Position numbers and translations under genes: made by a program
Notes under the pieces: model-generated
Told to the model about the DNA's origin: nothing
Databases searched by the model: none
The model's input: the letters and a program-made list of their open reading frames with translations, nothing else
Source: Basidiobolus meristosporus CBS 931.73
Lineage: Eukaryota > Basidiobolomycota > Basidiobolomycetes > Basidiobolales > Basidiobolaceae
Direction of reading: 5' to 3'
NCBI GenBank assembly: GCA_002104905.1
Contig: MCFE01000074.1
Span: 121,106 to 185,105, forward strand
DNA length: 64,000 nucleotides
Shown here: positions 1-64,000 of the stretch, one piece after another
How positions within the stretch are numbered: position 1 is the stretch's first letter
How the letters are laid out: the number at the start of each line of letters is the position of its first letter

Positions 1-2326
1 GGTGGAGAATATACCTCAAAACTCTTCATCCACTTCTGCAAAATTCATGGGATGAAGCAAGAGACTACTGTACCATACTCCCTACAGCAAAATGAAGTAG
101 CCCTACATGCAAACAGATCAGTAACAGATGTAGCAAGATCTATGATCCATGATCAAAAAATATCCTAAAATTTTTAGGCAGAATCAGCTGCCACTGCTGT
201 ATACCTTAAAAATAGGAGTTATAACAGAGCACCTTGTGATTCTACTCCATTTGAAGCATGGAATAGGTACAGACCAAGTGCAGAACAGCTAAGAATATTT
301 GGGTATACAGCATATGCCAAGAAACTGCCGGCAAATCAGTCAAAATTTGAGCCAAAAAGTGTAAAATGCATATTCTTGAGCTACTGCAATGAGTGTAAGG
401 CATACAGACTCTACAATACCAATATAAAGAAGGTAATCAAGTCCAGGGATGGGTTGCTTGATGAAAATGCAAAATTTTCACAAAACACCGCATCAGATGA
501 TGATGAAAATTTGATCTTAACTCAACCAATGGTCAGGATTAAATCAGAGCAAAGCAATGAAAACATTTTCTCTCCAGAGGACTCTACAACCGTAGTTCAC
601 CCTGAAGCAGTGCCCAGGAATATCCCAGAAGTGATCATTCCAGTATCATATGTCTGGATATCCCATTGGACAAGAAATAGCCCAAATTACTATATCAATG
701 TGGGTAAAAAGCTAGTCTATGCCTATTCAGTCCATATTGATGAGCCCCAGACTGTAAAAAAGGCCCTAATTAGCCCTCAGACAAAGTTTTGGAGACTTGC
801 AATGACTGAGGAATATCAGGCCCTGATGGAAAATCAAACTTGGGACATGGTCAAATAACCAATCAACCAACAATCAATTGGATGCAGATGGGTCTTCAAG
901 ATAAAATACAAGGCTGATGGTACAACTAAAAGATACAATGCCAGACTTATGGCCAAAGGATACTCTCAAACAAAAGGACTTAACTATACTGAGACCTTTG
1001 CACCTGTAGCCAAGTTTAACTCCATCAGATTAATATTTGCTATTGCCGCCTAATATAAGTTATTTATTCATCAAATGGATGTAAAAACTGCATTTTTGAA
1101 TGGAGAACTTGATGAGGATGTGTATATGGACCAGCCTGATGGGCTTGCTGACCAAGATAGGCCTCATTTGGTCTGCAAGCTTAAAATGTCTCCATATGGT
1201 CTCAAACAATCACTAAGAGCCTGGAATTGCATGATATATTCTTATTTGGAATCTCTGAGTTTCAAAAGGGGTAATGCTAACTATAGTACATACTATAAGC
1301 CAGATAGAGCAAGTCCAGCTTGATTAGCTTCATATGTGGATGATCTTATTATAGCCACCAATAACCTAGCAACATTGGAAGAGATTAAATCCAGCCTATC
1401 TAAGGAGTTCAAGATGTCCAATCTAGGAGAATTCAGTTATTACTTAGGGTTTAAGTCCTCCATAGACAGAAGTACCCAGACTATAGCCCCAAGCCAGTCC
1501 AAGTATATTCAAGATATACTAAAGAAGTACCAAATGGAAGACTGTAAACTGGCAGCTACCCTAATGGAGACAAACCTTTACTTGGTCTAAGCTCAACCAA
1601 ATCAAGAGAGCCTGGTCCCATCTGAAAGCCTTGACTTTTCTTATCAATCTATGGTCAGCAGTCTGATGTATATCATGCTTGGAACACATCCAGATATCTC
1701 ACATTCAGTAGGAGTTGCCAGCCCACATAATCACAACTATAGATCTGATCATATTGCAGTAGTTAAGTGGAATTTTAGATACTTAAAAGGAGCTGCTGAT
1801 ATGTGTTTAAGATACATTTATAAGGATTTAGAACAGGATCTTGTGGGATACTCTGATGCTGATTGGGGACATAATTTGGAAGACAGAAGATCCACCACAG
1901 GATACACCATTCTTTACTGTAAAGGAGCATTTTCATGGAATTTACAAAAGCAACCAACTGTGGCACTTTCCACCACAGAGGCAGAGTATATGGCAGCCTG
2001 TGATGCTACAAAAGAAGCAATGTGGCTAAGAAAGCTTTTTACAGATTTAGGTCTATGTCAAAAAATGACTATTACATTATTTCAAGATAATCAAGGATGT
2101 ATACAATTAAGTAGAAATCCAACTTTTCATGCCAGAACTACACACATAGATATTAGACATCATCTCATATCTAAAGCTATAGAGAATAACTTAGTTAGCT
2201 TAGTTTACTGTCCTTCAGATGAAATGATTGCAGACATATTTACCAAACCATTAGCTAGGTGACAAGTTTGAATATCTTAGGTCAAAAATTAGGACTAGTC
2301 AGTATGAACATTTAGCTGGGTGGTAG
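1..2326 (+). mobile_element. Ty1/copia retrotransposon copy A, 5' part outside window, degenerate
   Basis: The window opens inside the integrase domain (DNGGEY-type motif) and reads through reverse transcriptase to RNase H, so gag, protease and the integrase N-terminus lie outside. Visible motifs are [15 protein letters not shown] and YVDDLIIA-like RT motifs around 1070-1370, RNase H around 1840-2000 ([16 protein letters not shown]), and the DIFTKPLAR end at about 2262. Order integrase-RT-RNase H defines the copia superfamily. Several stops and frame changes (near 170, 855, 1053, 1321, 1588) make it a dead copy. It ends at the LTR starting at 2327, which it shares with copy B. Confidence 0.93.
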
Positions 2327-2674
2327 TGTTTTAAAAAACTTTAATTCCACCTAAATATTTACCTAGCTTAGTCACTTAGAAAATTACCTTCAAGTCCTAG
2401 AGAATACTGAGAGAATTCCTTGTTGGGATTTACTAAGAATATTATCACCAAAATACCAGGTACCTAGAGCATGAAAAATCTCAAAGTTGTCCAAACAGCC
2501 CCAAACTTTTCACACATGTTCTTGGGATCTTCCTTAATCTATTCTATTCTTTTGCTATGCCAAGATCATGTAAAAGTATTAATAATACTTTTACATTCAA
2601 TAGATCATTAAGTGAAAACCACGTAATCTACTTGTCCTCCTAATCACATTCAATATCTCCAAGACTCTTACAGC
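2327..2674 (+). repeat. Copia LTR shared by copies A and B (348 bp)
   Basis: This block matches the LTR at 6995-7342 along its whole length and has the same size, 348 bp. It starts TGTTTTAA and ends TTACAGCA, a decayed form of the TGTTGTAA/TTACAACA terminal inverted repeat. One LTR separates the RNase H end of copy A from the gag of copy B, so the two elements share it as in an LTR-LTR recombination array. Confidence 0.88.
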
Positions 2675-5600
2675 AATAACTACCAAGTGTGGAAAGTGAA
2701 GATGAAGATGCTGCTACAAGAAAGAGGTTGTTGGGATATTGTCATGGGAGAAGAAGGCTCTCCTAAAAATGAGGGAGAGGAAGCCCTAAAGTACCATTAA
2801 TTCCTCTTTTGTTAATATCAGAGACAAGTTGCTCATTCAATGCCCAAGAGCAAAAACAGCAAAGAATGCCTGGAAGGCATTAGAAGACACATACTGGTCA
2901 TGCTCAGCTGCCAAGAAAATGTGACTTAGGCAAAAAATTCTAACCACAAAGATGCTGCCAGGAGAAGAAAGAAAATCTAATCAACAGAGTTACCCCGCTG
3001 GTTGATGTGATGGAATCTGTGGGAGTACCAGCCACTGATGAAGATGTAATAGTAATTTTCCTGAATAATCTGACAGAAAAGCTTCAGGGCCTTGTATCAG
3101 CCCTAGAGTCCAGAACTAAATATTTGACCTCAAATTAAATATATGGTAGGCTCCTGGATGGAGAATTACAAATATCATGCCCCAGCACAAAGGAAGGGGA
3201 AAATGCATTGGTAAGCAATGATTACCAACAAAGAAGATATCCAGGACCGTTTAAAGGCAGTACCAATTTGTTTTGCAACTACTACAAAAGGAGAGGACAC
3301 ACATCAGACCAGTGCTTCAAAAAGAGAAACAGTCAGCAGAAAATGCCTGAATATGGAAATGCTGCAACAACTGAACATATACTACTCATATCTGCACTAA
3401 ATATGACCACATACAAGGAATCTCAGGCATAGTATATTGACTCTGGAGCATCTCAACACTTTACATACCAAATAGGACTTTTTACCTAATATCAAGAAAT
3501 TTCAATAAAGAAGGTTTTCATGGGTGACAATAGAACACTTGATGCAGTGTGAGAAGAAACTATCCAAGTAAAACTTAGAAGCAGTGCGGGAAGCCATACA
3601 CTGACCTTTAAATGAGTACTCTATGTACCAGAAATAGCCAAGAACCTACTATCTGTAAGCAAGGCCACAGCAGAAGGACTCAGTTTCAGTTTTGACAATT
3701 CTGGATGCAGGATCACTGATCAAATGGTGCCCATATTGCTCTGGGCATCAGAGATCAGAATTTATGCAAGTTGACTTATATTCTACCATATCTGGAAGCC
3801 AACATAAGTAACTTAAATGAAGAAACACCAATACTTTGGCACAGGAGATATGGGCTCATCAATTTTGACTATTTGCACAAATGATGAAAGATTGGCTAAT
3901 TTCTGGAGTAAAAACTGATCCCCCAGCTATTTTGCAGCACTGTGAAGTCTGCATATATGGGAAAAAAGCCAGACAACCATTCAAGAGCTCTGGGTTAATC
4001 AAAATTGGAAAAAATCAGATTTAATTTACTCAGATCTGTGTTAACCTATGCAAAATTTGTCCTCAGGTGGGATGAAGTATTTAATCACTTTTATTAATGA
4101 TTATACAAGAAACGCATGGGTCTACTACATAGAGAGAAAGGAAGTAGCACTGTTTAAGCCCAGGGAGTTTGAAGCTGTGGCGTATAGAGAAACTGGTGAA
4201 AAGATCAAGAAAATACGCTCTGACAATGGTGGAGAATATCCCTCAAAACACTTCATCCACTCCTGCAAAATTCATGGGATAAAGCAAGAGACCACTGTAC
4301 CATACTTCCCACAGCAAAATGGAGTAGCCATACATGCAAGCAGATTAATAATGCATATGTCAAGATCTATGATCCATGATCAAAAATTATCCTATGATTT
4401 TTGACCAGAATCAGTTGCCACAGCTGTATACCTTAAGAATAGCAGTTATAGCAAAATACTTTGTGATTCTAAACCATTTGAAGCATGGTATGGGTACAGA
4501 CTAAGTGCAGAACATCTAAGAATATTTGGGTGTACAGTGTATGCCAAGAAACTGCCTGGATATCAGCCAAAATTTGAGCCATAAAGTGTAAAATGATTAT
4601 TTTTGGGCTACTGCCATGAGGGTAAAGCATACAGACTCTACAATACCAATGTAAAGAAGGTAATCAAGCTCAGGGATGTGTTGTTTGATGAAAATTCAAA
4701 ATTTTCACAAAAAATGCCATCAGATGATGACAAATTCTGATCACATGCCCACTAATTGGCAGGATTGAGTCAGAGCAAAACATCAGAATTTTTCACTCCA
4801 GAGAACTCTACAACTGTGGTTTAGTCTGAATCAGTGCTTGGGAATATCCCAGAAGTGATAATTCCAGTATCTTATGCCCAGAGATCCCACTGGACAAGAA
4901 ATAGCCCAAATTACTATATCAATAATGGTACAAACTTAGTCTATGCAAATTCAGTCCATATTGATGAGCCCTAGACTGTAAAAGAGGCCCTAAATAGCCC
5001 TCAGACAAGGTTTTGGAGACCTGCAATGACTGAGGAATATCAGGCCCTGATGGAAAATCAAACTTGGGACATGGTCAAATAACCAATCAACCAAAAATAA
5101 TTGGATGCAGATGGGTTTTCAAGACAAAATACAACGCTGATGGTACAAATGAAAGATACAAAGCTAGACTTGTGCCAAAAGGATACTCTCAAACAAAAGG
5201 ACTGGACTATACCAAGACCTTTGCACCTGTAGCCCAGTTTAACTCCATCAGATCAATATTGGCTATTGCAGCCCAATATAAGTTTTTTATTCATCAAATG
5301 GATGTAAAAACTGCATTTCTGAATGAAGAACTTGATGAGGTTGTGTATATGAACCAACCTGATGGGTTTGCTGACCAAGATAACCCCCATTTGGTCTGCA
5401 AGCTCAAAAAATCTCTATATGGTCTCAAACAATCACCAAGAGCCTGGAATTGCAACTTAGATTCTTATTTGGAGTCTTTGAGTTTCAAAAGGAGTAATGC
5501 TGAATATAGTATTTACTATAAGCCAGATAGAGCAAATCCAGCTCTATTAGCTCTATATGCGGATGATCTTATTATAGCCACCAATAACCTAGCAACATTG

Positions 5601-6546
5601 GAAGAGACTAAATCCAGCCTATCTAAGGAGCTCAAGATGTTCAATCTGGGAGAACTCAGTTACTACTTAGGGATTAAGTTCTCCATAGACAGAAGTACAC
5701 AGACTATCATCCTAAGACAATCCAAGTATTTTCAAGGAATACTAAAGAAGTACCAAATGAAAGACTGTAAACCAGCAGCTACCCCAATGGACACAAACCA
5801 TAACTTGGTCAAAACTCAACCAAACCAAGAGAGCTTGGTGCCATCTGAAAGCCCTGATCTTCCTTATCAATATATGGTCAGCAGTCAGATGTATATCAGG
5901 CTTGGAACATGTCTAGATATCTCACATTGAGTTGGAGTTGTCAGCCAGCATAAGCAGAACTGTGGATATGATTATATTGCAGCAGTTGAGCAGATTTTTA
6001 GATACCTAAAAGGAGCTGCTAATATCTGCTTAAGATGCACTAATAAGGATTTAGAGCAGGATTTTGTGGGATACTCTGATGCTGATTGGGGACAAAATTT
6101 GGAAGATAGATGATCCACCACAGGAAACATCTTTCTTTACTGTAAAGGAGCAATTTCATGGAACTCAAGAAACCAACCAACCATAGAACTTTCTACCACA
6201 GAGGCAGAGTATATGACTGCCTGTGAAGCTACAAAAGAAGCACTGTGGTTAAGAAAGCTTTTTACAGATTTAGGCCTAGATCAAAAAATGCCTATTACAT
6301 TATTTCAAGATGATCAAGGATGTATACAATTAGGTAGAAATCCAGCTTTTGATGCTACAGCTAAGTACATAGATATTAGACATCATTTCACATGTGAAGC
6401 TATAGAGAATATGTAGTTAACTTAGTTTACTGTCCTTCAGATGAAATGATTGCAGACATATTTACCAAACCATTTGCTAGAGACAAGTTTGAATATCTTA
6501 GGTCAAAATTAGGACTAGTCAGTATGAACATTTAGTGGTGTGGGAG
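2675..6546 (+). mobile_element. Ty1/copia retrotransposon copy B, degenerate
   Basis: The internal region runs gag (about 2675-3430, with the CCHC knuckle near 3280-3320), protease (DSGASQHFT-like, 3440), integrase (about 4030-4500), RT (5064-5930) and RNase H (about 6070-6480, ending DIFTKPFAR). The primer-binding site and roughly the first 90 bases of gag present in copy C are missing; the LTR joins gag directly. Many stops and frameshifts break it. The longest intact piece is the 288-codon RT frame at 5064-5930, where the catalytic loop reads YADDLIIA. Confidence 0.92.
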
Positions 6547-6708
6547 TGCTGTAAAAATTTGTAAATCCACCTAAATATTTACCTAACTTGGTTGCTTAGA
6601 ACATTACCTTCAAATCACAGGGAATACTGGCCAAATTCCTTGTCAGGATTTACTTAGAATATTTTCACCAAAATACCAGGTACCCAGAACATGAAAATCT
6701 CAAAGTTA
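6547..6708 (+). repeat. Truncated copia LTR, 3' side of copy B
   Basis: Begins TGCTGTAAAAATTTG after a purine-rich stretch and matches the first ~160 bp of the 348-bp LTR. It then stops abruptly at CTCAAAGTT, where inverted gag sequence begins. The same breakpoint occurs after copy C (11326-11488). Confidence 0.85.
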
Positions 6709-6994
6709 TTAGCATTATGGCAGGCTTATTGTGGGATCCTGTCAGCTGATCCAGATTGGATCTGCGCACAGGACCAAGTTATTTTTATAGGGATTTCCTA
6801 TTGAAGAATTTTCTGCTTCCTCATGTCAAAGCCTGATTTTTTCAATCATCATCCAGGAGTCTTTGATATACATAATTCAATGCCAAGTACTCAGCCTGGG
6901 ACTCTAGAGCTGATACAAGATCCTGAAAACTTTCTGTCAGACCACTCTGGAGGGTAACTATCACTTCTCCATGAGCTGTTTGCACTCTCAATAA
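6709..6994 (-). mobile_element. Inverted gag fragment of a related copia element
   Basis: Read on the minus strand this resembles copia gag: it matches the section of copy C encoding the run around LVSALESR (about 7850-7940) but with many differences, so it comes from a related family rather than a flipped piece of copy C. It is joined to the truncated LTR on the left and cut on the right by the LTR of copy C. The same inverted block, longer, follows copy C. Confidence 0.82.
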
Positions 6995-7342
6995 TGTTGT
7001 AAAAATTTGTATTTCCACCTAAATACTCACCTAACCTAGTCACTTAGATCATTACCTTCAAATCCTAGAGAATACTGACCAAATTCCTTGTTGGGATTTA
7101 CTTAGAATATTATCACCAAAATACCAGGTACCCAGAACATGATAATTCTCAAAGTTGTCCAAACAGCCCCAAACTTTGCACACATGTTCTTGGGACCTTC
7201 CTTAACCTATTCTATGTGTTTTTAATGCCAAGACCAGGTAAAAGTATAAACACTACTTTTACATTCAACAAATCATAAGTGAAAACCACATAATCTACTT
7301 GTCCTCCCAATCACTGCCAATATCTCCAAGACTCTTACAACA
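6995..7342 (+). repeat. 5' LTR of copia copy C (348 bp), best preserved
   Basis: The ends are TGTTGTAA and TTACAACA, an exact 8-bp inverted repeat starting TG and ending CA. Length 348 bp. It is followed at once by GGTTATGAGCC, a plausible tRNA primer-binding site. Related copies are at 2327-2674, 6547-6708 (partial), 11326-11488 (partial) and 54772-55119 (solo). Confidence 0.92.
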
Positions 7343-7346
7343 GGTT

Positions 7347-8390
7347 ATGAGCCTCAAGCTGTCACTCTCTGCAATGTCTACTACTGCTATTACTGGAATT
7401 TTTCCCTCTGCTGAAAAGTTGGATGGCTCTAACTATCAAGTGTGGAAGGTGAAGATGAAGATGCTGCTACAAGAAAGAGGCCTCTGGGATATTGTCATGG
7501 GAGAAGAATGCCCTCCTAAAAATGTGGGAGAGGAAGCCTTAAAGTACCAGAAGAAAGAACAAAGTGCCTTTAACTGCATTTGCCTTAATGTCAAGGACAA
7601 ATTGCTAATTCAATGTTCAAGAGCAAAAACGGCAAAGAATGCCTGGAAAGAATTGAAAGACACCTACCAGTCATGTTCAGCTGCCAAGAAAATGTATCTG
7701 AGACAAAATTTCTTTACTACAAAGATGCTGCCAGGAGAACAAATGAAAAATCTAATTAACAGAATTACCCTGCTGGTAGATGAGATGGAATCTGTGGGTG
7801 TACCAACTACTGATGAGGATGTGATAGTTACCATCCTGAATAGCCTGACAGACGAGTTTCAGGGCCTTGTATCAGCCCTAGAGTCCAGAACTGAAGATTT
7901 GACCTTAAATTACGTATATGGAAGGCTCCTGGATGAACAATTAAGAAAATCAAGCGCCAATAAGAAGGAAGAAGAAAATGCTTTATTAAGCAATGATAAC
8001 CAACAAAGGAGGTACCCAAGACCCTACAAAGGCAACAGCAACCTATTTTGCAACTACTGCAAAAGGAAAGGACACACATCAGACCGGTGTCTCAACAAGA
8101 AAGATAAACAGCAAAAGAAGCCTGAATATGGAAATGCTGCAACAACTGAAGATAGACTATTCATATCTGCACTAAATATGACCACAAACAAGGATTCTCA
8201 GACGTGGTATATTGACTCTGGAGCTTCTCAACACTTTACACACCAAAAAGAACTTTTTACCCAATATCAAGAAATTCCAATTAAGAAGGTTTTCATGGGT
8301 GACAATAGAACACTTGATGCAGTGGGAGAAGGAACTATCCAAGTAAACCTTAGAAGCAGTGAAGGAAGCCATACACTGACCTTTAAATGA
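7347..8390 (+). pseudogene. Copia copy C gag-protease frame
   Basis: The ATG at 7347 overlaps the putative primer-binding site and opens a frame of 347 codons. It holds a gag domain, a CCHC zinc knuckle at about 8050-8092 (C-x2-C-x4-H-x4-C) and the aspartic protease motif WYIDSGASQHF near 8205-8235. The frame stops at TGA 8388-8390 just before VLYVP, where copia polyproteins normally continue. The same TGA sits at the matching place in copy B (about 3613), so it predates their separation or is read through. Confidence 0.85.
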
Positions 8391-8823
8391 GTACTCTATG
8401 TACCAGAAATAGCCAAGAACCTACTCTCTGTAAGCAAGGCCACAGCAGAAGGACTCAGTTTCAGTTTTGACAATTCTGGATGCAGGATCACTGATCAAAA
8501 TGGTGCCCATATTGCTTTGGGCATCAGAGTTCAGAATCTATACAAGTTGACTTATATTCCATCATACTTGGAAGCCAATATAAGTAACTTAAATGAAGAA
8601 ACACCAATGCTTTGGCACAGGAGATTTGGACACATCAATTTTGATTCTTTGCGTAAAATGATCAAAGATCAGCTAATTTCTGGAGTGAAAATTGATCCCC
8701 TGCTAATTTGGAGCACTGTGAAGCCTGCATATATGGGAAACAAGCCAGACAACCGTTCAAGAGCTCTGGGTTAATTAAAACTAAGAAAAATTAGATCTAA
8801 TTCACTCAGATCTGTGTGGACCT

Positions 8824-9861
8824 ATGCAAAATTTATCCTTAGGCGGGATGAAGTATTTAATCACTTTTATTGATGATTACACAAGATACACATGGGTCTA
8901 CTTCATGGAGAGAAAGGAGAAGGCTCTGTCTAAGCTCAGGGAGTTTAAAGCCATGGTGGAGAGAGAAACTGGTGAAAAAATCAAGAAAATATGCTCTGAC
9001 AATGGTGGAGAATATAGCTCAAAACGCTTCATCCACTTCTGCAAAATTCATGGGATAAAGCAAGAGACTACTGTACCATACTCCCCACAGCAAAATGGAG
9101 TAGCAGAACAAGCTAACAGATCAATAATTGATATGGCAAGATCTATGATCCATGATCAAAGATTATCCTATGATTTTTGGGTGGAATCAGTTGCCACTGC
9201 TGTATATCTTAAAAATAGGAGTTATAACAGAATACTTTGTGATTCTACTCCATTTGAAGCATGGTATGGATACAGACCAAGTGCAGAACATCTAAGAATA
9301 TTTGGGTGCACAGCATATGCCAAAAAACTGGCCGGAAATCAGTCAAAATTTGAGCCAAAAAGTGTAAAATGCATATTTTTGGGCTACTGCAATGAGAGTA
9401 AGGCATACAGACTCTACAATACCAAAGCAAAGAAGCTGATCAAGTCCAGGGATGTGTTGTTTGATGAAAATTCAAAATTTTCACAAAAAATGACATCAGA
9501 TGATGACAAAAATTTGATCTCAAGTCCACCAATTGTCAGGATTGAATCAGAGCAAAACAATGAAAATTTTTTCACTCCAGAGGACTCTACAACTGTGGTT
9601 CATCCAGAATCAGTGCCCAGGAATATCCCAGAAGTGATCATTCCAGTATCAAATGCCTGGAGATCCAATCAGACAAGAAATAGCCCAAATTACTATATCA
9701 ATGAGGGTACAAACTTAGCCTATGCCTATTCAGTCCATATTGATGAACCCCAGACTGTAAAAGAGGCCCTAAATAGCCCTCAGACAAAGTTTTGGAGATC
9801 TGCAATGAGTGAGGAATATCAGGCCCTGATGGAAAATCAAACTTGGGACATGGTCAAATAA
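8824..9861 (+). pseudogene. Copia copy C integrase frame
   Basis: A 345-codon frame carrying the integrase core. It shows the central aspartate region (TFIDDYTRY), SDNGGEYSSKRF, and the PYSPQQNGVAEQ segment with the catalytic glutamate, followed by the copia-specific GCTAYAKKL and FLGYCNESKAYRLY segments. The upstream HHCC part is in another frame because of decay near 8700-8800. The frame closes at a TAA in the WDMVK stretch; RT follows in a different frame from 9843. Confidence 0.85.
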
Positions 9862-11260
9862 CCAATCAACCAAAAATAATTAGATGCAGATGGGTCTTCA
9901 AGACAAAATACGAGGCTGATGGTACAATTGAAAGATACAAAGCAAGACTTGTAGCCAAAGGATACTCTCAAACAAAAGGACTTGACTATACTGAGACCTT
10001 AGCACCAGTAGCCAAGTTTAACTCCATCAGATTAATATTGGCTACTGCAGCCCAATATAAGTTTTTTATTCATCAAATGGATGTAAAAACTGCATTTTTG
10101 AATGGAGAACTTGATGAGGACGTGTATATGGACCAGCCTGATGGGTTTGTTGACCAAGATAACCCCCATTTGGTCTGCAAGCTTAAAAAGTCACTATATG
10201 GTCTCAAACAATCACCAAGAGCCTGGAATTGCAAGATAGATTCTTATTTGAAATCTTTGAGTTTCAAAAGAAGTAATGCTGACTATAGTATATACTATAA
10301 GCCAGATAGAGCAAATCCAGTTCTATTAGCTCTATATGTGGATGATCTTATTATAGCCACCAATAACCTAGAAACATTGGAAGAAACTAAATCCAGCCTA
10401 TCTAAGGAGTTCAAGATGTCTGATCTAGGAGAACTTAGTTACTACTTAGGGATTAAGTTCTCCATAGACAGAAGTACCCAGACTATTACCCTAAGCCAAT
10501 CCAAGTATATTCAAGATATACTAAAGAAGTACAAAACGGAAGACTGTAAACCGGCAGCTACCCCAATAGAGACAAACCTTAACTTGGTCAAAACTCAACC
10601 AAATCAAGCAAGCTTGGTGCCATCTAAAAGCCCTGACTTTCCTTATCAATCTATGGCCGGCAGTCTGATGTATATTATGCTTGGAACATGTCCAGATATC
10701 TCATATTCAGTGGGAGTTGTCAGCCAACATAATCAGAACTATGGATCTGATCATATTGCAGCAGTTAAGCAGATTTTTAGATACCTAAAAGGAACTGCTG
10801 ATAATTGCTTAAGATACACTTATAAGGACTCAGAACAAGATCTTGTGGGATACTCTGATGCAGATTGAGGATGAAATTTAGAAGACAGAAGATCCACCAC
10901 AGGATACACCTTTCTTTACTGTAAAGGAGCAATTTCATGGAATTCAAGAAAGCAACCAACTGTAGCACTCTCTACCACAGAGGCAGAGTATATGGCAGCC
11001 TGAGAAGCTACAAAAGAAACAATGTGGTTAAGAAAGCTTTTTACAGATTTAGGCCTATGTCAAAAAACGCCTATTACTTTGTTTCAAGATGATCAAGGAT
11101 GTATACAATTAGGTAGAAATCCAGCTTTTGATGCTACAACTAAGTATATAGATATTAGACATCATTTCACATGTGAAGCTATGGAGAATATGTAGTTAAT
11201 TTAGTTTACTGTCCTTCAGATGAAATGATTGCAGACATATTTACCAAACCATTTGCTAGA
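9843..11260 (+). pseudogene. Copia copy C reverse transcriptase-RNase H
   Basis: RT motifs are clear: [44 protein letters not shown], the catalytic YVDDLIIA near 10330, and SYYLGI. RNase H starts about 10840 (YSDAD) and is broken by TGA at 10867 and again near 11003; the frame continues through TTEAEYMA to the DIFTKPFAR end at about 11255. It lies in a different frame from integrase, with a short overlap. Confidence 0.87.
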
Positions 11261-11325
11261 GACAAGTTTGAATATCTTAGGTCAAAATTAGGACTAGTCA
11301 GTATGAACATTTAGTGGTGTGGGAG

Positions 11326-11488
11326 TGCTGTAAAAATTTGTAAATCCACCTAAATATTTACCTTACTTAGTCACTTAGAACATTACCTTCAAATCACAGG
11401 GAATACTGGCCAAATTCCTTGTCAGGATTTACTTGGAATATTTTCACCAAAATACCAAGTACCCAGAACATGAAAATCTCAAAGTTGT
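11326..11488 (+). repeat. Truncated copia LTR, 3' side of copy C
   Basis: Starts TGCTGTAAAAATTTG and matches the first ~160 bp of the LTR, then breaks into inverted gag sequence at the same base as the 6547-6708 copy. Confidence 0.85.
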
Positions 11489-12122
11489 TAGCATTATGGC
11501 AGGCTTATTGTGGGATCCTGTCAGCTGATCCAGATTGGATCCACACACAGGACCAAGTTATTTTTCTAGGGACTTCCTATTGAAGAATTTTCTGCTTCCG
11601 CATGTCAAAGCCTGATTTTTTCAATCATCATCCAGGAGTGTTTGATATACATAATTCAATGCCAAGTACTCAGCCTGGGACTCTAGAGCTGATACAAGAT
11701 CCTGAAAACTTTCTGTCAGACCACTCAGGAGGGTAACTATCACTTTTTCATGAGCTGTTTGCACTCTCGACAATTCCATCTCATCAAAAAGCAGGGTGAT
11801 ATCTGTTTAACAAATTTATCTTTTCTTTGGCTAGGAGCATCTCTCTAGTAACATTTTTGTCCAAGATACATTTTCCTAGTATCTGCGCATGACTGATAAG
11901 AAACTCCTGATACCTTCCATGCACTCTTTGCAATCTTTGCTCAGGAGCATTGAATCAGCAATTTGTCTTTAACATTATGGCTAATACTGTTAAAGGTGCA
12001 TTGTTCTTGCTCCCAGTACATGGAAGCTACTTCTTCTACACCTTTAAGAGGGCCTTCTTCTACTAAATATCCAAAAGGTTTGAGTGAAGAATTTGTTATA
12101 GCTGATTGATTACCAGGAGTCT
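11489..12122 (-). mobile_element. Inverted copia gag fragment, longer copy
   Basis: The first ~280 bases repeat 6709-6994 with few differences. It then continues through more gag, read on the minus strand, including the VKDKLLIQCS segment near 11941-11975, which also occurs in copy C gag. It appears to start near 12120, where unique sequence begins. This is a 5'-proximal part of a related copia element in opposite orientation. Confidence 0.8.
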
Positions 12123-13324
12123 CAAAAAGACCCAAAATAGAGAGAATAGTAGAGTAGCCAAAATGATCCCGAACTTTGCATACCATTTGATCCGTCAAGG
12201 CCTACAAAAGCATCCGTGCCTAAGGCATTGATTCTTGTTGGAGCATTTATCCTATTTTGATATTGCTCTATTGGTGTCACCGCATATACCACGCTTGGTT
12301 TTTGCACAGAAAAACTAGGTACTTCGGCGCAGTAGGCCAACTAGTGATGATTATCACACCACCAAGTCCCAACTCCACTCCCAAAAGAACGCAGTGCAAT
12401 GATTTGCAAAGCACAACATGGGATCAAGCAGCCGGGAGAAATCATCGGAGCAGCATCTAAGTAAACCTCTTTGGAGTGGCGGTTTCATTGAATTCCAATG
12501 ATGTTTTGCGAGATGGATATAGAATATATGATTGAGTAGGTGACATAGCACCCAATCAACCACGTAGGGAACTTGGTACATATTGCCCTAAACAGAACCT
12601 CGCAACTTCTGTCCGATTTGTGTGGATTAGAAATCAAATGCACAGCGGTAATAAATGGGAACTGGTGTCGGCCCTTGCAAGTCATGTTCCCCTCGTCCAG
12701 TCAGCCGCCAATCTCATAGGAAACACATGAGATGGCCAGGGTGGCAGAATGGCAATTAATCAGGACTATTCTGGAGTGATCACAGCTAATATTGGCAGCG
12801 TCTAAGCGTCGGCTAGGAGAAGTGGTGCATCCCATCCTCGCTCCTTTCCAAACCAGGTGGCCGGGATGTAGATGGTGATTTTGAATGGGTGATGGACGTC
12901 CCTACGGACAGAAAGCTCCACTTGGAAAGGTAGGATGGCAAGTGGTCAATTAGGCGTTAGTTGGCCATCCCGCAGTGTTGATTGCAGCATCACCAACCAA
13001 GAGTGTCTAGGTCGGAACTACTGTGAGGTCATTCCATTACAAGCTTAATTGCCACTCAACGATTGGAACTTCTTTACCCGTTCGGGGATGAATTAGGGTG
13101 ATCACCTGATCCCCGCGCCCTAACTGGTCAGCTGACGACAAGCTAGGCTCACCCCGCATTCTCTAGACTTCCCGTGCATTTAGCCTTAAACCAAATCAAT
13201 TAGTTAGATTAAGGATTGCTCCGAGCAGCTCATGTGACTTGATGCTCAGTTACTGGTGCATCAAGCGGAGATAGGTATTTATACGAAGGATTGTTGGCCC
13301 CTACCTGCAATTAATTCTGACCTG
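12123..13324. other. Intergenic, no gene recognised
   Basis: About 1.2 kb of unique sequence between the copia array and arrestin 1. The short open frames in it show no family resemblance. I saw no tRNA-like structure or tandem repeat. Confidence 0.6.
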
Positions 13325-14401
13325 ATGTTTAAACGCGTACGAAGAGATTCCTGTGGATTACTAAACGAAGAGGGATTAGAGATCGAACTTCAACATGATG
13401 TGCTAACGATGCATGGATCGCCGACCGAGTCGGTGGGCTGTGTGCTGAGCGGGGCGTTGAAATTGAACCTCGTGGAATCGTTGAAGGTGAAAGTCGATCA
13501 CCTTGAAGTTCATCGGCAGAGTCAAGATTGATGGCAATCCTGGTAGGTTCAGGGACCCATTGACTGTCCATGGTTGCAAGAGGCTAACCTTCTTCTGATA
13601 GATCTTCCTCGGCAGGACTTGGAACTGGTCCAACACAAATGGACCTTCCTGGAGGCGGAGCAGGACCACTACCTTATGGCCCCCCACAACTACAGCTATC
13701 CTTTCGAGCTTCCCTTGCCGGGAAATCTACCCGAGTCCGTCGAGGTGAACTACGGACGGATATTCTATCGTCTGATTGCTGTGGTTGAGCGGCCTGCGTT
13801 CCGCTTCGATATCAAAAAGGTCAAAGACATTGATATCAAGAGAGCTCCACTCGCTTCAGTGGACGATCTGCTGCAGCCTACGATGGCGGCAGGAGTGTGG
13901 GCGGACAAGTTAGCGTACCACATCGCCATTCCAGACACCACGTACACCATCGGCGACACGTTCCCAGTCGCATTCAGTTTTTGCATGCTGGACTCGAGGC
14001 TTAAAATCCGGAAGATCTCGCTCGTGCTACGCGAGTTTGTGTACTACAACATCTGTGGAGCAGATCCGGTCACAAGAACGTACGACGTCCACGGCGTGGG
14101 CCAGATGTGTCCAGATGAGTGCACGAGCGCCTGGGAAGGCTCGCTGAACCTTCAGGTTCCCAAGAGCACCTACTACGACTGCGAATCCAAGTTCATTCGT
14201 GTCTTCCACAAGTTCTTTGTGGAGATCGAACTATATCAGGACAACGGCGATATCCGCCTGCTGCATGTCTTGCTTCGAGTTGGGGTTCGGTCAGCCATTC
14301 AAAACGAGCTCTCTCAGTCTCCACCCAGATACCAGCAGTTCACCAGCTCGTCGGGGATGCCTCCGCCACCATATTCATACTCCAATATCGCATGTGCCTA
14401 A
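13325..14401 (+). CDS. Alpha-arrestin-like protein 1
   Basis: Predicted two-exon gene: exon 1 13325-13542, intron 13543-13601 (GTAGGT...GATAG, with CTAAC branch), exon 2 13602-14401. Exon 1 carries the start of the arrestin N-domain (LEIELQHDVLTMHGS) and exon 2 the rest of the N-domain and the C-domain, where YHIAIPDTTYTIGD marks the usual domain boundary. A PPPY motif near the C-terminus (about 14370) is a typical Rsp5/Nedd4 WW-domain ligand, so the protein probably recruits a ubiquitin ligase to membrane cargo. It is paralogous to the gene at 19835-20870, with the intron at the same place. Oddity: the arrestin strand at 13491-13540 reads in a frame one base off the start of the exon, so there is a one-base frame break near 13490. 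Confidence 0.82.
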
Positions 14402-14610
14402 ATCACCCCCATCTTGTAGATAACATACATCCCGCTAATACTTCGGTGTAAATAACCAACCATCCATTCGTTCACACTCCAACATTGCATGCGCCTAAAG
14501 TATTCATCGTCTCGTAAAAAACGTACGATCCACTGATACTTCGGTGTAAATAACCAACTATCCAAGTCAAATAAAACCATCCATTCGTTCATACTCCATC
14601 ACTTGCACCC
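14363..14610 (+). repeat. Tandem duplication of the arrestin 1 3' end
   Basis: The last codons, stop codon and the following ~70 bases (ACTTCGGTGTAAATAACC) are repeated about 97 bp downstream: a second copy of the SNIACA-stop coding end appears at about 14474-14498 and a second ACTTCGGTGTAAATAACC at about 14539. A third partial start (CATTCGTTCATACTCC) lies at about 14583. Confidence 0.75.
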
Positions 14611-14813
14611 CATTGGTCCCTCTTTCAGGAGTGGTAGGATTCATGCATATAAGCGAAGCAGGTTTGGAATGCCACTGCTGCTATGCCTAGTGGACTTACA
14701 AATTCCTTAGTGAACGAGCAGCCTTGATTGATTTCTGGTGGAGGGAGTCACGGAGCGTGCATCAATTAATGTACAGCTTCTCCTGGGTGGGATGGCATTA
14801 GCCTTTCGGAGTG

Positions 14814-14819
14814 TATAAA
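14814..14819 (+). promoter_or_regulatory. TATA box of the GPCR gene
   Basis: TATAAA lies 39 bases upstream of the ATG at 14858, implying a short 5' leader. Confidence 0.5.
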
Positions 14820-14857
14820 GCCAACCGCATGATGGTCGTTTCCCGCATTCAAAAAGC

Positions 14858-16030
14858 ATGGGGGCTTACTCTGGAACCCAAAATCACATCAGCGACCACC
14901 AGGCAAACATCATCAGTCAAGAGACCATTTGGACAAATGTCATCTCGATGATCATGGCCTTCACGGTCGTCATCGTCTACTTCGGCATCTTCCTATGCAA
15001 CAGACGTCTGGTGGATCGCGTAACTCTCAGACTGACCGTGGCCAGCTCTATATCCGACTTGATTTACAGTGCATCCATGCTTTGGGGTGCATTTATCACT
15101 GCCGATGGGTTGGACTGCCAAATTTTCATGTGGAGCTTTGTAGAGTTCACCCTTCTCCCGCTGTTCCTCAGTATCGCCATCGCTACCAACCTTTGCGCCG
15201 TGTATCTCCTCGGGATCCGGCAGACTCAGCGATTCGAGGCTTACTACTACGGAGTCCCCATTCTGCTATCTCTGGCAATCTCCATCCCCTTGCCAGTATT
15301 CCATCGGTTTGGTTGGTTAGACGATGCGAAGCTTTGTTGGTATGCTCCCAACGGCCGAGAAACGCTGATCTGGCTATCGTTGACCTATCACCTCTGGATT
15401 ATCCTGAGCGTAATCATACTGATCGTCCAGGTGGCCTTCCTTATCCGCAAACTCAAGTCCGACCAGGACATCAACGTTCAATCGGTCAAGCCGGGGGAAA
15501 AGATCTCCAAGACTGTGACCACGATTGAGAAGAGAATGGACAAAACAGTCCAAAGAGTCCTCGCCAGGGTTCTTCTCTACCCATTGGTCCCCACCGTCAC
15601 CCAGAGTTTGAGTATCATTGTTTACATGAATGCGTTCAGCAGTGGCTACTGGAACTTTGGTTTGATGTTTTCCTGGTGTTTTTTCGCCGCCATCCAAGCC
15701 ACCTTGAACGCCGTTGTATTTTTCTTTGATCCCGCCGTGCATAATACTTGGAAGCAGCTTAAGGAACATCTGAAACAAACCTATGCTCAGGACCTTAGTA
15801 GTGAAGACACTTCGGAATGGACGAGGACAAGAAGGGCTAAACTCTGGGCGGTCAGCAAGATTGTAGGGCCAATCAAAGCTACGCAAGTTGGTTACTTTAG
15901 CAACAACTCATACCTCCAGGCTATGTCCCTATTTATCGTTACCAAAACTGACATCAAAATACCTGAAGGTGTGGTCGACACAACAATCCAAGTGGATGAA
16001 GACGTCATGGAGTCATTATCTTACTACTAA
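14858..16030 (+). CDS. Seven-transmembrane receptor, cAMP-receptor-like/Git3-like family
   Basis: Uninterrupted 390-codon gene. Seven hydrophobic segments are visible: roughly residues 25-47, 58-79, 90-115, 125-145, 170-195, 232-252 and 263-287. The TM2 segment LRLTVASSISDLIY and the LCWY tryptophan-tyrosine in the second extracellular loop are typical of the Dictyostelium cAMP-receptor-like/fungal Git3-like receptors that couple to heterotrimeric G proteins. The third cytoplasmic loop is basic and charged (residues about 195-230), and the ~100-residue C-tail is cytosolic with serine/threonine-rich stretches. Ligand unknown. The start follows a TATA box closely and no signal peptide is needed. 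Confidence 0.8.
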   Translation: MGAYSGTQNHISDHQANIISQETIWTNVISMIMAFTVVIVYFGIFLCNRRLVDRVTLRLTVASSISDLIYSASMLWGAFITADGLDCQIFMWSFVEFTLLPLFLSIAIATNLCAVYLLGIRQTQRFEAYYYGVPILLSLAISIPLPVFHRFGWLDDAKLCWYAPNGRETLIWLSLTYHLWIILSVIILIVQVAFLIRKLKSDQDINVQSVKPGEKISKTVTTIEKRMDKTVQRVLARVLLYPLVPTVTQSLSIIVYMNAFSSGYWNFGLMFSWCFFAAIQATLNAVVFFFDPAVHNTWKQLKEHLKQTYAQDLSSEDTSEWTRTRRAKLWAVSKIVGPIKATQVGYFSNNSYLQAMSLFIVTKTDIKIPEGVVDTTIQVDEDVMESLSYY

Positions 16031-16217
16031 GCAATGAGCATTTGTACAATGTAGTAACCATCATAATATGTAATATAGTGTAGTATTTTATTTTAATTTA
16101 ACCAGAAAACCTTGGTTGAAGTGGAAATGCCATAAATGCACGGATCGAGAGTTTCAAATTACCACATATCAACAGTCCATCCATCTTCACCGTGATCCTT
16201 AGTATTATATCTTTCTC

Positions 16218-19200
16218 ATGACGGTCAAGGAAGTGATACGCTTCATTGCCAAGGAGTTCCATAAATCCAGTCGTTGGTCAAGAGGATTTTGATAACCTAG
16301 TGTATCTTGACGATTTTGTTGCTTCTTTTGATGGAGATGATGGTGATTTGGATAAACTATCGTTAGAGCTTCAGCAGTTGTATATGAATTCCTCCCAACC
16401 GGCAGATTCGGAGACCCTTAGCGCTCAGCACTTAATCCTTCTCAAATGTTTACGAAAACTACTGTTTCTGTTAGGCGAGGAGCGCTTTGTGAGTGATTGG
16501 TGGGAGCCATTCATCAAACCACTGTTATGCTCACAGAATCGGTACCGACCGCTTGTGGATGAATGTAACGGACTCATCCTAGATGCCATGTCGTTTAAAC
16601 CTTCCGAAATTTCCTCTCAAGCCTTTGATTTCCGCCAACTGGTGTTTGATCTGTACCTTAGTCAGCCTGAATCCAGTATTCTTGAACGTACCTGGCTCGA
16701 AAACCTGGAGAAAATCTTACTCTCATACGGCTCGTTACATATAAAGGTCAGTCCTCGATAGCTTTTGGACTCGGCTGCCCTCGCAGCGTAGATAGGGCAA
16801 ATGCGATATGGTTCTTCTTGGCTTACCAAACTTACCGATCCATAGGATTTTTTCGTCGTCATAAACGAGTATTTCGTGAAGAGAGCCTCTCGTCTACAGG
16901 TTTTGGTGCTCCTGGTGAATTTCCTGCGTCGTCAGGTATTCTATTTATTGGCTACTGTTGGTCTGACGCGATACTCACCCCTAATCTGCACCAGGACATT
17001 CACGTTCACTACATCACTCAATCCACGCTGTTAGATTCGATCATTCAATCGCTACTGGTATTTGAGCATAGCATTGGTGATGTCTGAGCGCACACACACT
17101 GAACTTTTTCTTTAAGATTGACACCTCTGTCACCACCCTCACCATGGGCTTGACGGTTCTATCGATGCTGCTTCCGCATATTGTCCCTGTCTTGCCGGCG
17201 CTACTCCCAAAGCTATTGGTCATCATTAGTCGAATGCTATGCTGGGGCCGAGACAAGAGCAATGCGAATGAAGAGAAGTCTACCACCAATTGGGAGATTG
17301 ACGGTAATTTCACATTCTTGCTCGGTTAGCGAGAGCGTTTACTCACGTGCCTGCAGAAGCCTCCATGGATGAGGATCTGATTGCACCAAACGCCAGCGTA
17401 GTGTTTACACTTGTGTATGGTATTTTCCCCTGCAACCTGATCAAGTTCATCAGATCCCCCACCGAATATGTCGAGCTCTACCAAGCTGCTATGGAGTCAG
17501 AGTCGAAGTTTCCTTGGATTGAGGAGGATACCGACCAATTACGTTCAAAAGCCCAGGTAATTATTCGCAGCATTGGACGACGTTTCTTCTCTGCTCTAAC
17601 CATCCCTCGTTCAGACGTATTTATCTCAACATATTTCCCACCCGAATTTCGTCATTTCGGACGTAGCATCGGAGCTGAAGAATATTTCACAGTGGTTCAA
17701 GTTGGAGCCGTCGGATATCGTCGTGGAATGTCTCAAATACCGTCTAGGGGAACACAGGAACGGAGAGATGGCCCCAGCAAAGCGCAACAATATCTACAAT
17801 CTCAAGCTGACGCCGCTTCGGACTTGATTAAGAGGCAACCGGTAGCAGCTCCTGCGGGAGGAATGGCCTCGTTTGATGTTGACAATGATGAATGGCCCCA
17901 AGCATCGGCCAGCCTGCCGCTGGATCAGGCGAAGCCACAGGCCAATGAACCAGACCAGACATCTGAGAGCCTGATGAAGGATGAACAGCAATCCTCTCTG
18001 GTTGACATCATCAAGATCCATAAGGCACTCAAGCAAGGCATGGAGATTACCAATTGGGATCCCTGGGTAGATATGCAAGATGCTCAAGAATGTCCCTGGC
18101 AAACGTTACTAATTTTTTCATTTCATGAAATCTAGCAAATGTTGAAGATCAACACCTACTCGACGGAGTACAACAACTTCACGTTGAAATACGGATTCTC
18201 AGAGGCAGATCTCACCGATCAGGAGAAGGTGAAATTCCTTCAAAGGGAGGTCTTGCTGCTGAAAAACGAGATCAACTTCGAGACATACTTGAAGCAACAA
18301 TACATGCAGCAGATGGGTAGGCTTCACCGTGATCGAATGGTGGAAAGTACGGTGGAGGCCGAACGTCAGACAATGGTTCGTATTTATTGGGCTCGGCTGC
18401 AGAGTTTCATTCCACTGACCAAGGTTTATCAAACAGTACAATACCTGTCGCTCACTACAGGCAGAGGTACGCGTGCTCAAGGAGACGCTCAGCCGACAAA
18501 GGGCAGAAGCTGGCGCCACCAAATCAAAGCACGTCAACTGGGAAAACGAGCTGAACAACAAGCTCCGTAGATACCGGGATGAACGAAAGAAATGGAACTC
18601 CGAGTCGCTCCATCTCAGGCAAAAGATCCAAGAATGCGAGGTGTGTACAACTTGATCCGCAAGGCGGGCGAACTCCACTAACCCAATCTTCCTAGGATGT
18701 CAATTCCCAACAGCTTCAACAACTGGAATCGGTGAATGCAAGGTATGAAAGGTGAAGGTGACATGGAGGATTTCTCATTGATTCTGGAATGCTATAGGAT
18801 CTTTGAGTTGGAAAACCAAATTATGATTCAGGATACAATGGTCCAGAAGATTCAGGAATACGAGAAGCGTATCGAACAGCTTACAGGGCAACTGTCACTC
18901 TGGTTAGGACTCATTCTAGAATGCATCATTCGACTCTAGATTCTGAACGGGGATTTTTAGGGAAGAGGAGCGACAATCGATGAGCCTACAATCTAAGCGA
19001 TTGGAAACATTCATTGGCCATTGGAAAATAATGGAATCTGCCCTAAATGCGGCAGAGGACACCATTCACGCGTTGAATGGAAAGGCAAGGTAATATCCCG
19101 CACCCCGTTCTCTTTGGAGGGAAAAAAAATTCCTGACCGATGTTCTACTTGGTATTTATGCAGTGAGCAAGAACAGAAGATCATCCAGCTGACACAACGC

Positions 19201-19731
19201 CAAGTTGGCGAAGAGGCTGCGGCCCAAAAGGAGCTGGTGAAGAGCAAATTGGTTCGTTCAGGATTGACCTTGGCTTCACCCATCCCGTGGCTAACCACTA
19301 GCTCTCACTTAGCACGAGATCCTCGAAACCCAGACCTCGAAGATCAACCAGGAGCTCCAAGAGAAGACCACCGCGTTGGAGGATATCAAGACGCGAAATA
19401 TCCAACTGCAGGTAGGACGAGGAGAACCCAAACACCCAGAGGGCAATTTATTTATTCGGGGGGGCTTCGACATATTTAGGAACTTGTCCTGCAGCTTAAA
19501 GCCGACCTGGAGATCGCCAAGGAAGCCCAGCACAGCCGCAGTCCGGACCAAGAGGACCAACCCTACCAGACACAGCAGACGCTTCCGCCGGAGCTGGAAG
19601 AGTTCATGCATCACACTTCGTAAGTTGAAAGAGGTAACCAACCACCACCCCTCTGCCCAACACCTGTCGCAGCGTATCTTTGTACATACTACATACTTTA
19701 CAGGCACCACGCCCCATCCATGACTCAATAA
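16218..19731 (+). CDS. TSC1: Hamartin, TSC1 subunit of the tuberous sclerosis complex
   Basis: TSC1 partners TSC2 as a GAP for Rheb and restrains TORC1. Proposed exons: 16218?-16746, 16846-16935, 16995-17081, 17117-17303, 17357-17556, 17615-18066, 18136-18375, 18437-18640, 18696-18742, 18798-18902, 18961-19089, 19164-19251, 19313-19411, 19480-19619, 19704-19731, about 870 residues. The N-terminal helical domain is shown by MLLPHIVPVLPALLPKLL, VYGIFPCNLIKFIRSP and LEPSDIVVECLKYR, all hamartin hallmarks. From about 18.14 kb to the end it is a long coiled coil rich in Q/E/K/L, the TSC2-binding part. Every junction from 16846 on is in phase except one: the frame must shift by one base somewhere between about 17760 and 17827. 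The 5' end is also uncertain: ATG 16218 is one base out of frame with the body. Confidence 0.88.
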
Positions 19732-19732
19732 A
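19727..19732 (+). promoter_or_regulatory. AATAAA poly(A) signal overlapping the TSC1 stop
   Basis: AATAAA overlaps the TAA stop at 19729-19731. The next gene converges from the other strand with its stop at 19835, so the TSC1 3' UTR must be short. Confidence 0.45.
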
Positions 19733-19834
19733 GCTCATTCTGTACGGGAGTGGGATCATAGGATTATTATTAATGCCAATTGTTCAGCAAGTCTATTTAC
19801 AGCCAAGGAGGGAGCATAGATAGTCAATGAAGGA

Positions 19835-20870
19835 TCAGGAGAACTCCTCGTATTTGGGCGGATGGAGCACCGCGTGGTCGTACGTCGGAAGGGAGTCCTC
19901 CAGGTTCTTCAGGTTGGCCGAGAGGATTCGGATGGGTAAATGCAAGGTTAGATATTGACGATCTCCGGAGGAATCCACCAGGTCCAACCGGATAGATATA
20001 TAGTGCTTGAGCCTCACGTAGTGAGTGTTGGAGTCCGCCTCGATCAGCTGCGAATTGGTGGGGATGTTGAGCTCGAAGAGCTGCTCTCCGTCATTGGCGC
20101 CTACCTTCCAAGGGTTGTTCAGTCTGCTTACTCGGTGCACATGCATCTTGGACCAGTTCTTCAAGGCGGTCCTATACTTGGTGGCCTCCATGAGACGAAG
20201 GTGGATTCGCTTCATGCGGACGCCGGTTCTCAGGGGGATCACCCCTACGGTGATGGGTATGGATTCGCCTATCGTGTACGATGTGGTGGGGATCAACACG
20301 TAGAACTGGCACTGGTCCGGCAGCTCCCCGGCCCTGTGGGTAGGCTGCTGCCACTCGAAAGACGATGGGGAAAGCGTGCGCTCGATCTGGATGCATCTCT
20401 CGACACTCAGGACCGACCGGATCCCCTGTCGCTTGACGAGCCCGCCAAGCAGATAAGAAATGTTCCCCCGTCTGGCCCGTATACTCTCCGGGACGTCCCC
20501 GTTGAGCGCGATCTGGAATTCGTACTTGTACACGCCCGGCTGAAATCCCTGGTACTCGCCCTCCGGCAGCTGCAGGAAGCTCTGCTGGTAGCTGGCGAAC
20601 GAGTCCCGATAAAATTTCCCCGCTTGGCGAGAGGAGAGCAGGTTAATTCCGAACAAGGGCTCGATGCGATGCGATGTGATGTGATGTATAGTTACCATTG
20701 ATGAAAGCATTGCCGTTGAAATTCAACTCGATCCGATTGATCCTGGATGCCCGCTTGATGGTCAGTATCAACCACCCCCGCAGCACACATCCAGCAGACT
20801 CCTCACTCGTCCCTCGTAGCACGATATGGTCGTTCTCCAGCTGAATCTCTAACGAATCCCGACTCCACAT
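19835..20870 (-). CDS. Alpha-arrestin-like protein 2
   Basis: Minus-strand gene: exon 1 20870-20696, intron 20695-20623 (73 nt), exon 2 20622-19835. Exon 1 opens MWSRDSLEIQLEND and gives the first arrestin strands (VLRGTSEESAGCVLRG). Exon 2 continues the N-domain and holds the C-domain, starting around the QFYVLIPTTSYTIGES segment. The protein ends in PPKYEEF, a PPxY motif near the C-terminus for Rsp5/Nedd4-type ligases. Intron position and domain plan match arrestin 1, so the two are an old duplicated pair lying on either side of the GPCR and TSC1. It is convergent with TSC1, about 100 bp apart. Confidence 0.83.
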
Positions 20871-21358
20871 CTTCAATGGCTTGGACAACACGAAGCGCCC
20901 GCACTTATATACCACTTGCGGGGAACAATGCCCAGGCTGAGTGGGATTTGTTTCAATCGCACGCGATTGTTCAACGGATCCCCGATTATCTGGTTGAAGG
21001 CTGTTGTGGATGAAACCAATGCAGGTAATGTGAGCATTTCCAGGAATCCTCAGTGAGCCATCATTATTCATGATGAACCAACTACTTCGACCTCTCAACT
21101 GATGGTCGACACTAAGACGTCCTGAAATCGGTGGCTCGTACTGAATGGGATACGATGTGATGTGATGTGATCAGTTTTTTATTAATCCGGTTCTTTATGC
21201 TAGGGGCAGATTGAGCTTCTCCGACGCCCTTCCCAACTGCCGTGCTGGTATGATTAAGAATGGATGATCTATACATTAACAAAAAGATCCCATTTCCCGA
21301 GGCGGGGGATTTGATGGCAGAACGTATGCGGACACATGGATGCAAGGCTCATGGAAAC

Positions 21359-22249
21359 TCAACGGAACTCGAAGGATGGCGCCCCTCTCTGTGGGATATG
21401 CTTCAGGGTTAGCTGCTGGAACCACTCGGAGTTCTGGGCGGATTAAGAGATTCGGTTAGATGTGAACATCATGAATAAACAAACATTTTCCACCCACTTG
21501 ATGGTAGTAATATCCGGTGATCGTCCCGGTGGATACTTGAAAGCAGATATAGTAGAACCCTGCGAAGCTAGCCCCGTGGATGGATCGAACTCGGTGGTCA
21601 GGAACCAGGAAATGCTCTTTCCAACGCATGAAGATGTAGTCCTGGTTCTTGAAGTCGTATTGGAAATTATCTTTGTTGAACGTTTTGGAGAACTGTTTGA
21701 AGGCGGGGAATTTCATCTATACGCAACGCAACATGTCAGCACTTTCCCGTACCCCATCTCAAGAGAACGCGAACTTGTCGCTTACCCAGTGCTGTCTATC
21801 GATTATCTCGTCTGCTTCCCACTTCCTTGTCAAAAATGGATGCTTCGGTCCGATAATCTCGGCATCGAAAAACGTGGTCAACTCCGGGTAATCGTCCGTG
21901 AGCCCTTGGATGTGCAGGTAACCACAAAGGTAAGAGTCGCTCAGATCGACATGCTGTGAAAGAAAGGGCACGGGTGAGAAATTTCGGGTGAAGGAGAAGT
22001 CGGGCCAACAGTGTTGATATTTACTTGGATGTCTACTGTGACCTCGTATCCGCTTTTCCCGCTCATCTGCTCCCCTCGGAATTTGCTGCCCGAGTATAGA
22101 GTACAAGTGCCACTAGGAGTGAGTCGAACGGAAGAAAGATCAGTTGCGAAGCTGGATTTCTTCAAGGGGCCGACTGATAGGGCCTTGAAATTAGAAGACT
22201 TCGGGTATTCCTTCTGTAAATTTTGATAGTCGATAGAAGTTGAAGGCAT
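21359..22249 (-). CDS. GID4: GID4/Vid24, substrate receptor of the GID/CTLH ubiquitin ligase
   Basis: Four exons on the minus strand: 22249-22025, 21953-21786, 21716-21498, 21433-21359, giving 228 residues with every junction in phase. GID4 binds proteins with an N-terminal proline (Pro/N-degron) and delivers them to the GID ligase, for example gluconeogenic enzymes after glucose return. The beta-barrel sequence is strongly conserved: [69 protein letters not shown] and [13 protein letters not shown]. The last exon ([12 protein letters not shown]) supplies the usual C-terminal end. It is shorter than human GID4 because the disordered N-terminus is reduced. Confidence 0.95.
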
Positions 22250-23236
22250 GTTTATGTGTGGATGGTTAAGTAGCGGTCAATTAAGAACTGGGCTCTTGAG
22301 GGGGGGGCGGTTACTAAAGATGTGACGGTTAGAAAAGTCAGGACTGGATCTAAAGAAGATGTAGACCTGATATAAAAGAATATTTTTAGAATCTGATTGG
22401 ATTCGTTGATGATAAATCAATGGGCGTGTCAAGTGATCTGTTCAGAAATTTACAGTAATCGAACAACAATCGAATAATTCGATCCTCCTTGTGGCTAGTT
22501 CGAAACACACTGGACCATGAACATCCAGGCTCCCCAAGCCTCGCTGTACATTACGGAGAATATTCATCTGCAGCACTCTATTGTTGGATCACCTGATTAC
22601 CGAGGTTGACACCTCAGTAGCGTACATGTCATCAAGTCACACAGGATGTAATGAGGCTTTCTTCATTGATATGGCCTCTACATTGTACTTGGATAACACA
22701 CTAGTGGAGTGGCTCGCTAGGATTCACAGGTTCTCGATTAACTCTCCATTACCGTAACAAACCGTACTCTCGAACAGGATGAGTCTTGGGATTTGCATGC
22801 GTACCGCTAGACTCCAGAGTATCAGGGCAAAATCCCAAACCGTGGTGACAGATCTTTTTATACACGTTCTATACGGATTCACAGTGATTTACGGGCATGG
22901 GGTAGAGGGGTGCTCTATCAAGTCATCCCACAGGAATCAAGCATGAAACCTATTTAGGCATGGTATCGGTTGGGGATTGGTATACCCACAGCGATTATTC
23001 ACATTGACTAAGATAGACTATATGCGCGCAAGATAAACGTTATCTATCGTTATCATCATGGCTATCGGATCTTATCGAGAGATAAAATTTAGGTTTCTAT
23101 TAATGTTCTCCGACGAGAAGTTCGAAAAAAACTTGCGCTATGCAGTAAAAGTGGTCCATGTCTATGTCGATACATTTCGTGGGAGGTGGGAATGTCATAA
23201 AGGAACTCGTGAAAAACAATCAAAATCCGGGTCAAA
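22250..23236. other. Intergenic, no gene recognised
   Basis: About 1 kb upstream of GID4 and downstream of GAR transformylase. Only short unsupported frames. A GC-skewed GGGGGGG run lies near 22303. Confidence 0.55.
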
Positions 23237-23836
23237 TCATTCTAGTTCCGAGAGGAACTTCTGGATTCCAAGCGGAAGTAACTTGTGCTCTACCAAGTGA
23301 ATTCTTTCTTCCAAATCTTCGAGCTTATCCTCAGGTAGAATAGGTACTTCTTGGGTGAGGATAGGGAGTCCTCTGTCTACGGCCGGGATAACCTTGTGAA
23401 CCATTACTCCCGTACGAGTGAGCTTTCCTTCTTGAAAGGCTTGGTAGGCTCTCTCGATAGCATGGGCACCGTCGAACTCACCAGGTAGGGCAGGATGCAG
23501 GTTGATCACATTTTCGGGAAAGTGCTGAAGGAATTCAGCGCTCAAAATATGCATCCAACCAGCAAGTACAATCAGGTCTGGCTTGTAGGTCAAAATCTTC
23601 TTGGCCAGGTCGACATCGTATTCGATACGAGTCTTGCCTGCATCTTTGTACGGTTTTAATGGGAATACCTCGGTGGGGATGCTGGCGTTGCTAGCCCTGG
23701 TCAGGCCATAGGCATTGGTACGGTTGGAGATAACGACGGAGATCTCCGCCTTTATCTCGCCGCTGGCCACTTGATCGATGATGGCTTGGAGATTGGAGCC
23801 ATTGCCAGAAATCAAGATAACAATTTTGGGTGCCAT
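23237..23836 (-). CDS. ADE8: Phosphoribosylglycinamide formyltransferase (GAR transformylase)
   Basis: Single-exon minus-strand gene of 199 residues, the usual length of the monofunctional PurN/Ade8 enzyme. It transfers the formyl group of 10-formyl-tetrahydrofolate to GAR, the third step of purine synthesis, in the cytosol. The GAR-phosphate loop ILISGNGSNLQAI is at the N-terminus; the catalytic Asn and His lie in VINLHPALPGEFDG, and the folate-side aspartate follows in VHKVIPAVDRG. I chose the Met at 23836 (MAPKIVILISG) because it sits directly before the first beta strand; an in-frame Met six codons upstream (23854) is possible. Confidence 0.96.
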   Translation of the reverse strand: MAPKIVILISGNGSNLQAIIDQVASGEIKAEISVVISNRTNAYGLTRASNASIPTEVFPLKPYKDAGKTRIEYDVDLAKKILTYKPDLIVLAGWMHILSAEFLQHFPENVINLHPALPGEFDGAHAIERAYQAFQEGKLTRTGVMVHKVIPAVDRGLPILTQEVPILPEDKLEDLEERIHLVEHKLLPLGIQKFLSELE

Positions 23837-24245
23837 TGTTGAATGAAGTTGCATTCCCGAAGATCAGCTTTATGCCGGTGGACAAGCGACGGGCGGTGCG
23901 CGAGCGGTCCAGGGCCAAGAAAGTTTTACTTGTTGCTCAATATTTATTGATCAGGCCACGTGGTAAGGGCAAGGGAAAGTACTGAAAAAATTATACATCA
24001 TAGAGCGGCAACAACGTTCGAGAGTAACGTGCAAAAAAAGAAACGCCAGGTTTGAAAAGAATAGGCCAAGAACTGAAAAACATGTCAAGATAATGCTGAT
24101 ATACGGGGACTGCGAAAGGTGGTGGTGAAGGTCCACCTGTCCTGCTGGCCTTACATCGCTCTCATACCCATGAGCTCTATAAAGCAAGCGGAATTCGACA
24201 GAGGACCTTCATCCGGTTATAGATATATGCTACTAACGATATATG
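23837..24245. other. Spacer, probable GAR transformylase promoter and bZIP 3' UTR
   Basis: About 410 bases on the upstream side of ADE8 and the downstream side of the bZIP gene, both on the minus strand. No coding feature seen. Confidence 0.4.
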
Positions 24246-25244
24246 TTAGGGTGGCCACAACATGCTGTTGCGCAAGGACGGGGCAAACACCCAATCCTGG
24301 CGCAGTATCTTTACGGAATCTTGGACTTTGGATAAAAGCTCCAAGGGTTGAACCGTGATGTCCTCATCTGTGTTCTTCCGGAATCCATGGTGTTTAGGTA
24401 AAAGGCTCAAAAGATTGGGGTTGAGCCCAAAACTGAAGATCCAAATTAGTATCCATAACACCAGGGAAATATTGTAGCTGTTGAGGCATACAGGGATTTC
24501 CATCGAACGGGAAGATGGGCCGTAAAGATTCCTCTTGAATGTTGGCAGCCTCCGCTGCTGAGAATCAGTGGAAGATGGTCGACTGACACGATCTAACAAT
24601 GACTTGGTGAGCACTGCTGACTCGCCAAAGCCACCAACAAGGAAATTAGACATCACGGGTTGCTGTTGTAGCATAGGGTTTGCATTTAACTGCGATTGGA
24701 ATTGCGCTAACTGGGCAGTGAGGGCCTCCAGTTTCTTGGCAAGGTTTGACTTTTCGTCCTCAACTCTTTTCAGGCGCATCGATAAGTTATCATTTTGCTC
24801 TTTGAGAGTGTTGTTGGATTCTTCAAGTTCGGAGATATAGCGACGTTTTCTATCTCGCGATTCTTGAGCAGCCGCTCTATTTCTGATGACTCTCTCCTTA
24901 GCACGAGCATCTTTGTCAACGACCTCACTCTTACGTTTCCGGCCGGCTTTGCTAGCAGTCCGGACGACTGGCTCGGGGGACATCGGCTCTGACGAAACTG
25001 ATGAGCTCCGGGCAGGGGAAAGCGAGCCAGATCGCAGAGCGTTGTTCTCTACTTCATTATCTGGAGAGTGTGTTGGAGTCGGAGGGAGTGAGCCTTGAGA
25101 GGAACTGGGGAAATAGGAAGGCTGCGTAACAAGAGAGAAGGTTTGAAAAAAGTCAGTCTTGTCTGACGTCGCCACATCCACATCCTGTAGCAAAGGGCTG
25201 CCAAGAAAATTTGGCATCAAGGAGTTTGCTGGGATAGAGGACAT
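24246..25244 (-). CDS. bZIP transcription factor (Hac1/XBP1-like basic region) with C-terminal hydrophobic segment
   Basis: 332 residues from the Met at 25244 (MSSIPANSLMPN); the frame stays open 49 codons further upstream without good reason to start there. Residues about 112-195 hold a basic region and leucine zipper: ERVIRNRAAAQESRDRKRR followed by heptad leucines (SELEESNNTLKEQNDNL...RLKRVEDEKSNLAKKL). The NRAAAQxSRxRKR signature is that of Hac1/XBP1-type factors of the unfolded protein response. An N-terminal Ser/Pro-rich part resembles an activation region. Unusually, residues about 258-275 form a hydrophobic stretch (NISLVLWILIWIFSF) that could span or dock to a membrane, as in ATF6, plant bZIP60 or unspliced XBP1. 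About 57 residues follow it. I could not identify an Ire1-type intron with confidence. Confidence 0.82.
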   Translation of the reverse strand: MSSIPANSLMPNFLGSPLLQDVDVATSDKTDFFQTFSLVTQPSYFPSSSQGSLPPTPTHSPDNEVENNALRSGSLSPARSSSVSSEPMSPEPVVRTASKAGRKRKSEVVDKDARAKERVIRNRAAAQESRDRKRRYISELEESNNTLKEQNDNLSMRLKRVEDEKSNLAKKLEALTAQLAQFQSQLNANPMLQQQPVMSNFLVGGFGESAVLTKSLLDRVSRPSSTDSQQRRLPTFKRNLYGPSSRSMEIPVCLNSYNISLVLWILIWIFSFGLNPNLLSLLPKHHGFRKNTDEDITVQPLELLSKVQDSVKILRQDWVFAPSLRNSMLWPP

Positions 25245-25791
25245 GGCGACGTTAGAGGGGCGCGGGTGAGAGGGTTGGGGGATATGAGCAGCAAATGTGG
25301 GACTTTGCCGAATGTTGGTAACAAATGATATTCGGAGAGGAGGGAACGGGTGAAAAGAGCAGCTCTGGGTCTTTTGAGGAAAAATATACATGAATAACGG
25401 CGGTACATAGTGATTGGCTGACGGGATAACCTTCCCTTACGGCAGGGACCAAATGTACAATAGATGGTTATCATGGTAGCGGGCAACTCCTAATAGAGCA
25501 CAGAGCGAAGGTCCACCAATCAAAACGCTTGTGGGATCCACATGACATTTCTAGAAATCTACAAATACTGATACGTGCATAATATACGATCTCGAGATAA
25601 CCCTGAGATATCTTCCAATATGTTTAAATGTAGACGTGTTGAGGCTCATTGGGTCATCACGACATTAACTCATAACTTGTGGTTTAACTCTGGTTTGTCT
25701 TCAACATTTGTATATATATATTTATAGGTTCATGCAGGCTTAACTACACCAATCAATTGTGGAAGAGATAGATACATCTTAGAAACAACAT
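25245..25791. other. Upstream region of the bZIP gene, TMEM33 3' flank
   Basis: About 550 bases between two minus-strand genes, with an AT-rich TATATATATTTATA run near 25710. No coding feature supported. Confidence 0.45.
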
Positions 25792-26885
25792 TTAGTTGAC
25801 TTTGTTCGCTTTAGACAATGACTTGTTGCCCAACGAGATCACGCTATCCCGGAGGGTGGTGTAAACGCTTCCGACAAATGCTGGGATTTTCGGATTTGCG
25901 GTGGGTGGTAGGATCCATTTGTCCATACGGGTGCGAATTTCACCAAAAACGGTGCGAATGTGAGGGGAGGTCGCATATCGTAATCTTAAAAAGTTCCCGT
26001 AAAAGAGAACTGCCAATGGAGACAAGTTGAAGCTAGGATTGAGAAATGGGTTAGATGGTTCTGGTTAGACATTGGCTCATGTATGATGTAGTCTCACGTT
26101 AAGACCTCCATTAGAATGATGGACATGACTCCAAGGACCTCGATATGCGAAATAACCCCGATGCACTTCTCGTAGTACACGTTCTTGAAACTCTTGATGG
26201 ACTCGGACACTTGTTGGAAGATGCTCTTCGGCTGGCCGGGGGCTGTTGGCTGGTTAACGGATGGGATAAACGTTGGTAGGATTGCGGTGCGTACAAAGTC
26301 CACCACATGAAACGAAGAGTATACGCCGAATGGAACCAAGGTGACTAGAGCGGAGTTGTTAGGTCGTGCCATATAAAGCTACGCGTCTAATGGTACTTAC
26401 TGAAGACCGGAGACGAGAGCAACCATATCACCGCCATAATGAAATACTGGGCATTCTCGTCACTGACCAATTTTTGGAACAGTGTAGCATTGATCTGAGG
26501 AACCTATCATTGCGGTATACATATGGTGAGCTTGGCGAGGTTTCAGACCAAAATGATGAAACGATTGTTTACCCCATGTGTTTTCCACATAGTTATACCG
26601 TAACTAAGTATAGCACCCAGGTAGGCGATGTAGTACCATGGCTTCGAAGCATCATAACTGAACGGCCTCTTCAGAAAATAAATCAAGCTGGAGACCGTAA
26701 CTATGGCATGGCCTAGCCACCATACAAATCGGGCGTTCTACCAGCCAAGGTACAAATCAGTTAGTTGAATTCTACATGCAAATACAGGCGACAAGCAACC
26801 GCACCATAGTTAGTAGCTTGATCCTCTCCACAAGGGGTTGTGCTTGTAAAGCATTGGGTTTCCTGGAAGGCGTGTTGGTGGGCAT
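25792..26885 (-). CDS. TMEM33/Pom33-family ER and nuclear-pore membrane protein
   Basis: Five exons rebuilt on the minus strand: 26885-26805, 26737-26573, 26503-26401, 26344-26098 and 26032-25792, 278 residues, all phases closing, introns 56-69 nt with CTAAC branch sites. Members sit in the ER and nuclear envelope, shape tubules and support nuclear pore assembly. Family features include QPLVERIKLL then RFVWWLGHAIVTVSSLIYFL (first membrane helix), AYLGAILSYGITMWKT, YFIMAVIWLLSS, LVPFGVYSSFHVVDFVR, and the conserved end VLFYGNFLRLRYATSPHIR before a soluble tail. No single open frame covers the gene, so it is easily missed. Confidence 0.9.
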
Positions 26886-29104
26886 AGTGATTGGAAGATA
26901 GACTCGATGAATGCCGTTCGACCTAACGCAACGGTGTTAATAAAGGCCATCAGCTGCTGCTGATGATGATGTAGATCAACAATCCAACTGCCATTTTTTA
27001 GAATTGTGTTGGAAAACAGTCACTTGGATGTCATCGAACGTGACGAAGCACTAAAACCTCTAAATACATGCGCTCATTTAGATGAAATGCTTGATTAAAT
27101 GGTAGACGTAAGCACACTCTGGCCAGCACAGTCAGCCTATTCGAACCTATACCCGTCTATTTCCGTGCCCCCATCTCCATGCTGATACAAGGCCGCTTTA
27201 TGAGCATTTGATTCCTGTCTTAACCACAATCCAGCGTATGATACGTCATGTATTACTTCATGTTTACCCGTGGATGATGAATAAGCAACGGTACAGCATC
27301 GATTTTTCCGAGGCAGCGGGGCCAAGCTGGATGATGCATCTAATATTCTCATAGCAGTCATTCCTTAAAGCTTGGCTCTTATCTTAAAGTGAGGCTATCT
27401 TGTACCAGCGGTCACCAATCCATCCATCACTTGCGCCATCATCCATTCATCTCGGCTATCACAAGCTTTTCGAAGCCCTGCTACGTAGATATGGTTGTCA
27501 ACTGTGGTGAGCAATTAACCCGTGTGCAACATTAATGCAAGTGGATGATCCTAGAAGTAAGCAATATCAATCAAACTAGAATGGAGTTTAGTGATGAGCC
27601 ATGTGTTGACTTCATGGAGATGGTCGAATGGATTCCAACTGGTAGGATCCAGAATGCCCAATGCCCAATGCCAATATCCTATTAGAAATAAGGTTACAGC
27701 AAAGCATTTAATGCATTTCCAATCTCCCAGGGAGCGGTGTAACCGCGCTGGCTGACAATGTATTCCAGTTAACCTATTCCATCAGCACCTGAGTACCGGA
27801 TCGACTTACATCTGAAGTCGATTGCTTTGGAATGTTTCCCCAAGCCATAATTGGTAGTTTTGTCATAACTATGGTGAGGGAATGTTTAAACCAAACCAGG
27901 ACCAACCATTCTGTCAAACGAATGCCATATGTTGATTTTAGAACACATTGTGTACCATCTCTACGATTGGATTCCCCGTACCACAATAGATTCACTATCT
28001 CAACCTAAAGTGGCCAGAGTCCCATGATATCGGTCCACATTTCAGTGGGTTTTCCATAAACAGAAAGCCACCTTTTTCTCGCACCCAACAGGTGTTGGCA
28101 TCATTACTTTGGGGTGCCCTGGAAGCAGGCGCAATACCGCTACCCAATTGCTTAAATCAATCATGTGGAACCATCATGCCGCTTCATTAAAACAATGGAG
28201 TAATTTATAGCCTCGAATATTTCGAACATCCTGCTGGAACGAATGGCAAATATGGCAACCACATATGATTTATGCCAAGCAGCAATGTAAGATTGGTAGA
28301 TAAGTTCACCCAGCAGGTGTGCTATTCCGGGAAGGTAATACAGTCGAGTATTGACCAGAACAATTCCTTGATCGGCCAAGAGATCAGTGACCAGGCTACC
28401 TCCTCGCCCCCCAAGAGAGATTGGAGACCATCACCCACTTATCCGCCGCATCTCCCCTATGATATTTGTTTGTAAGGCCGCACCCCACGGATCTCGGGTT
28501 TCTCCGCAAGGGCACTTCGCTAGGGGCTTTCAGACATGGAAAAGTGGATGTTTGAGGTACATTCTAAAGCGAAATAAGCGCTTGATGGACTAGGGTGTCG
28601 CACGTCTGATTGGGGGAAGAGAGTCTCTTTGTCTAATCGGATGATGGAGATCAACGATTGGAGTACGCTGCCTTGACAAATATGGCTTGTGTCAATTTGT
28701 CCATATGGTGTCTACATGGTGTCTATATGCCGCCCCAACGTCATTGGTTGTCATTAAACTCGCTTGAGCTAGAGGTGAATAGGAGGCCATAGGGGGGCAA
28801 GATCCCTCCATATAGAGCACCCTTGGTGGGAGATTATCGTGATTTCGCGTTTATTTGATTCGCATACTAAGCAGATTATTGGATTGATTCGCATGTTAAG
28901 CATATCGGCCATGTCAAGTGCGAGAATCCGATTATTATGGCGATATTGGGCGATACTGAAAAGTTTTCTTCTGGCGGTCAATTATCATTCGAATAAGCTC
29001 TAATGGCTATTTCCTTTTTCGACGGGGTAGTATATGATTACCCAGTTGCTAATAATTGATTAAGTTTCACAAATAAGGGCATGATCACAGGCTACTCTTT
29101 CCAA
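26886..29104. other. Long intergenic region, no gene recognised
   Basis: About 2.2 kb between divergently transcribed TMEM33 (-) and the P-type ATPase (+). All frames are short and none resembles a known family. No tRNA, 5S or repeat was seen. It may hold regulatory DNA for both genes or an unrecognised noncoding RNA. Confidence 0.5.
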
Positions 29105-29112
29105 TATATAAG
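29105..29112 (+). promoter_or_regulatory. TATA box of the P-type ATPase gene
   Basis: TATATAAG about 175 bases upstream of the ATG at 29286; the following 5' leader is C/T-rich, as in many highly expressed fungal genes. Confidence 0.5.
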
Positions 29113-29285
29113 CCCAATGTAGGATTGGGTGGTAGTTCGTCTTCACCTTCGACCCGTTTCATACAGCCGCCTTTATCTGACAATCCTCCCGGTGTCTTTC
29201 ACTTCAACGGTGAACAGAACCTGATCGTTTATTTGGGTTCTCCGTCCTCGTTAAATTCTCGTACTCATCCTCAAATCTCGCAACA

Positions 29286-32200
29286 ATGTCTTCCGAAAAC
29301 CACAACGGCGCCCTTTCCGCCCACACTGAGGATGATCCAATGTCTACTGCCACTCACCACAGCAGGGTTGTGTTCCAGGATCTGGAGAAGCCTGCTCGTG
29401 TCAACGAGACCTTCAACCCTGTTCCTGCTGCCAGCCCACAAAAGCCTGAATCTCCCCCTCCCACATCCGAAAAAGCAACCTCCAAGAGTAAGAATGTTGA
29501 CATCACGGAGCACTTGATGACCATCGACGAGGTCTCTCAAAAATACTCCACTTTGGTGAACACCACCAAGCCAGCTGACAGCACTGGTATCTCCCAGGCA
29601 CAGGCTGCCAAGGGGCTTGTGGAGTATGGACCCAACGTTCTCACTCCTCCCAAAACAAAGCATCCTATTATCCTATATTTGGAGTGTGTAGCCGGTCTTT
29701 TCAACTTGTTGTTGATCCTCGCCGGTATCTTGCAATATGTTCTTTTGGCTATAGATCCCGTGGAGAACCAGGCCAACATCTATCTCGGCGCTATTCTTAT
29801 CGTTGTCGCTCTTCTCAACGCATTCATCGAGTTCTTCCAAATGCTCAAGAGTGCCGCCATTCTCGCATCTTTCTTGAACATGATCCCTGCCAAGTGTTTC
29901 GCTATTCGTGAGGGGAAGCTCGCTCAAATGTCTGCTGCCGAGCTGATTCCTGGTGATGTGGTATTCACTCGCATGGGTGACAAAATCCCTGCCGATCTTT
30001 TGATTTTCCACTCCTCCGACATGAAGGTCGACAACTCCTCCCTTACTGGTGAATCCGAGCCCCAGGCCCGTGTCCCCTTTAATGATCAGCGCAGCCCCCT
30101 TGAGGCTTCCAATATTGCCTTCAATGGTACTCTCGTCGTTGCCGGAGAGGGATATGGTATCGTAATCCGTACAGGTGACAACACTGTGTTGGGCCAAATT
30201 GCCGGGTTGACTCAGGGTGAAAAGAAGCGCAAGAGTCCCTTATCTCTCGAAATCGATAACTTTGTCAAGACCATTGCCGGTGTTGCGGCATTCACCGCCA
30301 TCGTTTTCTTCATCGTTGGCCAAGTATTGTACGGAAAAATCTCCTTCACTCTCAATTTCGCCATTGGTGTCTTCGTGGCGTTTGTTCCTGAGGGTTTGCC
30401 TGCCACTGTCACTATGCTCTTGACCATTGCCGCCAAGAGAATGGCCGCAGCCAACGTCTTGGTGAAAGACTTGAAGGGTGTTGAAACCTTGGGCGCCATT
30501 ACCCTCTTGGCTACTGACAAGACAGGTACTCTCACCAGAAATCAGATGACAGTGACCAATGTCTGGAGTGGTTTGGTGATGTACACTGCATTCCCATCCA
30601 GTGGCAATCCCGAAATTCCCCTGACTGCTGATGCCCCAGGTGTCGATGAGATCATGCACAATGCATCGCTCAACTCTAGAGCCAAGTTCGATCGTGTCGA
30701 TGTACCCATTGAGGAACGTCAAATCTTGGGCGATGCCACTGAATCTGGTCTTGTCCGGTTTGCTGCCAAGAACCTCAATGATTTCGACAATATTGCTGCC
30801 ACATACCCCAAGGTGTTCGAAATCCCATTCAACTCCGACAACAAATGGGCCATGACTATCCACGAGAAGGTTCACGCTAACGGCGATCTTACCCTCTTCA
30901 TCAAGGGTGCACCCGAGCGTATTCTGCGCTTATGTAGCACCATTTTGATCAATGGCGAGGCGATTCCATTGACACAGGAGCACAAGGATTTATACGACCA
31001 GACATACGCTTACATGGCCGGCAAAGGTCACCGTGTCTTGGCATTTGCTCAGCTTCTACTCCCAAGAGACCAATATCCTTTGGGAACCGAATTCACCAAG
31101 GAAAAGAAGAACTATCCTACCTCCGAGCTTTGCTTTGTTGGTTTGACTTCGTTGGAGGATCCACCCAAGCATGGTGTTCGTGAAGCGATTGGTAGCTGCC
31201 GTTCCGCTGGTATTCAAGTCATGATGGTTACTGGTGATCACCCTCTCACCGCCGAAGCCATTGGTAGAAAGATTAACATCATGCTTTCGGAAACGAAGGA
31301 GATGGTAGCAAAGAGAACCGGCCGCCCTATCGAGAGTATCCAAGAGCACGAGTACTCTGCTATTGTCATTCACGGAGAACAAATCGATTCGTTAACCGAG
31401 CAGGACTGGGACATCATTTTCTCCAAGAATGAAATCATTTTCGCTCGTACCTCGCCCAAGCACAAGCTGGAGATCGTGAGACATGCTCAGGCAATGGGCC
31501 ATATTGTCGGTGTGACCGGAGATGGTGTTAACGACTCCCCTGCTCTGAAGAAGGCTGATCTTGGTATTGCTATGAATCAATCCGGCTCTGACGTCTCCAA
31601 GGAGGCTGCCGCCATGATCTTGCTTGATGATAACTTTGCCTCGACCGTGAAGGGTGTCAACGAGGGCCGTCTTATTTTCACCAATTTGAAGAAGTCCATC
31701 CAGTATACCATTACCCACAGTACTCCCGAAATTCTGCCCAACCTGCTGTACATTATTGTTCCCCTTCCACTCCCCTTGTCCGCCATTCTCATTCTTGTGA
31801 TCGATCTCGGCTTCGAAATGTTTGCCGCCTTGTCTTACGCCTGGGAGTATCCCGAAACCAAGAGTGGTTTGATGAAGTTGCCGCCCCGTAAGCCCGTTAC
31901 TGTACGCTCCGTTGCTCGCCTTAGAAGACAGCTGTCCAGACGTCCTCAATCCCATACGGATATTGAATCCGGGGCCGAGTTCAAGCCATCCAAGTTCAGT
32001 TTGTTCAAACATAGCATTACCGAAAAATTCACCTCCCAATACTGGGTGGAGATGTTTGAGGAGACTGACGATGAGGTGTTGGTCGATGCCGGTGTTCTTT
32101 CTTGGGGCTACCTCGAAGCAGGAATGATCGAATTCGTGGGAGCCATCCTCTCGTACTTCCTCGTTTTGTGGTTCGAGTTCAACATCTCGCCTAGCGAAGC

Positions 32201-32687
32201 TCGTAACATGCAGAAGAACAATTGCTTCCAAAAGGACTCTGACCCATATACCCTTACCAACGGCACTGTACTTGATGCCACGCAACAGAAGGAGGCGCTG
32301 AGCCAAGCTCAGAGTATCTACTACCTTTCGGTCATGATCATGCAATGCTTCAACTTGTTCGCTTGCAAGTGTCGTATCAGACTTCCATTTGGTAAATATA
32401 TGTTCAAGAACAAGATGTCCTTCATCGGATTGACCATCGGTGCCGCTATCGCTCTTCTCGTGGTCTACGTTCCGCCATTCAACGTCGTGTTCGGTACCTC
32501 TTATCACCTTAGCCCCAAGTGGTGGCTCGTATCGGTCGGATTCGGCATCCTTCTGTTCTTCTACTCTTGTGTTCGTAGAATCATCGCCAGAAAGAGAAAG
32601 CCCATCTCTTGGAATCCAGATATCGTTGGACTCCAGATGTATCCTACCGTCAGAACCGTCAAGTCCACCGGCACCACCGGAAAGTAA
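29286..32687 (+). CDS. P-type ATPase, type IIC (Na+/K+-ATPase alpha-like)
   Basis: Intronless 1133-codon gene. P-type IIC pumps exchange Na+ or H+ for K+ across the plasma membrane; such genes occur in scattered fungi, mainly early-diverging ones. The actuator-domain LTGES is at residues 253-257, PEGLPATVT in TM4 near 363, the phosphorylated aspartate in DKTGTLT at 411, and the hinge motif TGDGVNDSPAL from 744. About ten membrane segments are visible. No beta subunit is seen nearby. Unusual: the cytoplasmic loop after TM6 (about residues 862-945) is enlarged by a basic, Ser/Arg-rich stretch absent from animal alpha subunits, and a ~100-residue Pro/Ser-rich N-tail precedes the first helix. Codon use is strongly biased, suggesting high expression. 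Exact ion pair cannot be read from the sequence. Confidence 0.93.
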   Translation: MSSENHNGALSAHTEDDPMSTATHHSRVVFQDLEKPARVNETFNPVPAASPQKPESPPPTSEKATSKSKNVDITEHLMTIDEVSQKYSTLVNTTKPADSTGISQAQAAKGLVEYGPNVLTPPKTKHPIILYLECVAGLFNLLLILAGILQYVLLAIDPVENQANIYLGAILIVVALLNAFIEFFQMLKSAAILASFLNMIPAKCFAIREGKLAQMSAAELIPGDVVFTRMGDKIPADLLIFHSSDMKVDNSSLTGESEPQARVPFNDQRSPLEASNIAFNGTLVVAGEGYGIVIRTGDNTVLGQIAGLTQGEKKRKSPLSLEIDNFVKTIAGVAAFTAIVFFIVGQVLYGKISFTLNFAIGVFVAFVPEGLPATVTMLLTIAAKRMAAANVLVKDLKGVETLGAITLLATDKTGTLTRNQMTVTNVWSGLVMYTAFPSSGNPEIPLTADAPGVDEIMHNASLNSRAKFDRVDVPIEERQILGDATESGLVRFAAKNLNDFDNIAATYPKVFEIPFNSDNKWAMTIHEKVHANGDLTLFIKGAPERILRLCSTILINGEAIPLTQEHKDLYDQTYAYMAGKGHRVLAFAQLLLPRDQYPLGTEFTKEKKNYPTSELCFVGLTSLEDPPKHGVREAIGSCRSAGIQVMMVTGDHPLTAEAIGRKINIMLSETKEMVAKRTGRPIESIQEHEYSAIVIHGEQIDSLTEQDWDIIFSKNEIIFARTSPKHKLEIVRHAQAMGHIVGVTGDGVNDSPALKKADLGIAMNQSGSDVSKEAAAMILLDDNFASTVKGVNEGRLIFTNLKKSIQYTITHSTPEILPNLLYIIVPLPLPLSAILILVIDLGFEMFAALSYAWEYPETKSGLMKLPPRKPVTVRSVARLRRQLSRRPQSHTDIESGAEFKPSKFSLFKHSITEKFTSQYWVEMFEETDDEVLVDAGVLSWGYLEAGMIEFVGAILSYFLVLWFEFNISPSEARNMQKNNCFQKDSDPYTLTNGTVLDATQQKEALSQAQSIYYLSVMIMQCFNLFACKCRIRLPFGKYMFKNKMSFIGLTIGAAIALLVVYVPPFNVVFGTSYHLSPKWWLVSVGFGILLFFYSCVRRIIARKRKPISWNPDIVGLQMYPTVRTVKSTGTTGK

Positions 32688-32996
32688 ACCCTTACGTCCC
32701 CATCACCACGCGTGGCCTTTAGATAACTGGTCCCACTTCATTCCATCCTTCACTCTTCCCATAATTCTACCCATGTAATTTTATAATCGATATTTATAAA
32801 GAAAATATTATGAAACTTGGATTTAACGAATGATTCTTTGTTGGTGTGGAGATGTTGAACAGATGGCGATATTTACGCTACAGCCCACTTAACATGACGT
32901 CCATATTAGGCTCACCAATTTTGGTGGCATGGCGAGGACCATGCCAATAGGATTCTTATTCTGTCTTAAGCAGGCTCTCCCCTTACCTAGGATAAC

Positions 32997-35631
32997 ATGA
33001 CTGAGAACGCAGCTTTCAAACTCCTTGCCAATTTAGAGACACCAGAATCATGCTTGGAGCTACGCATTTCCTGCAAGTAACGTACCCACTTCGAGTTGTA
33101 TTGTACAGTGGTCGGTTTAGTAAAGTGAAGCTTCCCTAGAAAACTAGCCAAGATGGACCTTTGCTTTCCGTCCGACCCGGTGGTCGTGTGCCAGGTGCTC
33201 AAGGAGGGCGCTTGGCAGGAGGTTGGCCGGACGGAGTACATCCATAACGATTCCAACCCAAAGTTCACCACTGCCTTCCGGCTGGAATACCGGTTCGCCA
33301 CCGCGTTGCCGGTCAGGTTCAACGTATACGACTTCGACAAGCGCACCAGCTCGCTAGAGAAGGCGGAATTCATAGGGAGCCTTCAGACCACGCTCTCGGA
33401 AATCGGTGAGTACTAGGGTTTTCAAACTTGCTCCCATGCGTAGCTGGTACTCACCGTAAGCGCTTCAGTCAGTGCCCCCAGTTCCATCCTGGAAGGGCCT
33501 TTGGCCAACCCCAAAATCTCGAACCCCGGATTCATCCGAGTGGTGGCAGAGGAGACACTGGATTACAAAGACGTACTAAGGTAGGCTACTTGGGGCACTC
33601 CCCTCGACACAAGAACGCTCAGTAACCCGCTTCTTTGAAACAGCTTCCACCTGAGCGGGAAGGAATTGAAGAAGCCGGTTTGGATACACGGGAGAGTACC
33701 GGAGGGCCATACCGGGCACTAACGCTTTCTCTGGATGTAGGGGATCTTCTCTCGGTGTAAATTCTTCTATAGAATCAGTCGCTTTCAAGAGGGTGAGTCG
33801 GTTGCGTGGATTTCCCGGACCCCTACGAATCACTAATATTCCTCCCCAAGATGGTAGCTACGCACTGGTGTATCAGAGCGAGGTCCAGCATAAATCCGTC
33901 AACCCTGGGTGGGCCCCCGCATCTGGTTTGTCTCCCGCTTCCGTGTCGGGCCAATCCAGCCATTACTGACCATCTCTCTTAGTACCGGTCGTTCATATCT
34001 GTAACCGAGATTATGAAAGGCCGCTGTTGGTTGAAGTCATGGACTGGAGTAGATTTGGCAGTACGGTCGAATGATGTCACAAGGAGCCGTTCCCAATCCT
34101 AACATGGTTGAACCTCTCTAGAACATTCCCTGGTTGGCTACTGTAGTACTACGGTTCACGACCTCATGGCCGCCATTGGTTCCGAGCTATTGCTCAGCAA
34201 CGCCCACGACAAGAAAGGCGGATTGCACGGGAAGGTGTATGTGAGCGCATGTAGAATCGAGAAAAGTGAAACGTAAGGGCTTCGGTGTTTCCCTCTCACT
34301 TCCATGCGTGATTTGACTAATCACCCCACCCCGCAGCTTCCTCGATTATCTCCATGCCGGGGCTCAGCTGAGTATGACGGTGGCCATCGATTTCTCCAAG
34401 TCCAACGGTACAGTTGCAGTTGTGCTCAACCCATCCGCATCGTGCTGATCGTTTGAGACGTCAGGTGACTTTGGAAATCCCGCGTCGTTGCATTACCTTT
34501 CCAACTCTCGGCAAAACTCCTATCAAGAAGCCTTACGAGCCATTGGTATCCTGTTCAGCTTACTTTCCATCAACGGCGCACAGAAACTCATGCATCATTG
34601 TAGGAGGGGTCCTCGAGCCTTACGATTCGGATCGCAAGTTTCCCGTAAGTAAGCGGTGATGCTAAACAACGGTGCAGACGCTGATTCACCACGGCTTAGG
34701 TGTATGGGTTTGGTGGCGCTTTACCCGATGGGTCCAACCCACCGTTCTTTGCTCTGAATGGAAATGCTGTCAAGGTACGCGAGTAGTCAGGTATCCTACA
34801 GACTGTGGTACCAATCTTTGTTATGCATGCAGCCAGAGGTTGTTGGGACTCGGGGGATTCTCAGTGCCTATGAAAACGCCGTTAACGACATCATTCCAAT
34901 TGAACCAACTCGCCTAGCTCCAGTGAGTACATTGTGGGCTACGTTGTTCCCCGCTCTAGCATCTAACACATCAATAGGTGATCCATTCAGTATGCGATAA
35001 AATCAGTCAAGGCCTAGCCATCCCTTCTGTAGGAGGTGCACAGAACTACCATGTCCTAGTGGTGGTCACCGACGTAAATGTCGCCATATTTTCTTGCGTC
35101 TCTCAGCTACTTACTCGAAACTTAGGGACAGATTGATGACATGGAGGAGTCTGCCAAGGCGGTCATTCGTGGCTCTAAACTCCCGTTGAGCATGATTATT
35201 GTGGGGATTGGAAAGCAGAACTTCGATGGGATGGACCTCTTGGATGCCGATGACAATGTATTGGAGGTAGGTGGATCTTGACAATCAACATCCGGGCGAC
35301 CGCCGTTAATCAGATAATGTACAGGTCCATGGCGAGGTGGCAGAGAGGTAAGGTTGTTTCCTTGAATAGCTATGCATGGCATTGACCATTACGGATAATA
35401 GAGACATAGTCCAGTTTGTTCCTATCCGTGAGCTTACTAGCGGCGATCTCAGCAAGTTAACCGAAGAGGTCAGTTACTTTGTACACCCCCAAACTGGCAT
35501 GCCATCAACGCCTCTTCCTTCTTCAGGTATTACGGGAGATTCCTTCACAGTACATGAAGTATATGAAGAGCCATAACGTCAAGCCGATCCCCGTGGTAGA
35601 TCCAAAGAGGTCTGATTGGAGGCTGTACTAA
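32997..35631 (+). CDS. Copine (C2A-C2B-vWA, calcium-dependent phospholipid binding)
   Basis: Eighteen exons, 551 residues, every phase closing: 32997-33076, 33140-33405, 33469-33580, 33644-33695, 33741-33792, 33851-33925, 33983-34060, 34122-34272, 34337-34407, 34465-34545, 34604-34644, 34700-34774, 34833-34922, 34978-35073, 35126-35266, 35325-35347, 35402-35468, 35527-35631. Copines are cytosolic proteins that move to membranes on Ca2+ rise. C2A spans exons 1-2 (LELRISC, SNPKFTTAF, VYDFDK), C2B exons 4-8 (YQSEVQHKSVNPGW, VEVMDWSRFG), and the copine-type vWA domain exons 9-18 (VAIDFSKSN, VYGFGGALPDGS, SAYENAVNDI, LVVVTD, LPLSMIIVGIG, DIVQFVPIREL). Exons of 23-52 nt and 17 introns in 2.6 kb are striking next to the intronless neighbours. 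Confidence 0.94.
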
Positions 35632-35832
35632 GGCCGAGTGATCCATCAATAAATCCATGGTTGAAACCAAATTATTTATTTACTTATTTGGTCGGGAAGT
35701 ACGATTGACTTCCAATTGCTTACAAATTCCAAATGGATCCCAAGTAAAAAAAAAACGTTAAAGCGAGAAAATGGTCCCGGAATTTTCTTCACGTAACTTC
35801 GTTGTACATACTTTTTTCTTGTTACCGGTGAA

Positions 35833-38364
35833 ATGAGTCTCGCACAACAGGAGTGGGCCATCCTTCTAGGCAACGAACTTCCAAATGCCCAAGAGCCCTT
35901 GGATATCTTGGTCAATCACCTCATCAAGGGGAACTTCAAAGACGTTTTGACCTCCCAAGGTGCCCAGTTATTCTTTGGTACCAACTCCCCTCTCGAACAA
36001 TTAGGTGAAAATGTACACTTTTTGGAAAATGGCGATCTCGCCGCCTACATCACCGCTAGAGCAGATCAGTACATGAAGGAGCAGATGGAGGATTCCTCCC
36101 TGGGGGCTAAGAAGCAGCTAGAGCTCTTGTGTTACGGCATCGCCTGCTTGAATTCCTTCGTTCAAGCTGGCTGGACTGGACCAAAACTTTCAATCGAGGC
36201 CCACGAGATTTTGCCAGTAGATTGTCGCGGAAAGCTCCCAGAATTCAAACAGGCGGCGCTTCGAGCCTTGTCCAGTGATAGTGAGGATGTCTACCACTTG
36301 GCCCCACAGCCACTTTACTTGTGGTACGCAGTCACCTTACTCGCCAAAGTTGGAAGAAATCACTTCACCAATCTGAGCTCGGCTGAGTGGTGGGCCTATC
36401 GTGCACTTTTCATTCAACAGAAGATTTTGGATAATGGATCAGCCACCTTGCATGACGAGATCTACGCCCTCCTGGACGCCATCGAAAATCGCCTACCTAC
36501 CGAGGGTGCTTCACTCAATGCCAAGCTACTAGCTAGATATCGCATCGAACAAGGTATTGTCTGCCATTACTATCACCACGATCGCAAGGCTTTTGATCGC
36601 TTCACACAGGCCCAGGAAATTACTGGGTTGAAGTGGGAGTTAACCGGTGCCCTTGGTAAGCGTACCAAGTTCCAAACCTTCGACGTCTCCCAACTTGTGC
36701 TGTTGGCCAAGAGCGCCGAGGAGGAAAACCACGCTCCGGGAAATGCCCCCGAGACGCTTGCCTTAAACGACGACACCCTCCTGGAGTCTATCGAACTCAC
36801 CAACCCCGAGGAAAACCAGGGAAAGCAGGGCAACCTGAGAGTCATTGATCAATGCATCCTCTTGTCCCTTTGCTTGAACGTCAAGAACTCCAACCCCGCC
36901 AACGGTATCACCAACGAGCAAATGGTCCCTTACGTCACCCGTGTTCTCGAGAATCCTAACAACTGGATGGTCCACACCATGGGACTTTTACTCCGCTCCA
37001 GACTGGAGTCCAACAAATCCCGTACGGTGGAACGCTCCGCCCTTCAGCTGCAAGCTTTGGTGGATCAATTCTCGTTGGAGGAGTCCAGTGTGACCGAGAG
37101 ATTGGCCTACTTCTACACCATCGACCTTCCCTCCAAATGGGAAATGGAGAAGGAATTGGCCGAGAGATTCATGTCGTTGGGAGTGATTCGCAGCGCGTTG
37201 GAGATCTTCGAGAGACTGGAGACCTGGGAGGAGGTTATCCAATGCTACGCCTTGTTGGAGAAGGTGGAGAAGGCAGAGGCCATCATTCGGGAAAGACTCG
37301 CGATCGAGCCCAACTCCCCCAAACTGCACTGCATTCTGGGAGACTTGAGAAAGGAGCCCAGTCACTGGGAGCAGGCTTGGGAGATCTCTGGAGGACGCTA
37401 TGCTCGTGCCCAGCGCTCTCTTGGTAGCTACTACTTCCAGAAAAACCAGTTCGCCAAATCGATGAAGGCCTATCAGAATGCCTTGACAATCAACCCCCTC
37501 TTTGAGAACTCCTGGTTCATCTGCGGTTGCGCTGCCATGCAGATCGAGGAGTGGGACGTGGCCATTCAAGCATTCACCCGCTGTGTCTCGCTAGACAACG
37601 AGAACGGTGAAGCCTGGAACAACCTCGCATCCGTCTACCTGCGCCAACAGAAGAAGCTCGAAGCCTACCAGGCACTCCAACAAGGGCTTCGACTCAAGTT
37701 CGACAGCTGGAAGATTTGGACCAACTACATGTATGTGTGTGTTGACATTGGAAGCTTCAGCGAGGCGATTCGTGCCTTCGAGCGCGTGGTTGACCTGCGT
37801 TGGGAGAAGGACCGGGAGAGCTGCGTTGATGTGGAGGTCTTGCGAATCATCATCAGCGCCTGCACTCGTGATGTGAGTGACTTCTTCAACCAGCCAGTCT
37901 CCAAGTTGGCCAATCGCATCGAAGGCTTGCTGATGGAAACCATCACTTCCAGAATCACCCAAAACCCATCCATCTGGAACATTGTCGCCGATTTCTTCTT
38001 CTGGAAGGGCGACTACGTCAAATGCCTTGACTGTCACATCAAAGCCTATCGGGCTGTGCTGCACCAACAATCCATCGAGATTGACGAGAAGGTGTTCACA
38101 AGCGTCGCCGAGGCCGCTATAGAGATGGTCGACTGGTACCGGAACCTAGGCTCTAAGCCTGTCTGCGTTCCTGTCAACGCCGGCGACAGCACCGAAGATG
38201 GAGTCGTTCCAAAGAAGAGAATAGATGAGGTCGTCTGCAAAGACTGGAAATACCAGGCCAAGATGCTCCTGAGGAGCTTGATTGGCCGTACAAGAGATAT
38301 GTTCGAGGGCACGGCGGCTCATGATCGACTGGTTGAGGAGTTGAAGGAATTGAACTCGGAATAG
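35833..38364 (+). CDS. TTC27/Emw1-like tetratricopeptide protein
   Basis: Intronless, 843 residues, the same size as the TTC27 family. Yeast Emw1 is essential and linked to cell-wall integrity; the molecular role of the family is poorly known. The N-terminal half is helical. TPR repeats run from about residue 440 to 720, including the conserved core NPLFENSWFICGCAAMQIEE and EAWNNLASVYLRQQKK, which match the family very closely. The C-terminal part (about residues 740-843) is helical. The start at 35833 sits 200 bp after the copine stop, on the same strand. Confidence 0.93.
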   Translation: MSLAQQEWAILLGNELPNAQEPLDILVNHLIKGNFKDVLTSQGAQLFFGTNSPLEQLGENVHFLENGDLAAYITARADQYMKEQMEDSSLGAKKQLELLCYGIACLNSFVQAGWTGPKLSIEAHEILPVDCRGKLPEFKQAALRALSSDSEDVYHLAPQPLYLWYAVTLLAKVGRNHFTNLSSAEWWAYRALFIQQKILDNGSATLHDEIYALLDAIENRLPTEGASLNAKLLARYRIEQGIVCHYYHHDRKAFDRFTQAQEITGLKWELTGALGKRTKFQTFDVSQLVLLAKSAEEENHAPGNAPETLALNDDTLLESIELTNPEENQGKQGNLRVIDQCILLSLCLNVKNSNPANGITNEQMVPYVTRVLENPNNWMVHTMGLLLRSRLESNKSRTVERSALQLQALVDQFSLEESSVTERLAYFYTIDLPSKWEMEKELAERFMSLGVIRSALEIFERLETWEEVIQCYALLEKVEKAEAIIRERLAIEPNSPKLHCILGDLRKEPSHWEQAWEISGGRYARAQRSLGSYYFQKNQFAKSMKAYQNALTINPLFENSWFICGCAAMQIEEWDVAIQAFTRCVSLDNENGEAWNNLASVYLRQQKKLEAYQALQQGLRLKFDSWKIWTNYMYVCVDIGSFSEAIRAFERVVDLRWEKDRESCVDVEVLRIIISACTRDVSDFFNQPVSKLANRIEGLLMETITSRITQNPSIWNIVADFFFWKGDYVKCLDCHIKAYRAVLHQQSIEIDEKVFTSVAEAAIEMVDWYRNLGSKPVCVPVNAGDSTEDGVVPKKRIDEVVCKDWKYQAKMLLRSLIGRTRDMFEGTAAHDRLVEELKELNSE

Positions 38365-38420
38365 ATCGATTTTGTCCCACCGTCGTCTTTATTATTGTAC
38401 ATTGGATGATTCCTTAATTT

Positions 38421-39424
38421 CTACCACAATAAATGCTTAGCTTTATTCCCCAACATAGATGGCCACCCATACCATTTGCCTCCAAACACCAATGTCGCCT
38501 GTGCAAAGTCCTTGACGAACTGCACTCTGTTGCCAGAGTGGAACCTGATGCTTGCTGGAAGTTCGACCTGTATCGTATCTAGTCCACCGATCCTCCAATA
38601 CCTGTCAGTACTATATCCGCCGCGGTAATAACTCCCGTTGTTGGGTGAGGGATACTGTGGAGATGGCACTGTCTTATATCCCAGAGATCCTAGAAGCCCG
38701 CCAAACGAGTTGTTGTGGCGAAGTAGATCGGCTATTTGGAAATGTAGGGAATTGTTCAGTAAGCGGCTCAGGCTGAAAGAGCCGCCGTACATGTTGAGCC
38801 TATCGTCAGGAAGTTGCAACTGGTCCTTGCCAAGTAGATATCCCAACTCGATCCAGTTCTCGGGATGCCTTTGTCCTACAAAAGCTCCATGTTATACCAT
38901 GTTGGCTTTGTCTGGGCCAGACCGAAGGACTTACCGTGAATGTCCAAATAGAGGCCGCGTCCAAACAATTCCTGAACTTCCTTACAGGCTAGCAGTACTT
39001 TCTCGTGGTATTCATTGTAAACTCTGGCTGCTTTTAAGTTATCGTAAGCCTGGCTCCCGGGCTCTCGATTCACGTCGACTTTTTTCCTGCTCAGGTGGCA
39101 AATGATAAGATATGGCCGCCTGCCCAGGCTGCTTAGATGCTCGACCAACTCTCTGGCAATTTCTTGGGTGTGTATGTCGCCAAGCAACCTGTTTTGAGGA
39201 GATTTCCTTCTATCCGGAAAAGACACTGGGAACAAGTAGCCACCGTGTGGTGCCGTGATTACGAGCGGGAAATCCCCTCTGACAAATTCAACATATTCAT
39301 CAGTTGCTTTGGAAGCGAAATGTGGAGCAGATAGTACAAATTCTCTATCTCTAGTCAACGAATAGATGATTCCTGGGTGTAGCACGACTAGCAGACAACA
39401 TATGAGCCATCTCTGGTGTATCAT
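38421..39424 (-). CDS. Secreted N-formylglutamate amidohydrolase-like protein
   Basis: Two exons on the minus strand, 39424-38935 and 38875-38421, 314 residues. An N-terminal signal peptide is evident (positive residue, then LICCLLVVLH, ending near SLT). The fold family is recognised by VITAPHGGYL, GDIHTQEIARELVEHL, ICHLSRKKVDVNR and YLDIHGKS, which hold the metal-binding His, Glu and catalytic residues of FGase-type hydrolases. Eukaryotic secreted members have no settled substrate, so amide or peptide h ydrolysis outside the cell is an inference. It converges with TTC27, stops 57 bp apart. Confidence 0.82.
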
Positions 39425-39845
39425 TGCATTGAGGGTTAGAAATCAGTGTATGCGCATTTCAACGTCACAACATCCACCACTCATTCAAATGGGGAGTGCC
39501 ATGACGGTCTAATCTGATTGTCTTCGCAATCTATCGAAAAATCCGAAAGCCCCACCGTTTTAGTCCACCTCGGAAGGAATTCCAGGCCATTCACGCAAAA
39601 CCCGGTGTTTATTCAAGCGCATTTGAGAAAAAAACCATTTGAGATGAAAAAATTGCTCATCTGACTGTAATTGGATCGTGGAAAAGAAAAAAAAGTTTCC
39701 CTCGAATTAGGGGTGATGGGTAGGACGTGGTTGGGCGGGAGGGGAATATCGAAAGATAGTGGAAAACCACTTGCACCTCGCGGGTTTCTTTTACGAACAG
39801 TTGTTGTCCGGTGTTCACGTATTCTAGTCTCCAGTTAATTCTAAT
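39425..39845. promoter_or_regulatory. Divergent intergenic region (amidohydrolase-like / eIF3h)
   Basis: About 420 bases between two start codons facing away from each other, with A- and T-tracts (39650-39700). It must contain both promoters; no specific element identified. Confidence 0.4.
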
Positions 39846-41200
39846 ATGGCCCAACTTAAGAATGAAAGATTAGCTTCCACTGCTTTGGATGTCGAAGGCA
39901 GCAAGCCTGTTGAAGTCGTGCAACTTGATTCCTTGGTAGGTTTACATCCTGGCCGATGGTGGTGTTTATTAGTAGACTAATCTATCTTGAACTCCATCCA
40001 GGTTGCCCTCAAGATCCTTAAGCACTCTCGTGAGAACTATCCTTCTCCCGTCACCGGCTCCCTCTTGGGTCTCGACGTAAACGGAACCCTGGAAGTATCC
40101 AACTGCTTCCCATTCCCTTCTTCATACAGCAACGATGATGCCGATGGTAGAATCCCCTATTGTAACTCGCAAAACGAATATCTTACTGACAACCCGTTCT
40201 TAGGTGAACAATACCAACTTGACATGATGAGATGCCTTCGCGACGTTAATGTGGATAACAACTCTGTTGGTTGGTACCAATCCACCTACAGAGGGGCTTT
40301 CATGAACCAATCTTTGATCGAAAGACAATACAACTACCAAGTCAGCTTCGGAAACAAGAGCGTCGTCATCATCCATGGTATTTCCAACGCATAGCTATCA
40401 TTCAAGTGAACTCCAAGCGCTGACCCTGTTTTTGTAGACGTCGACCGTGCCTCTCAAGGAAACGCTTCCCTTCGCGCCTTCAGATTGAGCGAATCTTTCA
40501 TGGAAGCCTACAAGGAGAAGAAATTCACCTCAGAAATGTAACGGTTCTCCTCTCAATAGATTCCAAGAAACCACCCTAACCTATGCACTCTACAGTTTGT
40601 CTCAATTGAAGTTGAGCTATGAAAATATCCTTGAAGAGCTCCCCGTTGCCATCCGTAACTCCAACCTTGTCAACGCTATGCTCTATGAGATGGAGGATGT
40701 TGATACCATCCCCACCAACAGCTTCAACCCCGAGTACTTGAAGGAATTCACCGACAAGATTGCCCCACTCACCCCCAACTTCGATGTTCTTGAGTTGAGC
40801 TTGAATCCTTTCGTCGAGAAGAACTTGGAGTGCTTGATCGACAGCATCGAAGAGCACGCCTCCGAGCAAGGCAACTTCCAATACTGGCAACGTAGTGTTG
40901 CTAGGGAGCAGGCCAAGATCCAACAACACCTTTCCAAGAGAGTAAGTGAGATGCACACCATCAGCAAAGTCCAGTACTAACGTTCGTAAATAGAAGGCCG
41001 AGAACGCCTCTCGTGTGGCGGCCGGACAGAAGCCTCTGCCTGAGGAGGACATCAACACCCTATTCAAACTCCCTCAAGAGCCATCCAGGTTGGAGAGCAT
41101 GTTGATCACCAGCCAAATCAGCGAATACTGCAAACAAGTCAACCAATTCTCAGGACCGGCACTCGGTAAACTGTTCTCCGCTGGTGAACTCCAGAAGTAA
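39846..41200 (+). CDS. Eukaryotic translation initiation factor 3 subunit H
   Basis: Six exons, 39846-39935, 40002-40146, 40204-40377, 40438-40537, 40596-40941 and 40994-41200, give 353 residues, the family length. eIF3h is a noncatalytic MPN-domain subunit of the eIF3 complex that supports 43S recruitment and reinitiation. The MPN domain fills residues about 27-160: [45 protein letters not shown]. The JAMM metal-binding histidines are lost, as expected for this subunit. The C-terminal helical part ends with [20 protein letters not shown] and [18 protein letters not shown], close to the human protein. Confidence 0.95.
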
Positions 41201-41775
41201 ACATCATCATCTTAGGCGTAATTCCCTTTTCTTGACCTTGGTCAATTGTTGTAAACCATACCGAAAGAAATATATAAACACATCTCGAAAAGATGATTAA
41301 TAGCGTAGCTCATGACAGAGTTCCTGGTAACTGATCCCGGAAATCACTGAAACCCATTTGCGTTTGCCGTCATCACAGTGGTGAATGCTCAGATCAAAAA
41401 TAGCTTGGAACAGTGGTGATTTCCTAAATGCGTGGATTACTGTGCATTGTATTAATAGATTGGATCTGTATATTCCAAAAGGGGAATGATCAGTACGATT
41501 GCTATTTGCGAATAAGATTACTTCGCTCGAGGTTCCATTCATATCGTCCTGATAATGCCTACTTGTGGATATTTGTTTTTGGCGTGAAAGTGAAAAACGC
41601 TCGGTTACTTCGCTTTCTTCCTGTTTATATCTCCACCGGTCCCTAGAACTGTGTCCCAGATTCCAACTCCTCGTTTACCGTATATCTTATCACCCCCACG
41701 TCAACCGTAAATAGCTTGCTTACTGTAGAGTTGCTTGTATAACTTCATCCAGAGGAACTGCTATATTTCAAAGTC
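41201..41775. other. Intergenic between eIF3h and the RabGAP gene
   Basis: 575 bases; eIF3h 3' UTR on the left and RabGAP promoter on the right. Short frames here show no family resemblance. Confidence 0.45.
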
Positions 41776-44132
41776 ATGTCTACTTACAAAGAAAGGTAGG
41801 TTGGGCTAGCCGATTATCCGAGGACCTAGATATTCATTCTTATCTATGTACTGGATAGACTTCAACAGTTCCTTGAAATTACCAAGCCGGATTCTGGTTC
41901 CTCAAGTGTGGACGTGGAGCGCCTACAGAGGCTGTCCTTTCAGGGTAAGACGTGTCGCCAGGAGCTAGCGCACTCAAGGTTTACTAATTCTGAATACAGG
42001 CATCCCTGATGAACAAGGAATTAGACCCACTTGTTGGAAGGTACCTAGCGTCACTCAACATATTTTGTTTACGTATATTGACGTTGGTTCTTCCACAGCT
42101 TCTACTCGGATACCTCCCGCCTGACAAATCGCTCTGGAGCAAAATACTGAGCGAGAACCGTATATGCTATTATGTAAGTTTGGCCGCAATTAGGGTTTTG
42201 AGGAGCTGACTGACGGTTACTCTGTTAGAATTTCGTGAGAGACCTGATCGTTGATCCAGGAGAAGAAGAGGAAGCCATCCCCACCAACAGCGATCATGTA
42301 ACCCGTTTAGCAGTAACCTTGCCTATAGCTTCATTCAACTGATCCAATATGCACATATGTGTCTTTCTCTCGCTGAAGCCATTAAGTAACGCACCGGACA
42401 GCAAATGGAACACATATTTCAAAGACAATGCCACTTTGGAGCAAATCGATAAAGACGTCCGTCGTACGCTGCCGGATTTCGCTTTTTTCCAACAGCCAGT
42501 GACCCCGTCCGCTTTTTCGCCTCTTTCCCCTCATTCCTCAGCACGCTCGACACCCTTATCGCCTAAGCGTAAACACCTTTCCTTGGTCGAGCCTATCCCA
42601 GATAGACGTGCCCTGTTCAAGCGCTTACAGAATATAAACGGCCGAAGCGCTAACAAGCGGGCCGCCAAACCGGCTAGAAAGTTATCGATTAACATAGCAG
42701 TGAGCACTTCACCAAAAGCCTTCTTGGAAAGATTGAGCTCAAAGGCGAGCGAGGAGGAATCATGCGACCTCCACTGGGAGGTGATCGAACGGCTGCTCTT
42801 CATCTATGCCAAGCTGAACCCAGGTGTTGGCTACGTTCAAGGGATGAACGAGATCCTAGGGCCAATTTATTACACAATGGCCAACGATCCAGATGAGGAA
42901 TCCCGAGGTAAATACGGCGCCTTGATGGTCTTGTCTGTGCTCATTGCTTAGTTACCTTCTCTCTCTTAGCTCATGCGGAGGCGGATTCTTTCTTCGTCTT
43001 CACCCTCCTGATGTCCAATATCCGAGACCACTTTGTTCGAACTTTGGATAATAACACAGACTCTGGCATCAACGCGTCGATGAAACGCATGAACGAACTC
43101 CTCAAAGAGATGGACTTCGAGCTGTGGCAGAATCTAGTAATCCGTAGTAGCGCACATGCCCCCGCGACTATCGTACTAACCCAACCTTACTCATAGGAGG
43201 ATAAAAGCATCATTCCAACCTATTATGCGTTCAGGTGGCTGACTGTAATGTGTACACAGGAGTTCAGTCTCCCGGAAGTCATCCGACTCTGGGATTCGAT
43301 TCTGGCCGACCAAGATCGTGGAAACGGCCTTGAGTTTCTCATTGACTTTTGCTGCGCTATGGTCATGTAAGTGATGGTACTTTTGAGTCAGTGCTGAGTG
43401 GTCGACTAATCGGATTTTCGCTAGTTGCATTCGTTCGGAAATCCTTTCAGCATCTTTTGTAAATAGCATCAAATTGTTACAGGTTCGTTCAGCTGCTCGG
43501 ATAGTGGCCTCCTAACCCTCTACTCACCCGTCGTTCCTTAGAATTATCCAATCTCGGACATCCACCAGGTTCTACAGAAAGCGTACGAATTGCGCAACAT
43601 CCAACAACGCCACAAAGAAGCTCTGAGAATGCAGCAGGAAACGCTTCGGCGAATCCAGGAGGATCCTAACCTCTTGAACCCGTATGGGTTCATCCCCCTG
43701 TCCCCCACATCCTCCGATGATGAGAAACCCACCAAACACAAGGCCATCAGTTATTCACCGGGCGACAGTGAAGACGAGGATGATCTGGTGGTGTTCAAAA
43801 CCCTACCCCAGGGAACCAAAGTGCTAATAGATTCACCTACCACACCGCCACACTCCCCCACATCAAGTGTCCGGCTGAGTGGCCTACTGAAGGTAGTGAA
43901 TGGACATGGCTCCAAAGAGCGCGCGAACCACCTCGAGGAAGGTAACCTCAAAGGAGACATGGAGCGAGACCACATTTCTTCCGATGAGCCGGAGAGCAAG
44001 GGATTCCAATTTTTCAAATCCAAGGTAAACTTGTTCAACAGAAACCCCGCCAACCCCGGGTCAGTCGCGTCGAAGCTGGGTCAGGGTGGGAGACGATTTG
44101 CCGCATTCTGGAAGGAGCGCAAGGTGAATTAG
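41776..44132 (+). CDS. TBC-domain Rab GTPase-activating protein, TBC1D13-like
   Basis: Ten exons, 41776-41795, 41859-41944, 42000-42040, 42099-42173, 42229-42297, 42379-42907, 42970-43136, 43197-43366, 43425-43482 and 43542-44132, 601 residues, all phases closing. TBC proteins switch off Rab GTPases; TBC1D13 acts on Rab35 in animals. The domain starts GIRPTCWKLLLGYLPPD; the arginine finger is in QIDKDVRRTLPDF and the glutamine finger in YVQGMNEILGP. AEADSFFVFTLLMSNIRDHF, TYYAFRWLTV, EVIRLWDSILAD and LLQNYPISDIHQVLQKA complete it. Between the two fingers is a Ser/Pro-rich insert of about 100 residues, larger than in animals, and a 170-residue acidic, Ser-rich C-tail is added. Confidence 0.94.
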
Positions 44133-44498
44133 AGCGGGGGGTTGTGTTTATCTACATAGAGCGATTTTTGCCATCCTACATCTAATCTGCCGAAATCTCC
44201 CTCTTTCTTGCCCCCTTCAGTGGGTTTTCGTTGGTCTTGTTCATATATATATATACCGCTTTAACTCTTATAAATTCGATTGAAATTGTGCTTCCCGACT
44301 GTTTGCTTTATCGAGTTTATTCAAACGGAGTATATACATAGCTAGACTAGAGGAGATATGATGCGAGCTGAGGGATGAGCCGGTCATCCTTGAACTCGTG
44401 GTAAATAATAGAGGCGTAGGCTGGTTGTGGTATATAATAGAGCTATAAGAGCGATAAATCTATGGTACAGGAATGTGACGGGAGGGGAGATGGCAAAG

Positions 44499-45389
44499 CT
44501 AGGATAGAATATTTGGAGTCAACGCGAGCCGAATCGTCTCATTCCTGAGCTCCGGATCAACAATCATTCTCTCGAAGCTTTCGACTTTCTGCAGTCTGTT
44601 CTCAAATTTGGCTATGGTTTCGGGGCTGGATGGGTCTTCTGCAGGGTCCTCATGGGCCGGTGCGCATTCCTCACCCGACCTCGATCCGCCCCTCCCGCCA
44701 AAAAGTCTTCTACCAAACAGTGGGCCCATAAAGCCAGAGCTCCCAGATCCCTTACGGACTTTCTTTATGGGTTGGCACTGACTCTCACCGAAAGTCTTCT
44801 TACGCTTCAGTAGCGAGCCAGCATTGAATATGGACTTTTTACGCTTGCGATTGTCGGGGTATCCATTGTGGGCAGGCTCAAATTCACAATAACATCTTTT
44901 CCGCGGGGTCTTCGAGTGGGTGGTGCATTTCTCACAGTGCCCTTGCTTCGGGAGGGGTGACTTCTCCATTGGAATCGACCCCCCGAAACCCGTACAGAGC
45001 TCTCCATAAATACCGGAGTGGAGCTGAGTTTCTTTGGGCTTGGGATCTGCTTGTGGCGAATCCGACAACCGCTTGCTGTTCCTCAGGGAACCTAAACCCG
45101 AACCGTCATTAAGCGAGGTCTTCTCGGCACTGGGGAAAGCTTGACTTGAAGTACGTAGAAACACGCGCTCCCAAGTCGAGCCTTCCGAGTTCGTGAGAGA
45201 GACGCCGGAATCGGAGCAAACGTCATCACGGCCTGAATTCTCCTGCTGGATGTTGGTGTTGTGTCTGGCGCCTCTCTTCGAGAAAATCTTACGGAACGAC
45301 CGAGAGATGGAATGAGCAAAAGGGATTGAATTGGACATGCTGCAAGTCGCGTTCTGCGCAGAAGCACTACGGAAAGGTCTGTATAACAA
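44499..45389 (-). CDS. Hypothetical basic, Cys-containing protein
   Basis: Open frame of 296 codons, or 279 from Met18 (MSNSIPFAHSISRS). I do not recognise the family. It is low in hydrophobic residues and probably largely disordered, with basic clusters (NRKRKK, KRKKTF, KKVRKG) that look like nuclear-localisation signals, and a short cysteine cluster (C-x2-C then C-x-C, around GHCEKC and RCYCEF) that could bind zinc. A Gly/Arg-rich run follows. The acidic C-terminus ends in a predicted helix. It converges with the RabGAP gene, stops about 370 bp apart. A start at Met18 is equally likely. Confidence 0.5.
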   Translation of the reverse strand: MLYRPFRSASAQNATCSMSNSIPFAHSISRSFRKIFSKRGARHNTNIQQENSGRDDVCSDSGVSLTNSEGSTWERVFLRTSSQAFPSAEKTSLNDGSGLGSLRNSKRLSDSPQADPKPKETQLHSGIYGELCTGFGGSIPMEKSPLPKQGHCEKCTTHSKTPRKRCYCEFEPAHNGYPDNRKRKKSIFNAGSLLKRKKTFGESQCQPIKKVRKGSGSSGFMGPLFGRRLFGGRGGSRSGEECAPAHEDPAEDPSSPETIAKFENRLQKVESFERMIVDPELRNETIRLALTPNILS

Positions 45390-45862
45390 ACACAGGGTAT
45401 GCAGTGACTGAGAAGAAAAAGATATCCGATCTAAAGCTGTGCCAAAACATTGGGCGGATTGACATTATATGGAATGGGAAAATTGCGTGAAAATTACGTT
45501 AAAAGGGAATCACAAAAGTTCCCCGAGCTATTAATACGGAGTGGCCATTGTAAGCATTATGGGGGTGTCTTTGTGGTGAACATCACTCAACTCCAAACTC
45601 GCTGATTGGTGACACCAGCCTATACTTACCGGGATTAGCAAAGGTCATGAAGGCACGTTATTTGTGGGTTGCCCAGTAGATTGTTGGCATCGAAAAGCTC
45701 TGAACAATGCGCCTGTAAACAAAGGGGCTTGGGAAGCGATTCTATTGGATATTTCGCATCGCAGGGTTGGAAGTTAACTTTTAATTCACAACTCAAAATT
45801 ATGCAAGATTAGCAAGGATATTGGCTAGGATACTTGGTGGCTAGGATACTTGGGGAGAATAT
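45390..45862. other. Intergenic, no gene recognised
   Basis: About 470 bases between two minus-strand genes. A short direct repeat, GGCTAGGATACTTGG, occurs twice near 45825-45855. Confidence 0.45.
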
Positions 45863-47230
45863 TCATACTAGTCGCTCAACGATCATATTTTCTGGCTGTT
45901 CATATGGATGGGATTGATATATACTGTGTTCTTGGGGAAGTGCCGATGCAGTTGGCGGTGCCTCCGGCTCTAACGGATTCCCTTTTTCATTGGGCTCACT
46001 GTCCACCCCTAGACGGGTTCCCCATGCTGTGACATGTAACGTGAATAGAGCGTACAGCTTCATGATAGCAAAGTAATAGTTGAACAAAAGGAATGCTGGC
46101 ACAAAGATCACGTCTTGCGGCCGTCTCCAGAAATGCGGCAACAGCTTAATCATACGGGTCAGTAACAACCAGGTGAAATATGACACAAGCACTACCCACA
46201 ATGGAAGGTGATACTGGCCCTTCGCCGCTTTTACACAGAGCATCGTAACCAATACTGGCCCTGCTAACAGCGAGATGGGGTTGAAAAATTTATCCAACAT
46301 TGTGTAGGCCACGTATGGGAAGCGATGCCAAATCACCCGTTCCGTAAACAAGGAGCGTATGTCCGAGCGCCAGGTATTTCGAGTCCAGCGCAAGACTTGC
46401 TTGAGAAAACGCCAATTATTTTTGAATGTCGAGAGAAGCTCTGCCTCGGGACAGACCTGCACGTAGGTATTCCAGCCATGTCGGACCATCCAACGGGTCA
46501 AGAATTTGTCATCCCCCGAGTTCAACTGATACTTGCCCAGCCAGAAATCATTGGTGAAGTTGTGAATAAAGGCTGGGTCTTTCAATATGCTTGTTCTGTA
46601 GGCAGCTGTTCGTCCAGAGAGGCAGCACACACCTCCATCTATGTGCGTTGACGCAGCAACTTCGATGTTGCGTTGGGTCAGCCGGAATCCAGCCAGCACC
46701 TCCCAGACGGTCTGGTGCTTCCCTACTGGTTTGACGGATTGCGAGGTGCCTACTCCGCCCATCCTCCGGTCCTCAAAGCAAGCCAACATGTATTCCAGAC
46801 ACGTGGGAGGCCAAATGGCGTCGTCATCGGCAAAGACAAGTATCTCGGTTGTGGTGTGGCGGATCCCCTCTACCATCTGGAGGCGCTTATTCGCTCTGGG
46901 AACAGTGAAGACCTTGATTCGGGTTGGGTCTACCGAGTCGGCTAGTTGCTGCAGTGGTTCGAGCATCTTCTCCTCGGTAATAATTAAGATCTCTTTGGGG
47001 TTGTTTGCTAGCCATGAATGGGCCGCCTCCTTAAACTCTTCTCCTGCATCAATGGTTGGAACTACTATGGTTACATCCTGGTCAGCTCGATATGTGGGGT
47101 TTTCTAGGGGTCTTTTGGGCTGATATACGAAATAGGCGGCGAGTTTGATGAAATACCATAGATATCTGTACAAGCCTATGATGCCGAACGGGATGAACAC
47201 CGGAAAGAAATCTGCCGTAAGGTACAACAT
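45863..47230 (-). CDS. Family 2 glycosyltransferase, Cps1/hyaluronan-synthase-like
   Basis: Single-exon gene of 455 residues. Processive GT2 enzymes of this group make an extracellular or wall polysaccharide from UDP-sugars at the plasma membrane; fungal relatives include Cryptococcus Cps1 and the GT2 needed for hyphal growth in plant pathogens. One N-terminal membrane segment (about 8-35) precedes the cytosolic domain: VTIVVPTIDAGEEF, the metal-binding FADDDAIWP, LSGRTAAYR, SGDDKFLTRWMV (acceptor aspartate) and KQVLRWTRNTWRS (the product-binding Q/R-x-x-RW). Membrane segments follow at about 320-345, 352-372 and 385-410. The cytosolic tail is acidic and Pro-rich. Confidence 0.88.
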   Translation of the reverse strand: MLYLTADFFPVFIPFGIIGLYRYLWYFIKLAAYFVYQPKRPLENPTYRADQDVTIVVPTIDAGEEFKEAAHSWLANNPKEILIITEEKMLEPLQQLADSVDPTRIKVFTVPRANKRLQMVEGIRHTTTEILVFADDDAIWPPTCLEYMLACFEDRRMGGVGTSQSVKPVGKHQTVWEVLAGFRLTQRNIEVAASTHIDGGVCCLSGRTAAYRTSILKDPAFIHNFTNDFWLGKYQLNSGDDKFLTRWMVRHGWNTYVQVCPEAELLSTFKNNWRFLKQVLRWTRNTWRSDIRSLFTERVIWHRFPYVAYTMLDKFFNPISLLAGPVLVTMLCVKAAKGQYHLPLWVVLVSYFTWLLLTRMIKLLPHFWRRPQDVIFVPAFLLFNYYFAIMKLYALFTLHVTAWGTRLGVDSEPNEKGNPLEPEAPPTASALPQEHSIYQSHPYEQPENMIVERLV

Positions 47231-47659
47231 TCTGCCGCGAGTGCGCTAGACAGATGGTATAGGAGAAGAGCGAGACAAACCAGAGATGAGTGGGAGGATT
47301 TGAGGCGGGAAGTAAATATAAAGTCGGTTCGAAGATCAGCATGCGGCTCTATCCGTTTACTAGAAAGATGCAGGGGCGGACATATTGTCCCTTTACACAA
47401 TGCCATTATGCTCTACACTATCCTCCATTCGGGTCCCAATCACTCGGGTTGATCCGAAATCTCACCATGATAAGACACATCATTGCTATTCTGTACATTG
47501 TATGTCCTACACACCACCCGCACTTTGTTGATTGTTGCTACCAAGCGTCATCCACATGTTGAGCTTTATTGTTCGGTAATAATTATGGGGAGGTTCTGTG
47601 CACTGCGAGTGAATTAGAGGGTTGGATATATATATGCAAAGATGTGTCCATTGAGGCCT
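47231..47659. other. Intergenic between GT2 and Vac14 3' end
   Basis: About 430 bases: GT2 promoter and the 3' end of Vac14, both genes on the minus strand. No other feature recognised. Confidence 0.4.
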
Positions 47660-50600
47660 TTAGGGCTTCTTTGATAGACGTTTTGGGATTCTTGGACCAA
47701 AGCTGGGACTGCTCGTGGCCGATCGTGGAAGCTCCGAGTTCTTTCCCGGTGCGAGATTACCCGAGGTTCCGTTTCGATCATGATTCAAACCAGCTAGACC
47801 TGCAGCTAGGCTTCGACTAGTTCCGGTAGTAACCCGGTTACGGCGTCTCGACTGACTGCTTGAGCGCGAGGTCGATTGAACAGCTAGATCACCAATGAGT
47901 GTGTGGTCGGGTGAAACCAGGCATCTCTATACACTCTTACATTGATTGCGGCTTTTTTCATGCTTGAACTGGACCGCCCGGAAATGCGACAAAAGCTCCG
48001 AGAATTTCAACACCTCGGCTTGAGTTGGGGCTGGCTTTGAGGAATTTCGACGGGACTCGGGGGGTTTAGCCTCGCTTGAAGCGTACGGTTAGAGTTGGCG
48101 GTATCGGAGGCAGAAGACAGGGGAATTACCTTTTCTGGGGAACCAAGTGTAAAAAGCCAAGGGAGTTTACACTGCTTAGTCGATTTCGCAGCGTGGCAAA
48201 TGCTCCACTCTGTGGTAATAACATTAGGACGCCGTATAGACACTTGAATAGATAGGGGTATTTCTCGGGCTCTAGTAGCTGCAATCGAAGATCTATACCC
48301 ATCATTAGTGCCTGAAAAAAGCCACTCTTGCGATACAGGTCGACTTACAGGTAAATACTGGCGATTCAAGCAGTTGCACTAGTTTGTCGATCTGAATCAA
48401 AAAATTTACGGTGATCTCCAAGTCGGCGCTAATTGAGGCAGATGGTTAAGGAGTGCGCACATGGTGACTACGAGCATTCAGGGCTATCTGTGTCTGATGA
48501 GAAGGATACAAGATCTGAAGAAGGCTTGCTGCATGCTCATATACTTGCGCCAATAGACATAGGGAAAATGTTGCCACGGCATTGTGGCACCAGGACTTGT
48601 ATAGGGCAATAAAGAGCACTTGGTTTTCCTACAGCCGGATGCGCGCTAAGCCCTCTTGAGGTTGACAATAATCATAATCAGAGAGATCCTACCTTGCTGT
48701 CCAAATGCTTCAAGCGGCGTCGAAGCTCCGCTAGCTCCGGCGATGTTATCAGGATGGTGTTGAGCGTTTGTACCATGATCCCAGCAAATTCCAAATCCTA
48801 GGCTCGAGTTAGCTGGGGAGAACGTTCGCCACACAGTATCCCTAACAAACCTCATCCTTCTCCAGGATCTCCGCAAATGTCCTATATATTCGCTCAGGAT
48901 CCAAGCTCAAGCACAGCTGTCGAATGATCAAGCTTCCGCGAGTGTCCAAAAGTCGGCGATCCGTACTCAACAAAGAGAGTAGCTTTTCCATGAACCGAGT
49001 GAAGTATTCGCCATCAGATGTCGAAGAAATCTGGGCCAAAAGTTGAAGATCTCTTCTCACAACCTATAACACTGTTACTACCCTTCTCACGAAGCCCCCC
49101 CCACTTTCTCGCTTACCTCCTCAGACGAATCCGACAAAGTCTTCAATAGCGCCGGGAAGGTGACGTCTTCGGAAGCGTGGATCTGTCAGCTACCTGGTTA
49201 GTTTCATAGGTTCCAGGATGGCGGTGGTATCCAGAAACATTACCTTGTGAGGTGCTTTCTTGTGCAGCATTAATAGCCATTCGAGACTGGCTACTCGTGT
49301 CTCCTCATGCTCATTTAAAAACTGCAGAGTAAGCGCGTTGACAGTAGCTTGGTAATCAAAGGGATCTTCCTCGGTGACTTCAATAACACTGCTAATTTCG
49401 TAAGCCAGCTCAGAATCCGGGGAGTCGGTGGCTTTACCGACAGGCTCTTTTTTGAGCTTGTTGGAGGCAGGAAGTGAGCGGTCGGACATCGAGGATAGTC
49501 GTCCACTGGGAGTTTCGCTGGGCTTCTGCTGGAGGTCTGCGTCGGTTTGTGGCTGGGCGGGGATCTCAAGTATCAGTTTGAAGAGATTTGTGTTGGCTTG
49601 GATCGCTATTAGGCGAATAGGTAAATACGCGAGTTAAGGGATGTTAAAGTCACAGAGAGGCTCAACACAAACTAGCAAAACAAAAGGATATCATCAATCT
49701 GGTGGGCAAGGCATGGAAGAACTGCAGTGATGAGGGTGGGGACAAATGCAATCATGATGTCCTTGGCAAGTAGGATAAACTCATTGACCCAACGCAACGC
49801 AGTAGCCTGGATCTCCTCCTCTATGAAAAGGTGGTTAGATGAATTGGCGGTTCTCGGAATAGCCATGCGCTTATAGTACCCGAAGAAACCAAATGGGGCT
49901 TCAATATCTCAACTATTCTGGCGTAGTCAACGGTAACGCCCTGGCCAGGAACCCAAACGCCCTTCCCCTTCCCTTCGCCATGATTAACCGAGAGAGTCTC
50001 CCAGTCATGGAGAGTAGAGTCGTTTGGGGATACGAGAGCCTTGTCATCCACATCCTTGGGTTCCAATGTGGCGCCGTCGATCTCAGATTTTTCGGCAAGG
50101 CTCTGGGCTTCCATGTGTTTGATCAAGGCCATGGTTTGTTTCTGCTGGAAGCGAACTTCCGCAGCCTCGGTTATCTCTCTCAAAAAGTCCCCAAGCAATG
50201 TCGATGTGGCAACACGTACGTCCGGATTAGTGTCGCTGAGAAATTTGATCAGCCCGTCCAAGAATTCGGGAAGATAGCTAACTAGCTCGAGATCAGGAAT
50301 GGAGTCTAACACGGTGATCCATGACACTAGAAAGTGCCTGGTAAAGGGATTTAGGGTATAAATGCGCTCAGAAAGAAGTGGGATGAAGCGGGGAAGTGAG
50401 AACGTCGAGGTCCGAGTAGGTACCAGATCTCCCGGCTCAATGGCGCCTGAACCTTGCATACCGATGGTTGATTGCTCAGAGACGACATCTTTGATCAAGC
50501 GATCCAATGTGTTGGCGGCGGTCTTGACTGCTAGTTCGGTGTCCGTGGCCAACTAATCGATGATACGATGCAAGTCAGCCATAATTCGTAGCCTGGTACA

Positions 50601-51169
50601 TATTGATGCTTCATTACCTTGCTCAGTGCGTCGAATATCTCGTTAAAAAATCGAAGAATCTCTCCTTTGGATACTTTTGCTATGTTGTACATACTTTCGC
50701 ATGATTGGTATCTGACTTTCCATTCCTGGTCAGAAAAGCAGGCTAGAACGGGAGGGACTATGTCATCTAAATAGCCGACCACATCCTGGTTGCAGTAAAC
50801 TCGTTAATTATCGTCGGCCTGAGGGACTGATGAATTTCAAATATGTTTTTCTACCGAACCAAGAGCAATAGCAGCAGCAGCCAGGCCAATCAAGCCACCA
50901 TTTCGGGAATTGGGAGCTAGAGAATAAGCAAAGTCCTGAACGAGAGCCTGGAGGATCTGCTTTATACATTCTCTATCATCCAAGGCCACATAATCACGGA
51001 CAATTCTGGTGCACAATACAACTGGTTAAATACTTCCCTTAAAAGGAAGAGAACATCTCAAGAAAAGTAGGTACCTTTCGACCTCGAGAGCTGCAGTCTT
51101 CCTCTTATCATATATCTTGTCATTTAGCCCACGAACAATTTGTGGAGTTAGCGGATGAAAGTCGGACAT
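47660..51169 (-). CDS. VAC14: Vac14, scaffold of the Fab1/PIKfyve phosphatidylinositol 3-phosphate 5-kinase complex
   Basis: Fourteen exons on the minus strand: 51169-51075, 51005-50855, 50785-50618, 50552-49880, 49820-~49680, 49605-49244, 49182-49117, 49063-48851, 48797-48693, 48628-48510, 48428-48349, 48292-48130, 48074-47941 and 47883-47660; about 895 residues. Vac14 is built of HEAT repeats and holds Fab1 and Fig4 together at the vacuole/endosome to make PI(3,5)P2. Hallmarks: [109 protein letters not shown] and [21 protein letters not shown]. The Ser/Arg-rich last exon is inferred only from an open frame with the right phase. The 5-6 junction does not close: available GT donors leave phase 2 where phase 1 is needed. 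Confidence 0.92.
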
Positions 51170-51539
51170 CGTTGGAGCCTAGTATACCCACGCAAGTGAC
51201 TCAGAAATAAGCAAAGGGTAATTAATTATTTCTGATTAATTCGAGTTGGACAAGTGTGTATAATATCACAAAGGTGACGACATTTTAACCCAACTTGTTT
51301 AACCATACAATGTTACCAATTCCAATTTGCTTAACTATACAATGTGCTCAATTTAATCTTGATCCTTTCATGGTAAGGTGCATGAACCACATTGCTGCAC
51401 TGTGCAGCAGTCGGAGAGGCACACCTTTTAGGAACACTTGACGATAAAGTTGCACTTCATCTAGCTTAGTCTCTTCTGACTTCACTCTTGTTCCGACAAT
51501 TTAATGATACATATCATATCTTGAGTCTTTCTTTCCAAT
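51170..51539. promoter_or_regulatory. Divergent promoter region (Vac14 / permease)
   Basis: 370 bases between start codons facing away from each other. It contains a diverged direct repeat (AACTTGTTTAACCATACAATGT and AATTTGCTTAACTATACAATGT, about 51291-51343), possibly a paired binding site. Confidence 0.45.
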
Positions 51540-53117
51540 ATGTCCTCCGATTACATTCCCGTTTCCACGGATACTCTAGATGACCCCATCTTGGAGTCTG
51601 AAACCCAAGGCTTCGACCTGCTACCAAGCGAATCCTATGAGGAGCAAGATCTCCCGCGTACCATGGGCGTATTTACAGGGGCCTCGATGGTCATTGGTTT
51701 GATGGTGGGCTCTGGAATCCTCTCAACTCCTGCGCTCGTCATAGCAATGGTCGGGTCGCCAGGGGCTTCACTGTTGTTATGGCTTCTGGGTGCCATAGTC
51801 ACCTTAGGGGGTGCTATGGCATATGTAGAAATGGGAGTCATGTGGCCCCAGAACGGAGGCACTCAGCATTACTTGGCCCACGCGTACCCCAAACCAAAGG
51901 CTTTACTATCGTACGCTTTTATATGGTGTATATTGTTCGCGGCACGGCCAGCCTCAATTGCCGCCAATGCGCCGGTATTCGGAAAATTCGTCTTGTTTGC
52001 AATTTTTGGCAGTCCTACTGACAAGCGAACGGAGTCATACGAATGGCTATCAAGATTCATTGGCTTGATTGCCATCACATTCCTACTAGCGTTAAATTCG
52101 ATTTCCGTAAAGGCAGCGCAACGTTTTCATGCTTCCTTGACATTGATAAAAATCGCTGTGCTTCTCATAATCTGTGTATCCGGTTTGCTGGGACTCATGG
52201 GGATTATTCAAGTGCCAGAAGAAGCAAAGAAGAGCTGGGCCCACCCGTTTGCTAACACTAGCCTTACTGTTGGATCCACGGCATCGGCAATGCACAAAGT
52301 ATTCTGGGGCTACAGTGGTTGGACCAACTTGAGCTACAGTCTAGGCGAGTTACGCGATCCCAGCAAAAACCTGCCTAGAGCGACGACGCTTGGCGTAGGG
52401 CTTGTGTCAGTTCTATACATACTGGCAAATATTGCATTTTTTGCGGTTGTGCCCATGTCGCTGGTGCTGGAGTCCAAGGAAATTCTGGCTGCCGAGTTTA
52501 CGTATATACTGTTTGGCGATGTTGCTGGGAGGGTTATTCTACCCTCGTTGATTGCTATTTCAATGTTTGGCTCACTTAGCGCTCAGATATACGTTGGAGC
52601 ACGAACTGCTTTGAGCGCAGCTAAAAGCCAATACCTGCCGTATTCCCAGCTTTTCTCAGGCCTACACCCAACGTACGGAACCCCTATAGCCGCTTTACTC
52701 CTCAACTACCTTGTGGTGCTGGTCTATTTATTCAGTCCGCCTCCAGGTGACACTTTCGATTTCCTTATTGGATTTGTTCAATATCCTACGTGGTTCTTCT
52801 ATGGGATGTCCGTATTTGGTTGTTTACTACTGAGAAGAAGTCAACCTCACCATCCGAAGAGATCATTTAAAGCAAGCAAAGTTCTTGCAATTCCATTCAT
52901 TGCCACGTGCATCTTCCTGACGATCTTTCCGTTTTTCCCTCCGGCCGTGTCCAAGCCCCACACGGCGTATCCGTACTGGTTGTCGCCAACCATGGGACTA
53001 TTGGTGATAATCATAAGTACTTTGATGTGGTATTTGAGAATGATTTGGTGGCCGAAAAGAGTGCATCACGACACTAGAGGGTGGTACGACTGGTTAAAGT
53101 CCTGGATTAGTGTATAG
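51540..53117 (+). CDS. Amino-acid permease, LAT/Mup1-like (APC superfamily)
   Basis: Intronless, 525 residues. Twelve hydrophobic segments from about residue 45 to 505. The TM1 motif GLMVGSGILSTPALV is the unwound substrate-binding helix of L-type and high-affinity methionine (Mup1) permeases; VFWGYSGWTNLSYSLGELRDPSKNLPRA in TM6 and the following loop is equally typical. It should import neutral amino acids at the plasma membrane by proton symport, methionine being only one candidate. The acidic N-tail (about 42 residues: ETQGFDLLPSESYEEQ) has no lysine, so the usual N-terminal ubiquitin site of Mup1 is absent; lysines lie in loops and the C-terminus. Confidence 0.9.
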   Translation: MSSDYIPVSTDTLDDPILESETQGFDLLPSESYEEQDLPRTMGVFTGASMVIGLMVGSGILSTPALVIAMVGSPGASLLLWLLGAIVTLGGAMAYVEMGVMWPQNGGTQHYLAHAYPKPKALLSYAFIWCILFAARPASIAANAPVFGKFVLFAIFGSPTDKRTESYEWLSRFIGLIAITFLLALNSISVKAAQRFHASLTLIKIAVLLIICVSGLLGLMGIIQVPEEAKKSWAHPFANTSLTVGSTASAMHKVFWGYSGWTNLSYSLGELRDPSKNLPRATTLGVGLVSVLYILANIAFFAVVPMSLVLESKEILAAEFTYILFGDVAGRVILPSLIAISMFGSLSAQIYVGARTALSAAKSQYLPYSQLFSGLHPTYGTPIAALLLNYLVVLVYLFSPPPGDTFDFLIGFVQYPTWFFYGMSVFGCLLLRRSQPHHPKRSFKASKVLAIPFIATCIFLTIFPFFPPAVSKPHTAYPYWLSPTMGLLVIIISTLMWYLRMIWWPKRVHHDTRGWYDWLKSWISV

Positions 53118-53579
53118 ATGCTCCAGTCGTAGAAGTGCCACGAGTATTTGTATAAATATCTAGCATTAGCAATTTCTGGTCAAGTGAGTAATAAATCCCA
53201 TGCCGAAGCTGAACATCACACATGTTGAAGAAGTTGTCTACTATGACCTCCCTGATGAAATACTTATTTCCATCTCGAAAAGCTGGATTTCTACCTAATT
53301 ATGTACAACCTTGATTATCTTGAAACAATCCCAAGTCTTTAGGTGATTAGCCATCACCGCTATTGTAAGAAATGTTATCCAAATTCAACCCTCTGAGTAG
53401 GGATCGATAATCATGGTTCGATCATGAATGAGCAAACAAGACTTCCCTAACCTCGGAGAGCCAAAGGATACGAAAGTAAATGTAAATACAGATTGGACAG
53501 CTATTGAACCAATGGATGTAAAGTGTGACGGCGTTTTGAAAGCTATTCCTCTCCTTCAATTATTGCTCTAGAACTTCGT
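53118..53579. other. Intergenic, permease 3' flank
   Basis: About 460 bases with no gene recognised. Confidence 0.45.
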
Positions 53580-53955
53580 GGAAGCTACGTTACTCATCAA
53601 GAGACAGCAGAGCCAGGGCTCGCTGGCGTTGCTCCTGCATTCCATTTGACCACATCTTTGAAGGAGTTCGTAAGACCACCCTGGATGTGTTTGCTCATGA
53701 CGACTCTGCCTCAGTTCATGCACCGCATGGCCGAGTTGATCTCGAAGCGCTTCCCTGAAGTCCAAGATGTGTACTATGCATTCCCCAACAGCCACCACTT
53801 CACCACCAACCTTACACCCTTCAATCTTCCCAATGCTGGCCAGGAGATAACCATTTTCTCACCAGTGACTGACTTCTCCGGATACATCACTGCCATTTTG
53901 CGGAGTACCTACCACTTATCCTACAGGTATATTTTACCCTGTAAAAATATCAGAT
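53580..53955 (+). pseudogene. Urate oxidase (uricase) C-terminal relic
   Basis: Two adjacent frames together read like the uricase C-terminus. One gives FEGVRKTTLDVFAHDDSASV (about 53653-53713); the next, one base shifted, gives QFMHRMAELISKRFPEV, then VYYAFPNSHHF, and continues to TDFSGYITAILRS (about 53916). These match the family segments around DxSASVQATxYKMAE and YSLPNKHYF. Uricase oxidises urate in peroxisomes. No N-terminal half, catalytic Lys-Thr region or peroxisomal SKL end is present, and the frame is broken, so this is a fragment of a dead gene. Confidence 0.72.
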
Positions 53956-53956
53956 A

Positions 53957-54028
53957 GCCTGCTTAGCGCAGTGGTAGCGCGTCAGTCTCGTAAACTGAAG
54001 GTCGCCAGTTCAATCCTGGCAGTAGGCA
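53957..54028 (+). tRNA. tRNA-Thr (CGT)
   Basis: A 72-nt cloverleaf. The acceptor stem GCCTGCT pairs with AGTAGGC (one G-T), the D stem GCGC/GCGC, the anticodon stem TCAGT/ACTGA around loop CTCGTAA, and the T stem GCCAG/CTGGC around TTCAATC. The anticodon CGT is at 53989-53991, after the invariant T33; it reads ACG threonine codons. No intron. A T-rich stretch follows the gene by a few bases. Confidence 0.93.
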
Positions 54029-54147
54029 TAATTTTGCATCTTGATGTTGATCAATTTATTTCCAGCAAATTTTCAAAATTCCCATAACTCTGCTCGCTTA
54101 TGCTTACACATGGTATAAGAAGTTGTGGGGGCCATTTCGTATGTCAA

Positions 54148-54173
54148 GTTCTTCGGGACCTCTGACACTTGAA

Positions 54174-54204
<31 letters not shown>

Positions 54205-54259
54205 GGCCCCTGCACAAGGATGACACGTAAATCTTGAGTGGACACCTCTTCGGAGGTCA
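54148..54259 (+). ncRNA. U6 spliceosomal snRNA
   Basis: The central core is unmistakable: GGAACGATACAGAGAAGATT (ACAGAGA box pairing with the 5' splice site), then AGCATGGCCCCTGC and AAGGATGACACG (the AGC catalytic triad and internal stem-loop). The 5' stem-loop GTTC-TTCG-GGAC sets the likely start at 54148. The 3' part departs from the common form: a hairpin GACACCTC-TTCG-GAGGTC precedes the T run. No intron interrupts the RNA. The gene lies 120 bp downstream of tRNA-Thr on the same strand. Confidence 0.95.
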
Positions 54260-54267
54260 TTTTTTTT
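54260..54267 (+). terminator. RNA polymerase III terminator of U6
   Basis: Run of eight T on the coding strand directly after the terminal hairpin. Confidence 0.85.
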
Positions 54268-54771
54268 GTACTCTATCATTCGAGTTACCCGGAAAAATGC
54301 TCAAAATACGTGTGACTGTAGCTCAAGTACTAACCCTAACTACTCATGCAGATTAATTGGCAAAGCACATGACCAAAGAACGTTTCTTGACTCATTGATC
54401 TGGAATTACCGTTAAAAATGTAGTACATACACGCTTTATTAAACATCTCTATGAAAAATCATTTGCTTGAAATTCACCAGATAATATGCCGGTATTCCAA
54501 TGCTATTTCGCTGTCATTGAGCTGGTGATTTTTTTTCTTTCAAATTTTTTGTTGTAAATATTTGCAAAAGTAGCAAGTAGATTATTACCAAATTTGGTAT
54601 GAATGTTGATTAGTCTAGCCTGCTTCTAGAAAATGATTTCCTCTCTGCCAAATAGCCAGTGCATAAGATATTGATTGTTGTAAGCTTAGTGAAACATAGA
54701 ATTCTGCTTGCCTTTAGTTGATATTTTTCTTAGTGATTCTTTACATTTCTATTCCTTTGAATGGTATCTAC
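54268..54771. other. AT-rich spacer, no gene recognised
   Basis: About 500 bases between U6 and the solo LTR, marking the change from gene space to transposon-filled subtelomere. Confidence 0.5.
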
Positions 54772-55119
54772 TGTTGTGAAAATTTGTAATTCCACCTAAA
54801 TATTCACCTAACTTAGTCACTTAGATCATTACCTTCAAATCCTAGAGAATACTGACCAAATTCCTTGTCAGGATTTACTTTGAGTATTTTCACCAAAATA
54901 CCAGGTACCCAAAACATGATAATTCTCAAAGTTGTCCAAACAGCCCAAACTTTGCACACATGTTGTTGGGACCTTCCTTAACCTATTCTATGTGCTTGTA
55001 ATGCCAAGACCAGGTAAAAGTATAAATACTACTTTTACATTCAATAATTCATTAAGTGAAAACCACATAATCTACTTGTTCTCCAAATCACTTCCAATAT
55101 CTCCAAGACTCTTACAACA
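54772..55119 (+). repeat. Solo copia LTR (348 bp)
   Basis: TGTTGTGA at the left end and TTACAACA at the right, 348 bp, closely matching the LTR at 6995-7342. No internal copia sequence is attached, so it is the product of LTR-LTR recombination. I see no matching 5-bp target duplication on the two sides. Confidence 0.9.
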
Positions 55120-55192
55120 AATATCAGGTATTCAGAACATGAAAATTCTCAAAGCTGTCAAAACAGCCCCAAACTCATCACACATGTTCTTG
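55120..55192 (+). repeat. Second copia LTR fragment
   Basis: Matches the middle part of the LTR (from ATACCAGGTACCCAGAACAT to CACATGTTCTTGGG) and stops at the TTGGG where the first LINE piece begins. Confidence 0.8.
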
Positions 55193-55556
55193 GGGGGGGG
55201 GAGAGAGCCACCAACAGGTGAAATCTTTATTTCAGTTGAAACAAAGAAGCCAGTGCTACTGTTGTAGCTTTGATACAAGAGTGTGCAGCCAAGGGGAATT
55301 TGTAAGTGAGCTAACAAGAAGTGATGATAGTTCTTTAGTGCTCAAGACACTGTTCAGTGGGAAGGGTGGTAGCAAGAGGGGTAAGAATGATTTGTGAGCA
55401 ACATTAATGAGGGGAATTTGATATGAATTGATACTCATCATGAAGGGAGTGTGCTGCTTCAGATATTGCTGCCAAAGGTCAGTCAAGTACTTCAGGTAAG
55501 CCAGCTTGGGTTTTTCTGACAGCAGAATATAGGGAGCAAACTTCTTGACTTCAGGA
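55193..55556 (-). mobile_element. 5'-truncated LINE unit a (ORF2 C-terminus and 3' UTR)
   Basis: On the minus strand it encodes the last ~100 residues of the LINE ORF2 also found in units e and h (LKYLTDLWQQYL, HKSFLPLLLPPFPLNSVLS), then the 3' hairpin and a run of C. Its 3' end abuts the TTGGG of the LTR fragment and its cut 5' end abuts TTAGGGGGG of the next unit. Confidence 0.85.
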
Positions 55557-55600
55557 TTTAGGGGGGAGACAGTCACCAACAGGTGAAATCTTTATTTCAG
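55557..55600 (-). mobile_element. LINE 3'-tail-only unit b (about 43 bp)
   Basis: Consists of little more than the LINE 3' end: TTAGGGGGG, AGACAGTCACCAACAGGTGA and ATCTTTATTTCAG on the plus strand, then TTAGGGG of the next unit. It is an extreme 5' truncation. Confidence 0.8.
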
Positions 55601-55955
55601 TTAGGGGAGGGAAAGTCACCAAGGTTGGTGAAGTCTTTATTTGATTTCAGACAAGTCTAACTACAAATAAAGAAGCCAGTAGGGAATAGAAGATTCCCAA
55701 AGTAAATACTAAGTTGAATATGAAAAAATCCAAGCTAAAGTTAAGGCAGTATCCCAGAGTACACTGGAGTTCAGGTTCATGGGGGAGTGAAATAAATAAG
55801 CTTGAGGGATATAATAATCTTTAAGGAAGTGGGTAACAGCAGGTGAAGGTGAGTTTCTGATAAGTGAAGTAAATCTAGAGAGCAGAGATTCTTCTAATGA
55901 GAAGGTCTTGTAAACTGGAGAATCAGGAAACTCTTTAAAGGCATGTCGAGTAGGT
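55601..55955 (-). mobile_element. 5'-truncated LINE unit c, different family
   Basis: It starts TTAGGGGAGGG on the plus strand and carries the shared 3' hairpin (TCACCAA/TTGGTGA) and AATAAAG. On the minus strand an open frame of about 80 codons from the right edge ends at TAG 55711-55709; it does not match ORF2 of unit h, so it is the ORF2 end of a second LINE family. Confidence 0.72.
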
Positions 55956-56487
55956 GTAGGGGGAGGAAAGTCACCAAGTGGTGAAATCTTTATTTACTTA
56001 TGACAAGTATCTAAAGAAGCCAAGTTAATCTGAAGTTATTCCTAGAAAGCTAGATCTGAAAGATATCTTCCTGGTAAGCCAGGTCTGCGAGTTGAGAAGC
56101 TGAGTGGTACTATATTTCCTAGTTAGCTAGGTCTGAGAGAGGTTTCCTGGAAAGCCAGGCCTGAGAAGTTAGAATTTGAATATATCTCAGCTAAGGTATG
56201 CTGGTTTGCGGTAGCTGAATTGTGACCGGAATGGCCAGTAGACTGGGGGAACTGAGCGGAATTTCTGGGCAATCACTGGCCAAATTTACTAGGCAAATCT
56301 GGCCAATTAGCATTTCAAGGATTTCTGCCAATCAGAGCCTTTACTTTGCCCAATGGTTGATCAAGCCATCTCCCAATGAGCACACATCAATTTATTAATC
56401 AAATTTTGCTGGATCCAGGATTTGAACCCACAACCATGGGTATGGAAGGGTTAGGGATAACCACAAGGCTAAGTGTTCTTGGTTAGG
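55956..56487 (-). mobile_element. tRNA-derived SINE, copy d
   Basis: About 530 bp, nearly identical to 59363-59890. The 5' end (right side, minus strand) has a pol III A-box-like TAGCCTTGTGG and a B box GGTTCAAATCC spaced as in a tRNA. The body has four short hairpin repeats and the 3' end the hairpin, AATAAAG and C-tract shared with the LINEs. Its right edge meets GGTTAGGG. Confidence 0.85.
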
Positions 56488-56493
56488 GTAGTG

Positions 56494-59360
56494 CTAGGGG
56501 GGGAGACAGTCACCAACAGGTGAAATCTTTATTTCAGTTGAAACAAAGAAGCCAGCGCTACTGTTGTAGCTTTGATACAAGAGTGTGTAGCTGAGGGGAA
56601 TTTGTAGGTAACTTAATAAGAAGTGATGATAGTTCTTAAGTGCTCAAGACACTGTTCAGTGGGAAGGGGGGTAGCAAGAGAGGTAAGAATGACTTGTGAA
56701 CAACATTAATGAGGGGAATGTGATAAGGATTGATATTCATCATAAAGGGAGTGTGCTGCTGCAGATATTGCTGCCAAAGGTCTGTCAAGTACTTCAGGTA
56801 GGTTAGCTTGGGTTTTTCTGACTGCAGAATGTAGTGAGCAAACTTCTTGACTTCAGGATCTCCAAGTATAGTTCTCCAGCAGGAGCCAGGTGTTGTGTGG
56901 TGTGTTCTCTTCCAGGCCTTAATCAGTGGGTTGTTGCAGTTGTGAAGTCTGAGGTATAATCTGGTTCTAAGGTAGAGAAGTCTGATCTTATAGGGCATAA
57001 GCCCAAAAGCACGAAGAATAGCATGTCTATAGGGGCATTCAGGCAAATGAGGCACCAAGGAGGTAATGCACCATACTGCAAACTTCTCAAGCTTAGTGCA
57101 GTCTCTAGAAGTAAGAGAGAGAAGTGGTAAGCCAAATTCCAGGACAGGGAAGACAAACTGCTTGAGTAGAAGGAGGCAGCTGGGAGCTGAAGTTGTAGGA
57201 GGAGTAACAGCCAGTAGCTTGTGGAGTGCCTGTCTTGCCAGGATAATTCTCTTCTTCAGGTGTGCTCCAGAGTCTAGTCCAGTAGGAAGGAAAGGAAAGC
57301 CAAGATATGTAGCAGAAACCTGAGCAGGTGGAGTGGAGTTCTCCAAGTTGATGGGAGAGCCCAAAGGTACTGTCTTTGCAATGGAAAGCTGAAGATTATT
57401 CTTCTGCAGATACTGGTGGATGGTCTGGGAGTCTTGTTGCACATTGGAGGAGGATATTCTGATGTCATCAGCAAAGACAGTAACCAGGCAGTCAGCTGAG
57501 AGTTTTGGGAAATCATTCAGGAAGATCGCAAACAGTTTAGGACCAAGCACAGAGCCTTGAACCACTCCATTAGGAACTGAGAACACAGCTGATTGCTCAC
57601 TTGGGTGCAGAATTCTTGCATGTGGATCCAGAAATAGAGACCTGACAAGGAGGGTGAGAGAGGTACTGGAGAAGCATTGCAACTTGGACCAAAGCAGATT
57701 TCTGTCAACTGAATCAAAGGCCTTAGTAATATCAAACAGAACTGAGGGATACTTGCACTGGAGAGAGTGATCTTGGCAAAGTATGACTGCATATTCCAAG
57801 GAGAGGCCAGGAACAAAGCCAAACTGTGCAGAATGAAACTTGAGGGAGTCAGAGTAGAGCTCCTGAGCAAGCAGTAGCTCAAACACCTTTCTGCAGGTGG
57901 GCAGCAGAGATATTGGCCTGTAGGAGCTAGGATCCAGGTGCTTTCCTTTACCCTTGTACAGTGGCAGAACATTTGCAAAGGACCATTCCTCAGGAGTAGA
58001 AAGCTGGGCTGAGCATTGCTGAAACAGTGGAAGCAGAAGTGCAGACATGGCCTTGGTACTAGTCTTCAGAAGCTCATAGGAGATTGTGTCCACACCTGGA
58101 GCAGTAGAGTTGGGAAGCCTCTTGAGTACATTATGGATTCTCCCTTGATCAAGTGCAAGTGGGATGGGCAGAGTCTTGAAGTCAGGATGAAAGCCAGGAG
58201 TTGAGTACTGCTTTGTAGAGAAGAAGATGTTAGCCAGCTGTTCTGTTGAAGGTAACTTCCTGGAAGAGGGCCTCATTGCCCTGTAGAGTCTTGATACTGT
58301 TCTTGTTATAGAGTTGGAAGATTGCAGAGGCAAGGAACTCATAATATGATCCCAGAGCTGAGTATGCAGTGTGTGATGAATTGCCATGGAGTGGTGTATT
58401 GCTGTCAGGAAGAGTTTCTCTGTTTTTGGGTTAGGGAAACTCAGGTAGCTTTGTTGCAGGGCTGAAACAATGGATTCTCATTTTCTTGAGGTAACAGCAG
58501 TAGTCTTGCATGGCAGTGAGAGGGAGGCAGACACCAGAATCAGATGCTTCACAAAGAGCCAGGCATAGTTGAGATCATCTGGCAGAGAAAGTAGCAAACT
58601 GGCAAGCTTCAAGTAGTTCCCAAAGTCTTTCTTCTGATTCTTGGTAGCTTTGTGGGTGAGCACAGTAAGTTTTGGCAGCTTCTTCTTCACAACAGGTTGC
58701 ATAGAAAGGGACCAGGCTGGGTGGTCAGAGGCTCTCAAGGATCCTAGCTCAGCTCCAGAGAATTGCTTAACTTCATCCACAAAGTAGAGGGCAGCAGCAG
58801 AAGGGCAGATCCAGTCAACACATCTTTTCTCAGATTGAGCACCTAGTGCTAGCAGATGGCTTTCTCTCAGGAAGTTCAGTAGCAATGTAGACCTTGGCTT
58901 CATTCTTGCAGTCAGAGTAGTCTTGTTCTCAGGATGGGGAATGTTGAGATCTCCAAGCAAGATAACAGGTGTTGATATAGATTGCTGGTATTGTTGAACT
59001 TTCTGGCATATAACTTGCACTTCCTGAAGGGCACAACTTGGAGGCAGATAGCAGAGCACCAGACTGATAGTTGGTAACTGGAGAGCAGCACAGTAAGGGG
59101 AGTAAAGAGGAACACAGAGCTGAGGAGTATTGATGGTAGAAGAGATGAAGCAGATAGAGGAGGTATTCTTTGTTCTAGGAGTAGAAAAGCAATATAGATT
59201 AGTCAAAAGTATAGAGGGTAGCTGGACATCAATCAATCACCGGAGGGAAAATCTTGAAAGAAGTCTCTCTAGAGTTGGTCTTGATGGCTGTATGCTGTTG
59301 CAGTTAAGCAACAGAACTTCAGGTAGTCAGGCAGAGGTTGTAGCTTCTTCAGAGGCAGCA
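56494..59360 (-). mobile_element. LINE (non-LTR retrotransposon) unit e, 5'-truncated, nonfunctional
   Basis: About 2.87 kb, near-identical to unit h. On the minus strand from the right: the last codons of ORF1, TGA-CTA, endonuclease, reverse transcriptase, 3' UTR with hairpin and C-tract. The left junction reads TAGGGGGGG, the right one GCAGCAGGGTTAGGGGGGG, where SINE f begins. Confidence 0.93.
56636..59332 (-). pseudogene. LINE ORF2 of unit e (endonuclease-reverse transcriptase), two stops
   Basis: Same protein as ORF2 of unit h but closed by two point-mutation stops: one near 59240 before LIDVQLPS, and TGG changed to TGA near 58480 before ESIVSALQQ. The rest is intact, including GDLNIPH and SDHPAW of the endonuclease and the RT motifs with FADDIRISS. 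Confidence 0.9.
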
Positions 59361-59362
59361 GG

Positions 59363-59890
59363 GTTAGGGGGGGAGGAAAGTCACCAAGTGGTGAAATCTT
59401 TATTTACTTATGACAAGTATCTAAAGAAGCCAAGTTAATCTGAAGTTATTCCTAGAAAGCTAGGTCTGAGAGATATCTTCCTGGTAAGCCAGGTCTGAGA
59501 GTTGAGAAGCTGAGTGGTACTATATTTCCTAGTTAGCTAGGTCTGAGAGAGGTTTCCTGGAAAGCCAGGCCGGAGAAGTGAGAATCTGAATATATCGGAG
59601 CTAAGTTATACTGGTTTGCAGTAGCTGAATTGTGGCCGGAATGGCCAGTAGACTGGGGGAACTGAGAGGAATTTCTGGGCGATCACTAGCCAAATTTACT
59701 AGGCAAATCTGGCCAATTAGCATTTCAAGGATTTCAGCCAATCAGAGCCTTTACTTTGCCCGATGGTTGATCAAGCCATCTCCCAATGAGCACACATCAA
59801 TTTATTAATCAAATTTTGCTGGATCCAGGATTTGAACCCACAACCATGGGTATGGAAGGGTTAGGGATAACCACAAGGCTAAGTGTTCTT
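59363..59890 (-). mobile_element. tRNA-derived SINE, copy f
   Basis: As copy d: A box and B box (GGTTCAAATCC, about 59830-59840 read on the minus strand), four hairpin repeats at about 59450-59575, and a 3' end reading CCACTTGGTGACTTTCC then seven C and TAA. Both SINE copies end at the same base on the right (CTTGG before TTAGGG), suggesting full-length 5' ends. Part of the 3' sequence matches LINE 3' ends. Confidence 0.87.
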
Positions 59891-60162
59891 GGTTAGGGTG
59901 TAGGTGTTATAGTAAGGGCTAGGACAAGGTTAGAAGAGCAGGGGGTCTGGGGGACGCAGTCCCCTAGAGAATAAAAAAGCAGGGGGTTTGGGGGATGCAA
60001 TCCCCCATACTGCTCTTATACTCTTTAAATTCCCGTTGGATTACTTTTCTCTCATTCTTGGTTCTGGTCCCTTAGGGTTAGAATTCCTCCTCCTAACCCT
60101 TATCACCCTAACCATAAATATTTTTACCCTACAATTGGCACATTGTCTGCTCATATGGTGGG
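59891..60162. repeat. Subtelomeric repeat, inner copy
   Basis: About 270 bp beginning TTAGGGTGTAGGTG; repeated at 63545-63816. It contains two G-rich hairpins (GGGGGACGCAGTCCCC and GGGGGATGCAATCCCCC, each after AGCAGGGGGTYTG) and internal CCCTAACC pieces. Confidence 0.9.
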
Positions 60163-60594
60163 CATGTCTGGGCCAATATTTGTCTCCCTATACTGTCCAT
60201 ACGCTCTGTATAAGTCTTGATGACTATTTAATTAATAAATTGTTATTTTTAATATATATCTAATAATTAGTGGGATTCATCCCAATCTGACCACAATCCC
60301 ATATTTTGATAAGCTTCGGGCACCATAAATTGCGCGGCCCTAATATGATAAAAAAATTCATGGCCAATACAAATTTTCTGTAACCCGATTGCTTTTACCA
60401 AATATAAAGTGTATCTAAAAGTTCAATATATATTATGGCTATAATAGAAACTTTATTTGACACCATTGCAACTACTACTTATGTTCTATGCGCACATGTA
60501 TCCCGCGGGAATTGTAAAACTTAGCCACGTGGTACAAAAGTGCTTTAATTTTTCATCATGATAGTTTTACATGAGTTCCTAACGCACTTTGAAA
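60163..60594. other. Unique subtelomeric spacer
   Basis: About 430 bases, AT-rich, continuing the inner subtelomeric repeat. The outer copy lacks it because the telomere starts there. No gene recognised. Confidence 0.5.
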
Positions 60595-60659
60595 GTTAGG
60601 GGGGGAGACAGTCACCAACAGGTGAAATCTTTATTTCAGTTGAAACAAAGAAGCCAGTG

Positions 60660-63428
60660 CTACTGTTGTAGCTTTGATACAAGAATGTGTAGCTGAGGGG
60701 AATTTGTAGGTAAGTTAATAAGAAGTGATGATAGCTCTTCAGTGCTCAAGACACTGTTCAGTGGGAAGGGGGGTAGCAAGAGAGGTAAGAATGACTTGTG
60801 AACAACATTAATGAGGGGAATGTGATAAGGATTGATGTTCATCATAAAGGGAGTGTGCTGCTGCAGATATTGCTGCCAAAGGTCTGTCAAGTACTTCAGG
60901 TAGGCCAGCTTGAGTTTTTCTGACTGCAGAATGTAGTGAGCAAACTTCTTGACTTCAGGATCTCCAAGTATAGTTCTCCAGCAGGAGCCAGGTGTTGTGT
61001 GGTGTGTTCTCTTCCAGGCCTTAATCAGTGGGTTGTTGCAGTTGTGAAGTCTGAGATATAATCTGGTTCTAAGGTAGAGAAGTCTGATCTTATAGGGCAT
61101 AAACCCAAAAGCACCAAGAATAGCATGTCTGTAGGGGCATTCAGGCAAATGAGGCACCAAGGAGGTAATGCACCATACTGCAAACTTGTCAAGCTTAGTG
61201 CAGTCTCTAGAAGTAAGAGAGAGAAGTGGTAAGCCAAATTCCAGGACAGGGAAGACAAACTGCTTGAGTAGAAGGAGGCAGCTGGGAGCTGAAGTTGTAG
61301 GAGGAGTAACAGCCAGTAGCTTGTGGAGTGCCTGTCTTGCTAGGATAATTCTCTTCTTCAGGTGTGCTCCAGAGTCTAGTCCAGTAGGAAGGAAAGGAAA
61401 GCCAAGATATGTAGCAGAAACCTGAGCAGGTAGAGTGGAGTTCTCCAAGTTGATTGGAGAGCCCAAAGGTACTGTCTTTGCAATGGAAAGCTGGAGATTA
61501 TTCTTCTGCAGATACTGGTGGATGGTCTGGGAGTCTTGCTGCACATTGGAGGAGGATATTCTGATGTCATCAGCAAAGAGAGTAACCAGGCAGTCAGCTG
61601 AGAGTCTTGGGAAATCATTCAGGAAGATGGCAAACAGTATAGGACCAAGCACAGAGCCTTGAACCACTCCATTAGGAACTGAGAACACAGCTGATTGCTC
61701 ACTTGGGTGCAGAATTCTTGCTTGTGGATCCAGAAACAGAGACCTGACAAGGAGGGTGAGAGAGGTACTGGAGAAGCATTGCAACTTGGACCAAAGCAGA
61801 TTTCTGTCAACTGAATCAAAGGCCTTGGTAATATCAAACAGAACAGAGGGATACTTGCACTGGAGAGAGTGATCTTGGCTAAGTATGACTGCATATTCCA
61901 AGGAGAGGCCAGGAACAAAGCCAAACTGAGCAGGATGAAACTTGAGGGAGTCAGAGTAGAGCTCCTGAGCAAGCAGAAGCTCAAACACCTTTCTGCAGGT
62001 GGGCAGCTGAGATATTGGCCTGTAGGAGCTAGGATCCAGATGCTTTCCTTCACCCTTGTACAGTGGCAGAACATTTGCAAAGGACCATTCCTCAGGAGTA
62101 GAAAGCTGGGCTGAGCATTGCTGAAACAGTGGAAGCAGAAGTGCAGACATGGCCTTGGTACTAGTCTTCAGAAGCTCATAAGAGATTGTGTCTACACCTG
62201 GAGCAGTAGAGTTGGGAAGCCTCTTGAGCACATTATGGATTCTCCTTTGATCAAGTGCAAGTGGGATGGGCAGAGTCTTGAAGTCAGGATGAAAGCCAGG
62301 AGTTGAGTACTGCTTTGTAGAGAAGAAGATGTTAGCCAGCTGTTCTGTTGAAGGTAACTTCCTGGAAGAGGGCCTCATTGCCCTGTAGAGTCTTGATACT
62401 GTTCTTGTTATAGAGTTGGAAGATTGCAGAGGCAAAGAACTCATAATATGATCCCAGAGCTGAGTATGCAGAGTGTGGTGAATTGCCTTGGAGTGGTGTA
62501 TGGCTGTCAGGAGGAGTTTCTCTGTTTTTGGGTTAGGGAAACTCAGGTAGCTTTGTTGCAGGGCTGAAACAATGGATTCCCATTTTCTTGAGGTAACAGC
62601 AGTAGTCTTGCATGGCAGTGAGAGGGAGGCAGACACCAGAATCAGATGCTTCACAAAGAGCCAGGCATAGTTGAGATCATCTGGCAGAGAAAGTAGCAAA
62701 CTGGCAAGCTTCAAGTAGTTCCCAAAGTCTTTCTTCTGATTCTTGGTAGCTTTGTGGGTGAGCACAGTAAGTTTTGGCAGCTTCTTCTTCACAACTGGTT
62801 GCATAGAAAGGGACCAGGCTGGGTGGTCAGAGGCTCTCAAGGATCCTAGCTCAGCTCCAGAGAACTGCTTGACTTCATTCACAAAGTAGAGGGCAGCAGC
62901 AGAAGGGCATATCCAGTCAACACATCTTTTCTCAGTTTGAGCACCTAGTGCTAGCAGATGGCTTTCTCTCAGGAAGTTCAGTAGGAATGTAGATCTTGGC
63001 TTCATTCTTGCAGTCAGAGTAGTCTTGTTCTCAGGATGGGGAATGTTGAGATCTCCAAGCAAGATAATAGGTGTTGATATAGATTGCTGGTATTGCTGAA
63101 CTTTCTGACATATAGCTTGCACTTCCTGAAGGGCAAGACTTGGAGGCAGATAGCAGAGCACCAGACTGATAGTTGGCAACTGGAGAGCAGCACAGTAAGG
63201 GGAGTAAAGAGGAACACAGAGCTGAGGAGTATTGATGGTAGAAGAGATGAAGCAGATAGAGGAGGTATTCTTTGTTCTAGGAGTAGAAAAGCAATATAGA
63301 TTAGTCAAAAGTATAGAGGGTAGCTGGACATCAATCAAACACAGGAGGGAAAATCTTGAAAGAAGTCTCTCTAGAGTTGGTCTTGATGGCTGTATGCTGT
63401 TGCAGTTAAGCAACAGAACTTCAGGTAG
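60660..63428 (-). CDS. LINE ORF2 protein, APE-type endonuclease and reverse transcriptase
   Basis: Open from CTA at 63428 to TAG at 60662-60660, about 922 codons. The first ~215 residues are an exonuclease-endonuclease-phosphatase domain: LLNCNSI (first Asn), LCYLPPS, LLGDLNIPH (Asp-x-Asn), VDWICPS and RASDHPAW (final Asp-His). The usual metal-binding Glu of the QET motif seems to be Asp (CLIDVQ). The RT domain follows from about residue 400: PSSYRPISQLPT, FGFVPGLSLEYAV, DITKAFDSVDR, NGVVQGSVLGP and the catalytic FADDIRISS. The C-terminal ~250 residues are helical and lack a CCHC finger. No AUG lies near the start; the frame is continuous with ORF1 across a single UGA. Reverse transcription would be primed at the insertion site. 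Confidence 0.93.
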   Translation of the reverse strand, partial: LPEVLLLNCNSIQPSRPTLERLLSRFSLLCLIDVQLPSILLTNLYCFSTPRTKNTSSICFISSTINTPQLCVPLYSPYCAALQLPTISLVLCYLPPSLALQEVQAICQKVQQYQQSISTPIILLGDLNIPHPENKTTLTARMKPRSTFLLNFLRESHLLALGAQTEKRCVDWICPSAAALYFVNEVKQFSGAELGSLRASDHPAWSLSMQPVVKKKLPKLTVLTHKATKNQKKDFGNYLKLASLLLSLPDDLNYAWLFVKHLILVSASLSLPCKTTAVTSRKWESIVSALQQSYLSFPNPKTEKLLLTAIHHSKAIHHTLHTQLWDHIMSSLPLQSSNSITRTVSRLYRAMRPSSRKLPSTEQLANIFFSTKQYSTPGFHPDFKTLPIPLALDQRRIHNVLKRLPNSTAPGVDTISYELLKTSTKAMSALLLPLFQQCSAQLSTPEEWSFANVLPLYKGEGKHLDPSSYRPISQLPTCRKVFELLLAQELYSDSLKFHPAQFGFVPGLSLEYAVILSQDHSLQCKYPSVLFDITKAFDSVDRNLLWSKLQCFSSTSLTLLVRSLFLDPQARILHPSEQSAVFSVPNGVVQGSVLGPILFAIFLNDFPRLSADCLVTLFADDIRISSSNVQQDSQTIHQYLQKNNLQLSIAKTVPLGSPINLENSTLPAQVSATYLGFPFLPTGLDSGAHLKKRIILARQALHKLLAVTPPTTSAPSCLLLLKQFVFPVLEFGLPLLSLTSRDCTKLDKFAVWCITSLVPHLPECPYRHAILGAFGFMPYKIRLLYLRTRLYLRLHNCNNPLIKAWKRTHHTTPGSCWRTILGDPEVKKFAHYILQSEKLKLAYLKYLTDLWQQYLQQHTPFMMNINPYHIPLINVVHKSFLPLLLPPFPLNSVLSTEELSSLLINLPTNSPQLHILVSKLQQ

Positions 63429-63540
63429 TCAGGCGGAGGTTGTAGCTTCTTCAGAGGCAGCATTGACAATGTGACCTGCAGAGTCCCAGAGCTCTTCAAA
63501 TGGTGCATCACTTAAGTCAGCAAGGAGGGAAATGGCATGG
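63429..63540 (-). CDS. LINE ORF1 C-terminal fragment, ends at UGA
   Basis: Thirty-six codons open to the truncation point, ending with SEEATTSA and TGA at 63431-63429. Unit e keeps the same end with a synonymous change (TCC to TCT, serine), which supports coding. ORF1 of LINEs usually encodes an RNA-binding protein; too little remains to tell its type. Confidence 0.68.
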
Positions 63541-63544
63541 TTAG

Positions 63545-63816
63545 GGTTAGGGTGTAGGTGTTATAGTAAGGGCTAGGAAAAGGTTAGAAGAGCAGGGGGT
63601 CTGGGGGACGCAGTCCCCTAGAGAATAAAAAAGCAGGGGGTTTGGGGGATGCAATCCCCCATACTGCTCTTATACTCTTTAAATTCCCGTTGGATTACTT
63701 TTCTCTCATTCTTGGTTCTGGTCCCTTAGGGTTAGAATTCCTCCTCCTAACCCTTATCACCCTAACCATAAATATTTTTACCCTACAATTGGCACATTGT
63801 CTGCTCATATGGTGGG
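63545..63816. repeat. Subtelomeric repeat, outer copy
   Basis: Near-identical to 59891-60162, including both G-rich hairpins. It ends at GGTGGG, where the terminal telomere repeat begins; the inner copy continues past this point. Confidence 0.92.
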
Positions 63817-64000
63817 TTAGGGTTAGGGTTAGGGTTAGGGTTAGGGTTAGGGTTAGGGTTAGGGTTAGGGTTAGGGTTAGGGTTAGGGTTAGGGTTAGGG
63901 TTAGGGTTAGGGTTAGGGTTAGGGTTAGGGTTAGGGTTAGGGTTAGGGTTAGGGTTAGGGTTAGGGTTAGGGTTAGGGTTAGGGTTAGGGTTAGGGTTAG
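63817..64000 (+). repeat. Telomere, (TTAGGG)n
   Basis: 184 bases of perfect TTAGGG, about 30 repeats, running to the end of the window with the G-rich strand 5' to 3' outward. This is a true chromosome end. Confidence 0.98.

Follow-up and report, generated by a model that had tools for sequence, protein, structure and literature searches.

The window, a 64,000-nt stretch of the Basidiobolus meristosporus genome, forms the right end of its contig (C1024, positions 121106-185105 of 185105), and the genome searched for comparison comprises 89.0 Mb in 1311 contigs. Among named relatives, the one closest to a host protein of the window comes from Basidiobolus ranarum (84%). Ahead of a terminal (TTAGGG)n array, we found seven non-LTR units (a-f and h) that all have minus-strand orientation and span 55192-63540 (Table 1). 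Units b, c, d, e, f and h start, on the plus strand, with TA or TTA followed by 4-7 G and unit a with a bare G10, while a, d, e, f and h border on TTAGGG-type sequence at their 5' sides. In all of this the sequence bears out an earlier note on this DNA; its description as an array of LINEs and SINEs holds for most units, but unit c belongs to the D family, which is ORF1-only. Arrays of such telomere-bound non-LTR units are real and widespread in this genome.

Between units f and h lies an unclassified, G-rich sequence without an element-type tail, the first part of which (272 bp) recurs at 63553-63816 with 99.6-100% identity. This second copy, cut by the telomere, is possibly a recent terminal duplication. 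Genes for tRNA-Thr and U6 snRNA sit next to the array on its proximal side, the latter being 124 nt long against a 105-nt model. Ty1/copia-like frames, recognised by reading, occupy positions 1-10868 of the window, and one copia reverse transcriptase (RT) stretch has 1330 genomic matches with at most 2 mismatches, distributed evenly over both strands.

Table 1. Features of the array and its surroundings, in positions of the window
Feature	Position	Strand	Description
tRNA-Thr gene	53957-54028		just proximal to the array
U6 snRNA gene	54143-54266		
Unit a	55192-55557	-	LINE-A 3' fragment, 5'-truncated; starts at bare G10 (55192-55201) after TTCTT
Unit b	55558-55600	-	LINE-A 3' end, 43 nt; TTAG6 junction
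Unit c	55601-55956	-	fragment of D family (ORF1-only), assigned by tail and frame; TTAG4 junction
Unit d	55957-56482	-	SINE, full-length; TAG5 junction; 5' end GTTCTTGG joins TTAGGG
A box and B box of unit d	56418-56471	-	pol III type
Unit e	56495-59359	-	LINE-A, 5'-truncated; TAG7 junction; endonuclease and RT in two frames
Unit f	59364-59892	-	SINE, full-length; TTAG7 junction
A box and B box of unit f	59828-59881	-	pol III type
Unclassified subtelomeric sequence	59899-60595	+	697 nt, between units f and h
Unit h	60596-63540	-	LINE-A, 5'-truncated; TTAG7 junction
LINE-A ORF2 of unit h	60660-63428	-	922 aa; predicted APE-type endonuclease fold, then RT
LINE-A ORF1 of unit h, C-terminal end	63429-63540	-	same frame as ORF2
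Telomeric tract	63541-63552	+	TTAGGGTTAGGG, 5' side of unit h
Second copy of unclassified sequence	63553-63816	+	truncated, ends at telomere
Terminal telomere array	63814-64000	+	(TTAGGG)n, perfect, 187 nt, 31 repeats

Families with a common 3' tail and the proteins of LINE-A

Searching the genome for the 3' tail of these units, GTCACCAA-loop-GGTGAARTCTTTATTT, we obtained 1507 copies. The families sharing it are an APE-type LINE with ORF1 and ORF2 (LINE-A), a second LINE lineage present as fragments, ORF1-only elements and a SINE; a hand count of loop types in the first 100 of the 1507 tails gave 51 LINE-A-like, 30 SINE-like, 12 D and 7 C. In all four tails that were folded (LINE-A, SINE, C and D), a hairpin, UCACC/GGUGA, stands beside a C run, and compared with shuffles this fold is clear for the LINE (z -3.9) and the SINE (z -2.6), weak for D (-1.8) and no better for C (-1.0). 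The C run, seen as a G run on the plus strand, is present at 123/123 distinct junctions parsed. Its commonest length is 7 in the LINE, 6 in the SINE and 4 in D and C.

The SINE tail is 79% identical to that of LINE-A over 42 nt, with the same hairpin, and the A and B boxes gave two matches versus none in 100 shuffles; Rfam tRNA models did not match the SINE head at E values up to 10. An internal pol III promoter and a tail common to a LINE of the same genome would make this, judged from sequence, a LINE-dependent SINE. Among the ORF1-only elements, the D and E families encode ORF1-like proteins that are 35% (140 residues) and 25% (208 residues) identical to LINE-A ORF1, respectively. In the copies read, the reading frames of both families end close to the tail, with no RT between frame and tail, and such an ORF1-type protein without RT before the tail would place them in the HeT-A-like gag-only type. 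The C family carries an ORF2 C-terminus 33% identical to that of LINE-A over 81 residues, and further loci carry ORF2 pieces 36-41% identical, with no tail linked to these pieces.

LINE-A ORF2 matches RVT_1 (E 7e-25), and its best match among PDB sequences is human L1 ORF2p (E 5e-12), so that its reverse transcriptase is, by homology, of the non-LTR type. For the N-terminal domain a structure model was used, because the matching profile search relied on an alignment of distant LINEs and was weak for the window; phmmer with the endonuclease region found no match among PDB sequences. Foldseek places the modelled domain in the AP-endonuclease-like (APE) fold, with an APE1 chain first and the TRAS1 endonuclease second, the match to TRAS1 being tied with the R1 endonuclease and APE1. 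The LINE-A endonuclease is thus predicted to be APE-type, keeping the APE fold and most motifs, and the restriction-like endonuclease motifs C-X1-3-C-X6-8-H-X3-4-C, RHD/N and R/K-P/A-D are absent from ORF2. A missing catalytic Glu had raised the suspicion of a dead endonuclease; this is weakened by the alignment, in which the Glu column is Asp in all three family proteins covering it (the window ORF2, P0001 and P0003).

ORF1 and ORF2 of LINE-A share one frame, with a single TGA between them that precedes CTA (63429-63431, minus strand), and the same stretch is kept in five loci (L001, L024, L026, L030 and L101). TGA CTA is a context favourable for stop-codon readthrough, and LINE-A ORF2 has no early Met. 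LINE-A ORF1 (L132, 24-1370, minus strand) contains a zinc-ribbon-like CPNC...CKC stretch and a coiled coil; its Pfam matches, including a transposase ribbon and bZIP, were all below the cut-off.

Position, orientation and junctions across the genome

Genome-wide, the tails occur on the two strands in a ratio of 1386 forward to 121 reverse, whereas the copia control is balanced (667:663), and the 173 copies of the SINE 5' motif AGTGTTCTTGGTTAGGG divide 167:6. Strand counts alone are no proof, because the contigs are unevenly oriented and telomeric repeats are mostly forward, with 6568 forward and 68 reverse matches to (TTAGGG)6. In a separate listing of array starts, 100 of 111 were given, on about 96 contigs, nearly all forward.

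Among the 42 best LINE matches, from 40 scored of 805 candidates, 39 lie within 10 kb of a contig end that their 5' side faces. Of the first 100 tails, all 37 on the 11 contigs longer than 100 kb are nearer the end they face, 32 of them within 10 kb, and 10% of the length of these contigs falls in their two 10-kb ends; on 18 small contigs, 53/63 tails are nearer the facing end. Copia matches in the same 11 large contigs are mostly (16/21) more than 10 kb from either end, the remaining 5/21 being somewhat above the 10% expectation. C291 and C979 carry arrays on opposite strands at their two ends, and probably C424 does so too. The other 3/42 LINE copies are internal or wrongly oriented (C558 and C726, with TTAGGG at the 3' junction, and C217, with TAG7) and recall the internal relics described for MoTeR elements of Magnaporthe (PMC7367193, in the text available). 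We rejected an assembly artefact as the cause of the contig-end placement, since assembly breaks at repeats would not give the copies a common orientation and the arrays of C291 and C979 are opposed. Insertion by the endonuclease at any single TTAGGG anywhere in the genome was likewise rejected as the main route: tails are terminal and in one orientation, and copia is strand-balanced.

An exact TTAGGG lies within 12 nt of the tail core in 1200/1507 cases (80%), compared with about 0.3% by chance (13/4096), and 307/1507 tails have no exact TTAGGG at the junction. Thus subtelomeric position, one orientation relative to the nearer end and TTAGGG at the 3' junction, which the earlier note had expected of copies throughout the genome, were all obtained, and among the 42 LINE matches the numerous internal copies in both orientations without TTAGGG that would have contradicted it did not appear.

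The junctions were surveyed at 106 places in the examined loci, among which LINEs are over-represented because the loci were mostly retrieved with LINE queries; 123 junctions were distinct in their last 40 nt. The 106 places divide into 89 with TTA plus a G run, 10 with TA plus a G run and 7 others. Where the inward neighbour could be identified (49/106), it was a LINE, SINE or D element in the same orientation in 46 cases, unclassified sequence in 2 and a subtelomere in opposite orientation in 1.

Strict telomeric tracts between units are short, with a median of 8 nt, and 118/123 are at most 12 nt long. By comparison, 20 terminal arrays span 134-297 nt with a median of 206 nt, and random insertion into 206-nt arrays would give about 6% of tracts of 12 nt or less. 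Therefore, elements joined by tracts of one or two repeats are not landing randomly in normal telomeres, a shortness that the model of the earlier note does not predict. The endonuclease might nick duplex TTAGGG within the telomere, in the manner of SART and TRAS, with the distal telomere lost or longer tracts purged later. The preserved APE fold and most motifs would suit this, as would the breakage of tracts of three or more repeats reported for MoTeR arrays (PMC7367193, as far as its available text goes); against it, the catalytic Glu column holds Asp in the family proteins and only 3/123 tracts reach at least 18 nt, and we consider this route unlikely.

The element itself might also template the TTAGGG, its RNA ending in CCCUAA by read-through into the adjacent unit and the RT starting by microhomology on any free 3' end or jumping between RNAs. 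One perfect TTAGGG unit is indeed the rule (71/106 junctions). However, tracts start in all six phases, most measuring 4-12 nt and three 22-44 nt, and across the genome as many as 67 junctions hold at least three repeats, which makes such templating quite improbable.

Recombination is a further means of multiplying arrays: with retrotransposition rare, unequal exchange, break-induced replication and the healing of ends at interstitial TTAGGG could have carried a few founding insertions to many chromosome ends. The duplicated 272-bp block of the window would suit this, one SINE-LINE junction is identical at several places, and the tract ceiling of about two repeats is the same as that described for stable MoTeR arrays, which themselves spread by recombination and healing at interstitial TTAGGG (PMC7367193, in the part available). 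We saw no transposition event, and arrays could be copied by recombination as well. Nevertheless, the 23 LINE neighbours have 22 distinct breakpoints. Moreover, in the junction of full-length SINE, TTAGGG and LINE that recurs identically at four of the 106 places, the SINE parts of the five places with both flanks available are 94.9-99.0% alike (a difference of 1-5%) and the LINE parts 99.5-100%. Because the SINE parts diverge more than the LINE parts, the LINE was added to different SINEs, and we rejected block copying of the pair in favour of separate LINE additions. As the source of the arrays as a whole, spread from a few founders is therefore distinctly unlikely.

Telomerase and the proposed growth of the arrays

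Full-length SINEs end in GTTCTTGG, followed by TTAGGG. For the truncated units, 48/123 5' flanks could be mapped, and after dropping 10 with 1-5 extra nt and 7 full-length SINE ends, 31 were usable. In-frame seeds of 1-5 nt are present at 27/31 truncated junctions and seeds of at least 2 nt at 17/31, an excess over random joins in which all bases are used equally (P about 7e-7 and 6e-7, respectively, for copies of which some may be allelic and non-independent). Seeded truncated 5' ends joined to TTAGGG fit telomerase healing, as predicted; for truncated MoTeRs, telomerase healing with seeds in 17/23 is described in the available text of PMC7367193. The genome encodes a TERT RNA-binding domain (C880), in two pieces above the cut-off, one with an in-frame TAG. 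Twenty terminal ends were chosen in which a base other than G precedes the array; 9 of them have a LINE, SINE or D element directly before the telomere in the expected orientation, one has an inverted subtelomere and the rest are unclassified; with a longer LINE reference, 11/21 terminal ends were mapped.

In three loci, L093 (C58), L105 (C249) and L107 (C285), the telomere starts directly in other sequence, namely an inverted subtelomere or, by eye, a tRNA-like stretch or the coding region of an LTR element, which suggests broken ends healed by telomerase.

As an explanation of the whole, including position, orientation, junctions, shared tail, coding domains, TERT domain, seeds and independent LINE additions, we favour reverse transcription that uses the TTAGGG 3' end as its primer and is followed by telomerase healing, with a probability of about 0.72. 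Against it count the short tracts, the 307/1507 tails without an exact TTAGGG, the three internal or wrongly oriented LINE copies, and the terminal ends, of which no more than 9/20 (11/21 with the longer LINE reference) have an element next to the telomere. LINE-A would provide the machinery, with an APE-type endonuclease and RT in ORF2 and a separate ORF1, while the SINE and ORF1-only elements would ride on LINE-A or on the second LINE lineage through the shared 3' hairpin and C run. The RNA would pair through its 3'-terminal C run with the last GGG of the telomeric G-strand, a pairing that the variable G run fits. Extension of the telomeric 3' end by the RT would then place the 3' end of the element on the inner side. 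Frequent early stops of the cDNA would leave 5' truncations, telomerase would add TTAGGG to the new end from short in-frame seeds, and the next element would join that short tract. Priming and telomerase resealing had both been proposed in the earlier note; junctions, TERT domain and seeds agree with them, and it is from the junctions that we infer the two steps.

Several circumstances could keep the tracts short under telomere-primed reverse transcription: elements may be added to nearly bare ends, telomerase may make a single pass, or longer interstitial tracts may be lost afterwards by breakage. Since the MoTeR ceiling is the same, the ceiling here may reflect either the history of addition or survivorship. 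Much more tentatively, and with considerable doubt on our part, chromosome ends might grow by alternation of two reverse transcriptases: telomerase would extend each cDNA end by roughly one template length (4-12 nt), and a telomere-bound consortium of LINEs, gag-only elements and a SINE would preferentially use this short tract as substrate, entering it without endonuclease cutting. If true, this would be a mixed telomere maintenance by telomerase and retroelements in an early fungal lineage, with the first telomere-dedicated SINE.

Relation to other telomeric retroelements

Telomeric LINE arrays are known in fungi, namely MoTeR, FoTeR and CNL1, with whose first two the Basidiobolus LINEs agree in telomeric position, outward 5' end and telomeric repeat at the 3' junction. 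MoTeR1 and MoTeR2 of Magnaporthe/Pyricularia oryzae are alike in being telomeric and head-to-tail with the 5' end outward, in their TTAGGG tracts and internal relics, and in a non-autonomous partner with a common 3' end; stable tracts between units have at most two repeats and longer ones break (PMC7367193, available text). In contrast, MoTeR1 has a restriction-like endonuclease where Basidiobolus LINE-A, with its two ORFs, has a predicted APE-type one, and MoTeR2, which has 860 bp at the 5' side and 77 bp at the 3' side in common with MoTeR1, is not a SINE (same source and extent), whereas Basidiobolus adds a SINE with pol III boxes and ORF1-only families. FoTeR of Fusarium oxysporum is likewise terminal, with telomere-repeat junctions and the 5' end outward, but has a restriction-like endonuclease and mostly 3-7 repeats on its 3' side (PMC12857005, available part). 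CNL1 of Cryptococcus neoformans, also terminal with telomere-repeat junctions, is placed by its authors near R2 and MoTeR (PMC12810828, available part). The available parts of these two accounts mention no SINE or gag-only partner (PMC12857005, PMC12810828). SART1 and TRAS1 of Bombyx mori share with LINE-A the APE-type endonuclease, the targeting of telomeric repeats and a host that retains these repeats, and SART1 also ORF1 and ORF2 (PMC7265360, available part); they differ in a poly(A) tail and site-specific insertion in repeat tracts, compared with the C-run tail and tracts of 1-2 repeats in Basidiobolus.

The pairing of LINE and SINE in a fungus, unfamiliar to the earlier note, is accordingly novel in a narrower sense, because a telomeric LINE array with a non-autonomous partner was already known from MoTeR1 and MoTeR2; its membership is broader here. 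As far as our searches reach, what is new is the APE type, a telomere-bound SINE, the ORF1-only members and the phylum, in a combination that retains a TERT gene, and our search of the open-access literature yielded neither a telomere-bound SINE nor any account of telomeric elements in Basidiobolus. These results widen the range of telomere-bound retroelements, which now takes in Basidiobolomycota, APE-type LINEs of a fungus, and a SINE and ORF1-only members with one tail in common. With more than 1000 tail-telomere junctions in one genome, the sharing of a 3' end by telomerase and a LINE RT becomes testable, as does the question why tracts rarely exceed about two repeats, a ceiling that stable MoTeR arrays also have according to the available text of PMC7367193.

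UnaL2 and its SINE are a stringent-type pair which, like LINE-A and its SINE, share a 3' tail with a stem-loop, but they are dispersed and not known to be telomere-bound. Athena and Coprina are endonuclease-deficient Penelope-like elements associated with telomeres, and differ from LINE-A in their Penelope-like RT and in having no known APE-type endonuclease. HeT-A is gag-only, with 3' ends inward, and the telomere arrays of HeT-A, TART and TAHRE likewise set a gag-only member beside RT-bearing ones. The hosts differ in that Drosophila lacks telomerase and telomeric repeats (PMC7265360, available part), whereas Basidiobolus has a TERT domain and terminal TTAGGG arrays.
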